Source of the DNA: Bryoerythrophyllum caledonicum
Taxonomy: Eukaryota > Streptophyta > Bryopsida > Pottiales > Pottiaceae
Direction: 5' to 3'
Length of the DNA stretch: 64,000 nucleotides
Assembly (NCBI GenBank): GCA_963971425.1
Contig: OZ020516.1
Span: 20,157,332 to 20,221,331, forward strand
Made by a program: the position numbers and the translations under genes. The notes under the pieces were generated by a model. The model was not told the origin of the DNA. It did no database searches and saw nothing but the letters and a program-made list of their open reading frames with translations. Below are positions 1 through 64,000 of the stretch, piece by piece. Numbering within the stretch: position 1 is the stretch's first letter; every line of letters begins with the position of its first letter.

Positions 1-1060
1 ATTTTTTTATCGTCCTGGTGTGAGAATTGGGTTGACCTGTGTGCATATGAACGGTCATTTGGAATCGTGCAAGTGCTGGCGTCATTTCTAATGAGATGCA
101 TGTGCGATTTATTGTTCATGATTTTTCATGCCAAATCCTTACTTCCTTACATACTAAACGTGTGTAGATGAAGGTTCAGCTTGTTCAAGCAAATTGTGCT
201 GGTGAGAATAGAATATGCTTCCTACTGGAATGATTCCTTTGACTATTAGCAAATGAGTTTAGTTGAAGTCTTGAGGGGCCTCGGATCCGAGGTATGTGAT
301 TGCAGGTCCCGGTTTCATCATTCGCTTTCTCATTTTGACGCTATTTTTATTCTGAATTCTATTCGAGTGTTCCAGGCAAGTCCTAGGAATCGATCGTGCT
401 GATTTTTGTATCGTCCTGGTGTGAGAATTGGGTCTACCCGTTTGCATGTGAACGATCACTTGTAATCGTGCAAGTGCTGGCGTCCTTATTAAATGAGACG
501 CGTGTGCGATTTATTGTTCATGAACTTTCATGCTAAATCCTTACTTCCATACGTACTAAACGTGTGTAGATGAAGGTTCAGCTTGTTCAAGTAGATTGTG
601 CTGGTGAGAATAGGATATGCTTCCTGCTGGAATGATTCCTTTGAATATTCTCAAATGAGTTTGGTAGATGTCTTGAGGGGCCTCGGATCCGAGGTATTTG
701 ATTGCAGGTACTGGTTGCATCATTGGCTTTCTAATTTTGACGCTATTTTTATTCGGAATTCTACTCGAGTGTTCCAGGCAAGTCCTAGGAAGCGAACGTG
801 CTGATTTTTGTATCATCCTGGTGTGAGAATCGTGTCTGGTGTGACACTCGTGATGGTGTGAGATTCGTGTCTGGTGGGACACTTGTGCAAGTGCTGGTGT
901 GAGATTCGTGCAAGTGCTGGTGTCCCAATTTTTGAGAAGCATGTGCGATTATGAGGTCATGAACATTTATGCTAATTCGTTACTTACGTACTTAATGTGT
1001 GTGGATGAAGGTTTTTGCTTGTATGCAGATTGTGCATGTGAGAATTGAAATACCCTAAAC
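1..1060 (+). repeat. Tandem repeat, about 402 bp period, with GGATCC palindromes
   Basis: Two nearly full units and a weaker third can be seen; for example the segment at 179-580 recurs from 581. Each full unit holds the 14-bp perfect palindrome CCTCGGATCCGAGG (279-292 and 681-694), and a decayed version lies near 1147-1160. By position, upstream of the ParB-domain exon, this is the intron that carries GGATCC palindromes in the other copies. No coding is supported here. Confidence 0.8.
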
Positions 1061-1414
1061 CTGTTGGACTGTTCCTTAGTGGATTTGTTTTCAGTTTTTT
1101 CATATTCCGAGAATGCTTACAGTTATGTGTGATGTCATTTTGATGCCTTAGATCCGAGGTAGTACTACTCGTCTTTTTATGTTCTTATATTATCTTTCGG
1201 TCACACCAACATTCTTTTCAGCTCCTTACATGTGCGTTTTAAGTTGATGCGTCTAACATGCTGAATGATTCTAACTTGCTGGTTTATTGCAATCTCACTC
1301 GATATTTGATCTATTCATTCTTTGTTGTTTAAGTTTCTTTTGCTCGATTATATTTTAGCTCCAGTCTCATGCTCATGTATGAAACTAAAAATTATTTACC
1401 ATGGATGTGTGTAG
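1061..1414 (+). other. Intron sequence upstream of the ParB exon of element A
   Basis: This is non-coding sequence between the tandem repeats and the exon that opens at 1415. It ends in a T-rich tract and a TGTGTAG acceptor. The upstream exons I to III seen in elements B and E are not found here and should lie left of the window. Confidence 0.5.
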
Positions 1415-4400
1415 ATGGCCTCACCACATGGGGACATGATCACGCCAACTAAGGACTTGGAGCAGCCCAGTAAGGACACGAATTCTCCTTTGGCAACTTT
1501 GGAATCTCCACATGCAGATTCGAGTTTAGTCCTGCAAGTTGTACCGGTGTTGGGGGTTGATCCTGGTTTGGACACTACAGAGCTTTCATTAAGGAAGTCC
1601 ATTCGTGGGACTTCCTACGATGTGCTACAGAAGTCTCATTCTCCATCTATCGGGGAGTTGCACATCCCACTCTGTCGAATGTTGCCAATGACTGAGGTGC
1701 GTATTCCAGTCAAGCCAGACATTGAGAAGCTAAAGAGCGAGTTTGTAGAAGGCTACCGCCCAGGATCTGCTTGTTTCTATGTTGCTTTGAGAAACTTTTC
1801 CATGGTAGAACGGGAAGTTCTTCCCGAAGAGCGTGCAGGATGGTCAGACATTTGGCGTGCCGAGGACCAGAAGTTTGAAGCTTTGATTGCGAGTAGGCCA
1901 GAGTTACAATGCCTCTCTGATCGCTATTTTTTTGTATGGGATGGCAACCATCGCCATCTTGCATGGATGGATGTCATATCCACCATGCATAGAAACGATT
2001 CTGCGTTTCATATTCCGGTTCGGGCAGTTTTATTAGAGCCCACTTTGGCGAACCGCCATATATTACTGAACGCCATGACGGACTGGAACAAGTGAGTTCT
2101 TTTCTTTATTTCTTTTGTATTATGGTTTTTTTAGATGAGCTTGTAATTATTTAGTTATTTTACAATTATTTGAAGTTTATGATCATTGTCATTCAGGCAG
2201 AAAGACTCAGACCATGTGACACAGCAACTATCACATGATGTGAAGAGAGTCCAACATTTTGGGTTGTTGGACTTCGATCAGCTCAAGGGTCTGATTAGTG
2301 AGGAGGATCACAATGCTAGTGTGGCGGAGTGGGCTAGAAAGGGGACAAAGAAGTGGTACCATATGACCTTCGATTCATTCCTGAAGTTACTTTATGAGGT
2401 ATGTTTTGATTTAATTTGGCTCTAATTTTCATACTACATGTTATCATCTGTAATCTGTGAATGATATGTTCTTGTGAGTTTTTTTGCCATTTTTTCTCAT
2501 ACTCAATTAAATTTTTTCTTCGTGTAGCGGGAGCTTATTGCAGCTCAAGAAGATTGTATTTGAACTTACCGTGACACACTTGTGACCGGTGTTGGGGCTG
2601 ATCGTGTTGGGAGCTCCGCGGAGTTGGTTACTCTATGCTCTGAAGCGGTGCAGGAGAAGAAGACTCAATGTGGCACCTTGCTCACGCGACTTCTTGCCAT
2701 TGCTGACCCACGTAATGGTGAAGAGTTTTTCAAAGAGGTAATTATTTGTGCAATTCATTGTACTAGTTCGTTCGACAAGTGAATTTTTTTTTTTCAAGTT
2801 TTAATTGACCACTTCTTTGTTGTCCTCTAATTCAGGTTCTACATCATTACGATGTTTATCAGAACAAGCCAGAAATCACATCAGAGAAGTTGCAACTGCT
2901 TTGCACTTCGAAGGTTTCTGCAAGGTTCAAAGGTAGATGGATGCGTTGGTGGAATTTGTCGAAAGAGGGCAGGGATGAATACAATTTTCCAAAAGCACCA
3001 TGTTCGGAGATTAGTCTTAAACCCTGGCTTGACGTGGCTTCATTTTGGGCAGGGGTAAGTTCAATTTTCTTTAATCGTTTTCTGTTTGTTTTTCCATCAG
3101 TTGTAAGTCTTGCTTACTAATATTTTGTGTTCATTCTACGGCTTGAGGAGGAGGCTGAGAAGTTATTTGCCAAGGTCGTCAAGGATGACAACATCACTAT
3201 CAAGATGGAGGGTCTTCCTAACCCTGTTCTAGATATTGGCTCATGGGTTGAGGCCAGCTCTCTCACATTCTGGAAGAAGGCGTTCAAGAACCATTTTAGT
3301 GGGCCGAAGCCGTTCGTGAAGTCAGATGAGTTTCTCAAGCAGCCTGAGACACCTCAGAGTGTGAAGAGAGTGGTGCTCCGCTATTTTTGGCGAGAGCTCG
3401 TTGCTAATGGAGCTCTGCAGCCTCGGGAGTTGCCAATCCGGCTGAGGAAGTGGTGTGATACCACAGTCAGCGCTGAGTGCATTTTCACAGAGTCTCAGTT
3501 GCGCCGTTTTACTCGGCATCATTTGGCTCAGTGTCCTTGGTATTTGGAGCTTTGGCATTCAGCTCCAACTCCAGGTGACGAGGTGGAACTTCGGGAGTCA
3601 TGTGATGCTTTGGCACAACATTCTGGTGCGGGTCCAGCTTTGCAGGCTTCAGCTCCATTCCAGGTTGAGCCTGACCTTGAGCTCTCTGAAAAGGCCAAGG
3701 AGAGGGCACAACAGAAGGCGGCCAGGATTGCAGCCAGAGTCGCTGAGCGAGAAGCGGCCCGTTTGGAGAAGGAGACTGCAAGGAAGGAGAAGAAAGAGAC
3801 TCGAGTGAGGAACAAGGAATTGGCAACTCTGGTGGCCAAGGAGGGGCCCGAGAAATTGTTGTCTGCTGTGGGTCTTGGATCGTTCTCACAGCCGGCACCT
3901 GTATTGACAACATTTGGCGCTTCTCCATCTGCCAGCAGCCGCCCATGAATGTTTGTTGCGAAACCAGCGTAGACCATCTATTCCATACCTGTCGTGGAGC
4001 AGACAGAGTCCACTACTGGTGTTGAGGTAATCAATACAAGCGCCTACTCTATCATTACTGACTATGATTCAGTCACTGTTGAGGATGACGTTCCACCAGT
4101 TTGGAGGGATATAGCACAGTGGTTGATTGCCCATGGAGGATCCAAGACGCGGTACATGAAGGGGGAGTTGACAGAGGATGGTTTGGCGGATATGTTCATA
4201 TTTGACGTCCCGGAGGACTTGCCAATTCCAGGGATTCAGGGTGGTATTGTGATTCCACCATGGAACACACTACCTACAGTGCCGACCCCCAAGGGTCGGA
4301 AAGAATCATTGTGGATTCGGTTTAACTTCGAGTTGGCAGAGTCATTTCTTCGTGATGGAGGAGCTATCATTGTGTTCTATCCAGATTCCAGGTTCATTTC

Positions 4401-5473
4401 AAATGAACTGGTTTCCTGGGCTCAGTGGTCGGGTTTTGACGAAGAGGCGAAGTGGTTCGCCATCAATGGACTTCTCCTCTTCTCTGATGCTCGCCCCGGC
4501 CGCGTACACAAGACTTTCATGGTGAAGTGCTTCGTTCGAAAGGCGGATCCTCCAACTCCATTTGTCTTCAATGACAGAGTGGAACTTTTGGCGGATGGGA
4601 TTGAGCTCTCTTCAGACGGCCATCTGACCAATTTCATCACCCAGGAGTCAGTGACGGTGAGAGCCTCCACCGGGATGCCATGGCGAGGAGCCAGAGAGAA
4701 GTCGCAGAATCTGTTGGAGGCACTTATTGATCTTTGCACCAAGGAGGATGAGATCGTCATGGACCTTACTGCTTCTACAGGTATATTAATTTTATACTTG
4801 CATTTTGTGGTTTGATAATCAAACCACGATTCTAATTTCATTCTGTTTGTATCCTACACTTTTTCTAGGTGCAAGTATCAGGGCTTGCAAAGCCCTCAAG
4901 CGTCATATTCTTGCCTTGGAGGCAGACAAGGACTTGGTAGATGAGGTGCTTCGACCCATGATTCCACAGTCGGTGGAGGTTACTTCTGTGATTGTTGAGC
5001 CCGTGGAGCAGACTTCTCTCAAGCGCCCTTTGGAGCTTGGTGATGATGAACCAGAGATTAAGACTGCGCCTAAGAGAACTTGTAAGTAAGTTCTCTTCCT
5101 TTATTTGTTTTTTTTGTTATCTTTTTCTATCATTGATATTTTACTAATGAAAATTTGTTGCAGACGGTTCTCGACGTCGTTGATGGCTTCTCTGTCAACA
5201 CCTCCCACAGGAGTGCTGGCTCGTTTGGCAGGGAAGGTTGTGAGTCCGGAGCATGGTCTTATTTTGCCTGCATATGCCGAAGCTGCTGCCATTGCATCCA
5301 TAGCACAGTCGTCGCCTCCACGACGTCCACCGACTACTCGATCCGGCTCCGGAGCGAAGGATTTTGTGGATGACGAGGCTGAGGAGGCTAGTACTCATTC
5401 TGGTAGTGGTTCTGATAGCAGTATGCCGTTTATCCATCAGGGCAGTGACGATGAGTTCAGTAGTGAAGAGTAG
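1415..5473 (+). pseudogene. ParB-domain / N4-N6 methyltransferase-like fusion gene, copy A (decayed)
   Basis: Seven exons (IV to X of the family model) are recognisable: 1415-2091, 2197-2398, 2528-2737, 2836-3054, 3142-4780, 4869-5085 and 5164-5473. Lengths 202, 210, 219 and 217 bp match the other copies exactly. Exon IV encodes the ParB-like domain with the box D-G-N-H-R-H-L-A-W. The long fifth exon has a charged Ala/Glu/Lys coiled coil and a stretch like motif IV of DNA methyltransferases (F-D-V-P-E where D-P-P-Y is usual). The junction with 4869 forms a motif-I-like D-L-T-A-S-T-G-A-S. Stops interrupt the model at about 2561, 3946 and 3971, and the acceptor before 3142 reads CGG instead of AG, so the copy is dead as modelled. 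Exon IV starts with ATG right after the acceptor, so a shorter product starting there is possible. Presumed nuclear DNA-binding protein; function is inferred only. Confidence 0.85.
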
Positions 5474-6640
5474 TGATTCTTCTATTTTGTGTGCCGTATT
5501 GACCTGATATGAGGCTTTGGATTTATGGATATATATCACCGTTGCAAGTCTTATTTGATTCCTCGTTTCAATAACATAAATGTTTGTACTCTAGTTTGAG
5601 ATAACGTAACATATAATACAATGCAAACTTGTATTCCAAATAAGCCCGATTTTATATTTCATTAATGGGGGAGAAGTACATCTATGTACCCCATATTTTC
5701 TTATACAATAGAATTTAAAATATGGAGATAAAGTACATCTATTCAACTATCTAAATTGTTTTACTGCAAATATCATAAGTCCATGGATAAACATTGCTTG
5801 AATAACTCTGCGAATTACAGCAGAAGAATTTTCTCGAATGCGTATTACTATTCTAACTGAGTCAAATATGTAGTACTATTCTAATAAATATCATGAATTC
5901 ATGAAGCGAAATGTATGAAGTGAATATGTTATATGGATGTAAAAGAAGAATGAAAAAAAAACAAAAACAAAAAACTTGTTGTGCTACAACCGCACCTAAC
6001 CTATGTCTACCCTGTATCTAAACTACACTAAGCGGAATGAGGCTGGTCTCCCAAGGTCCTTGTATACCCGGCACTAGCACCCGAAGGCTGCCACGGCAGT
6101 ATCAATTGCGACTTGAGATGACCAGGCCATCCTGGCTTGTCACTGGAGGTAATGGTTGTACTCAGCCATCATATAGTACACCTCCCCAGCCTCACCAATC
6201 GATATGGGATTGTGGGATTATGGAAATTTCTGAATGAAAGATCATGGTGCCGAGTAGAGAGAATGATAGTGATGAACCATCTAAAAATAATCGAAACTTT
6301 GTAAACTATTCATGGTGTGATTAAGGTATAGTTCTAATTTCAAAAACACATTATATCAATTGTTTATAATCCATCAATAAGTATCATTTTTTATCTATCA
6401 GATTCTCTTATCAAATTACTTTTAGTTGTGATTTTTTGCCAAATTTCTCATAATAGTGCCACGGGTATAGGTGCCTCTATTCAATAAACTATAAATTAAA
6501 GCAATTGCAGGTCAAGAATTTCTCTTATGTTTTTTGTTTCTTGTTTTTTTTTTGAAGCACGATCCACCTACACTCACGGCAATAGGTGTTCTTTTTAATT
6601 TCACAACAAAAACAATGGTAAAAATTGTCATGAATTCAGT
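5474..6640. other. 3' flank and subterminal region of element A
   Basis: This is AT-rich and non-coding. It lies between the stop of the ParB-methyltransferase-like gene and the terminal heptamers. The only feature I can support is the subterminal motif TCACGGCAATAGG at 6574-6586, the inverted form of the CCTATRGCCGTGG motif found near the other ends. Confidence 0.5.
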
Positions 6641-6682
6641 GCTCGCCGCTCGCCGCTCACCGCTCACAAGATAGCATTCCTG
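6641..6682 (-). repeat. Type-2 terminal inverted repeat, right end of element A
   Basis: Four heptamers (GCTCGCC twice, GCTCACC, then GCTCACA) lead into AAGATAGCATTCCTG. The reverse complement begins CAGGAATGCTATCTTGTG, matching the left ends of elements B and E. Confidence 0.85.
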
Positions 6683-6692
6683 TTAGCACCCA

Positions 6693-7422
6693 AACTCACT
6701 CAAAACTACTCATCTCTCCATATATGCTCATTCCTTAACTTGTCGGTTTTTCGGGGAGCTTACCTTATACTCCAAGTGAGACTTCTATAGTTTGGTTGCA
6801 CAAGGTATTTCGGGGAGGTGGGCCCTTGTCATACATGTACCCTCTCATTTTTCTTGCCCTCTCATTTTAGGGGGTCCAGAGGCTTTTTTTAGAATTTCTT
6901 TTAACAAAGTTGGGGCTTGTGGCCCCGAATTACTCTTTGAGACCCTAATTTGCTTTAAATAAGTCCTCTACCCAAAAATAAAATAGGGCCAAGTTTTACC
7001 CCACCCCCCCTCCTTAAATACCTCGTGTCACGAAGTGTACTAGTTCATGCACAATAGCTAGTAAATAATGCACAACACTATCTACACAAAGGGTACATTT
7101 CACGTTGACCCTACTTCACAAAAGCATTGAAGCTTTTCAATGCTTGCACCAATGCGCATGGAAATTGTTTCATTTGAAGCGTATGAACTAGTGCCAAAAA
7201 TGACCACCTAGGCATGAAAGGATTAACCCCTGAAAGGGCCAAGGCAATTTAGAGGAATCTCTATTCCATTGATTAAAAATTGCCAAGATTAACCTTTTGA
7301 GAATTGTAATTGTAGGATCTTCTTCTAAACTAATATTAGATGATGTGGTAAACATTTTGTAAATTTTGACCTTACAAATTGAAAGATAATTGCAATCAAA
7401 GTAATAAAAAAGTCCCTCAAAG
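6693..7422. other. Spacer between elements A and B
   Basis: About 730 bp with no reading frame, repeat or RNA gene I can support. It is the target DNA into which B inserted. It includes a C-rich run near 7000-7015. Confidence 0.4.
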
Positions 7423-7432
7423 GGATTGTACT
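7423..7432. repeat. 10-bp target-site duplication, left copy (element B)
   Basis: GGATTGTACT directly precedes the CAG terminus of element B and is repeated exactly at 22104-22113. Confidence 0.92.
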
Positions 7433-7475
7433 CAGGATTGCTATCTTGTGAGCGGTGAGCGGCGAGCGGCGAGCG
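7433..7475 (+). repeat. Type-2 terminal inverted repeat, left end of element B
   Basis: CAGGATTGCTATCTTGTG is followed by the heptamers GGTGAGC, GGCGAGC and GGCGAGC. It pairs in inverted orientation with the type-1 end at 22055-22103 over the shared GCTATCTTGTGAGC core. Confidence 0.9.
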
Positions 7476-10400
7476 TTGAGTATTGAATTTAAAAAAAAAA
7501 TTCGTGGTGTTTTTTGTTGACTTTGAAAAGGGTCACCTATGGCCGTGGGTTCTATTTAGACTGTGTTGACATATAAAAAATACATAGAATTTTACGATGA
7601 CAATGTACTTCGACACATGGAAGTATGAGTACTTTAGGATTGATTGCAACATTTCAATTGAAATTGGAAGGGACGCTTATGGGTGAGGGTTTAGAGTTTA
7701 GGGTGTGGCCACATATCAATAGACTAAGAAATTCAATGGAAAAATTTAAAATTATATGGTTTAGGGTGGCAGGCAGAATTTAAGTGATACCTAGTTCATA
7801 CCCTTATAATACCTAGGTGATATCCATGTAATACCTAGGGTATAAAAATTAGATACCATGGAGATACCCGTTTTGTGTGAACCACTCTTAATTAAAATAT
7901 TCCTGTTCTTCGACAGCAATTGATTAAAAAATAGCAATGCCTAAGATATGAAGATTGTAAACTCAGAGGACATGTAACGAAGTTACAAAGGATATTTATA
8001 ATGAATCAAATATTTAATCCATGATAGAACGAAATATTCTCATCACGCATTAATGACATACGTTGTTTTTTGTTAGACATACGTGAAAAGAATGGGATAT
8101 TGACATGAATGAAGATGACCAATGTTGGGAAAATAATGAAGACAACCAACAAGTAGTACTGTGATAGTAAAACAAAACACAAACCAATGCAAAGGAATCA
8201 AGATCCTGTAGCGAAAAGGTCACTCGGGTCACTATCGTCCGAAGAACTATCACTACTCTCCGAGCCACTAACGTTGGCCTCCCCATCTATGAAAGGACAT
8301 GTACGGGACCTACGTGGGACTACCGTTTGCAGACGTGGAGGGGAATGTTGTGCTGCCATGCCGTCTGCAAGAGCAGCATCCCAGGGATTCAAATGGAATC
8401 GACGCGTAGGGCTCTTCACCTCCAATAACAAGGGAGAAAACACTCCAACATGAGACCGTGACAATGATGCCATCAACGACGAAGGCCGACTGCACAAATT
8501 AAAGTCCGGTTTAGAATTTAAGCATGTGTCAAACTAAAATTGTAAACCGCATTCCAAAACTAAAATCTATTAAGGGTAGGACTTACTCACAACGTCTCTT
8601 CGGGACGGTCTTCACCTCTCGCTCGTCGTCATCAATCTCCAAGGGGCGCTTGCGAGAGCCTTCCGCCACCACCGTTGGCGCAGCTGACTCGACCTCAATG
8701 GTATCAGGGATCAAAGGAAGGAGGATTTCTTCCACCAACTCTCGGTCCTCCTTTAGTACCAAAATGTGTCACTTAAGAGCCTTGCAAGCCTTAATAGACG
8801 CCCCTTCATGAAAAATAAAACATACGGTGTTAGCACATAAAATCAAGAGTATAACAGATGAAGTGGGTTGATATGAAACATTTCTAACCTGTAGATGTTG
8901 TGAGATCCAGAACAATGTCCTCCTCTTGAGTGCAGAGATCAATAAGAGCCTCCATGAGGTTTGTGGACTTCTCTCGCGCACCACGCCATGGTACGTCGCT
9001 ATCCGCCCTCATGGTCAGAGTCTCTTGAGTAATGAGATTGGTCATGTGACCATCTGAAGACAGCTGAATCCCATCTCGTTGCAGCTCCATCCTATCAAAG
9101 AAGGAGAATGGAACCGCAGGATCCAATTTCCTCATGAAGCACTTCACAAGGAAGCACTTGTGAGTGCGCCCAGGGTGGCCATCGTGGAATAGTCGTAGCC
9201 CGTTAATGGCAAACCACTTCGTCTCCTCGACAAAGCCCGCCCAATCGGCCCACGCTACAAGCTCATTGAAGATGAACTTCGAATCAGGGTAGAAAACTAT
9301 AAGTGGCGCTCCGTCACAAAGTAACGCCCCAACCATCTCAAAGGCCCTGTAAATCCAATGGGATTCTTTCTTACCTCCGTCTGATAACCGGGTTGGAAGC
9401 TTGTTCCAAATCGGTACAGCGATGCCACCGTCAATGTCGGGGACTGGTAAATCCTCTGGAATGTCGAATAGTACCATATCCGCCAAACCTAGAGTGCAAT
9501 CCAATGCCTCATGTCGCCAATGTCGCGAGCCCGAGTGCTCCTTCAAAAATAGGCGAAGCACCTTCCAAGCTGTGGGTTCGTCATCCTCCACAGCGACACT
9601 ATCAAACAAAGACATGATGGAGAGGGCACTCTCACACATGACCTTCATAGCAGTGGAAGACTGAGGAAGATCGAATATTGGTATCGAATACACCATCTGC
9701 GAGGGCTTCACAGCAAATGTTGAAGGGCGACTGCTAGCTGAGGGTGAAATGCCCATCATCAGTGTCACCGTTGGAGGGACTGCAAATCCTCCAAATCCTC
9801 TGAGTTGAGTAAACAACTTCTGAGGGCCTTCCTTCGCCACCAAAGCCGGGAACTCCTTGTACCTCTCTTTCTTGGAACTCTCCTTCTCTAGCCTAGCAGC
9901 CTCCCTCTCTTGTTCCTTAACTACTGCCTTTGCTACTTTCTCAGCAGCCTTGGCTTTGGCCTTCTCAGATTGCTCCTCAGTAACTGCCAAGGGAGCCGCC
10001 AACAAGGGAAGGGCGCTGCGAACTACAGGAGGAACCGCAATGGATTCGCAGGCCACTCGCAGCTGTACCTCGTCTCCAGGGGTTGGATCCACCTCCCGCA
10101 TCTCCAAGTACCACGGGCATTGGAGGAGGTGGTGCACAGAAAACCGACGCCTCTGTGAATCTGTGAAGATACACTTTGGAGCAGAAGTATCTATCCACTT
10201 TGTGAAACGGATGGGTAGATCTCCAACCACCAAGGATCCTACGGCCACGAGCACCCTCCAGAAATACCGCATCACAATCCGCTTCAGAGCCTTCTCGCAA
10301 CCGTCCTGCGCCATAAACTCCTCGCTCTTCGTGTAGGAGCCCTCCTTCCCGATCTGAGTAGAGAACACCTTCGTCCACAACGTCATGCTCTTTGCCTCAA

Positions 10401-12229
10401 TCCATTTCCCAATGGTGGGGATGGGATTCGGAAGCCCTTCAGTCTTGACGACAATGTTGTCCTCAAGGAGAATCTCTGCGTAGAGCTTCTCAGCCTCTTC
10501 TTCTAGCTGTGAAACGAAATTCTGATAGTTAGAAATTGATCATTGAAATATAGAAAAAAATGTGGTGAATGTCAAGAAAGATTGAACCTTACCCCAGCCC
10601 AGAACGTTGCCTTGTCAATCCAGCCACGAAGAACCTTATCCGACACTGGCGACGCGGGGAAGTTATACTCCATCCTGCTACCCTTGCTCATGTTCCACCA
10701 CCTGCTCCAGCGCGACTTGAACTTTGCAGCTACCCTAGCCGTGGCAATGAGCTGGAGTTTCTCGGGAGTCATCTCGGGCCGCATCTGGTAAACATCAAAG
10801 TGACGATTCACCTGCCTCACAAAATCAATCATTAGAGTGAAATTTATTTGGCTGGGAGTTAGAAATTCTGTATGGTAAGGATTATGTAAATTACACCCTC
10901 CCTACCTCTTTGAAGAAACCCTCCCCGTTAGCCCGGTTGGCAATTGCCAACAATCGAGTGAGCATGGTCTGGCAAGTCGTCTTCTTCTTTTGCACATCTT
11001 CAATGCAACGACTCACCAACTCAGGCCCACTTCCACGCTGATCTTCACTAACACTCGTGACCAAGTTGTCCTTAAATTTTTGAATCTGCTCCTCTTGAAC
11101 AACAATCAGGTCCCTCTGTGGTCAACATAAGCTCCAGATCAGTTTCAATATTTAGAACTGGGGTATGAATAAGAAATCATTGGCCAGTGCAACATGCACA
11201 AAGGGACCATAATGTACCTCATACATGAGCTTCACAAATGCTTCGAGAGTCATATGATACCATTTTCGTTGTCCCTTTTTTGACCACTCAAGGACACTAA
11301 CTTCATAATCCTCATCGCTGATGAGCCCCTTCAACTGCTCAAACTCTAAGAGGCCGAAATGTTGAACACGCTTTAGGTCGTGTGTCAGGTGTTGCACAAC
11401 GTGACCTGATTCTTTTTGCCTACGACAAAAGAACAATTCAGTTTCATTAAATAATATACCTAGAAATGTAAGCAATTGAAACAAACAAACATTGAAGTAA
11501 CTTAGTTTGTACCTGTTCAAGTCGGTCATCAGGTTGAGCAAGATGTGTCGGTTCTCGATAGTCGGCTCGATAACCACGGCTCTCACAGGCACGTGAAAGG
11601 ACACATCACATGGGTGAAGTTGAAAAATCATCTCGGTCCAAGCCATATGGCGATGATTGCCATGCCAGACGAAGAAGAACTTCTTTGAAAACGCATGGTA
11701 CTCCTCTCTGGTCTTCAATAGCTCCTCGAACTTCGAGTCCTCTTCAATCCAAAGCTCAGACCACGTTGACTTGTCTGCTGGTTGCACCCGCTTCTCCACA
11801 AGGGAGAAACTCTTCACAGACACATAAAAACTAGCAGAACCAGGCCGATACCCATTGACGAACTCCCCCTTCAATTTCTCCACGTCACTATGAAGAGGTA
11901 ATCTAACCTCAGTCATGGGCACCATCCGACAGAGCGGAATGGGGAGATCACTAGCAAAGGAGCAAATGCTGCTCTATAGGATGTCGTAAGAGGTCCCACG
12001 GATGGACCTCCGCAAACTTTGAAGTGTTGGAGCCAGCCCATGCTCATCAACAAGTTCAGTGGTGCGTGCTTCGTCCTCTATAATCTCAGCGTCCCCACGT
12101 GAAAAAGTCGTCGTAGATTCCATACTCTCAACCTGCAATATGAATGCATGAGAAACCAAATCAACCAATTGCATCTAGCTGAACTAGGAATTGGAATCGA
12201 ATCATGGAAAAACCAAGATTATGCAATTC

Positions 12230-12521
12230 CTGAACATCCACGAGACGAGCATTGCCTCACCGACCACCCCAGCCAGTACCAAGAAGATACTGATATTCTC
12301 CAGCACGAAGGACCGAGTACAGTCACCCCACCCTCCCCATACTTTCTCGTCATCCTCCCCACTCAGTCACTCACCTTCACCTCTCTCACTCCCCACCCTT
12401 TCCACCCAGTCCTCAGACTCTCCCCTCCTCACAGTCTAGCTCTCCCCAACTTTACTACGTCCTGGATCTTGATGGAAAGTACAGGAAATGAAATCATGAA
12501 CAAGAGCTGGAGACCAACAGT
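12230..12521. repeat. Partial unit of the intron III tandem repeat, left of the CACTA element
   Basis: C-rich sequence ending in a segment (about 12420-12521) that closely matches the ends of the units near 15280-15370 and 15770-15845. It is the left part of a repeat unit cut by the CACTA insertion. Confidence 0.7.
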
Positions 12522-14881
12522 CACTATAAGAAACCCGTGTTTTTTGTTATGTCCTTAATCATGTCAGCGTGTTTTTTTGATGTCTTGGAGCTAGCCAGTA
12601 ATGTCCCCGTGAACGTGAGGATGTCCACGCATCAATAATGAACAGTGGAGGTGGGAGGGTCCCGAAACGCGCGTGCGAAATAGGAGACGCGACGATGTCT
12701 CCAACAACGCGCCCGTCTCCGAGGACGTCATCGAGGACATCTTGGGTGACGCAAAACTGCCACGCTGGCAGCGGACAAGCGTTTCATCTGGGGTAAGAAT
12801 GTCGAAGTTACTGTTGTGCAAGGTAGAAAGCAGCCCAACGTTAAAAAAAACAACGAAACGGGCATCGGTCTGCAAGAGGAGAAAAAAAAGGCACGAGCCT
12901 TATAAAACTAGATTTTTTTTTTAAAAAATAAAAAAAATAAAGTATATAAAATTGAAGAATATTCTGATTATATTTATTAACTTTGATCCTCTGAAATTTT
13001 TGATTTGTCTACTTCGTATCAATATGGTTTCCAAAATAAAATTTAATTTTAAATATTAAAAATACAAAATATTAATTAATATTATAATAATATTTTATAA
13101 AAACTGATTATTCTGTAATTAAAGCGGACATATTAAATTCAATATTGTATATTGAAATATTAAATAATATTTATTAATTAATATAATATTAAATTACCAC
13201 TTTTCTACTAAAACCCGAATTATAAGGAATTTAGGGTGATTTTGTAAAGTCCTTGGTGGCTTACCCATGTGGACATATTATATATTTTGTAGTTTACAGC
13301 ACTTCATCTACATGGCAAACACAATTCCATGTCGGACAAGGTGACACGTCATTCTATGTATAGGTCCACGTCACTTGAGACATCCAATTGAATATGTCTC
13401 GAGTAACGTCTACATGTCTTTGAGGACATCCCACAGAGACGTCTCTGAAAACATCAGCAGTGTTTGGCAAAACATTGACATGTCCTGGAAAACATCGACA
13501 TGTCCTGGAAAACATCATCGTGTCTTGCAAAACATAACCATCAAGTAGGATGAATTTTGTCAAATTCATTGGATGAATAGAGGCGGCGAGGGTTAGCTGC
13601 TCGAGGCATAGTTAGGTCATGAGGCAGCTAGGGTTAGCTGCTGCAGCCATAGTTAGGTCATGAGACCTTTAAGTAGAATTTGAGGTTGCACAAAGCTCAC
13701 TTTGGCCTTCATTTCTCCAAGTAGTTAGAGTTTAGAATGTAGAGGTTGGAGTTTTAGAGTGTAGACTGAGTTTACAAGTTAGAATGTTAGAGTTTAGAGT
13801 GTAGAGGTTCGAGTTTTGAGTGTAGAGGAAAGAATTTAGAATATAGAGGTTAGAGTTTTGAGTGTAGAGGTTAGAGTTTAGAGTGTAGAGGTTAGAGGTG
13901 CAGTGTTGGACATGCAATGTGCTGTGAGCGACATATAGACGTGACCATGTTGTAGAAGACGTATGCCGCAGCACTTAGGAAACGGAAGGACGTCTTTTGA
14001 AACATCCCCATGTCTATGGAGACATATTTTAAATTGCATGTATATCATATTACCACATTTGCAAGTAGGCCAGTAAGCATGAATTTGGATGAATGTACAT
14101 GTTACATGTAAGATGAGGTATTCATGTCTTGTACTCATGTCTTGTACAACATACTCATGTCTTGTACAACATATTCATGTCTTGTACAACATCTCTCAAT
14201 GTCCCTCCAAAACACCATCACATACACAGCGTCAGCAATACCATACATCAGGGGATGTCACGTCAGACACGCATAAGTTCTTTGAGACGTCTGCGATGAC
14301 ACCCTCATTGCCGACGACCATGGGTCGGCAACGTATTGGAGGACGCGATCATGTCCATCACCACGTCCTCTAGGGCATGGCGATGTTCAACGAAATCAGC
14401 ATCAAAATCCAGGTAGCGTTGACGTAGACGTCGAGCAGGACATCTCCACGTCAATCCGGGACGTCTTAAAAAACACAGCCATGTTACCAATGACGTCCCC
14501 GCAAACACGAATTTGAAAAAAAAACCACGCAAATCTCTGCTGACGTGGCCTGCCACGTCACTCTTTCCCGGGTCCAGGTCAGACGCCACGTCAGATTCCA
14601 CGTCACCATTGGATTGGATGAAATTTCCGGCCATGTGGCACTGCCCGTCATCGTGCCGCTTAGGTGTCGTCTACGTGGCGCCCAGTTGGCACCATTTCCA
14701 GCCTCCCAAAATCTCCGAAAATCGTCCCTGTCGTAGGGATGTCCTCGCGTTTTTGGTGATGTCCCCACGCGTTATAGCGTGTTACACGCGTTGGTACGTT
14801 AGAGGGATGTAAATTCGGATGTCTACATGTCTCCTGGGACATGATTCAGGACGTGACAAAAAACACGGGTTTCTTATAGTG
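12522..14881. mobile_element. Non-autonomous CACTA (CMC) DNA transposon
   Basis: The ends are CACTATAAGAAACCCGTG and its inverted match finishing CTTATAGTG, about 28 bp of near-perfect terminal inverted repeat. The 3-bp target duplication AGT sits at 12519-12521 and 14882-14884. The uninterrupted site is visible in the next repeat unit near 15360-15380, where the same flanks join around a single AGT. No transposase is encoded in the 2.36 kb. Inside are subterminal short repeats rich in GACATGTC, a run of about 25-bp GTAGAGGTTAGAG-type repeats (13735-13900) and 22-bp CATGTCTTGTACAAC repeats (14110-14190). It is inserted in the intron between exons III and IV of the ParB-methyltransferase-like gene of B. 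Confidence 0.92.
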
Positions 14882-14934
14882 AGTCCATTTAAAAAAACAC
14901 ACGTGCGACGAAGAACAAATGAGCAGGGAGAAGA

Positions 14935-15030
14935 ATCTCGGTTTTTTACGAAAATCTGTGACCCCTGAAAATGGCTTTCGGATCCGAAAGCCATTTTCAG
15001 GGGTCACAGATTTTCGTAAAAAACCGAGAT
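14935..15030. repeat. 96-bp perfect palindrome centred on GGATCC
   Basis: Arms of 48 bp match exactly around the centre at 14982/14983. The stem would include ATCTCGG pairing with CCGAGAT at its base. The same structure recurs in this intron in other copies. Confidence 0.93.
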
Positions 15031-15429
15031 CTCCTCCCAGCTTAAGTGGACCATCGCTCGTGCTCTCTTCAAACCATACAGAATTGCCCAAAGCATGTGC
15101 ACGTGAATCATGCTCACACGAGGCAGCCCCTCCTCATGCAACAAAGACTGCAACGTACACAAGCCTTACCTCTCGGCACTCCCCACCGAACTCACATACC
15201 CCACCCACCCCACTCAGTCTCTCACGCACACCCCACTCACTCCCCTCCCTCTCACCCAGTCCTCACTCTCCCCTCCTCACAGTCTACCTCTCCCAACCCT
15301 TGCTACGTCCTGGATATTGATGGAAAGTACACGAAATGAAATCATGAACAAGAGCTGGAGACCAACAGTCCATGCAAAAAAACACACGCGCGACGAAGAA
15401 CAAATGAGCAGGGAGAAGAATCTCAAAAT

Positions 15430-15505
15430 TATACGAAAATCTGTGACCCCTGAAAATGGCTTTCGGATCCGAAAGCCATTTTCAGGGGTCATAGATTTTC
15501 GTAAA
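15430..15505. repeat. Second GGATCC-centred palindrome of copy B intron
   Basis: Centre at 15467/15468. The inner arms match except for one base (CATAG against CACAG). It lies in the second tandem unit. Confidence 0.88.
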
Positions 15506-17021
15506 AAACCGAGATCTCCTCCCAGCTTAAGTGGACCATCGCTCGCGCTCTCTTCATACCATACAGAATTGCCCAAAGCATGTGCACGTGAATGATGCTC
15601 ACACGAGCCAGCCCCTCCCCATGCAACAAAGACTGCAACGTACACAAGCTTCACCTCTCGGCACTCCCCACCGAACTCACATACCCCACCCACCCCACTC
15701 AGTCTCTCACGCACACCCCACTCACTCCCCTCCCTCTCACCCAGTCCTCACACTCTCCCCTCCTCACAGTCTACCTCTCCCAATCCTTGCTACGTCCTGG
15801 ATACTGATGGAAAGTACAGGAAATGAAATCATGAACAAGAGCTAAAAACCAAAGGATCTTATTGACGTACCTGAAGTGCATCCATTTTCTCCACTTCCGC
15901 CTCGGGTGCCCTCGAACTTCCTCGCTTATTCCCCCCGCTCACAGCCTGTAGTGACAGAGATTCTCACATGATTTAGAAATTCCATCACGAGGATGAACCG
16001 AAGCACTACACAGACATCACGATTAGGGTTCCTCAGACCTCAGTCACCTGTGAAGAACCGAACCCGACAAGCAGAGTCCGATGCCAAAACTATGCTCATG
16101 CTCACACGACTACCCGATTGGAGCTCATCTAAGAAGGTGCGAGGAAGCTCACCCTCTAGTGAATCACGATTCCCGACCTAATTCCCGAGGGCCCTTTGGC
16201 CGGTTTGGCGTTCAATTACCTAGAAATGATGAGCCAAATCCCATAAGGTGGCTCACGGCTAAATTATTCTTGTTCTCGGGAGCTTTATGTCCGGCTCAAA
16301 ACTCATTGACCATAGAGAATCAAGATGGGAAGAGTCGCTCATGTTAGCATTATAACTGGTACAGATTGTTGAAAGCATGATCGGATTGTGACATACCTGA
16401 TTTGTTGGGTCCCACCCTGGTTCCTGGAATTTGACCACGTGGTTTTCAACGCCTCTTCGATGAGCCGTTCCAGCCTTACCGGATGCCTTTGATGAGGATC
16501 CGTTTCCCACCTGTGTGGGTCATGATTGATATCCCAGGCTCCCATACTCTTCACTTGAGTCACTATTCTGGCAGTCAGACTGGCCTTTACTGCCTTCAGA
16601 TCCCTTATCTAATTGCAACGAGGTCTCAGCGGTACTAGATCTTTCATACATTTTCCCAAAGTTATCTTTTAAAGAGTACGCCTCTTCAAAATGCTCAGGA
16701 ATACTAACGACGGTGCAAGACTCCTGAATAATATTCCGTGACGCCAGAATCAGATGAACCTATTGACATTCTTCTATTCAGCCACATGAAATGAAAATCC
16801 CAAAACACTAATCATACCTTGATTCTGGATTGGACGGGCTGCAGTCCCTGGTGGATACTTGCCAAATCCCTAAATCGTTCGCCCGATTCAGATGATTCCA
16901 CTTCCTGGTTCTGAGCAGCCAGCAATGACTGATGTCTGCGCCGATCCTTTCGAGCCCGCGTCTGCTTCGGATTGGAGAAATTGGTACTTCGCTTCTTCCG
17001 GCCACCTATCTTAGTCATCAT

Positions 17022-17704
17022 CTACAAGATAGCCAAACCACTCATCCGCACTCTCATTCAACATCAGAGTCTCCCTATGAATCCAATCAATATAGTGCAA
17101 TATCAGTGATCACTGCAGTGCGGTGATAGAGCTCTTCTTCTACTCTATATTGCTTCCGTTTACACCAGAGACCTACTATTCAATATTAAGCTTTTATCAG
17201 ATATAGTTTTTTACACGCTGTCGCAAAGCCCTACAATAGCTTTCCCATATTAACCTCTGTTCCATCCGTCAAATACGGGGTACAATTTAAATTAAGCATC
17301 TTCATATTTGAAAAATGACGATCCGATAGATCTAAAGTTGTATTAATTTCGTGGCTACAACAAGACAATTAACAATATTGGTAAATGGTAATTCAGCTCA
17401 CGACTTTCATATTCCTAATTTGTTTCTCAGATTAACTTGTGGCATTGTCCACTGAAGCCGCCAACAGTCTGGAAAGGAGTAATCCTCTATAGATTAATGT
17501 ATTTCTCCCGTAATTTCACTCTATCGTAATATATAGATTTCCGCCGTATGTTGCCCTTTATAAGATAATATATTTCCGCTATAATCAAGTCTTTACCAGT
17601 TCAGTATTTGAACGAGGGTGGCAAGCTAGTTCAATCTCTCTTTCGCAATTCAGTTGTCAATGCACCCCACCCTCACTTGACTCCGCTTCTGATAGTCTTT
17701 GTGC
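17022..17704. promoter_or_regulatory. Shared upstream region between divergent genes of element B
   Basis: 683 bp separate the start of the ParB-methyltransferase-like gene (minus) from the transposase ATG (plus). Element E has a closely similar 675-bp region (62884-63558). A TATAAG at 17559-17564 lies about 140 bp before the transposase ATG and is a candidate TATA box, with a similar TATAAG at the matching place in E. No clear box is assigned for the minus-strand gene. Confidence 0.5.
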
Positions 17705-20700
17705 ATGGCGTCTCTTACTTCTCATCAAGGCGGCGTTCCACTTGTCGTGCCCATTGGCGACAATGGCACAGTTTGTATCTCCGAGTCATTGCTATGTGTT
17801 CATTTTGGTTATCGGACTGGCACAGTCCACATTGAACAAGAGGTCTATGATAGCGTAGGTAATCATGAGCAGTCCATTTATCAAGTGAAAGACAGTGACG
17901 CGGTTGGATATTTTTGGAGCTTGTGTCGTGGTTCATTCAAAGTATTTGGTGTTACAGATGTTCAATTCGCTGCTCATACATCAGTAGCCGTCATGACTCC
18001 TCTGGGCGATTTTGGTGATACTGAACTCGTGCCCGGTTTAGGTACTAGGTCTAACCCAAGCGTCCATATTCTTAGCGATACAGAGGAAGATGAACTATCT
18101 GATGTGAACCTTGCTGAGTCAAAGATCCCATGGACCTCGTCTCATAAATTAGCTACTCGTACTAGTACTACCCCAGTTCCATCATATGCTCAAGCGTCTC
18201 CGTCTTATTCTTCAGGGAAGCCCCAGTTTATCCTGGCTCGCGCAACGTCAGAAGCATACTAATTCATGTCCGGCATACCTGTAATAGGAAAGGGTCTAGG
18301 TCTGAGTTGTCTAGAATTGATATCGATAGTTTTGATTTGAAACAGGTTAAATATTTGCCTCCAAAGTATGATGGGGACGTAGTATTTGAACTTCCACCAC
18401 TCCCGGAGGGTATTCCCCCCCAGTACGGAGGGGGCCTAGATGGGATGAGTAAACATCACGATGGTCACACATGGTGCAAGACCATGACTACAAATATCAA
18501 GAACGATTTTGGTCTTACGTACCGGAAATCTGTATGTACGGGGCATCTATAGTGCCCTAACATCACTTGTGATTATAAGTCACGAAACGGTGGGCGCTTG
18601 AATCAAACCGAGTGGAGCGGGTTCGCGTTCATTCCATTTTCAGTGAATGGAGCACCATCCGAGAAATCTACGCTCTCATGTAAGGTTTGCCAAACCCCTC
18701 CAATTTGTCTTGCGCTTTGTGATGCATGTATATACTATGTGACATCTATCGATCCCGATCGGACACGCGCTGCAATTCATTTGGGTCATCATCTTCATCC
18801 TATCTCGAAAGGTGTAGATCAAGATGCCATGGACGTCATGCACAATTGCGTAGCAAAAGAAGTCCAACGTACGCCCAAGGCTACTAATTCAGCAATTGTC
18901 ATGGCTGCGAGTAAGAATTTCCTCTCGGACTACCTGATCCGTCCGCAATCGAACTTGCCCAACCTTGAAGAAGCATCTTTGGATGCTGTCCTTGATCAAT
19001 TCGAGACTCTTTCGTCTCCGAATATACGGAATCTAGTGTCCACGTGCAAGAAGTTCTATAGTGGTGGGAAGGGTATAATGGACAACATCATAGAGCTCAA
19101 AGGAGTCGTCGAAATTCGTGTTCATCCACGAAAACAAGTTTCCCGGCCAATCTCAAGGTAAAGTATTCCTTTTCAAAATGTCTGTCGACCGATGTGGAAG
19201 TGGGGTAGACCTTGTTAGGCGTATGCAACCTGGGAATGACCTTGAAGATTGTTGGATGATGTTTGATCATGTCAAACGAGTCAAGGATTGGACTACCATG
19301 GCATGTCATGTGTACGACAGGAAGTATTGTAAGGTAATGACAATTGCCATGTGCGATATGCAATCCGAGGATGCTCAAGCGCAGGAGTTGTTCTGGGAGA
19401 ATCTAAATGATACAATGAGACAACATGGCCTAGAAGACGTTAACTTCAAAGGCTTCATGGCTGACAGTGCTGGTGCGAATTGGCATGCCATTCGACGAGT
19501 TTATGGCAGCGGTGACAAGGACAAGCCCATGGATAATAGGGAACGCACATGCTTATTTCATTGGACAAAGTGTCTTCAGCGTGCGACCTCTAGAAGTATT
19601 CTTCTAGGCTTCCAAGAGCAACACATTGCCCTACGCAAAATCTGGAAAAATGCGAACACCCATGACGAGGCTGAAGCTCAGTACAATGTCATTCCAGTGT
19701 GGTGGTTGTGCTCTGGTGCCACTACCGAAATCGGACGTCGTGCTCTCGAGGATTGGATGGCATTCTGGCACTTCCGTTATCGACAATGGGGCGGCGCAAT
19801 GCAGCTTGTAAGTGGTCTTCATGCTCCATATAGTTTACATGCGATTAGATTCTTAAAGAGTAATTAGCCTATATCTAATGAGGATTGTTGCGTTTCCTCA
19901 AGATCTCACTCTAGACGAGAGGGTTGACATGCCTCCCTGCAACCTTGCCGAAACAATCCACAACCGTTGGCTCCAACAATCCGGAAACACAATGACGTGT
20001 CTATACGCAGCAACCGTAGACGACCTTATCCGTGCTTTCATGCAGATTACTTCGTATTGAGCATGGTTGTAGGGCGGCGCGTCCGGAAAAGGTCCGGACA
20101 GAGGTACGCTTCGGTTGCAGTCCGCACAACGTTTGGGTGATCCTAAACTCATAGCTGATGTTGTTAGGAACTTCCCCGGAGCTAAGGACTTACTAACCAG
20201 GACATGCGGCTTAGAAGGTGCGGAGGTTTTCGGATCCACAAAGCGCAAGCTTGACATGCCACCCGGGTCGTCCCACAATTAGCACAGGTCTGATACGGTG
20301 AACTATTCAATTCCCCGTGATGGTAAAAGGGTGACTCGGGCTCGCATCGAAGAGGCCCTTGGCGGACACGACTCTGGTGTCCAATATACAACCTCCGTTC
20401 TTGAGACGGACTGTGATCCGTCTAAGTGGCACATTGCTCGGCTCCCCAAAAAGTGTGCTCGAAAATGCCAAGCATTGTAGGCTCACACTGGTGAGCCCTG
20501 CAACACCAAAGTTGCACGTGGAAGTCATGGAACTCCTGCCCCCACCTATTCGGGTATGAAGAAGGATTACAGATCGCCCCGTAATGTTACTGCGGAGTTC
20601 TGGTTTTATCCAGATGATGTAGGCCGCTGTGTAAAGGGGTCGAAGAAAGCATTTGTGATGGACTGGCCATCAGTTCCAATATCGTGGCCTGTGAAACTTG

Positions 20701-21269
20701 GCACTAATTTGACTGTGCATGAGGTTTTAACATTGGAGGAAGCAGGTTTCCAATTGCAACAGCGTGGAGCTCTTTCACCACAAAGACAATTCAACGTGTC
20801 TATGGACATGCCTCTTCCGCATTCTCACTTCCCCATTCCAGCAAATCCCAATTCTCACCACAGCTTTCGGAATGGCTACACAATTCGTAGAACAACAGAT
20901 GCTCCCACAATTGACCAACGCAACAAGTGGTCAAGCGCAGCTCTTATGAATAACTGCTACGTCTCGAATCTGTTTGCCATACCGTATCCGGGATGGGGAT
21001 GCGTTATCACTCTTGACACGGGGAAGGACAAGTCCTATTGCGTCACGTTTACGGACCTCCTAGGATGTTCATGCCCAGATTTTTTGAAGATACAATCCGA
21101 AGCGTTGGGAAAGAAGGGGCAATGGAAGTATTGCAAGCATGTGTATTACATCTTACGTTACCTATGTAAGATGGACTACAAAGAGGACCTGTTCATGCAT
21201 GCTCCAAGCTACAGCTTTAACGAAGTTATGCGCATTCTCGAGCTTGCTAACATCACTAAACGAGCGTGA
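17705..21269 (+). pseudogene. MULE-type transposase with zinc-binding and SWIM domains, copy B
   Basis: Starts M-A-S-L-T-S, identical to the copy in element E. After an N-terminal region of no known family comes a Cys/His region (C-D-Y ... C-x-x-C ... I-H-L-G-H-H-L-H) resembling the WRKY-GCM1 zinc fold that precedes many MULE transposases. The MULE core follows, with G-F-M-A-D-S-A-G-A-N-W and C-L-F-H-W-T-K-C. An intron follows (donor GTAAGT at 19810, acceptor near 19894). The C-terminus has the SWIM pattern C-S-C-P-D-F ... Y-C-K-H-V-Y. Stops and at least two frame changes break it, including a stop before the first zinc ligand near 18550 and one extra base near 19100. It would cut and join the element ends in the nucleus. 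The frame also changes between the N-terminal part and the zinc region at the same place as in copy C, suggesting an unrecognised intron. Confidence 0.85.
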
Positions 21270-22054
21270 GGAAGGCGTTCAAGTCGTCGCAACCCGCAAT
21301 TGATTAATATTTCTTGGCTGCTCAGGTGAAGCATCTTCTATACATGCTCAGTTCATACCCGATTTCATGACTGTAGTTGATGGTCATGAATTCAATTAAT
21401 ATATTATTATATTTTGTTATATTATTCTGAGCAGTAGAATCCCGTATTTAGCGTGATCCACACTTTGAAGGTGATGATTTTATACATAAGTCATTAGAAA
21501 TGGGGACTGCCAATATTGTGGGAATTGTCTTAGCGATTTGTGCAAATGATATGCATGGAACGCAAAGGTGATTTTCATGCATTTCGTAGTTAACAGTTAA
21601 TACCCATGTATTTCGAATGTCTCTCCGACCCAGTACCAGTGAAATATCCACTTAATACCTAGGTGATACCTGTTGTATCTGAAGATCAATATTATCATAA
21701 ATTAGCAAATACTGACCAAAATTGTCTGCTTCGTATCATATTCTACCAGGACGCCTAAACCCCATACCTAAGTAAATATGTGCTTTACATTCTAATATGG
21801 CACTTTACAAATGTAGGACCTTCAGAGAAAAAAATGGTGACATACCTTTAAACTAAAACAGGGAACTCTAAAAGACCGAAATAAAGAAAAAAAACACGCA
21901 ATTTTGCAGTATACCACGGCTATAGGGTATTTTCTAAAATTAGACATTTTTGAAAAATTTGTCATCAAATTTTGATAATCTGCTGAAAAAACCACGAATT
22001 TCACCTTTTTCGCAAAAAAATGACAAAAAAATTCCAAATTTTAGGATTTTTTGT
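21270..22054. other. 3' flank and type-1 subterminal region of element B
   Basis: AT-rich and non-coding. Carries the inverted subterminal motif CCACGGCTATAGG at 21914-21926. The same sequence is found inverted at 23889-24657 in element C and near 35525-35750 in element D, which ties these ends to one family. Confidence 0.6.
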
Positions 22055-22103
22055 GCTCACCGCTCGCCGCTCGCTGCTCACCGCTCACAAGATAGCGTCG
22101 CTG
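22055..22103 (-). repeat. Type-1 terminal inverted repeat, right end of element B
   Basis: Five heptamers (GCTCACC, GCTCGCC, GCTCGCT, GCTCACC, GCTCACA) lead into AGATAGCGTCGCTG. Reverse-complemented it begins CAGCGACGCTATCTTGTG. Confidence 0.9.
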
Positions 22104-22113
22104 GGATTGTACT
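22104..22113. repeat. 10-bp target-site duplication, right copy (element B)
   Basis: GGATTGTACT, identical to 7423-7432. Confidence 0.92.
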
Positions 22114-22201
22114 TGGTCCTTTGAAAATTAATTTGATATTTTTAGAAAATTAGGAAAATTTTGTAATATTGAGGTGTCACATAATTGTTACTATAACATC
22201 A

Positions 22202-22770
22202 CTAGGGTTGGTACCCGTCGTCCGACAGGGAGAGCGGAGGGTGGTGTGTTAAATTTACGTTTGTATGTTTTGTATTTTAAAATCTATAAGCTCAAACCGA
22301 ATCTAAATCGAATCAAGTACATTCCCCATTGTCATCAACTGACCGGGGCAATCCCAAGTTAAATAAACATATGTAAATGCAAAAATAAAATTTACCCATT
22401 ATATATGCATTATGTACTATATATACCTACTATTCACTTTAAATATCCATTATTTATTTCATATACATGTTATTGTCTTTAGATAACTATCATTTATTTT
22501 ATGTACCTGATGTAGTATATTGTGTAGTTTCAATATGTTGGAAATTATGGTTTTATTTTTCTATCTTTGATACATAATACAATTTTAAAACTCAATAAGC
22601 CAAATTTGAATAAAAGGGCACTATAAAGGATTCCTCCAAAGGGCACATATGGAGGATTCTTTCAAAGTTCACATTCAATTCAAAAGGCACATTTGATTAA
22701 AATGGCAATTCCAAAGGTCACGTGACTAGGAGCGGCGGACGGACAGACTGTCGCTTATTATATATAGAGA
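22202..22770 (-). mobile_element. Non-autonomous Helitron
   Basis: On the minus strand the element begins TCTCTATATATAATAAG after an A (22770) and ends in CTAG before a T (22202). A short hairpin (CCCTGTCGGACGACGGG) sits about 8 bases before the CTAG. These are the classical Helitron 5' TC, 3' hairpin plus CTRR, and A/T insertion hallmarks. There is no coding capacity in 569 bp. Confidence 0.65.
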
Positions 22771-23840
22771 TGAACCTAATGAATGTTGCATTATCGAGGA
22801 TTTGTTATAATCCACAATAATAGATGCCTAAAGGTTGCCAAAAAGTATATATTACTAGAAAAAATGAACAAGAAACGTGTTGTGAATAGCTTGGAGGAAC
22901 TTCATAACATTGCAAGTATCACATAAAAAATCCTCAAATAACAAGTCTAGAATTAGGTACAAAAAGGTGTCTAAAGTTCTCAGATGTTGTCTACTATGAT
23001 TGATTGTTGTCATCTTCTTCAACCTCCCCAATACCTTTTCAAATTTCATAATAATATGAACATCAAAATTTTCAAAATTGCCCATGATGAAAAGGAAAAA
23101 CATTTGAGCATGATGTTGAGCATTAAGTAACCGCACAAAAAGTGATCATCTACATCACCCAAATCCGTGTTGGGGTCAAAATCAACGACGAGACCGTGTG
23201 AGCGACTAGAGAGTGTTTGCGGTGAGCGGTGAGCGGAAAAGAAAGACCTAAAATTAACTCCTTTTTTTAGATATTTTTTTCTTCTAAATTTTGATTTTGA
23301 TAAGTAGATTTTCTAGTTTAGACTATTTAAATTTGGAAAATATATGGACCTATTCCTGTGGAACATTTTACTCTTTCCCCCTTATGACAAATGTAAATGA
23401 TTTTTGAATCATTGGAATTTCAAAGATAAATTGTAAAATTTGGAAAAACACGGGTCCCATTATCCTGGAAAATGTCACAAATTCTCCCTTTTGCAGATAT
23501 AAATGATAATCCTTTTTGTCTCCAGGTTACTCTGTTAGGTGATAAATTGAGGCGGGGTTGTGAAAGTTGGAACAAATGAAACGGGAGACATATACACAAC
23601 GTGACATTTATGATTTGTGAAGTGGGATAAACATTGAATCTATAGATATATGATTCAAAAGAAACATGCAAACATGATACAAGGGAAAAAACAAACACAA
23701 CAATAAACACGCAATTAAACAATTTTGCCCTCACCAAATAAAAGTGCACTTGGGTACAACGGCGGCCATTGCGAACAAAAATGTCAAAATTGCAAAAAAG
23801 AAAGGTTTTCAAAGAAAAAAATTGAGCTTGTGCACCAATA
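22771..23840. other. Spacer between the Helitron and element C
   Basis: AT-rich, no supported gene. A short run of heptamers (GGTGAGC repeated, 23219-23236) resembles the terminal arrays of the MULE family but lacks the GCTATCTTG core, so it may be a worn terminus fragment. Confidence 0.4.
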
Positions 23841-23889
23841 CAGCAACGCTATCTTGTGAGTGGTGAGCAGCGAGCGACAAGTTGTGAGC
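23841..23889 (+). repeat. Type-1 terminal inverted repeat, left end of element C
   Basis: CAGCAACGCTATCTTGTG is followed by worn heptamers (GGTGAGC, AGCGAGC, GACAAGT, TGTGAGC) and ATAAAAAATCC, as at the left end of element D. The subterminal motif CCTATAGCCGTGG lies at 24016-24028. Confidence 0.85.
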
Positions 23890-24657
23890 ATAAAAAATCC
23901 TAAAATTTGGAATTTTTTGTCAACTTTTTGAGAAAAAAGTGAAATCTGAGGTTCTTTCAGCCGATTATCAAGTTTTGGTGGCATTTTTTCAAAAACATCT
24001 AATTTAAGACATTACCCTATAGCCGTGGTAACTTGCGAAACTGGGTGTTTTTCCTTTCTTTCGGCCTTTTAGAGTTCCCTGCTTTAGTGTAAGGGTGTGT
24101 CATTTTGGTTTTTTTTGGAACCCCTACATTTGTAAATTGCCATATTAGTTTACAAAGCAGATATTTACTTAGATTCAAGACAACGTCGTGGTAGAATATC
24201 ATACGAAGCGGACAATTTTGGACAGTACTTGCTGATTTATGATATTGTTGATCTTTGGATACAATGGGTATCACCTAGGTATTAAGTGGATATTTCACTG
24301 GTATTAAACCGGTACCACATTCGGTTTACATGGGTATTAACTTTTAACTACAAATTGCACGGAAATCACCTTCGCATTCTATGCATATCAACGGTACAAA
24401 TGTTTAATTTTTTTTGCACAATATTGGCAGTTTCCATTTCTAATGACTTGGGTATAAAATCGTCCACTTCAAACTGTAGAACATGTTGAGTACGGGAATC
24501 TACTGCTCAGAATAATATAACGAAATATATTAATTGAACTCATGACCATCAACTATAGTCATGAAATCAATGACGGACTGAGCATGTATACATGATGCTT
24601 CACTTGAGCAGCCTAGAAACATAGATACTTCTGATACATACGACTTCAACTCCTTCC

Positions 24658-25312
24658 TCACGCTCGTTTGGTGATGCTAGCAAGCTCGAGAATGCGCATA
24701 ACTTCGTTAAAGCTGTAGCTTGGAGCATGCATGAACAAGTCCTCTTTGTAGTCCATCTTACATAGGTAACGTAAGATGTAATACACATGTTTGCAATACT
24801 TCCATTGCCCCTTCTTTTCCAACGCTTTGGATTGCATCTTCAAAAAATCAAGGCATGAACATCCTAAGAGGTCTGTAAACGTGACGCAATAGGACTTGTC
24901 CTTTCCCGTGTCATTTAAGAGTGATAACGCATCCCCATCCCCAATACGGTATGGCAAACAGGTTCAAGACGTAGCAATTATTCATAAGAGTTGCGCTTAA
25001 CCACTTGTTGCGTTGGTCAATTGTGGGAGCATCTGTTGTTCGACGAATTGTGTAGCCATTCCGAAAGCTGTGGTGAGAATTGGGATTTGCTGGAATGGGG
25101 AAGTGAGAATGCGGAAGAGGCATGTCCATAGACACGTTGAATTGTCTTTGTGGTGAAAGAGCTCCACACTGTTGCAATTGGAAACCTGCTTCCTCCAAAG
25201 CTAAAACCTCATGCACAGTTAAATTTGTGTCAAGTTTCACAGGCCACGATATTGGAATTGTTGGCCAATCCACCACAAATGCTTTCTTCGACCCCTTTTC
25301 ACAGCGGCCTAC
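24658..25312 (-). pseudogene. C-terminal fragment of MULE transposase (SWIM finger)
   Basis: The minus-strand frame matches the last 210 or so residues of the copy B transposase very closely, including G-C-S-C-L-D-F ... Y-C-K-H-V-Y, the SWIM C-x-C ... C-x-H pattern, and the ending R-I-L-E-L-A. The 5' side stops at a join near 25310, where the sequence switches to the ParB exon. A small frame break lies near 24910-24930. Next to it, at 23841, is the type-1 end that normally follows this gene. Confidence 0.85.
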
Positions 25313-25639
25313 ATCGTCTGGTATCCCTTCACAAACTCCGCCTTCAACTTCTCCACGTCGGTCCTCAAAGGAAGTCGCACCTCTGTCATGTGGATCATGC
25401 AGCAAAGGGGAATGAGGAGCTCCTCACTTGAAGGATAAATCGAGCTCCGAAGAAACTCGGAAGTTGTCCCCTTGATGGACTTTCGCAACGCTTGCTTAGT
25501 CGATTCCATTCTTGACTCGGCCTCCAAATCAATCACCAGAGGCTCCACCAGTTGAATTTCTATGTCCATGCCATCACCCATGGACATAGAGCCGTGCTCA
25601 ACTTCTGCCATCTAAAACAAGGTAACGCACAAATTTAGA

Positions 25640-26110
25640 GGGTCACATTTTCACTCTGAAATATTCTGAAATTTGCAAGCAACATGCACACGAGCATCAT
25701 GAACTTAGGTTCCTCACTCTAAGACCTCACCGAATCAAGGCACAAACATATGAAGCATGACCTTGCAACATGAGAAGAAAAAAAAAACCAATAAGGAAAC
25801 ATGAATTGGGCAAGGAGAAAAACAAAAATTCGGAGGACCTACCCTCGGATCCGATGGTCACATTTACACTCACAGAAATTCTGAAATTTTCAAGCAGCAT
25901 GCACGCGAGCATCCTGAGCTTAGGTTCCTCACTCTAAGACCAGTTCAAATCAAGGCACAAACATATGAAGCATGGCCATGCAACATAAGAAGAAATAAAA
26001 AACCAAGAAGGAACCAGGAATTGGGCAAGGAGAAAAACAAAAATTCGGAGGACTGAACCTACCCTCGGATCCGAGGGTCTTATTTACACTCACAGAAATT
26101 ATGAAATTCA
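25640..26110. repeat. Tandem repeat about 200 bp with GGATCC palindrome, copy C intron
   Basis: A unit with ACATGCACACGAGCATC and TCACTCTAAGACC recurs two to three times. The last unit holds the 18-bp perfect palindrome ACCCTCGGATCCGAGGGT at 26061-26078. A near copy lies at about 25849. It corresponds in position to the palindrome intron of the other copies. Confidence 0.8.
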
Positions 26111-27063
26111 AAAGCAGCATGCACACGAGTATTAAATGAGTGCGTATCGACTATTTCTAATGCACCGTTGTGTACAAAAATGACTAACCATAATGATGCA
26201 GTATATCCACATTCTCTAACTCTAGCGCAATATAATGTTTTCAGCGAGATGTAAGTGATTGCCGCACATCCTTGTGCGCTCTCAACCATATAAACGTTAC
26301 CCATGACCGGAAACTCTTGTATAAACAACAATCTAAACCAACACACAAATAGAGGATGGAGATTAGAGTTTCGAACGTGAACGGATCGCAAGCTTCTGCC
26401 ATGTGCAGCTCCTTCCTCGTCCAACGCAGCTCCCTCCATAACTCTCCGACTACCCGCACGCACTGCGCCCTGAACGAGAACCACCAGAAACCACAAAGTA
26501 AAAAATGTGCAACAATATGAAATAGTCGCGAAACACAAGAAGCTCACACGCATATACCGAATTGAAGTTTCTCCACATATGAAAGCACAAGTCCTGCATT
26601 TGCAGTTTTTCACCTTAAACATGTGCCAAAAAAGTCTTCGAATATTCCCTCGGATTTTGAGGTCATCATGACATTTCCAGAACGTCGGCAGATTCTGAGG
26701 ATTTTTGTTCAAGTAAGTTTTTTTGCTTATCGCTCAACCGTTGCAATAACCTACATCCCATCGTGTGTGATTTGCATCGTTGAATTATAATGCATGAAGT
26801 GAATGCATGAAATTATAATGCATCAATTAAATGCATAAAATGCATATATTGGAAGTAGTCTTAAGCAATGTTAATTAATCCTAATATATATAAGATTGCC
26901 ATTATATATAGCGTTTGTTAAGATGGTGTCAAGTTCAATAAGTATTAGTTGAATGACTAGAATTTTGATTCAATGCAAAAGCTAGATGTTTCAGACATAC
27001 ACTACATCGAGATCCAAAGATTTTACTCTGTAGATAAATCCTCACAAACGATGGAATGGTAAT
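26111..27063. other. Intron-like sequence of copy C
   Basis: No exon is supported. A long minus-strand open frame (26080-26712) has no family resemblance and I do not call it. From about 26740 the sequence is AT-rich. Confidence 0.4.
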
Positions 27064-27771
27064 TTAGTGTCGTGCATTGTAACTTATAGTACGATACATA
27101 ATCTCAAACAACTTGCAAGTGGATGCCATGAAACAAACCTGAGTCAATGGGGTCCATCCTAGATTCATCGGTGCTCCAGTGTGCTCGTCCGCGCTTTCAT
27201 AATGGTTCTCTGCTTGAGTATCTGATGTCCGAGAGGGTGAACCATTTATGATCCTTGAGGAGTTTGGTGGATGTCCCCGGCTCTCGGAAGCTTCTGTGGT
27301 CTCCATACTTTCACATTCGAACTCCTTAACTTTTTCGACTGCAACCTTACCCCTTTGCAACGAGCAATCTGAGGCACTGGATGTTTGACATTAACTCACC
27401 ATTTTGGCTTGTAAAGACTCTTCCTCCTCACTATCCTCATGAGAATGCTGAAATGGTTTGGTCACCTACACAACAAAAGAAGAAACAAAGTCATGCAATA
27501 ATACCATTGAATTGAACTAAGTTGTGATATTCAAAATCATTTGGGGAGACCATTCAAGACATACATGAACCCTTGACTGGATTGGGTTAGCTCCTTCGTG
27601 GATACTAGTCAAATCCCTAAATCGCTCTGCCCATTCTAATTCCTCTACTTCCGTGTTTTGAGAAGCTAATAGTGCCCTTTGCTCTCTACGTTTCTTCTGT
27701 GCGCGCACTTGCTTAGGATTTGAAAACTTGGTAGTTCTTCTACTCTGTCTAGCATTCTTAGTCATCCTCAA

Positions 27772-28644
27772 ACAACAAAGCTAAACTGACTCCTTCTCTA
27801 TGCCTAAACATCACTCTCTCACAGAGAAAACCACAAATATAATGACGTTTCTACTATGAAGCAATGTTGACTAAGAATGCCCTTTCTTGTTATCTCTCGT
27901 ACATGGTGGTGATTGTCTTGGCTATATTATTGGATGTTGTCAGCCTTTAATTTGAATCGGAACTACTATCTATTTATGATATGCCCAAAATATTCTTTCC
28001 TCCCGCCATTCTAAACCCGGTATTTTTTGTGTATAGGGTTGGATTATTGAATAACAACAACACGCACATCATAATTAGAATGGGCGATCCTGCAGCTTGA
28101 GGTGGCACATATAGCAATATTCTATTTCGCACCTAAGTTTTGGAAGCACCTCATCGTCGCAAACTCTGGACTATTGACCTACTCTGAGCACCCACATTTG
28201 GCACGGCCTATTCCAAACACCTATTTAAACTAATGTTGTCAGCCTTAACTAAACTTGAAATTAGTTCTAGGTTGTTCCATTACTATAATCTCCCACTGTT
28301 GTCACAAGCCTCTTATCTTTGGGTATTTACTGATAATTTAGCGGAAAACCACTGTACACATCGAATACCAACTGTATGATACACTCCGCCTTAGTTGGAT
28401 CAACCTTTTAAATTTTATTATAAATTTCAAAACGTTTCCAAATTCATTGAGGCGCCGTCAGGGAGCGTGCATGGGCATCTGACAGAAGGCATTAAATAAC
28501 CTCAGCCATTTGTGAGCACGATGCATTTCCATAATTAGACGTCTTCACTCAGATGTTTAATCAAGCAGTTGATTTCGTTCAATATACAACCGCAATCATA
28601 ATCCGCACGCATTTCATATCCTATGTTGTGGAGAGCTCTTGACT
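27772..28644. promoter_or_regulatory. Divergent upstream region of element C
   Basis: Lies between exon I of the ParB-methyltransferase-like gene (minus) and the transposase ATG at 28645 (plus), as in elements B and E. It is longer and diverged from those, so it is placed by position rather than by sequence motifs. Confidence 0.4.
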
Positions 28645-29163
28645 ATGACATCACTCACATCTCAAAATGGTGGTGTTCAGCTTGTCATCTCCGTTGGTGA
28701 AAATGGCACTCTTAATGTCCAGGAGGGTAGTCCTCAGTAGTCGCTTTGGGTTTAGAATTGGAACCGTTCATGTTCAACAAGAGGTGTTTGATAGCTCAGG
28801 AGTATTAGAACATTCTATATACCAAGTGAAAGATCGAGACGATTTAGGCTTTCTATGAAATCTGTGTCGTGGTTCTTTTAAAGTATATGGTGTTAGGGAT
28901 ACTCAAATGTCTGCTAATGCGTCGTGTGCCGTGATGATCCCTCCTACCGATTCCGGTGATACGATACTCGTGCCTGGTTTGGGCACACGGTCTAACCCAA
29001 GCGTGCAACTTCTAAGTGACACAGACAAGGACCTCTCTGATGTGAATTTGGGGGAATCATGGTACACCTTTAAGTCACAAGACTCTACCTGTCCCGATGC
29101 GTCTATCCATACCCCAAGTAGGTCGCACATGTCTCCGTCTCTTTCCTTTAGAAAACCACCTGT

Positions 29164-29168
29164 CCATC
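29164..29168. repeat. 5-bp target-site duplication, left copy
   Basis: CCATC, repeated at 34226-34230. Removing the intervening 5,057 bp plus one copy restores continuity with transposase-like sequence. Confidence 0.7.
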
Positions 29169-29499
29169 TGTTGTACCACGAATTTTCAAAACTTTTTAGT
29201 TAGTCGATTTAGGGGGATTAACTTACATCAAACAGTTAGTGGGAAGGATAGAGATATACCAAGTGTAAATCTTTAGGTAGTATTAGTATAGGAAAAATAA
29301 AGAACAACTAGGAATCGTTAAGATAGTTAAGTAGTGGCCCGAGAACACTTCTTAAAATTAGGCCATTCCAAAGATTCTAGTTCGTAAACACTAGCTCTCG
29401 AGTGGGAAGGCCTACCAAGCCTCCGACCCATGCCAAGATTCGCACCAAACCCGAGTAAACCCAAGGACCGGGTGATACCGTGTTGAAGAGCTCAGGGAG

Positions 29500-30545
29500 G
29501 ACATGGTTGACTTAATACGAGGGAGCTCTAGCCAAGACAACCGAGGGGAGGCTGTGCGCGGACCTTTCCGACAGGCTGTACACGGAAACGCGTGGACCAG
29601 CGCCTACAAGGCCGCAAGGAAGAGCAGGGTGAGGACCTCTCTCAAAGCGGTGTGCGAACCTCTCATAAACAGGGCGCGGATCTCTCACAAGCAGTGTGCG
29701 AACCTCTCTCAAAGCTGTGCGCGGACCTCTCAAGGCGACCAAGGCAAACAAGACGACCAAGGCAAGGGAGAGGAGCATGACCAACTAGCGAGGGAGAGGA
29801 GCAGGATCAGCTAGCGAGGAAGAGGAACGGACCAGCTAGCGAGGAAGAGCAGGGTGCGGAACTCTCTTAAGCAGGGTGCGGACCTCTCCTAAACAGGGTG
29901 CGGACCTCTCACAAGCAGTGTGCGGACCTCTCACAAGTAGTGCGTGGACCTCTCAAGGCGACCAAGGCGAACAAGACGACCAAGGCGAGGGAGAGGAGCA
30001 TGACCTGCTAGTGAGGGAGAGGAGCAGGATCAGTTAGCGAGGAAGAGGAACGGACCAACTAGCGAGGAAGAGCAGGGTGCGGACCTCTCATAAACAGGGT
30101 GCGGACCTCTCATAAACAGGGTGCGGACCTCTCATAAATAGGGTGCGGACCTCTCATAAACAGGGTGCGGACCTCTCACAAGCAGTGCGTGGACCTTTCA
30201 AGGCGACCAAGGCGAACAAGACGACCAAGGCGAGGGAAAGGAGCATGACCTGCTAGCGAGGAAGAGCAGGGTGAGGACCTCTCTCAAAGCGGTGTGCGGA
30301 CCTCTCTCAAAGCGATGCGCGGACCTCTCTCAAAGCTGTGCGCGGACCTCTCAAGGCGACCCAGGCGAACAAGACGACCAAGGCAAGGGAGAGGAGCAGG
30401 ACCAGCTAGCGAGGAAGAGCAGGGTGCGGACCTCTCATAAACAGGGTGTGGACCTCTCAAGGCGACCAAGGCGAACAAGACGACCAAGGCGAGGGAGAGG
30501 AGCAGGATCAACTAGCGAGGAAGAGGAACGGACTAGCTAACAAGA
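29500..30545 (+). repeat. Minisatellite block (GTGCGGACCTCTC units)
   Basis: Roughly 22-bp units with GGTGCGGACCTCTCATAAAC alternate with longer blocks holding AAGGCGACCAAGGCGAACAA and AGCGAGGAAGAG. The higher-order block repeats about three times. Reading frames inside follow from the repeat and are not called. Confidence 0.85.
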
Positions 30546-30597
30546 CCACCAAGACGAGGAAGAAGGGCAGGCAACGATCTTCCAGGCTCGAATTAGC

Positions 30598-31269
30598 ATG
30601 GCTCTGTCTGTGGTAAGAGATATCTCTCCTACTATTCGTAAGGACCCTCTTGAACTCACGGAGCTCCGGGAAGATCTTCTCCACATGGATTGTCTCCCTC
30701 TGCTTGATTTCTGTTGGGGATTTTGTATCGAGTCCACGGTGCAAGAGATGCGACAAGAGCCCTTACCGGAGCCAGAGGGAGATGGTATCCGCGCTTGTCC
30801 CGAAAGGTGGACCATGGGGAGGTGGCAGGAGGTATACGGGTTCCCACGCCAGGGTGCGGGATGGACGAGTTTGAAGAAAGAGGAGTATGCCAAGGGGAGG
30901 TTCGGTCTCAACGATGCCAAGAATGGCTACGCATTGCAAGATTGCTTGGACCCCCGTGCCAAGCGGGTCTTCTCTTTCCTTGTACCTATCTTACACCGTG
31001 AGAGACCCAACCGGGTCACCATCACCCTTGCTAACACGTTGTATGGAGCATACTTGGGGGAGAAGGTAGTCAACTGGGCCATCATTGTGAAGGATGTGGT
31101 ACTAAGGTTGACCAAGAGTGTAGGGAGCACCAGACGTTCTCCCATCTGTCCATTCTTAATCCATCTCTATCACCACTTCAAGGAGACCACCCCGGATGAA
31201 GACGTGGTGTATGGAACCCATCTCATGTTGAGGAAGTTCGAGGGAATTGAGTCGGAGCACGAGCCATGA
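30598..31269 (+). CDS. Unrecognised 223-residue protein of the inserted element
   Basis: The first open frame of the 29169-34225 element begins M-A-L-S-V-V right after the minisatellite, whose block may form its leader. It has mixed composition, with a Trp-rich stretch (R-W-T-M-G-R-W-Q-E-V-Y-G-F) near residue 70 and H-L-Y-H-H-F near the C-terminus. I know of no domain that fits. The mixture of aromatic and charged residues without low complexity argues for a real protein. Lies 212 bp before the next open frame on the same strand. Confidence 0.5.
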   Translation: MALSVVRDISPTIRKDPLELTELREDLLHMDCLPLLDFCWGFCIESTVQEMRQEPLPEPEGDGIRACPERWTMGRWQEVYGFPRQGAGWTSLKKEEYAKGRFGLNDAKNGYALQDCLDPRAKRVFSFLVPILHRERPNRVTITLANTLYGAYLGEKVVNWAIIVKDVVLRLTKSVGSTRRSPICPFLIHLYHHFKETTPDEDVVYGTHLMLRKFEGIESEHEP

Positions 31270-31481
31270 TGAGAGGGAGGGAGCAGCGCATCTCAGTCAG
31301 AAGAGGAGGCACCACCACCTCCCAAGCGACAGAGGCAACACCAAGGTGGAGCTCCTTCCACACGGACCCCCGCAGCTATTCGAGCAGCGGCCACCGGTTG
31401 AGCTCTACTTGGAGGTAAGACTTACATGGCCTCCGAGTTGGTAGAAGCTCTCCGGGGGTATGTGGACGATGTGGAGAGGAC

Positions 31482-32600
31482 ATGGGGCAGGTGAGTAGCT
31501 TGGTGGGCAATCCACCTAGCCATGGATTGGTGGCAGCAGTTAAGGAGAAGATGGGAGGTGCTAGTGACCTCCGCATCATGGAGCAGAAGGTGGACCGGCT
31601 CAACCTCGACATGGCAAAGGTGAGGAGTCGGGCGTTGGAGGCAGAGAAGGGTTGGAAGGAGGCATGTTTCCAAGCCAATGCCTCAGCATCAGCGTTACAA
31701 CATGTGGACGAGGCCTTGCACTTACCAGCGGATGCAGTGTTGAAGGCCAAGATGTTCGATGCCAAGTTGGAGAGAGATGGCCATATCTCCAGCAAGAGGG
31801 TAATCGCTTTCATGGTGGAGCAGACGGTGAAGCTGGAGACAGCTTATGCTAACATGAGAATGTTGGTGAGTAACCTCACCCACATCCTACCCAAGATTGT
31901 GGAGGAAGCTGATGGCGCCGGCAAGGATGACGATTCTGGTTTAGAGGCTGATTCGGAGAGGCAAGACTCGGGTGACCAAGACCTTCCAACGGGGAAGGGT
32001 GTGATTGATCTGGATAGCCCGGTTCTGCTCTTATGGACTCCACTTGTGGGAATCACTGCCTGTCATTCCCCTTCAGATATCACCACACAGGTACAAAGCG
32101 TGAGGAAGGAGCGCACGGGTGCCACGATGGAGCCTCCGCGCACGGCTCTTCCTCGCCAGTTTTTCCTTGGAGACCCCGGTCGCACCACATCGACCGTTGT
32201 CCCTTTGCAGGGTATGTCTCCCTTTAAGAAGACCACTAGTGAGAGTTTAGCTTACTTGCACCTTCCAGTACGGACTGAGGGCAAGTTGGGACACACCTCC
32301 GTTCACGAGGTCTTGATTGGGACTCCGAGCCTGGTACCGGTCCTTCCGGCCCGGTCTGAACCCCACCAGGGCACTACTTCCGTGCTACTCACTCCGAGTG
32401 GCCCGGATGCCTCGTTGACTTTGATGGAGGGCTTGCCTCGGTCATCCGTGGCCGGATCGGCACCCTCTTCATCTGCAGATTTGTTATCCCCTCTTGGGAC
32501 GCTCACGACAGCCGCGGCTCTCCCGACTTCAAGCATGAACGCGAAAAAGCGGAAGAGGAGGGAAGAGAAGAGAAGACTTGGGGAGTTGACCCGGAAGTAG
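31482..32600 (+). CDS. Coiled-coil protein with basic tail, inserted element
   Basis: A 372-residue open frame. Residues about 15-145 show heptad-like Leu/Ala spacing with many Lys and Glu (coiled coil). Residues about 145-170 are acidic. The rest is rich in Ser, Thr and Pro, and the C-terminus is a basic cluster (K-K-R-K-R-R-E-E-K-R-R) that would serve as a nuclear localisation or nucleic-acid-binding tail. Such a layout is seen in structural or accessory proteins of transposable elements, but no family is recognised. Confidence 0.5.
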   Translation: MGQVSSLVGNPPSHGLVAAVKEKMGGASDLRIMEQKVDRLNLDMAKVRSRALEAEKGWKEACFQANASASALQHVDEALHLPADAVLKAKMFDAKLERDGHISSKRVIAFMVEQTVKLETAYANMRMLVSNLTHILPKIVEEADGAGKDDDSGLEADSERQDSGDQDLPTGKGVIDLDSPVLLLWTPLVGITACHSPSDITTQVQSVRKERTGATMEPPRTALPRQFFLGDPGRTTSTVVPLQGMSPFKKTTSESLAYLHLPVRTEGKLGHTSVHEVLIGTPSLVPVLPARSEPHQGTTSVLLTPSGPDASLTLMEGLPRSSVAGSAPSSSADLLSPLGTLTTAAALPTSSMNAKKRKRREEKRRLGELTRK

Positions 32601-33857
32601 GGTCAGAATCTTACTCTCAGACTTGGCCCCGAGTTGAACGTGGATTTGACTTGGTTTTGCCTTTGGATTTGTGTTTAAATGCCTTTGACTTTGTGCATAG
32701 AGTTGGTGGGACGGTGGCTACGCTGTCAAGGGTAGTTAATGCTGCCAGGTTTAGTAGAAGGCATCCTTTGTGTTTGGACGCTTGTGTGTGTTTGCTGTAG
32801 TATAAGTGAGGAGCCTCGGGGCACCTCTCTTCACTGCTTGTTGTATGTATTTGCTTTCAGTTTAATTCTAAACCTACGCTCTCAGAAAACCTTCTATGGT
32901 TGGAGAACTCGGATTCTATATGACTGTGAGTACCATCTCAAGTAGTCCACTCCTCAAGTCTGTGCTAACCTTCTAAGTCATTGTTTCCTTGTTCCATCAA
33001 GTAGATTAGTCCGGGTGGATGGAAATAACAGGTGAGACGGGTAGATGGTTAGCCGGGCGTGACTCTAACTCTGACCCTTGTGATTGTTTCCTTGTTCCAT
33101 CAAGTAGAATAGTCCGGGTGGATGGGAATAACATGTGAGATCACAAGTGTTTAGGGGAGGACTAGGGGGGAGTGACGGGTGAGGAAGGAGTCTGGATATG
33201 TCTTATGTGACCTATCAGCGGCAGGATGTCACTGGTTGTGAGGATGTACTCTAGATTCCGGACACATCAGCCTTTGGTTGGATAGGTTGATCCATAGGAG
33301 TGTGACATTACCTTAGCATTTGTGTTAAGGACGGAGTAGACTGATTTGACCCTAAGGGGCAGTAAGTCCAAAACTATTCTAATAGCTCGGATTATCTTGA
33401 GAGAAGGAAGGAGATCCAACTAACCCCTTTGTGCGGTTCCCCATCGGAGTAATAGGAGGAGGACTTTGTTCATTGAAAAAAAGAAGTAGAGCCGGTTGTC
33501 CCTTGAGGGGATAGCTTTGTGATATTCACCGGATAATACTCCTTTAGCCGATTCTGAGGTAAAGGAAGGACTAATAGCTCGAAGGGTAGGTAGGTAAACC
33601 ACGTACTTGCCCCAGAAGTAGTGTTAGTCCTTAAGGCCCAAGCCTTATTCCCCCTTACGGGAGAAGCCCAGTGAAACCACCACCATCCCAAGTTAGCGAG
33701 TAGTAGTGACTGGAGAGACCGTGAGGAAGAATTGTCGTTACCCATGCAAACACTAAAATCTCTTGGAGTCCATGAACCATCGTTCATGGTGATAAACATT
33801 ATCCGGCTATAAAAAGTACCTGGATGTCTATAGTGTAAAGTCATGCCCGTCCGAACC
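32601..33857. other. 3' non-coding part of the inserted element
   Basis: No open frame is supported. A segment of about 55 bp with TTGTTTCCTTGTTCCATCAA and GTCCGGGTGGATGG occurs twice, near 32980-33035 and 33085-33135. Confidence 0.5.
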
Positions 33858-34005
33858 CAGTGAGGACCGCAGTGAGGACCGCAGTGAGGACTGCAGTGAG
33901 GACCGCAGTGAGGACCGCAGTGAGGACTGTAGTGAGGACCGCAGTGAGGACCGCAGTGAGGACCGCAGTGAGGACTGTAGTGAGGATTGCGGTGAGGATA
34001 CCCCC
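33858..34005 (+). repeat. 12-bp minisatellite (CAGTGAGGACCG)
   Basis: About twelve consecutive 12-bp units with CCG/CTG variants near the 3' end of the inserted element. Confidence 0.92.
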
Positions 34006-35485
34006 TCCCTTTTGGTAAATGGGGAATGAAAATTTGGTGTTACTAAGCCTAACCTTTATCTTCCTTTCTCTATCTTGTGATGTAATTGTTGTGGTATGTA
34101 GAGTATTGTATAGAATTGGACTTGTTGTTAGTCGTTGCAGTTTCACGAGTATTCTCTGTGGGAACGAATACGTTAGGGTACCTTTTGTGTTAAGATGTGA
34201 ATACTTGCCAACGCGTACTACGACACCATCCAAAATCTAAAGTATTCGCAGTATCATTCCATATGTTCGCAGGACCTGTTCTAGAAAGGGATCCTGTTCT
34301 GAGTTGATACACGTGGATTTCGACAGCACAGAGGTTTCACCTGTGAAGTATTTGCCTCCGTCGTACAACGGGGACATGATGTTTGAGTTGCCTCCATTTC
34401 GAGAAGGCATACCAATTCAGTTCGGAGGAGGACTGGATGGTATGAACAAGCAACACGATGGTCACACATGGTGCAAGACAATGACTATGAATATCATGAA
34501 CGATTTTGGCTTGACATACCGAATGTCATCTTGTACTAACCATCTTCAATGTCCTAACCTTCATTGTGACTATAAATGTAGGAATGAAGGTCGCACCAAT
34601 CAAACGGAGTGGAGTGGTCTCGCCATTTCCCCCTGGCCTGTTAATGGCGCTCCGCCAAGAAAGTCAACCTTGGCTGGTAAGGTTTGTCAAACCCCGCCTA
34701 ATTGTCTAGCTCTCTATGATGCACGTATTTATTATGTGACGTGTACCGATTTGGAGCGCACCCGACTTGCCATTCATCTTGGTATTCACCAGCATCCCAT
34801 CTCGAATGGAGTTTACCAAACCGCAGTGGACGTGATGCATGAGTGCGTTGCGAAGGAAGTCGAGCGCACACCCAACGCCACTAATTCTGCAATCATTATG
34901 GCTGCCAGTAAGAATTATCTTTCCGATTACTTGATCCGTCCCGGATCGGGATCATCAAACCTTGAAGGAACATCTATGGATGTTGTCTTGGATCACTTCC
35001 AGACTCTATCATCTCCTAACATAAAGAACTTGGTATCGACATGCAAGCGCTTCTACAGTGGTGGGAAGGGTGTCATGGACAACATCATGGAGCTAAAGGA
35101 GTCGTCCAAGTTTGTCTTCATCCACGAGAACAAGTTCCCGGGTCAATCTAAAGGTAAGGTGTTTGTATTTAAAATGTCTGTTGATCGTCCTAGTAGCGGT
35201 GTTGATCTTGTTCGGCAGATGCAACCTGGTGGAGACCTCTAAGATTGTTGGTTGATGTTTGATCATGTCAAGCGGGTTAAAGACTGGACTACTTTGGCAT
35301 GCCATATATACAACATTAAGTATTGTAAAATTATAACGATAGCTATGTGTGGTATGCAATCGGAGGATGCTGAAGCATAATAGTTGTTTTGGGAAAACCT
35401 GAATGATACGATGTTGAATCACGGAGTGGAGAACACGAACTTCAAAGGGTTCATGGCTGATAGTGTCGGAGCGAATTGGCACACT

Positions 35486-35495
35486 GTTCGGCGAG
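35486..35495. repeat. 10-bp target-site duplication, left copy (element D)
   Basis: GTTCGGCGAG, part of the transposase coding sequence (V-R-R), repeated at 42175-42184. Confidence 0.93.
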
Positions 35496-35524
35496 CAGCA
35501 ACGCTATCTTGTGAGCAGTGAGCA
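35496..35524 (+). repeat. Type-1 terminal inverted repeat, left end of element D
   Basis: CAGCAACGCTATCTTGTG with only two heptamers (GAGCAGTGAGC) before ATAAAAAATCC. This is the shortest heptamer array among the ends seen. Confidence 0.88.
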
Positions 35525-36070
35525 TAAAAAATCCTAAAATCTTGAATTTTTTTGTCATTTTTTTGGGAAAAAAGTGAAATTTGAGGTTTTTTCAGCAGAT
35601 CATCAAATTTTGGTGACATATTTTTCAAAAACTTCTAATTTTAGAAAATACCCTATAGCCATGGTATACTGCAAAATTGCGTGTTTTTCCTTTATTTCGG
35701 TCTTTTAGAGTTCCTATTTTAGTTTAAAGGTGTGTCACATTTTTTTTCCATAAGTGGTACAACTGTGAAATTTGGCCTTAAATGTTGCAAAATTTACTAA
35801 ATTAAGAAAGTACCCTATAGTTGTGGATACATTGACAATTGATAGTTTTTTTTCCATGTTCTCATGCATGTTATGGAATTTTAATCTTTGTGCTTTTTTT
35901 TCTTTTGAGGATTACATTTGTACTTTTATATAGGATGGCAATTTATAAAACATAACCTTCTAATGAAGTGCTAGAGTACTAGATATGGAGTAAGATAATT
36001 TATTTTTTGAAGCAATAACATAAGATGTTTCTATAGAAATATCAACGGTCTATGAAGACCTTAAACTACC

Positions 36071-36218
36071 GGGTGATGGTGAGAGTTTTCCAACTTCTCC
36101 AAATGGAAAGGTGTAGGGTTCAAATCCCCGTTGTGGTATGCTGGCTCTAACTAACGGAACTGTTGGAAGTTGCCAACAAAACAACTCCTCTGCGGTTTGA
36201 AAAAAAAACAAAAATAAA
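36071..36218 (+). mobile_element. tRNA-derived SINE, 148 bp
   Basis: A pol III B-box-like GGGTTCAAATCCC lies about 45 bp after an A-box-like GGGTGATGGTGA. An A-rich tail with T interruptions closes the element. A 9-bp target duplication TAAACTACC flanks it (36062-36070 and 36219-36227). It lies within element D, so it is younger than D's insertion or travelled with D. Confidence 0.85.
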
Positions 36219-36315
36219 TAAACTACCACCTACAATCACGCAGTTGGAATATTGACACCACATCAACTATCTAGATATAAAAAGAGTATTAAAATTTATG
36301 CCATGATGCACATTA

Positions 36316-37590
36316 TCATGCGATTTCTGCAATATTAGCAAGCTCTAGTATGCGTATAACTTCATTGAAGCTGTAGTTTGGAGCATGTATGAACATGTCT
36401 TTTTTGTAGTCCAGTTTACACAAGTAACGTAAGATGTAGTACACATGCTTACAATATTTCCATTGCCCCTTCTTTCTCAACGCCTCTGCTGACATCTTCA
36501 AGAAATTTGGGCACTACATGCGGGGTAGTCTGTGATGGGAGCAACGCTATCTCGTGAACGGTGAGCGGCAAGTGGCGAGTGGCGCATTTCTCATCAATGT
36601 GAGCATACAATGTTTAGCATATTTGCGTGAATTTCTTCGGCACGCGAACAATAAACCACTTTGATGGATCACATACCAATTCCACACTGAAGTTGTATGT
36701 AGAACTGTTGAATCTAGTCCATTGAAGGCCTCTTCTGTACTTGTTCGAGTCACTCTTGTTCCATCTTGTGGATTAGAGAAATTCACCGTATCCAATTAAT
36801 AAAAATTGCGGCCTGACATGAGTGGCATGTCAAGCTTGGTTTTGGTAGACTTAAAGATCTCCGCACGTTTTAGTCTGCATGTCTTGGAAGGGCCTAGGAA
36901 AGTGTTGAACAACTTTTGCAATAAATCTGGAGTCATCTGAACATTGTATGGATCGCTACCAAAACGTACCTATGTTGTGACCTTTTTCATCGTGCCACGT
37001 TTTAACCAGGCTCAATATGAAGTGATTTTTGTGAAAGCTCAGATGATATTGTCCATGGTAGCCGCATACAAACACCTCATGGCGGTTTTAAATTTTACGA
37101 GGCAATGATAATAGAATGTATCTAAAAGGCTGAAAGATGGCATGCCTGCTCTTTCATCAAGCGTGAGATCTTGCGAGGACACAATAATTCTTATGTAAAT
37201 TCTAATTATATTTCTAAATAGTTTTTAATTCCAAAATGTACAAGGCATTAAGAGTACTTACAAGTTGCATTGTGCACTCCCATTGTCTATATTGCCATCC
37301 AATCCTCAAGAGCAAGACGCTTGCTCTCGGCAATAGCACCCAAAGATAACCACCACCTTTATATAACTTAGTATTGTGCTTCAGCCTCCTCTTGTGTCTT
37401 GGACTCTTTCCATACCTTGCACATGGGAATGTGTTGACCCTGGGTACATGAGAGAGAATGTTATTGTTGGTGCCTTGTTGCAGGCATATAGTTCAATGGA
37501 ATAAAAATGTCCATTTTTGATATTCTATAGGCACGTCCTTGTTGCTACTACCATCAAACTGCTAGATGGCGTGCTAGCTAAGATGCCTTA
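36316..37590 (-). pseudogene. MULE transposase remnant of element D
   Basis: Minus-strand fragments match the second half of the transposase: the region before the intron (Y-R-Q-W-E near 37300), T-K-L-D-M-P near 36830, V-T-R-T-S-T-E-E-A near 36750, and the C-terminal G-Q-W-K-Y-C-K-H-V-Y-Y near 36450. It is heavily decayed, with many stops. The stretch between the last two fragments is missing and a terminus-like sequence sits in its place (36541-36588). The N-terminal half is absent. Confidence 0.75.
36541..36588 (+). repeat. Internal type-1 terminus remnant within element D
   Basis: GAGCAACGCTATCTCGTG followed by worn heptamers (GGTGAGC, GGCAAGT, GGCGAGT) in left-end orientation, located inside the transposase remnant. 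No matching second end is seen nearby. Confidence 0.7.
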
Positions 37591-37979
37591 AATATGAAAT
37601 TAAACCCAAAAATTTATTCAAAAATATCAACTATCTTAGTTATCATCAAGACACAAAATTTGTTTGCCTCTGTTGTTGCTCTGTTCAGATAATCTGAGTC
37701 AATTTATCAATTCCATTTTTTGAATTTTTTTTCCCAAATGAGCATACATGTATTTTCAACTCTTTTCAAAATTTTGAGTGGCCCAAAGAAAGCCTTTGGA
37801 TCCAAAACTCCCCTCTGAGCTAGTGAAAAACTTGGAAATTTTAGAAACATTGTTTGATAAACAAAGATGAATATGAAAATAAATCCAAAAAATTCTTCAA
37901 AAACAATATTCATCTTTACTTTCTTACCTTGTAATTGATTTTTGGTAAAAATTCAAGGATCTCATTCAGAGGGGGGGAA
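37591..37979. other. Non-coding link in element D
   Basis: AT-rich sequence between the transposase remnant and the palindrome repeats. It takes the place of the transposase 5' half, the divergent upstream region and exons I to III of element B, so the deletion junction must lie in it. Confidence 0.4.
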
Positions 37980-38870
37980 ATCGTGAATTTTACCAAAATC
38001 AGTGACCCCTAATTTTGGCTTTCGGATCCGAAAGCCATTTTCAGGGGTCACTAATTTTGATAAAAAATTGAGAATCTTCTCCCAACTAGAGAGTTCTTCG
38101 ACGCGCGTGTATAATTCTTCTTTCTTTGAGGGTCATGATCATGAGATCGTGTTCACGATTTCTATATTTTGCTCTACTTGATCCTCGTGAGAGTGCTGAG
38201 GGAGTGCAGATGCGAGAGGTGGTGAGGGTGGGGAGTGTGGGTGGGAGGGTGGTGAGTGTGTGAGGGGAGGGTGGGGAGTGTGCATGGTAGGCTTATGAGT
38301 GGGAGGCTAGAGAGTGTGGGTAGGGTGGGACGTGAGTGTGTGTGTGGGGAGGTCCACGGGAGTTATTCTGTAGTGAGTGAGTAATATGTGAGGTCTAGGC
38401 TGGGGTGGGGAGGGGGTACGATGTGATATATGCTCTGCCTCGACTGCTTAGAAGTATGTGAGTCTTGTTGTTAAGAGAGGGCACGCAAAGGATCTCATCC
38501 AGCAGGGGGGAGAATCGTGAATTTTTCCAAAATCAGTGACCCCTGATTTTGGGTTTCGGATCCGAAAGCCATTTTCAGGGGTCACTGATTTTGATAAAAA
38601 ATTGAGAATCCTCTTCCAGCTAGAGAGTTCTTCAACGTGCGCGCATATTTCTTCTTCCTTTGATGGTCACGATCAGGAGATCGTGTTCACGATTTCTATA
38701 TTTCTCTCTGCCTGATCCTCGTGAGAGTGCTGAGGGAGTCCAGATGCGAGAGGTGGTGAGGGTGGGGAGTGTGGGTGGGAGGCTAGGGAGAGTGGGTGGG
38801 GTGGGAAGTAGTGAGTGAGTGGCTTGAGAGGGCTAGGCTGGGGTGGGGGAGAGACATTGCTTTATATGGC
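37980..38870. repeat. Two tandem units with GGATCC palindromes and GT/GGGTG-rich tracts, intron of copy D
   Basis: Units start near 37970 and 38500. Each has a GGATCC-centred imperfect palindrome (centres near 38026 and 38560) followed by a G-rich stretch (GGGAGTGTGGGTGGGAGG), the complement of the C-rich tract in copies B and E. The palindrome arms have mismatches here, e.g. AATTTTGG against CCATTTTC. Confidence 0.85.
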
Positions 38871-39031
38871 CCGAAGTTTTTTTCATGACCATTTTGGCCA
38901 TACTTGTTGAATTGCATGAGCAGGTATTTAGTTTACTCGTCCGTTCTAGAGTTAATTCTTAATTCATTTCAAGTTTCTACTTTAGGTAGATGCAATTTGT
39001 TGCTTTGGTTTCTCATGCATACTTATTGCAG

Positions 39032-41459
39032 GTTGAGAGTTTGGGACCTACAGCAACTTCTTCACGTGAGGACCTTGAGATTATGGAGGACAAAGCACGC
39101 GTCACTGAACTTGTTGATGAGCATGGGCTGGCTCCTACACTTCAATCTTTGCGGAGGTCCATCCGTGGGACCTCATACGACATCCTACAGAGCAGCATCT
39201 GCTCTTTCGCTGGTGATCTCCCAATTCCTCTCTGCCGGATGGTGCCCATGAGTGAGGTGAGGTTACCTCTTAGAAGTGATGTCGAGAAATTGAAGGGGGA
39301 GTTCGTCAATGGGTATCGGCCTGGTTCTGCTAGTTTTTATGTGCCAGTGAAGAATTTCTCCCTTGTGGAGAAGCAGGTGCAACCACTAGACATGTCAACG
39401 TGGTCTAAGCTTTGGATTGAAGAGGACCGGAAGTTCGAGGAGTTGTTGAAGACTCGACCGGAGTACTCAGCGTTTTCAGATAAGTTCTTCTTCGAGCCAT
39501 ATGGCAATCATCGCCATATGGCTTGGACCGAGGTGATTTCCCAACTACACCCATCCGATGTCACCTTTCACGAGCCGTGGTTATCGAGCCGACTATTGAG
39601 AACCGACACATCTTGCTCACCGTAATGACCGACTTGAACAGGTACGCTCGAACTTAAATACTCTGAACTTTGTTTGTTTCAGTTGCTTTTACTATTGTAC
39701 TTCATTTAATGACACTGAAATATTCTTTTGTCGTAGGCAAAAAGAATCAGATCAAGTTGTGCAACACCTCACTCACGACATAAAGCGTGTTCAGCATTTC
39801 GGCCTCTTAGGGTTTGAGCAGTTGAAGGGGCTCATCAGCGATGAAGATTACGAACTGAGTGTCCTTGAGTGGTCAAAGAAGGGACAACGAAAGTCGTATC
39901 ATATGACTCTCGAAGCATTTGTGAAGCTCATGTATGAGGTACATAATGATCCCTTTGTCCAAGTAGCACTTGTCATTCCTCTCCTTTTAATATTCCAATT
40001 CAAAATATTAAAACTAATCACGACCTTATGTTATCCACAGCGGGACCTGATTGTTGTTCAAGAGGAGCAGATCCAAAAATTTAAGGACAACTTGGTCACG
40101 GGTGTTAGTGAAGATCGGCGTGGAAGTGCTACAGAGTTGGTGAGCCATCGCACTGAAGTTGTGTAAAAGAAGAAGACGACTTGCCAGACCGTGCTCACTC
40201 GGATGTTGGCAATTGCCAATCCGGCTAACGGGGAGGATTTCTTCAAAGAGATAGGATAAATGTTTTTTTTCCATTCCTTTTCATATTGAATTTCTAACTT
40301 CTGCCCTCGTAAATTCCACTCTAATTCTTGATATTGTGACGTAGGTGAATCGTCACTCTGATGTTTACCAGGTGCGGCCCAAGATGACTCCCGAAAAACT
40401 CCAGCTCATCGCCACGGCTTGGGTAGCTGCGAAGTTCAAGTCGCGCTGGTGCACGTGGTGGAACATGAGCAAGGGCAGCATAATGGAGTATAACTTCCCC
40501 GCGTCGCCAGCATCGGATAAGGTTCTTCGTGGCTAGATTGACAAAGCAACGTTCTGGACTGGGGTAAGATCCAATCTTTCTTGACATTCACATCTTTTTT
40601 GTATGATTGTTCTATGATCATTTCCTAACTATGTGGATTTCATTTTACAGCTAGAAGAAGAGTGTGAGAAGCTCTACGCAGAGATTCTCCTTGAGGACAA
40701 TATTGTCCTTAAGAGTGAAGGGCTTCCGAATCCCATCCCCTCCATTGGAAAATGGATTGAGGCAAAGAGCATGACATTGTGGACTAAAGTGTTTTCTACT
40801 CACATCGGAAAGGGAGGCTCCTACACGAAGAACGAGGAGTTTATGGCGCATGACGATTGCGAGAAGGTCATGAAGCGAGCAGTGATGCGATATTTTTGGA
40901 GAGTGCTCGTAGCCCATGGAGCCTTGTTAGTCGGAGATCTACCCATCCGTTTCACAAAGTGGATAGATACTTTTGCTCCAAGTGTATCTTCACAGATCTA
41001 TACTTAGAGGCGTCGGTTTTTTGTGCACCACCTCCTCCAATGCCCGTGGTACTTGGAGATGCGGGAAGTGAATCCCACCCCTGGAGACGAGGTTCAGCTA
41101 TAAGTGGCCTGCGAATCCATTGCGGTCCCTCCTATTTCCAGTAGCATACTTCCCTTGTTGGCGGCTCTGTTGGCAGGGTCTGAGGAGCAATTCGAGAAGG
41201 CCAAAGCCAAGGCTGTCGAGAAAGCGGCTACGGCAGTAATTAAGGAACATGAGAGGGAGGCTGCTAGGCTAGAGAAGGAGAGTTCAAAGAAGGAGAAGAA
41301 AGAGACAAAGGAGAGGTACAGGGAGTTTGCGGCGTTGGTGGCGAAGGAGGGGCCTCAAAAGTTGTTTACTCAACTAGGGGGATTTGGAGGATTTGCAGTC
41401 CCTCCAGCGGTGACACTGACGATGGACGTTTCACCCTCAACTAGCAACCGACCTTCTAC
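39032..41459 (+). pseudogene. ParB-methyltransferase-like gene, copy D (3' truncated)
   Basis: Exons IV 39032-39641, V 39737-39938, VI 40041-40250, VII 40345-40563 and part of VIII 40651-41459. Exon IV is 610 bp instead of 620 because of a 10-bp deletion near 39570, which shifts the frame just after the G-N-H-R box. Exons VI and VII contain a TAA (about 40164) and a TAG (about 40534), the donor after exon VI reads AT, and exon VIII has a frame change near 40985. After the coiled coil the sequence jumps at about 41459 from coding sequence straight into what is 3' untranslated sequence in copies B and E, so the methyltransferase-like domain is deleted. The remnant is otherwise close in sequence to copies B and E. 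Confidence 0.85.
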
Positions 41460-42132
41460 CTGTCCCATCGTGAGTCATCTTCATTCATGTCAAAATCCCA
41501 TTCTTTTCACGTATGTCTATCAAAAAACAACGTATGTCATGCTGCGTGATGAGAAGATTTCGTTCTATCTACTATTAAATATATGATTAATTATAAATAT
41601 CCTTTGTAACCAAGTTGCATGTCTTCTGAGTTTACATGCTTTGTATCTTAGGCATTGCTTTTTTTTAAACAACCGTAGTCGAAGAATTGGAATGTTTCAA
41701 TTTAGAGTGGTTCGTACACAATGGATATCTCCATGGTATCTACTTTTTATCCCCTAGGTATTACATGGATATCATCAAGGTATTTAGGATTGATTGCAAC
41801 AAAGGTATGAATTACGTATCACATGGATACTGCCTGCCACCCTAAACCATATAAATTCGGTTTTTTCCATTGTATTTCCTAGTCTATTACCTTGTCGCAG
41901 TACCCTGAACTCTAAATCCTCACCCATAAGCGTCCCTTCCAATTTCAATTGAATTGTTGCAATCAATCCTAAACTACTCATAATTCCATATGTCCAAGCC
42001 CATTGTCGTCGTAAATTTTTGTTTATTTTTCATATGTCAACACAGTTTAAATAGAACCCACGGCCATAGGCGACCCTTTCCAAATTCATCAAAAAACACT
42101 ACCAAAAAAATTTCAAAAATTCAGTGCTCTAT
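41460..42132. other. 3' flank and type-2 subterminal region of element D
   Basis: Matches the regions outside the stop codon in elements B (7480-8190) and E (56530-57250), in reverse orientation. It has the inverted subterminal motif CCACGGCCATAGG at 42058-42070. No coding. Confidence 0.7.
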
Positions 42133-42174
42133 GCTCGCCGCTCGCCGCTCGCCGCTCACAAGATAGCAATCCTG
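42133..42174 (-). repeat. Type-2 terminal inverted repeat, right end of element D
   Basis: GCTCGCC three times, then GCTCACAAGATAGC and AATCCTG. The reverse complement is CAGGATTGCTATCTTGTG as in B and E. Confidence 0.92.
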
Positions 42175-42184
42175 GTTCGGCGAG
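42175..42184. repeat. 10-bp target-site duplication, right copy (element D)
   Basis: GTTCGGCGAG, identical to 35486-35495. Coding of the copy C transposase resumes directly after it. Confidence 0.93.
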
Positions 42185-43948
42185 TGTATGGCAATGGCGA
42201 CAAAGACGTTCCGATAGGAAACAAAGAACGGACTTGTTTATTCCATTGGACCAAGTGCCTTCAACAAGCCACCACGAAGAGCATTCTACCAGCATTCCAA
42301 GATCAACACATTGCACTTTGCAGAATATGGAAGAACGCGAGATCTCAAGAAGAGGCTGAAGCACAGTACAACGTCATTCGTGGATGGTGCATTTCATCTG
42401 GAGCCACTACCGAAAGTGGGCATCGTGCCCTAGAAGATTGGATGGCTTTTTGGCATTTCCAATATAGACAATGGGATGGGACAATACAACTAGTAAGTTC
42501 GCGCAATGCCTATTCTTAATATTCTATTTGTTGAAATGTTGGTTGTGAATGTCGTAATGACATTTGGTGTATGATATTAGGACCTCACACTCGACGAGCG
42601 AGCTCACATGCCATCATGTAATCTTGCGGAGACAGTCCACAACCGCTGGCTTCAACAGTCCGGGAATATCATGACATGTTTATATATGGCTACCATGGAT
42701 GACCTAATTCGGGCTTTCATGCAAATCACTTCGTACCGGGCATGGATCAATGGAGGGACCTCCGGAAAAGGTCCAGACAAAGGAACGCTTCGATTAAGAT
42801 CTGTCCAACGTTTTGGTGATCCAAGACTCATTGCAGAGGTTGTGTGGAGTTTCCCGAGGGCGGAGGATCTCTTGACAACGACAGGCGGGCTGGAAGGAGC
42901 GGAGCATTTTGGGTCTACAAAACGCAAACTTGACATGCCACCTGGGTCCAGCCACGACTCCCACCGATCCAATACGGTGAACTATTCGATTCCATGAGAT
43001 GGCAGAAGGGTGACTCGGGCGCGGATCGAAGAGGCCCTAAATGAACAAGGTTCCGGGGTCCGTTACACAACTGTAGTATTGTAATCGGAGTGTGATCCGT
43101 CAAAGTGGCACATTGGTCGGCTTCCGAAGACCTCCCACCGAAAGTGCCAGGTATTGCAGGCTCACACCGGTGAGAGGTGTGACGCTAGAGTTGGGCGTGG
43201 GAGTCAGGGAACACCTGCCCCAATATATATTGGCAAGAAGAAGGAATTTAGGTCGCCCCGAAATACTTCTGTCGAGTTCTGGTTTTGTGCTGATGATATT
43301 ACCCGATGCGTGATGGGTTCGAAGAAACCGTTTGTAGTAGACTGGCCATCAGTTCCAATGACTTGGCCAGTAAAACTTGGCACGAATCTAACGATGCAAG
43401 AAGTTTTATCGTTAGAAGAAGCACGTTTTTAGTTACGGCAACGTGGTGCTTTGTCGCCTCGTAGACAATTCCACGTAACTTTGAGCATGCCTCTTCCGGG
43501 ATCGAACTTCCCGCCTCCAGAGAATCCAGACTCGTACCATACTTTCCGCAACGGCTACTAGATTCGCCGAAGTATAGATGTGCCTTCCGTTGAGCACCGA
43601 AACAAGTGGTCAAGCGCAGCGTTGATGAAGAATTGCTACGTTATGAATGTAACCGCCATGCCGTATCCCGGATTTGGATGTGTTATCACTCTTCAAACGG
43701 AGAAGGAGAAGTCGTATTGCATAACCTTCACAGACTACCCCACGTGTACATGTCCAGATTTCGTGAAGATGTCAGTGGAGGCATTGGGGAAGAAAGGGCA
43801 ATGGAAGTATTGCAAGCATGTGTACTACATCTTACGCTATTTATGTAAGATGGACTACAAAGAGGAGTTATTCGTGCATGCCCCAAGCTACAGCTTTAAC
43901 GAAGTCATGCGCATTCTAGAGCTTGCTAATATTGCCGAGCAAGCATGA

Positions 43949-44677
43949 AAATTGTAATGAAGTATCTTCTAAATAGTATTTTTATTTTCCGGTAGCTCGT
44001 ATTTGAACATGTGAAATTGGATTTGCTTGTCACGAGTATGGCTAGTAGTCAATGCATGAGTGAATTTCTCACTCATACTTCTCTTCAATATACTAATTTA
44101 TGTAACAATGTGTCATTTTTTCTGAAATATTTTTTTAACCGACTTGAGAGGTGCTATGTTAGCAACATGCAGAAGTTCTGTCATGTATTGGCAGCATATA
44201 ACATCTTCAATTTAGAACCACGCGAACTCCAATTGGAGAAATGGGATATCTTAAACCATTGGACGATAGTTTAGAATCCAATATTAGAACATTAGTATAT
44301 TATTCATTGAAACATTGTGTATTATAGCTATCACGATGAAATTATATGGCTCCACATCCCCTACTGTTGGACTTCACAATCATTGTAAGTTTTATCAATT
44401 TTTATTCAAATTTTTTATTTGATTGTGGACTCTGTAAATCTAACCTTTTAATAAATGGAAATAAAACCGCGAGTTGATAGTCGTGGACATGAGTGAAGAA
44501 AGGGAATCGGAAAAAATGTCCATGGTTAGTGATTCCACGGCTATAGGGTACATTCTAAGTTTAGAAATTTCTTCAAATTTTCCATGCAAAGTTTGAGAGA
44601 CTTATCATTACTTTCCGTCAAAATAAAGTTTTGCTGGAAAAAAACAGCTTTTTTTCCCTGTTTTCAGACTATTTTCT
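43949..44677. other. 3' flank of the copy C transposase
   Basis: Non-coding, AT-rich, with the inverted subterminal motif CCACGGCTATAGG at 44535-44547. Confidence 0.6.
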
Positions 44678-44726
44678 GCTCACCGCTCGCTGCTCACCGC
44701 TCACGGCTCACAAGATAGCGTCGCTC
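44678..44726 (-). repeat. Type-1 terminal inverted repeat, right end of element C
   Basis: Five heptamers (GCTCACC, GCTCGCT, GCTCACC, GCTCACG, GCTCACA) lead into AGATAGCGTCGCTC. The last base is C where G is usual. Confidence 0.85.
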
Positions 44727-44739
44727 CACAATTTTGTAA

Positions 44740-45700
44740 CCAATATTTGAGTGAGCTGAGTGATGTGAATTGTAGTTTAGGTGGCAGGCTACATGTGTAC
44801 AGTGCACCTAATCGTAAGGCTTCTATGGGAGAAATCACTATAGGTGGCTTAGAAATTGCACACAAAGTTGGAAATGACTTAAGACAAGAGCTTTATATTG
44901 ATCTGAATGATAGTACTATGAGGAGAGTGTTACAATAAGTAAGTTTAAAATGTAAAGTGAAGCAAAAGAAACCAAAGCTCACACTTTTTCAGATTAAAGG
45001 ACAATTAGAATTTGCTAGATGTCATTGCCATTGGACTGATGATGATTGGGATTGTGTAGTATTCCCTGATGAAACAAAAATCAACCGATAGTGCTCTGAT
45101 GGTCGTAGTTGGTGTTGGTTTCGTAAGGGGTAGAATAGAAGTGCTGGAATGATGCAACAAACTATCAAGTTTTGAGGTGGGGGAGTGATGATGTAGGGTT
45201 CCATGACGCCGAGTGGCCGTGGTATGATGTGTAGGATCAAGGGAAGAATGGATCACTACATGTATAGAGAAATTTTAGAGCAAGAATTGATTCATACACT
45301 ACATGCATACAATTTAGATCCTGCCAAATTGATTTTTTAACATGATAATTGACCAAAAACATACATCCAAGAGTGTGTGCTAATGGCTGAATTTGCAAGA
45401 ATTCACACTTTTGAAGTGGCCGACGCAATCTATAGACTTGAATCAGAATGAACACTTGTGGGCAACTTTAAAACATCAATTGAACCAATATGAGAGACCT
45501 CCCAAAGGAATGTTAGAATTGTGGGAGCGTGTTGAGGATTGTTGGGCTTCAATTACTTCCAATGAGTGTAAGAACTTGTATAAAAGCATGCCTAAGCCCA
45601 TTGTAATTGTTAGAGCTGCTAAGGGCAGGTGGACAAATTTTAACTTTGTTCCAGCTAGTGCGAGCAAAACTAAGTTTTGGACTAAACTTCACTTTACTTT
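44740..45700 (+). mobile_element. Decayed Tc1/mariner-type DNA transposon
   Basis: Pieces of one transposase follow in order on the plus strand: a helix-turn-helix-like D-L-R-Q-E-L ... S-T-M-R-R-V-L near 44880, the first catalytic block D-D-W-D-C-V-V-F-P-D-E-T-K near 45040, a G-G-G-V-M-M region near 45180, H-D-N near 45340, and the signature W-P-T-Q-S-I-D-L-N-Q-N-E-H-L-W near 45420 (Tc1 consensus W-P-x-Q-S-P-D-L-N-P-I-E). The tail W-E-R-V-E-D-C-W is typical of Tc1 elements. Several stops (e.g. near 44937 and 45090) and at least one frame change are present. Terminal repeats were not located; element C's right end abuts its N-terminal side. Confidence 0.85.
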
Positions 45701-45729
45701 TTCTCTGTACATGCATACTTGTGTGTAAT

Positions 45730-47929
45730 AGACCTCAATTCCCATGGAAGTATGATTGATTGCAATGGTAATCATGTGCAATTTATGGTTTCATTTTTGG
45801 TGCATCCAATTACCTTACATTGTTTGTTGAATTTCAATATGCTATGTTCGTACTCAGTTTTGGTAGTCACTGTATATCCTTCAAAGTCAGAAATTAAGTG
45901 GCAGGAACCCATGGTTTGGTTGTCTTAACACCACTCATGCCTTGCAATCAAACTCAGAGCCAAACTCCTTGTTACTTTTACGTATTCCATTACCATAATG
46001 GGAATAATGTCACGGCTTTCCATCAAGGTAGTACATTTCATGTTGGGCCAAGAGCTGACGGCAATTCTTACAAGTCCATCAAACATTGGTAGCATCACAA
46101 GAGCTGCAACAGAGTCAAGGAAACCATTAGAAGAGTCAAACTTTTAGCACCTTACTGAGCATAGTGCAAAAAAAAAAAACTTTACATTCTCCATATATGA
46201 ATCAGCAAGTCTGTTTGTTTTCCCTGCATCGGGAAGGAACACAAACGCTCAATTTTGACAGTGTCTCATCCCTCACGTTCCCAACAATGATACATCCTTC
46301 TAATTTAGATCTGTCCATTCCTTTCATAAACTTTTTTCTCTTTTCTCCTGAAATTTTCAAGCAGAGAAATTTTCTTTAATACACCCTTAAACACCAAAAT
46401 GGTTCACTCACCCTTAACCCCTGAAGGACCACGACCGCTTTCGCTCTTAAACCAGTCCAAAACTACCGCTGCCAAAAAGAGACATGAAAATCATATTTTA
46501 AATTGAACTTCGAATTTTCAACCGTAAGATCTTAAAAAAGACTTCTATATAAACATGTCTTCAAATTTTGGTTGCAATCCACCGCACGGATTAATAGATT
46601 TTAGTGTTTAAAGTCAAAACAATGGTTCGTTTTCTTCCCTGAGTTGAGTAGATCAGCAAATTTTGACTTCACTCTGTATCAAATTTTTTCATTGTACAAG
46701 GTTTAAATCTTTTACCATTGTCTTAAGCATGATTTTATTTCCCAACACACTAATTTTTAGAGGTAAAAAAGGGGTGTAGCATATTCAAAACAAGTGTGCA
46801 AGGACTAAAGGTTCAAAAATTGCCATTACACGTTTTATTTTTTTGTGAACTATGTATGTATTCGAATGATAATCCAAACGGTCAATAAATTTATTTTTTC
46901 CACATGTTGTTCTTGAAAAAATAAAAAGTGAAAAATATGAAGATCTCTAGGTTTTATGTAGAAAAGATGAATTTTTTTTCCCCCGTTGCCCGAGGGCCGA
47001 CAATGTGTGAAAATGTTTGACTTGGAATAAAATGCCTTTTTACACTAAAGACAAGAATTTTTTTGTGAAATTTTCAAAGAAGGAAATATTCTTTATGTGC
47101 GGGAAAAATCTCAATGTCAATAGAAACTTTTGTCAAAAATTTTGGAGGTGCCCGAAGTCCCCACTTTTGGCTTTAAGTGGTACTAACTTTCAAACCACAA
47201 ATCCAAAAAATAAAATAAAAATATCTCCACGAAGCTCTTATCAGAGGCTATCTTGTGTAATATTTTCAATCAAAAACGATTTTTTTCGAATTGTAGGTAC
47301 ATGCCCAAAATCCAATTTGACCAGGGGCTACGTTTGGTCCAATAGGGGTTAAGCAACAAATTGGTTCATTGGTGGCTACAATACTCTATGTGTATCGTGT
47401 TGTATATGAACTTAATAAGGTTGAGATATTGAAATGACCTCCAAGTGGAAGATGTTATATTGTTTACAGAGGAATCTTCAATTCAAAAGTGTAAGTCTTA
47501 TCAAACTTTAACACATTTTCTATATTCTACACAGTAAATTACGTCTTTGTATGTATGGTTCCCAACAAACATTTAAGGGCTAATGCCAGATGGGCCTGAT
47601 GCATGGGTACTGTAGGGAAAAGTGGTTTCCTTGACTGGAAATGTGTTGTTGCTGGGCTTTTGTAAGGATTTGGTGCTCTTGTGATGCTATCAATGTGAGA
47701 TGGATGTCAAGAAATGGCCCATGCGCAGCACCCCACATGCCATGGACTAGCTTAATGGAGAGCCACGACATCATTTCTTTCACATTTGGTGTCATCCAAA
47801 ATGATTTGGGTTGCAGGATAGAGAAAAGGTAGAACAATCTAAAACCAATTGGAGACCCAATACTGCTCTTTTCTATATCCTTCCTATATTTTCAGACACC
47901 GGTTGTCTCTTCCCCACCAGCGGCAACGA
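45730..47929. other. Gene-free AT-rich stretch
   Basis: No gene, RNA or element ends I can support. Many poly-A and poly-T runs. The short open frames are not coding-like. Confidence 0.4.
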
Positions 47930-48500
47930 TGGGGAAGGGTGCCGTGTTGGGGATGGTCATGATGCACGAAAGGTGCTCTTTCCAAGGGATCGAAGGAGGT
48001 GCCACTGCAGTTGGTGCAAACCAACATGGGCTAGTCATGGACATTGATGATAATGCGGCTATTACCACGGAGGTAGATGTTGAAAAGGAATTTGTTGGGC
48101 GCAGGCCCATGCCTCTTGGAGTGCTTTGGACCCTTTGATGAACACAATCCTCTCCATACCCTTGCACCAACAAAGATCCAAATGAAGGTGCTCAAGCGCA
48201 TCAGATTGAAACCTCTGTGCGCTTGAGCACCTTCATATGGAGCTTCGTTGGTGGAAGGACAAGCAGCGGATCGTGTTCAACAAAGAGACCAAAATATTCC
48301 AAGAGGCACAGGCCCGCGCCCAACAAGTTCCTTTTCGACATCTACCTCCCCGTCATCAGGCACATCAACATCGACACCCACGATTAGCCCATGCGGGCGA
48401 AGCTGCAACTCCTGCGAGCTCGTCGCCAAGAGGGCGTTTCACATCATGACCATCCCAACCTCGACACCAATACCTCTCCCCATTGCCGCCATCGGTGGAG
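47930..48500. repeat. Long foldback: inverted repeat with arms of about 270 bp
   Basis: The left arm (about 47930-48204) and right arm (about 48213-48495) are inverted copies with visible substitutions. For example, GGAGGTAGATGT plus TTGTTGGGCGC on the left reappears reverse-complemented near 48300-48350, and AAGGTGCTCAAGCGCA near 48185 pairs with TGCGCTTGAGCACCTT near 48220. The spacer is only about 10 bp. The arms hold a short open frame on the left (47929-48138) of unknown origin, so this looks like an inverted duplication of a gene piece. Confidence 0.8.
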
Positions 48501-49021
48501 GAAGGGGCCAACGCATGATCACGTCTCCAGAATCAACATCGGGAGTGGCTAATACCACCACAATTCCAGAATTGGTTCCAGAAGTGGAACCACGAAACCT
48601 CATGCACTTCAGGATCCTGTGAAGGATGGGTGGCTAAGTAAGCCACGCACTCCTGGATGGTGAACTTGGTCATCCGTAGCAGTTCTTCCATGCGACCTTC
48701 CATCCTCTTGAACTTTGCATAGCCTGCATATCATCATATTGGTCGTTTTTGATAAGAGGCTGGAAATGGTGACCTTTCAATACAGCTCGACATCAATCTT
48801 TATCATACACTAAGGATACTGTCTGTCTGGAATACTAAAGGGCTACATGAAATTGATATTTGTAGTACATACACAAAGATTTGTCTACAATTGACAACGA
48901 GCTTCAACCCTCAGCATTTGCAAAAACGCTCTTTCACTCAGTGTAGCTCTCTACAGAATTAGCAAAAAACAAGCATTCTTGTTTAGTCTGCGTTCTTACA
49001 GAAACAATATCATTTTTACAG

Positions 49022-49285
49022 TCACATTGCTGGAATAGTACACCCCCTCTCATTTTCCATGTAACTTTGATTTTTAGTCATACATGTGTAAACCATGAAG
49101 TACTCAGTATTTGCTAATTCACACTTGACAAGCTGTACAAATTCAGAACTACGAAGAGCAGGGTTTAGTATGAATACCAGTCCAGAGTTGTCCGATGGTC
49201 TGAAATTCACTGGGGCATCCGCGTTGATTTTCAGAGTTGCCCGGTCCGGGGCTCTTGCAGCGGTATGGAAGCTGGTCGTGTACAC
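49022..49285 (-). other. Gene-like open frame, unassigned
   Basis: The minus-strand frame of 87 codons has balanced protein-like composition (A-D-A-P-V-N-F-R-P-S-D-N-S-G-L-V-F) and no low complexity. No family recognised. It may be an exon of a decayed host gene spread over 49000-52000. Confidence 0.2.
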
Positions 49286-50316
49286 CCAATGCAGAGGCGT
49301 CTGTTGGTGTCATTAGACCTCCTATAAACACCCAAGTACAAAGGAATCAGTGATTATCTTGAACGGGTTTCACAAGGGACTGAATCAGTATGAAAGACGT
49401 CTTGATTCATTCTGAGTTCCAGACTTTAGAAGCATGGTCACCAAAGACAGATTTATTTGGAAGGCCTATGTACCTGACCCATGCAGGATATCGGCAGAAT
49501 GTGAGATGGAACACAGCAGGAGGGGTGAGACATGATGAGGTGAAGTTGCTTGATGGACTGTTTCTCAACTTGGAGTTGCAACTTCAGCTGGATCCTGCGG
49601 CGTGACATAGTGATAGATTGAATATGTATCGAACATATAGTTCAACACGGTTCTGAGAAATCTTGTAAGGAAGTGCATATCAATACTTACATGAATGATG
49701 ACACTAGATAGTATGCAATGCACTATACTAGTTAGTTTCTCACACTTTGAACTTTGAAAGCAGGTCTACTATTCTACTCTGGTGTGTAAAACGTGAAAAA
49801 TATATCTCGGTACCATAGGTAGACATCTCTGAGAAAGCTGTTTTTAGGAGGCTTACAGACTATTGTTCATGTAATACAACTTCAATCCAATAACCACACA
49901 TATTACCATAGATTTGTACTAAGGGTGAAGGTTATATTTTTAAGGTGACTTTCGAAGGGCTGAAGAAAGATTCTTGCAGTTTCGTGAGACAGGTTTTCAT
50001 GATGCACACTTCGATTTGGTTCGTTTGGGTGGAGTACCTGATTTGTGTCTCAGCTTTGGCGCTGGCTTGAGGTTTTCGGTAGCCGATAACTCTAATAGAA
50101 CTTGACTATATATGTTCTCGTTCGTGTGCTGGGAGAATCCACGCCTGAACTGATCTGGTACATGCATGAAAAGTCAGACAAGCATGTATCTTTGTGAAGT
50201 ATGTACATATATGCATGCATGCTGAAAGGGCGGGTTGGTTCATTTCAATGCATGTGTATAGCTCTAACCATAATCATGTTCCTGAAACTTTCAAAGGAGT
50301 GGACTCCTGTTATAGT

Positions 50317-51260
50317 TTAAAAAAGATCATCAGCATTAGTAACATCATTCTCTGCTACTGAAACTTCATCAATTGTAATGTAAGAACATGAACTGCACTC
50401 TTTTGAATCTTGCAGATTTACATGGCAACTTGGTGGCATGGGCATTGCGTGTAAGTAAAAATCATTAGAAATGCATATTAGATAAATAAAATATTTGGAG
50501 TACCTTATGGGTGAGAGTGGCCGCTCCACTTGGTTGGCATCATCCAGGAGTTTGATGTCCTCTGGATGGTATTGCTCGACCCCTTCTTTTGATGAAGGAT
50601 CGAGGTAAAACCCCTGCATAAGGTCCAGATTGAGGCAAAACTTAGAATCATGGTTCTAAATCGAAGAGCATCCCCAAAGAATGTAACTTAGTAGGTTGAG
50701 TCTAGATGACATCATTGCTCACCCTGCCTTGTCATCAAGGAGTTCACGGTATATGTAGAAAAGGCCGAGGGTGGTGGCTGTGTGCGTAGTAGAAAGGAAC
50801 TATAGTTCGGGGAGAGCTGCATTATCATTAGTATTTATCTTCCTTCCTCCGTGATACATTGGTGTGTCATACGCTGAGGCCGGGTGAAATAAGTTGACAG
50901 GACGAAACGAATGTATCCTCTAGCTACTCAGGGGAGGAGCCCGCGGACAATGGAGTCGGAGAACATTGCAACTTGCAAACGGACGAAAAACGCAAGGCTG
51001 ATGCATGTTCGTCCTACTGGTCGAGGGAACACTATCTAAGAATTAGTTTAGATGTTATGGACGAGCTAGCGTGTCACGTTGTGCAGTAACTCAACACATG
51101 ATGGAAACCAATTTTACCTAGAGCGCACTCACAGTCGCCGCACTTGCCGCCATTCTCTTCGACACCAGCGTTGCAGTCGCAGTTTCCGTCAACCAGTGTC
51201 CTTGGCCATGGCCTTAAAATGTGATTCTGGAAGCGTTGGTAGCTGCAGATACACAAGAAC
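50317..51260 (-). other. Possible multi-exon host gene fragment
   Basis: Coding-like pieces on the minus strand: a Cys-rich piece near 51110-51240 (C-D-C-N-A-G ... C-G-D-C-E-C-A), a piece near 50725-50790 (L-G-L-F-Y-I-Y-R-E-L-L-D-D-K-A-G, then a GTGAGC donor), one near 50510-50610 (Y-L-D-P-S-S-K-E-G-V-E-Q-Y-H, then an AAG/GTACTC donor) and a last piece ending at 50317. They look like exons of an unidentified plant protein. Splicing is not proven and the product is unknown. Confidence 0.3.
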
Positions 51261-51743
51261 GTACAAAAACGGACAGACTCTCAGAAAAATACTACTTTAG
51301 TCGCCTTTCTTATCTAGAACCTGGAGGAGACCATGTTCGCTACAGTTAGGAAACATGGAGAAATTCGTTTAAAGAACACGGTTTCATTGCACCATGATCT
51401 AGCAACCAACATAAGCATAGCCAAGAGGAGCAGGAGGTCGTCCTCTCAAGCTGAAAAACTACAATCTGAAGTAGGCAGGAGAAGGGCTTACCTATGAGAG
51501 CAATCGCAGAAGAAATGAAGCTGAGAAATGGTGTAGAGAAGCCTTCTCTCTCCCCTCAACCTATACAACTTGCGAGCCACCTTTTCCGGCGCAAGTTGCG
51601 CAGGCAAAGGTGTCGAGTACAGCCAGTACTTGAAACTTGGGTGTTACGTTTGCTTTCAACTCTTTCACCGCATGGAAGAGGCACCTGCTCTGTGTCTTTA
51701 TGTCACATCTCTCTCCTTGGAGTTAATCATACTTTGCTCTTTC

Positions 51744-51995
51744 ATCCTGAAAGGAACTGAATATCTATCAACGGTGCTGATAAGAAGTTGTTCCTGGACA
51801 TTATTGTCACCACTCGATCGACACCACTCAATTATGTCGAGGTCATCCTCACTGAATGGATCAAGAACCATGTTACCTGTGTACAGCACTTCTGATCTGG
51901 CATTCATGAAGAGGCAGATTATGACTTCAAGGTGTACCCGTTGAGAATGCTCGTCCCGTGCTCCCGCAATTTCCGCTTCGGCCTCTGCAAGTGGT
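51744..51995 (-). other. Gene-like open segment, unassigned
   Basis: The minus-strand frame with A-E-A-E-I-A-G-A-R-D-E-H-S and D-D-L-D-I-I-E-W-C-R-S is open for about 80 codons and acidic. It may be an upstream exon of the gene suggested at 50317-51260. No family is recognised. Confidence 0.22.
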
Positions 51996-52520
51996 TCTGC
52001 AGAGTTCGAAGGTCACAGTCTACGGATTGTACTGCGTCCTCGACTGTATGAGTTTTATTTTTGTGCAGCTGGGATGTGCAATAGTGTGTACTCTGTGACT
52101 CCGGTCGTCAATTATTGTACTTCCGTGAACGTCTTGATTACTCATGATATTCTAGAATTTTGTAGCGAGAGCCTAGATATGGTCCAAATTTAGATTTTGT
52201 GTTAAGTTTCGAAATCAGCTTAATTTCGAGAATTCTACTATTATGTAGTAGTTGAGTTCGTAAAGTGAATATTTCTTCGATCTTAGATGAGTAATTTAAT
52301 AAAAGTTGAATCTGACCATTTTGATCATTTTGAAGTTCTGCTTGAAATAGTCGTTAAGAATGTAATCTAAATCTAACAAGACATCATGATCAGGGCATTT
52401 TATAAAGTTGGAAAGGGTAGCACTTGAGAGGAAGTTGGCACTTTGAGAGTTTCCTGCTGGAGAATATGAGACTCCGCATCCCACCCCAGGGCATTTGACT
52501 GGAGGTGTTTACATGGATAG

Positions 52521-54389
52521 TACATACTGCCTGTTTCTCAAAAGAGAGCCTTCTGATTCACAATGAGATTTTCCAAAGTGACGACATGAGCATCGTTTGT
52601 GTGTCCACAACCCCATAAGTTGGTCCAGTGACCATCATTTTTGGTTGCATATTAACACTTAAAACTACACTGAACGTTTAAGAAACGTGCAATTTTTGAG
52701 ATAGTGTACTATTACACATGCATACATCACATGCACGCTTCACATGTTTACGAAGTTGTATTTTATTGTTTATTTTTTTAATAAGTACTAGCAGTTGGCG
52801 CTTGCTTTGCAACGGATTAGTTCAACCATTTTAATGTAGTTTTTATATCACAAAATACAAAAAAAGAAAGGTAAGGACAATCTACATAAAATATAAATAT
52901 GTCTTTGAAACCTATGCATGAATTTTAATAATGTTATAGAATAGAATAGAAAAAAATTAGTTTAGTTTTAGATTTTTTTGCATTTTAACATGGAATTTCA
53001 AAAATGTTATGAATGTCAAATTTGTAATCAAGAGTTTCAAATTTATTTTGGATGAGCACAAATTGCAACACACAAATGCAAATTTTACACACCCACAAAC
53101 TCAACTTGCAATTACAATCTCAAATTCACACACCCACAAACTCAATTTGCAATTACAATCTCAAAACTTGCAATCTCACCTCAAAACTTGTAATTTCAAT
53201 CTCCACAACTCAAATATGCAATTTTGCTACTCCAACTTTGTATGCCAACCTCCAAGATCACAACTCCAACTTCACAACTTTTTCACTCCAAGTTTACAAC
53301 TCATAATTTACAATTCAATCTTTTAGTGCTCAACTCAAAAAATATTTTGAACGTCCAATTTGTAATCAAAAGCACAAATTGCAACACACAAATGCATATT
53401 TGTCACACCCAAAAACTCAAGCTAATGCTTTGCAACGCATTAGTCGAACCATTTTCATGTAGTTTTTATATTACAAACTATATTTTAAAAAAGGCAACAT
53501 GATTCACTGCGCGGTTGGCTGCACCATCCCTATAGTTTACTCCAAGGTTGATAGCGCGATTAATCGCTGCGTGGTTCACAGTGCAGATTATGATTTTAGT
53601 AGTATGATTGAGCACATTATCAGCCGGGTACTGTAGGGTATCAATTTATCAAACTAGTTCCGTATAGATATCAATTTGAGAACGCCAGTGTAAATAAACA
53701 TTTTACTAATTTGTGAACAATTGGTCCCATTAATAATAACTAAGAGCCATGTTAATATTTTACTATTATTAATATAACCAGTTTGATGCATTTTACTAAT
53801 TAGTGAACAATTAATATGCTTCATTCCATGCACACGACTCAGGCTTAACTAATGGTCCCATCAGTAATAACTATGAGCCTCCTATCTAGAGGGCTACTGC
53901 ATATAACACTGACTCAGTAGCTAATTCCTTATCAACATGTAATTGCAACTAATGAGCTGTGAATGATCAAGGAAGTGGACTATACACATGGAAGTTCACA
54001 TCGGTGGCTAGGGCGACCGGTAGTAATTTGTAAAATAGGTAAAAAAAGTTTTAAGAAAAAAATACTCTAAGTTACTAACGTTCCACGAAGCTCCCGGATG
54101 GTCGTCCCGTCCCGTCTGTCCAAACAACCTAGGCATCCACCTACTTACTTGTCCCAAGGTTGTTTGAAAGTTCATCATCATCAGGGTGAGGATTGGAAGG
54201 CTTCCACTAATCTAAAGCAACCACTCCAATGTGTTCTACTAATAAATTTTCACGTTGCTTTTGTTGGCCCTAGTGTTCCATACAATGAAATTTGATGGAA
54301 ACTGAATTGAAGTCCTATCATGTGATTATTCAATTAGATATGTGCCACCGAAAAGATAAAATAAATTGTCCACGTGTCTAGCAATTGCG
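52521..54389. other. AT-rich repeat region without genes
   Basis: Holds a satellite-like block near 53050-53330 with CACACCCACAAACTCAA and TTGCAATTACAATCTC units. A roughly 70-bp segment (TGCTTTGCAACGSATTAG and neighbours) occurs twice, at about 52795-52855 and 53425-53480. The first copy ends in CTAG on the minus strand behind a short hairpin, which could be a Helitron 3' end, but no 5' end was found. Confidence 0.5.
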
Positions 54390-54743
54390 GAGAAGAAGAA
54401 CTCCGGTCTCCGAAGGAGACCAGCGTGAATATAGTGTTTGTTCATTCTCTTCACTAAGCATATGGCCACGGGACATAGGCTAGTGTAATAGAACTACTCC
54501 CCCCTCTGGAGGGTAACACTTTCCTACACTAAGTGCTTCCACACACTAATTGTCTTAGAGACAACCGACATGTCATCTCCCCCAAGGGCTTTGTGGGTCC
54601 CCATACAACGAGGCCTTGGGACCCCCCACCATAATTGGGTGGACTATGGTGGTAGGCACCACGCCGGCAATAGGACTTGAACTCACATCCACCTCACCGG
54701 TGTGCCATGACTCAAACCACTACACCAAGGCCGTGGTGCCTTC
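54390..54743 (-). mobile_element. tRNA-derived SINE, 354 bp
   Basis: On the minus strand an A-box-like TTGGTGTAGTGG and a B-box-like GAGTTCAAGTCC are spaced as in a tRNA head, followed by a tRNA-unrelated body and a TTCTTCTTCTC tail. The 9-bp target duplication GCAATTGCG is at 54381-54389 and 54744-54752. It belongs to a different family from the SINE at 36071. Confidence 0.82.
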
Positions 54744-54752
54744 GCAATTGCG

Positions 54753-55739
54753 AACACTAAGTACTAGACATCATTCTTTGAGATTATTTCAATATTTAAA
54801 TGCAGATAAAAGTGATGCAGATCTCCTAAAGAGTGATGTATGTCATTACAAATGCAGGGGTGTGACAGTTTTGAGTAATATAAAGAACAATTGCAATAGA
54901 TGGAAGGAATCTAATTTAACCATTTACTTTGAAAGCATTGTGCAAAATATTTGAACCAACAGGAGTTTGCAGTCAAGCAATGGAGTAAGCAGCTGCAATC
55001 ATGACACCACAAGGTAAACCCCCTTATAAGCACTATCTGCATTTATGGAGGGAGGAAAGAATTATACATTTATTTTTCAATGATACCCAATAGAATTACA
55101 ATTCCAATCCATGTGATTTCATATTTTTCAGAGGATAAGCAAATTAGTTATGGAGTTTTTAAAGTGTGCTACCATGTTTAGTCAATGACCGCAATAGGTA
55201 CCTCCCTTAGCGCTGACCAAAAGCAAGGGGTTGTTACTCGTGAGTAATAGTAAACCTTTGTTTGGATGGGTGAATGGGTGGTAATGGGATGGAAGTGGTT
55301 TGGATATACCCAAATTTTATAGGTGTTGATTATGGGTTTTTGGTTACTAGGGGATAACCTTTACATGAAATGAAGTTTGTACTTTATAGCGCGGTTGCAA
55401 AAAGAGTCATAGCATTAACTCTTTAACAACAACGGTGGGCTTTGCGGCAAGTCAATCTCGCAACTATGCAGTTTCAAAATATGTAGGAAGTACAATTCAA
55501 TTGGCCAAAATCTAATTGGGAAAGAAAAATTGGCGCCTGACTTGCATGCAAATGTAGACAAGCCTTGATCAATGGGTCAAACACAATCAAAAATACCTCT
55601 TTGCACCCAATTTGGTACCACTCGTTGTAAAGACGGCTAATAACATCTCAATTTCAAAGGTGCATAACTTCATATATTGTTTATGGCTCCCTGTACTTGA
55701 AAAGTAGGCCTAAAGAAAATTAACAGAAAAGTCTTTAAA
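54753..55739. other. Gene-free stretch
   Basis: No supported gene or element ends. The sequence just left of 55740 may still belong to the LINE fragment that follows. Confidence 0.35.
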
Positions 55740-56390
55740 AACAATGCATCCCCACCACTAGACTGTATCACCAATCAACATAACATTATCTTAACAAGCC
55801 CTGAAGACATCGCAAATGAGATATATAACCAACAAACCAAAAATAACAGACTTGCGGTATCCACATGCAACTATCTATTAGACCACCCACCTACATGTAC
55901 ATGTGTTGTAAGACAATACCCATGGCAAGACCTTGACAGCTTCACTATACATAAACAAGGTGAACCACAAACCCCGTTGCTCACCTACTTTAACCGAGCC
56001 ACATACGATACATGTCTCAAAAATTTAGGAAACAACAAAGCCCCACGACCAGACCGCATTTCAAACTCCATACTAGAAGTAATGCCCTCAAAATTCAACG
56101 AACTTCTCTCCCTATTTTTTTCTCACGGCTATAAACAAAAATAAATTTCCACCTCATGGAAAACTAGTTTTACAATATTGTTATACAAGAAAGGAGACCC
56201 CTTAATGCTTTCCAATCATAGACCAATTGCCTTAGCCAATCTATCTATAAACTCTTCACAAGCACATTAACATCTATATTATCCTCAAATGGAGAAAAAC
56301 ATCAAATACTACACGACAGCCAAGAAGGCTTCCGTACATGAAATGTACCCTATGTGTAGATGATGTTCTACATGATCTATATCACTCGTA
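55740..56390 (+). mobile_element. LINE (non-LTR retrotransposon) reverse-transcriptase fragment
   Basis: The plus-strand frame carries L-T-S-P-E-D-I-A-N-E-I, then N-N-K-A-P-R-P-D-R-I-S-N (LINE consensus N-K-A-P-G-P-D-G-I), then S-W-K-T-S-F-T-I-L-L-Y-K-K-G-D-P and N-H-R-P-I-A-L-A-N, the conserved first blocks of the reverse-transcriptase domain. The frame is broken by a stop near 56142 and later frame changes, and the remaining domains are lacking. 5' truncated and 3' worn; no tail or target duplication found. Confidence 0.85.
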
Positions 56391-56480
56391 GATTCTTCTC
56401 ACACCTCGTGAGCTTGTAAGCCATAAGGGGTTAAGGCTTGTACAACCCTTTGAATGAACATATTGTGTTCTGTCCTAGGA

Positions 56481-56525
56481 CAGGATTGCTATCTTGTGAG
56501 CAGCGAGCGGCGAGCGGCAAGCGGT
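56481..56525 (+). repeat. Type-2 terminal inverted repeat, left end of element E
   Basis: CAGGATTGCTATCTTGTG followed by the heptamers AGCGAGC, GGCGAGC, GGCAAGC and GGTGAGC. Confidence 0.9.
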
Positions 56526-57264
56526 GAGCACTGAATTTTTGCATTTTTTTTGGTACTGTTTTTTGAAGAATTTGGAAAGGGTCGCCTATGGCCGTGGGTT
56601 CTATTAAGACTGTGTTGACATATGAAAAAAAAACTGAAATTTTCGACGACAATGTACTTGGACGTATGGAAGTATGAGTAGTTTTAGGATTGATTGCAAC
56701 AATTCTCACCTCATTGGAAGGGACGCTTATGGGTGAGGATTTAGATTTCAGGGTACTGCGACAAGTCAATAGACTATGAAATACAGCAGAAAAAATTGAA
56801 GTTATATGGTTTAGGGTGGCAGGTAGTATCCATGTGATACCTATTTCATACCCTTATAATACCTTGGTGATATCCATGTAATACCTAGGTGGAAAAAAAC
56901 AGATACCATGGAGATACCCGTTGGGTCCGAACCACTTTAAATTGAAACAATCTAATTCTTAGCGAATGGTTGTTTAAAAAAGAGCAATGCCTAAGATACA
57001 AAGCCTATAAACTTAGAGGACATGTAACCAAGTTACAAAGGTTTTTTATAATGAATCAAATTTTAAATCGTAGATAGAATGATATCTTTTCATAACAAAG
57101 CATGCCGTACGATGTTTTACGTAAGACATATGTGAAAAGAAAGGGATTTTGACAGGAATGAAGATGATTCACGATGGGACAATATTGAAGACAACCAGCT
57201 GGTAGTGTGATGGTGAACAAAGCAATAAACCAATGCAGAGTAATCAAGTTTCCTCCGCGAAAAG

Positions 57265-60200
57265 TCAGCTGGAGTCACTATCGTCAGAAAAACTATCACT
57301 ACGCTCCGAGCCACTAACGTAAGCCTCCCCATCTATGAACGGACATGTAGTAACTCTACGTGAGACTACCGTTTGAAGAGGTGGAGGGGAATGTTGTGCT
57401 GCCATGGCGTCTGCAACCTGGGCATCCCAGGGATTCAAATGGAATCGTCGTGTGGGGCTCTTCACCTCCGATAATAATGGAGACAGCACTCCAACATGAG
57501 TCCTTGACAATGATGCCATCAACGACGAAGGCCGACTGCACAAATTAAAGTCTCGTTAAGAATTTAAGCTTGAGACAAGCTAGAACTAAAATTGCATTCC
57601 AAAACTGGAACCGAATCAGGGTAGGACTTATTCACAACGTCTCTTGGGGACGATCTTCATCTCCGACTCGTCGTCATCAACCTCCAAGGGGCGCTTGCGA
57701 GAGCCCTCTGCCACCACCGTTGGCGGTGCTGACTCGACCTCAACAATGTTCGAGACCAAAATGTGCCGCTTTGGCGCCTTGCAGGCCTTAATAGACGCCC
57801 CTTCATTTAAAAAAACAAATCATACGATGTCAGCTATGATACGAAAGTAAAACTAAAGAATATTGTAATAGAATGAACTAACCTGTAGATGCTGTGAGAT
57901 CCAGGACAATGTCCTCCTGCTGTGTGTAGAGATCAATCAGAGCCTCCATGAGGTTCGTAGACTTTTCGCGTACACCACGCCATGGTACGTCGCTATCCGC
58001 CCTCATAGTCAACGGCTCCTGAGTAATGAGATTGGTCATGTGACCATCTGAAGATAGATGAATCCCGTCTCTTTGCAGCTCCATCCTATCAAAGAATGAG
58101 AATGGAACCGCGGGATCTAGTTTCCTTACAAAGCACTTCACAAGGAAGCACTTGTGAGTGCGCCCAGGGTGGCCATCGCGGAAAAGTGGTAGCCCGTTGA
58201 TGGCAAATCACTTTGTCTCCTCGACAAATCCCGCCCAATCGGCCCAGGCTGAAAGTTCATTGGAGATGAACTTCGAATCCGGGTAGAACACGATAAGCGG
58301 CGCCCCGTCACGAAGCAACGCCCCAACCATCTCAAAGGCCCGGTAAATTCAATGGGATTCTTTCTTCCCTCCGTCTGATAACCGGGTTGGAAGCTTGTTC
58401 CAATTTGGTACGTCGATGCCGCCATCAATGTCGGGGACCGGTGAATCCTCTGGTACGTCGAAGAGTACCATATCTGCCAAACCTAGAGCGCAATCCAGAA
58501 CCTCATGTCGCCGATGCTGTGAGCCCGAGTGTTCCTTCAAAAACTTGCGAAGCTCCTTCCAAGCCTCTGGTTCGTCATCCTCTACAACGACGCTGTCAAA
58601 TAGAGACATAATGGAGAGGGCACTCTCACACATCACCTTCACAACAACAGAAGACTGAGGAAGATCAAATAACGGAATCGAATACACCGTCTGAGAGGGC
58701 TTCACATCAAAGGTAGAAGGTCGGCTGCTAGCTGAGGGTGAAACGCCCATCGTCAAAGTCACCGCAGGAAAGACTGCGAATCCTCCAAATCCCCCCAATT
58801 GAGTAAACAGCTTTTGGGGCCCTTCCTTCGCCACCAACGCCGCGAACTCCTTGTACCTCTCCTTCGTCTCTTTCTTCTCCTTCTTCGAACTCTCCTTCTC
58901 TAGCCTATCAGCCTCCCTCTCTTGTTCCTTGATTACTGCCTTAGCCGCTTTCTCAGCAGCCTTGGCTTTGGCCTTCTCGGATTGCTCCTCAGATGCTGCC
59001 AACGGAGCCGCCAACAAGGGAAAGACGCTGCCAACCACAGGAGGCACCGCAATGGACTCGTAGGCCACTCGTAGCTGGACCTCGTCTCCAGGTGTGGGAT
59101 CCACCTCACGCATCTCTAAGTATCAGGGGCATTCGAGGAGGTGGTGCACAGAAAACCGACGCCTCTGTGAATCTGTGAAGATATACTCTGGTGCAGAAGT
59201 ATCTATCCACTTTGTGAAACGGGTGGGTAGATATCCGGCCAACAAGGATCCCTGTGCCACGAGCACCCTCCAAAAATATCGCATCACTGCTCGCTTGAGA
59301 GCCTTCTTGCATCCGTCTTGCGCCATAAACTCCTCACCCTTCGTGTGGGAGCCCCCCTTGCCGATGAGAGTACAGAACACCTTTGTCCACAACGTCATGC
59401 TCTTTGCCTCAATCCATTTCCCAATGGCAGGAATGGGATTTGGAAGCCCATCAGTCTGGAGGACAATGTTGTCCTCAAAGAGAACCTCTGCGTAGAGTTT
59501 CTCAGACTCTTCTTCTAGCTGTGAAACGAAATCCACATAGTTAGGAATTGATCATAAAGTGAACATTCGGAAATAATGAGAATATCAAGAAGCGTTGGAC
59601 ATTACCCTAGCCCAGAACGCTGCCTTGTCAATCCAGCCTCGAAGAACCTTATCAGACGCGGGCGATGCGGGGAAGTTATACTCCATCCTGATGCCCTTGC
59701 TCATATTCCACCACCTGCACTAGCGCGACTTGAACTTCGCAGCTATCCTAGCTGTGGGGATGAGTTGGAGTTTTTTGGGAGTCATCTCGGGCTGCACTTG
59801 GTAAACATCATAGTGACGATTCACCTATATTCCAATATCAATAATTAGAGTGGAATTTACAAGGTCAGAAGTTAGAAATTCGATATGGAAAGGAATGGAA
59901 AATATACATATACCCTACCTCTTTGAAGAAATCCTCCCCGTTTGCCGGGTTGGCAATTGCCAACAACCAAGTAAGCATGGTCTGACAAGTCGTCTTCTTC
60001 TTTGACCACTCAAGGACACTCAGTTCGTAATCTTCATCGCTGATGAGCCCCTTTAATTGCTCAAACTCTAAGAGCCCGAAATGCTCAACACGCTTTAGAT
60101 CGTAAGTGAGGTGTTGCACAACGTGGTCTGATTCTTTTTGCCTACGACAAAAGAGAATTTCAGTGTCAAGAAATGAAGTACAATGGTCAAAGCAACTGAA

Positions 60201-62883
60201 ACAAACAATGTTCGGAGTATCTAAGTTCGTGCGCACCTGTTCAAGTCGGTCATCACGTTGAGCAAGATGTGTCGGTTCTCGATAGTCGGCTCGATAACCA
60301 CGGCTCTAACGGGCACATGAAAGCTGACATCGGATGGGTGTAGTTGGGAAATCACCTCTGTCCAAGCCATATGGCGATGATTGCCATCCCACACGAAGAA
60401 GAATTTCTCTGAGAATGCCGAGTACTCCGGTCGAGTCTTCAACAACTCCTCGAACTTCCGGTCCTCTTCAATCCAAAGCTCTGACCACGTTGACCTGTCT
60501 AGTGGTTGCACCCGCTTCTCGACAAGGGAGAAACTCCTCACCGACACATAAAAACTAGCAGAACGAGGCCGATACCCATTGACGAACTCTCCCTTCAACT
60601 TCTTGACATCACTTCTAAGAGGTAACCTCACCTCAGTCATGGGCACCATCCGGCAGAGAGGAATTGGGAGATCACCACCGAAAGAGCAAATGCTACTCTC
60701 TAGGATGTCGTATGAGGTCCCACGGATGGACCTCCGCAAAGATTGAAGTGTTGGAGCCAGCCCATGCTCATCAACAAGTTTACCAACGCGTTCTTCGTCC
60801 TCTAGAATCTCAAGATCCTCACGTGAAAAAGTAGCTGTAGGTCCCAAACTCTCAACTTGCAATAAGTATGCATAAAAAATCCAAGCAACAAACTGCATCC
60901 ACCTGTCCCATATACTTGAAATGAATTTAGATTAATATCAAGAACAGACCAATAAACTGAATTCTAGCTCATGAATTCCAACTAGTATGGCAAACCATGG
61001 TCATGAAAATAACTTCTAGCGAAACGAACCACTGACCCTTCCACACCCCAGCCTAGACCTCACCATCCTTCCCTCACCCATTCCCCACCCCACCTACACT
61101 TCCCAGCCTCGCACCCACACTCCCTAGCCGACACTCACCCACTCATCACCCTTCCACCCACACTCCCCACCCTCAATCCCTCTCCAATATGCATGATATG
61201 AGCTCATAGACCTGGATCACCGACGCAAGAATTACCGAATCCATGAATACGATCTTATGATGGTGACCATCACAGGAAGGAAAGATATGCACGCGCATCG
61301 AAGACCTTAGCCAGCAGGGGTAGGAATAATAAGTTTTTACGAAAATCAGTGACCCCTGAAAATGGCTTTCGGATCCGAAAGCCATTTTCAGGGGTCACTG
61401 ATTTTCGTAAAAATTCATGATTCCCTCCCCTGCTGGCTAAGGTCCATCGTGCGCGCACTCTATTCGACAAGACTACCATACATGCATGCGCTCGAGGCAG
61501 AGCTCAAAATAAATTCAACCCTGTACCTCCCAACGCACCTTCTCACGTCGTGCCCCTCCCGCACTTCCCATCCTCTGACCCACACTCTCTCTTTGTGCCC
61601 GAGCTACACCGACGCAAAATCGCACCAAAACCCTAACGAATTCCCCCAGCTCAACCTAATTACAAGGAATGGCAAATACAAAACACGGAGACGAATTGAT
61701 GACGTACCTGGAGTTCTGCCATTTTCTGCAGTTCCGCCTCTGCTGCCATCGAACTCCGCCGCTTACTCCCTGCGCACGCAACCTGCAAGGACATAGATTT
61801 TCACTAGATTCAGCAACTCCGCCATGAAGACTAACAAAATTTCAGTGTACATCTCCCGAGAAGCAGGTCTGAAAACATGAGAAGTTCTCGGAAGCTTGAA
61901 GAACCTAACCCGGATGAAGAAGGAGGAACCCAAACCCTGCTCGAGGTTGCAACGTGAGCCGTATGCAGCTCAGTGACCAACGTCTGAAGAGACGAACCTA
62001 CGGGCCCCACATGAATCCTAAACCCTAATTATCGGGGGTAGTGTGGCCTTTTCGGGAGCCCAGAAACGAATCTGTAAGGTTCTGAAACCAAATATGTGAC
62101 GTATGTCTTTAATACACTGATTCTCGGGAGCTCTATGACCGGTCGGTAGCTCATTGAACAAATAGAACCACAACGATAAGAGTCACTCCTGATCTTAGAA
62201 CGGGTACAAGAACGGGTATAGATTGATCAAAGATTAATCTTACTGTGACATACCTGATTTAGTGGGTCCCTTTGAAGTTCCAGTAATTTGTCCGCGAGGT
62301 CCTCCACGCCTCCTTGATGAGACATTACTCCTTTACCGGATGCCTTTGATGAGGAACCGTCTCCGAGCAGTGTGGGTCGTGATTGATTTCCCAGGCTCCT
62401 GATTTCTTCACTTGAGTCACTATTTTGGCAGTCAGACTGGCCTTTACTGCCTTCAGAACCTTTATCCACTTGTAACGAGGTCTCACTGGTACTAGATCTT
62501 TGATACATTTTCCTGGAGTTTCCTTCTATAGTGTGTGCCTCTTCAAAATGCTCATGAATACTTACGATGGTACAAGACTCCTGATTATCAATCCGGGAGG
62601 CCAGAATCAGATGAACCATTGGACTTTCTTCTATTCAGCCACATAAAATGATCTAAATATATTGAATATCTAAACATACCTGAATCTGTGATTGCACTGG
62701 CTGCGGTCCCTGGTGGATACTTGACAAAGCCCTAAAACGTTCGCCCGATTCCGATGTTTCGACTTCCAAATTCTGAGCAGCCAACAATGACTGTTGTCTG
62801 CGCCGATCCTTTCGAGCCCGCGTGTGCTTCGGATTAGAGAAATTGGTACTTCGCTTCTTCCGGCCACCTATCTTAGTCATCAT
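57265..62883 (-). pseudogene. ParB-methyltransferase-like gene, copy E
   Basis: Exons: I 62680-62883, II 62254-62616, III 61708-61782, IV 60237-60856, fused V/VI 59919-60141, VII 59606-59824, VIII 57883-59518, IX 57631-57800, X 57265-57535. Exons I to IV keep exactly the lengths of copy B (204, 363, 75, 620 bp). The ParB box reads D-G-N-H-R-H-M-A-W. A deletion joins exon V to the end of VI and removes the intron. Exon IX lost about 47 bp. Splice changes: no AG before exon II, the acceptor of exon IV moved by one base, ATAAGT instead of GTAAGT after exon IX. Exon VIII has several TGG-to-TGA changes (e.g. near 59123 and 58348), and exon VII has a TAG. It still shows the motif-IV-like F-D-V-P-E and D-L-T-A-S-T-G. 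Confidence 0.85.
61303..61444. repeat. 142-bp palindrome centred on GGATCC, intron III of copy E
   Basis: The inner 80 bp (61334-61413) are a perfect palindrome. The outer 18 bp of each arm (61303-61320 and 61427-61444) also match perfectly, with 5 mismatches in the 13 bp between. In total 66 of 71 pairs match. Confidence 0.94.
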
Positions 62884-63558
62884 CTACAAGATAGCCAAAC
62901 CACTCATCCGTACTCTCTTTCAACATCAGAGCCTCCCTATGAATCCATACAACTCAGTGCAATACTCCTGTGTTGCGGTGATAGAGCCCCTCTTCTACTC
63001 TATCTTGCTACCGTTTACACCAAAGATCTACTATTTAATATTAAGCTCTTCTCAGATCTAGTTTATTACACGCTGTCGCAAAGCCCTACAATAGCTGTCC
63101 ATTATAATCCGCTGGTCCATCCGTCAATTACGGGGCACAATTATTGTTAAGCATCTTCATAGTTGAAAATTTACGATCCGGAAAATCTAAAGTTGTATTC
63201 ATTATGTGACTACAACAAGACAATTAACAAAAATGGTAATCGGTATTCCAGCTCACGACTTTCTTAATTCAATTTAATCTGGAAGATTAACTAGTGTCAT
63301 TGTACACTCAAGCCGCCAACAGGCTGGAAAAGAACCACTCTCTATAGATTTAAGTATTTCTGCCGTAATTTCACTCTTTCAAAATTTATAGATTTCCACG
63401 TATGTTGCCATGTATAAGAAAATATATTTCCGCCGTAATCAATTCTTTACCAGTTCAATATTTGAACAAGGGTGGCAAGCTAGTTCTTTCTCTCTTTCGC
63501 AATTCAGTTGTCATTGCACCCCACCCTCCTTTAACACCGCCTCTGATAGTCGGTGTGC
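62884..63558. promoter_or_regulatory. Shared upstream region between divergent genes of element E
   Basis: 675 bp, aligned by eye over nearly all its length with 17022-17704 of element B, including a TATAAG-type box about 145 bp before the transposase ATG. Bidirectional promoter by position. Confidence 0.5.
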
Positions 63559-64000
63559 ATGGCGTCTCTTACTTCTCATCAAGGCGGCGCTCCACTTGTC
63601 GTGCCCATTGGCGACAATGGCACAGTCTGTATCTCCGAGTCAATGCTATGTGTTCGTTTTGGTTATCGGGCTGGCACAGTCCACATTGAACAAAAAGTCT
63701 ATGATAGCAAAGGTATTCATCAGCAATCTATTTATCAAGTGAAAGACAGTGATGCAGCTGGATTTTTTTGGAGCTTGTGTCGTGGTTCATTCAAAGTATT
63801 TGGTGTTACAGATGTTCAATTCGCCGCTCATGCGTCCGTAGCCGTCATGACTCCTCCGACCGATTCTGGTGATACCGTACTCGTGCCCGGTTTAGGCACT
63901 AGGTCTAACCCAAGCGTCCATGTTCTTAGCGATACAGAGGAAGATGAACTATCTGATGTGAACCTTGCTCAGTCAAAGATCCCATGGACCTCAGCTCATG
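63559..64000 (+). CDS. MULE transposase N-terminus, copy E (runs off window)
   Basis: The ATG at 63559 opens a frame of 147 codons with no stop to the window edge. M-A-S-L-T-S-H-Q-G-G, Q-S-I-Y-Q-V-K-D, F-W-S-L-C-R-G-S-F-K-V and G-T-R-S-N-P-S-V match copies B and C. This N-terminal region has no family I recognise; the zinc, MULE and SWIM parts should follow outside. Unlike copy C it has no break here. Confidence 0.75.
   Translation, partial: MASLTSHQGGAPLVVPIGDNGTVCISESMLCVRFGYRAGTVHIEQKVYDSKGIHQQSIYQVKDSDAAGFFWSLCRGSFKVFGVTDVQFAAHASVAVMTPPTDSGDTVLVPGLGTRSNPSVHVLSDTEEDELSDVNLAQSKIPWTSAH

Follow-up and report, generated by a model that had tools for sequence, protein, structure and literature searches.

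A degenerate two-gene MULE of Bryoerythrophyllum caledonicum with a methyltransferase-like accessory gene bearing a ParB-like motif

Element boundaries

The DNA considered here, hereafter the window, is a 64-kb stretch of Bryoerythrophyllum caledonicum contig OZ020516.1. Within it, exact ends were found for a transposable element of ~14.7 kb, here termed B (7433-22103), the tips of which are CAGGATTGCTATCTTGTG and CAGCGACGCTATCTTGTG. Related elements of the same window are termed A, C, D and E, a lettering which may differ from that of the preliminary description. The limits of B are as follows:

7423..7432, unstranded, left copy of the target-site duplication, GGATTGTACT, perfect 10 bp
7433..7480, plus strand, left terminal inverted repeat, bearing GAGCGGY heptamers (sequence comparison)
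22056..22103, minus strand, right terminal inverted repeat (sequence comparison)
22104..22113, unstranded, right copy of the target-site duplication, GGATTGTACT, perfect 10 bp

Members of the MULE superfamily are recognized by target-site duplications of 8-11 bp, in most members by terminal inverted repeats, and by a DDE transposase that often has a SWIM or other zinc finger. The inverted repeat of B spans 41 bp at 95% identity (7440-7480 versus 22056-22096). B and the nested element C each have a perfect 10-bp duplication, with the two duplications differing from each other. In terms of duplication and inverted repeats B is of MULE type, and the bounded unit with a perfect 10-bp target duplication of the preliminary description is borne out. 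The terminal heptamer pattern is seen 29 times in the window versus 0.68 times expected; it is absent from the right end of C. Outward right-type ends at 23841 and ~44726 were considered as bounding a single composite element, which was rejected, as their flanks display, by eye, no matching 10-bp duplication.

Two divergent genes

B carries two genes, a transposase on the plus strand and what will be described here as the partner on the minus strand. These are divergently oriented, with start codons ~690 bp apart, and the interval separating them presumably serves as a bidirectional promoter. From the partner's last exon through to the end of the transposase, the features are these:

8198..8489, minus strand, partner coding exon 9, encoding a serine-rich, acidic tail and closing with TGA
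8587..8803, minus strand, partner coding exon 8, in which the motif I region continues; bears an in-frame stop
8889..10506, minus strand, partner coding exon 7, the longest, with a Lys/Glu-rich stretch and the methyltransferase-like domain
8887..9489, minus strand, methyltransferase-like stretch, running from FDIPED (motif IV position) to VLDLTTSTG (motif I)
10593..10811, minus strand, partner coding exon 6
10906..11115, minus strand, partner coding exon 5
11218..11419, minus strand, partner coding exon 4
11513..12174, minus strand, partner coding exon 3, ParB-like motif FFVWHGNHRHMAW; bears an in-frame stop
12522..14881, unstranded, nested CACTA-like insertion of ~2.4 kb with 3-bp duplication AGT, in a long intron of the partner
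16397..16723, minus strand, partner coding exon 2; bears an in-frame stop
16818..17018, minus strand, partner coding exon 1, conserved across B, D and E and encoding a basic N-terminus, MTKIGGRKKRS...
17019..17704, unstranded, interval between start codons, presumed bidirectional promoter
17705..18180, plus strand, transposase first coding exon, 3' border approximate
18244..19807, plus strand, transposase second coding block, with the DDE-like region; bears one stop and one frameshift; 5' border approximate
19902..21269, plus strand, transposase last coding exon, ending in TGA; bears four in-frame stops; 5' border approximate
21066..21140, plus strand, SWIM-type zinc-finger motif CSCPDF...WKYCKH, by eye

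The partner had been described as a second large gene of ten exons. Large it is, at ~1315 aa, but the coding exons found number nine, which in B are in phase and have AG/GT borders. Seven of these nine are seen in A, where GG is found at the acceptor preceding the longest exon. The 1.4 kb upstream of exon 3 of A showed neither exon 1 nor exon 2, which may be either off the window or absent.

The plus-strand gene is, going by signatures recognized by eye and with weak support from Pfam, a MULE-type transposase. Those signatures consist of a DDE-like D...C..H and, near the C-terminus, a SWIM-type CxC...CxH. Of the SWIM-finger MULE transposase as previously proposed, what stands therefore are these by-eye signatures, but not a profile match above cut-off. 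That is, Pfam Transposase_mut yields E values of 0.025 and 0.17, both below cut-off, and no Pfam match to the D transposase copy; nor does the transposase return any MULE or SWIM Pfam match. A piece of the transposase likewise has no match in viral contigs. Other open reading frames match no Pfam family above cut-off, and Rfam matches number zero.

Every copy in the window is broken, none being intact. In B the partner has three in-frame stops and the transposase five stops along with one frameshift relative to D. The substitutions found in the copies suggest past CG/CHG methylation, and their CG/CHG excess may point to a plant-like methylation system. As several stops fall on glutamine positions, a reassigned code (TAA and TAG as glutamine) was entertained as well, and rejected, since other copies show TAG and TGA at tryptophan and TAA at arginine.

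The methyltransferase-like domain

Homology of the partner's C-terminal part with methyltransferases is supported, though falling below the Pfam cut-off. The match of PF01555 has an E value of 3.7e-5 in A (24.2 bits versus a cut-off of 26.7) and of 1.6e-3 in B, the latter also below cut-off. Among PHROGs the partner matches phrog_3008 (E 1.9e-5), hhalign against phage methyltransferases gives, as run without a negative control, a probability of 92 and E of 5.9e-7 over 52 columns, and a PDB search returns DpnA at E 0.027. Upon tblastn of the A partner against phages, 18 records match, all over the C-terminal methyltransferase stretch. The methyltransferase piece of A gives no pattern match in viral contigs and five in prokaryote genome contigs, none of these five confirmed.

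In beta-class amino-methyltransferases motif IV precedes motif I. The motif order of the partner fits this class, with motif IV coming first and motif I near the C-terminal end. Canonical N6_N4 signatures are [DNS]PP[YFW] for motif IV and FxGxG for the SAM-associated motif I. At the motif IV position, which is placed by order and context as the Pfam match begins only after that site, the partner instead has DVPED (A and E) or DIPED (B), these being the three copies covering the site; C lacks this region. For motif I, the same three copies have T[TA]STG, within DLT[TA]STG, which is missing the initial glycine of FxGxG. Between A and B the stretch from motif IV to motif I is 65.7% identical versus 53.7% for the whole partner. 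As the altered motifs are common to A and B, copies which differ at most synonymous sites, they more likely are ancestral than a product of decay. With D[IV]PED occupying the motif IV position of the best-conserved region, the methyltransferase-like domain may be non-catalytic or altered. Structure prediction for the longest partner exon (7 rows) reached a pLDDT of 32 and was not used further.

The ParB-like motif

That the partner is 'ParB-methyltransferase-like' was the preliminary description, of which the methyltransferase-like half holds up (PF01555, phrog_3008, hhalign) and the ParB half does so only at the level of a motif. This motif, GNHRH, is a box of the DG-x-HR type, present in 4/4 copies aligned (A, B, C and E), with the D fragment stopping short of it. 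Profile matches to ParB were found neither with Pfam (A and B whole, E exon), nor NCBIfam (A and E exons), nor PHROGs (A whole, C exon), nor in the PDB search. Thus from the Pfam searches which had been proposed, i.e., ParBc, N6_N4_Mtase, MULE and SWIM, what emerged were below-cut-off matches to PF01555 and Transposase_mut, with no match to ParB, MULE or SWIM.

Proteins for direct comparison were gathered by seeking ParB_N in one phage (none) and in three further records (matches in one plasmid), and by taking E. coli YbdM by accession. Using hhalign, three ParB-type proteins gave probabilities of <1% each, together and singly; with YbdM the best columns fall on its DGFHRH box, but not significantly. 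The ParB-like exon of E has weak, unrelated matches only among phages and plasmids, and structure prediction for the ParB-like exon of several copies (4 sequences; pLDDT 33) was not used further. ParB in the partner is, then, a motif resemblance and not statistically established.

Co-occurrence and selection

The partner accompanies 5/5 related elements in the window (A through E), whether whole, truncated or, as in D, as fragments. It keeps to one side of the element across copies, which have an end family in common. Over a 42-bp terminus A and B are 97.6% identical, yet their partner proteins are only 54% identical. C is nested inside the D transposase gene, while A and E have one end each within the window.

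For the partner, the A-B comparison gives pS 0.74, pN 0.31 and dN/dS 0.125 over 1133 codons, this dN/dS being rough as synonymous sites are near saturation; indeed, dS is infinite in half of the segments into which the comparison was divided. For the transposase, B-D dN/dS is 0.088 over 977 codons. Comparing B with E, partner dN/dS is 0.31 and 0.16 on two exons, and the transposase first exon gives a crude count of 0.50 over 146 codons. Stop codons and gapped codons were left out of all dN/dS values. The searches for matches among the copies left out self-matches, tblastx rows outside 22103-56000 and B-E rows of <40 aa.

The partner had been said to occur also in the neighbouring copies and to belong to the element rather than being a chance capture. 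It is present in all four others, and is under purifying selection comparable with that of the transposase. Given 5/5 co-occurrence in combination with dN/dS of ~0.13 near synonymous saturation, the partner looks like a core gene of the element, as judged from within the window.

What the partner may do

B is best explained, and somewhat more probably than otherwise, as a decayed member of a two-gene MULE family whose ParB-like and methyltransferase-like accessory protein, divergently transcribed from the transposase, has been retained under selection as one of the element's core components. This protein would bind the element's own DNA, perhaps at the terminal GAGCGGY repeats, and in so doing could help the element to escape silencing or to be recognized for transposition. 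Those repeats may instead serve the transposase alone. As the catalytic signature is conservedly missing, a role in binding or in altered catalysis is at least as likely as classical N6A or N4C methylation. A bolder version, possible though doubtful, is that of an ancient, selected protein, ParB-like and pseudo-methyltransferase, derived from a bacterial-type DNA-marking enzyme whose standard catalytic signature was lost; as a sequence reader it would bind the terminal heptamers and block or erase CG/CHG silencing, a VANC-like function on a methyltransferase scaffold.

Other explanations overlap with this one to differing degrees. The partner could be an active DNA amino-methyltransferase (N6A or N4C) marking element DNA, a proposal that is not exclusive of the preferred reading. 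N6_N4 methylase homology, beta-class motif order and low pN over the conserved region all speak for such activity, as does the same suggestion having been published for similar algal proteins (PMC12477816), but against it are D[IV]PED and DLT[TA]STG, the likelier ancestral states at motifs IV and I, leaving it with perhaps a one-in-several standing. Much the same standing may be given to the partner as a second, end-binding and MURB-like transposition protein rather than an epigenetic factor. For this the terminal heptamers could supply the sites, the catalytic motifs are degenerate and, according to PMC6446971, further ORFs occur in other MULEs, one of them with a role in DNA binding; a methyltransferase-like domain nonetheless would be an unusual choice for that purpose.

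Unlikely is Pack-MULE-like capture of a host gene, carried without function for the element. MULEs are indeed prone to picking up fragments of host genes (PMC6446971), but presence in 5/5 elements on the same side, deep divergence and dN/dS of ~0.13 are not what capture would leave. Still less probable is that the cluster represents local duplication, with the partner a neighbouring host gene family. All copies are seen within 64 kb, as local duplication would have it, but B and C possess their own, different 10-bp duplications, with C lying inside a D gene; this contradicts duplication for B and C, while A, D and E have no paired duplication visible in the window.

Relation to known systems

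Maize MuDR (mudrA/mudrB) is, as here, a two-gene MULE with a SWIM transposase. MURB of MuDR, however, is not known to be methyltransferase-like, and the gene arrangement of MuDR differs from that of B. VANDAL/Hiun elements also are MULEs with extra genes, VANB and VANC, one an anti-silencing factor, though the part of PMC6446971 consulted does not describe VANC, compared here by description only, as resembling ParB or a methyltransferase. Dinoflagellate and charophyte retrotransposons resemble B in encoding a DNA methylation-type gene, i.e., incorporated DNMTs for which self-methylation has been proposed, but theirs is C5-cytosine, de novo CG methylation, versus a DNA transposon with amino-methyltransferase-like, degenerate motifs here (PMC5890265, excerpted).

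That no pairing of ParB with methyltransferase was known, as had been supposed, needs narrowing: Accessory proteins of this kind are known from algal transposons of other superfamilies, i.e., Ectocarpus Sola1 along with those of red and green algae (PMC12477816, where giant EnSpm elements with accessory genes are also cited for red algae). The Sola1-1_Ec32 protein, from a giant DNA transposon, likewise is ParB-like with an amino-methyltransferase domain, at 1104 aa versus ~1315 aa here, but belongs to Sola1 rather than MULE elements and is likened by description, not sequence (same excerpt). B is arranged as in that algal class, with the partner opposite in strand to the transposase of a DNA transposon and its ParB part at motif level only. 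No report of such an accessory gene in a MULE was found in the open-access literature searched, and the excerpt of PMC12695648 contains no ParB.

As far as the literature searched extends, the ParB-methyltransferase type of accessory gene is thus extended to another superfamily, the MULEs. As the most conserved region of the partner is without the usual catalytic residues, a testable question is raised, which is whether such proteins are methyltransferases or instead anti-silencing or end-binding factors. The occurrence of this gene type in B also suggests its repeated recruitment by unrelated giant DNA transposons.

Element structure and gene content

A bounded Mutator-like element (MULE) of 14.7 kb, as proposed in the preliminary description, is borne out at 7433-22103 (element B). 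Its left tip is CAGGATTGCTATCTTGTG and its right tip, reversed, is CAGCGACGCTATCTTGTG, with a 41-bp terminal inverted repeat of 95% identity, containing GAGCGGY heptamers, and a perfect 10-bp duplication, GGATTGTACT, on both flanks. The pattern GAGCGGYGAGCGG, allowing up to two mismatches, has 29 matches in the window, overlapping ones included, versus 0.68 expected. By our own count, seven mapped element ends account for 22 of the 29 and an internal tip at 36546 for 2, the other 5 falling outside these places. At this stringency the right end of C, one of four related elements (A, C, D and E), has none. Lone terminal-heptamer matches occur between elements, at 23217-23236, and are perhaps a relic of another end.

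Features of B and of related elements in the window
17018 to 8198, minus strand: partner, i.e., accessory gene beside the transposase; nine coding exons, about 1315 aa
17705 to 21269, plus strand: transposase gene; three or more coding blocks, intron borders partly approximate
12522-14881: CACTA-like insertion in the partner's long intron; tips CACTATAAG, 3-bp duplication AGT
14882-15852, 37966-38803, 61313-61429: repeated blocks of the long partner intron
Left end at 6682, continuing past the left window edge: A
About 25322 to 44725 or 44726: D, left part gone
35496-42174: C, with its own duplication GTTCGGCGAG
From 56481, continuing past the right window edge: E
23841-25321: right-end fragment

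The two genes of B are divergent, their start codons lying about 690 bp apart. Ten exons had been claimed for the partner; the nine coding exons found instead have AG/GT borders and consistent phases, and seven of them have counterparts in A, one with GG as its acceptor. The CACTA-like insertion has 45-bp inverted ends which are 93% alike. Without it B would measure about 12.3 kb, and distances within E are consistent with its absence there. The repeated blocks of the long intron (spacing 485 and 534 bp) are common to B, C and E.

The partner is present in all five of A to E, the right-end fragment being too short to reach the partner region and so not counted. It is nearly complete in B, is represented by exons 3-9 in A (a search of the 1.4 kb preceding exon 3 did not reveal exons 1-2), lacks the methyltransferase part in C, survives as fragments of exons 1-3 in D and carries an internal deletion in E. 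B, D and the right-end fragment retain transposase sequence, E has its start only, and in C, which sits within the transposase gene of D, it is degenerate; A meets the window edge before its transposase region. At 25321/25322 the reversed right end abuts a partner exon of D abruptly; the structure is rearranged, has a right end on each side and shows no matching duplication. GC-rich tandem repeats (29617-30492 and 33858-33998) lie between two transposase exons of D, a further tandem repeat occupies 25638-26129 (unit 215 bp, 2.3 copies), and an ORF at 55701-56141 resembles by eye a non-LTR reverse-transcriptase fragment, with no Pfam hit.

Selection, decay and possible past methylation

Partner proteins of A and B share 53.7% identity across 1133 aligned codons; pS is 0.74, pN 0.31 and dN/dS 0.125, a ratio which is only rough since synonymous sites are near saturation (dS is infinite in 7 of 14 windows of the alignment). 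The excess of synonymous change in these aligned sequences is plain despite that roughness. For the transposase, dN/dS is 0.088 between B and D (977 codons), and between B and E the partner yields 0.31 (220 codons) and 0.16 (538 codons). Crude counts give 0.50 over 146 codons for the first transposase exon, B versus E, and 0.12 over 66 codons for the first partner exon, B versus D. From these values the partner was, as judged by sequence comparison, a long-selected gene of the element; that it belongs to the element, as had been suggested, is thus upheld by its low dN/dS along with its presence throughout A to E.

Both genes of B are broken, the partner by 3 in-frame stops and the transposase by 5 (in the blocks tested) plus a frameshift relative to D. 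The A partner contains 3 stops and the D transposase 7; stops together with deletions are likewise present in C and E. When B, E and C are compared three ways along 2.5 kb of the partner gene, C-to-T changes, counted on either strand, affect 32 of 378 CG, 26 of 265 CHG and 63 of 1499 CHH sites, and transitions affect 73 of the 2924 sites with A or T. The excess at CG plus CHG versus CHH (Fisher p 2e-5) suggests that CG and CHG were methylated in the past, in a plant-like pattern.

Domains and possible role of the partner

Of the ParB plus methyltransferase-like domains originally described, the latter are supported by profile matches of the partner's C-terminal part to N6_N4 methylases, below the Pfam cut-off. 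That is, PF01555 is matched by A (E 3.7e-5, 24.2 bits versus a cut-off of 26.7) and B (E 1.6e-3), and phrog_3008 by the partner at E 1.9e-5. The PDB match to DpnA reaches only E 0.027, and an NCBIfam search gave no methyltransferase match. An hhalign comparison with four aligned proteins annotated as methyltransferases in one Fusobacterium phage, run without a negative control, gave probability 92 over 52 columns. The ParB part stands as motif resemblance: a GNHRH box, similar to the ParB box, is present in the N-terminal part of all four aligned copies, and the best hhalign columns against E. coli YbdM coincide with its DGFHRH box, not statistically supported; no search run gave ParB identity statistical support.

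Beta-class enzymes have motif IV before motif I, and in the partner motif IV likewise comes earlier, with motif I near the C-terminus. Active enzymes carry [DNS]PP[YFW] at motif IV and FxGxG at motif I. The putative motif IV site, by our own assignment of its position, reads DVPED in A and E and DIPED in B; the motif I site reads T[TA]STG. A-B identity, 53.7% overall, rises to 65.7% from IV to I and 69.7% in the next 33 codons, higher than in the other regions compared. That conservation, with the motif state the same in A and B though most synonymous sites differ, argues that the non-canonical motif is an old, selected state.

Best supported is a reading in which the partner would be a core accessory protein acting on its own element's DNA. 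Classical methylation as the form of that action appears unlikely, and a helper role in transposition, aiding the transposase at the ends, is doubtful to the same degree. Most of the remaining likelihood falls to binding or altered catalysis, serving anti-silencing or marking.

The arrangement in B is strikingly like that of the ParB plus methyltransferase accessory genes of algal transposons (PMC12477816). Retrotransposons with incorporated C5 methyltransferases offer an analogy (PMC5890265). Extra genes or domains named for MULE groups in a 2019 survey include PMD, SET, OTU, FAR1 and VANB/VANC, and the word 'methyltransferase' did not turn up when the survey's main text was searched for it (PMC6446971). 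The remark that no ParB plus methyltransferase pairing was known is to be narrowed to MULEs, for which none was found in the open-access literature searched; from other transposons this type of accessory gene is already known. What is new, as far as those searches go, is its presence in a MULE, together with the conserved non-canonical motifs.
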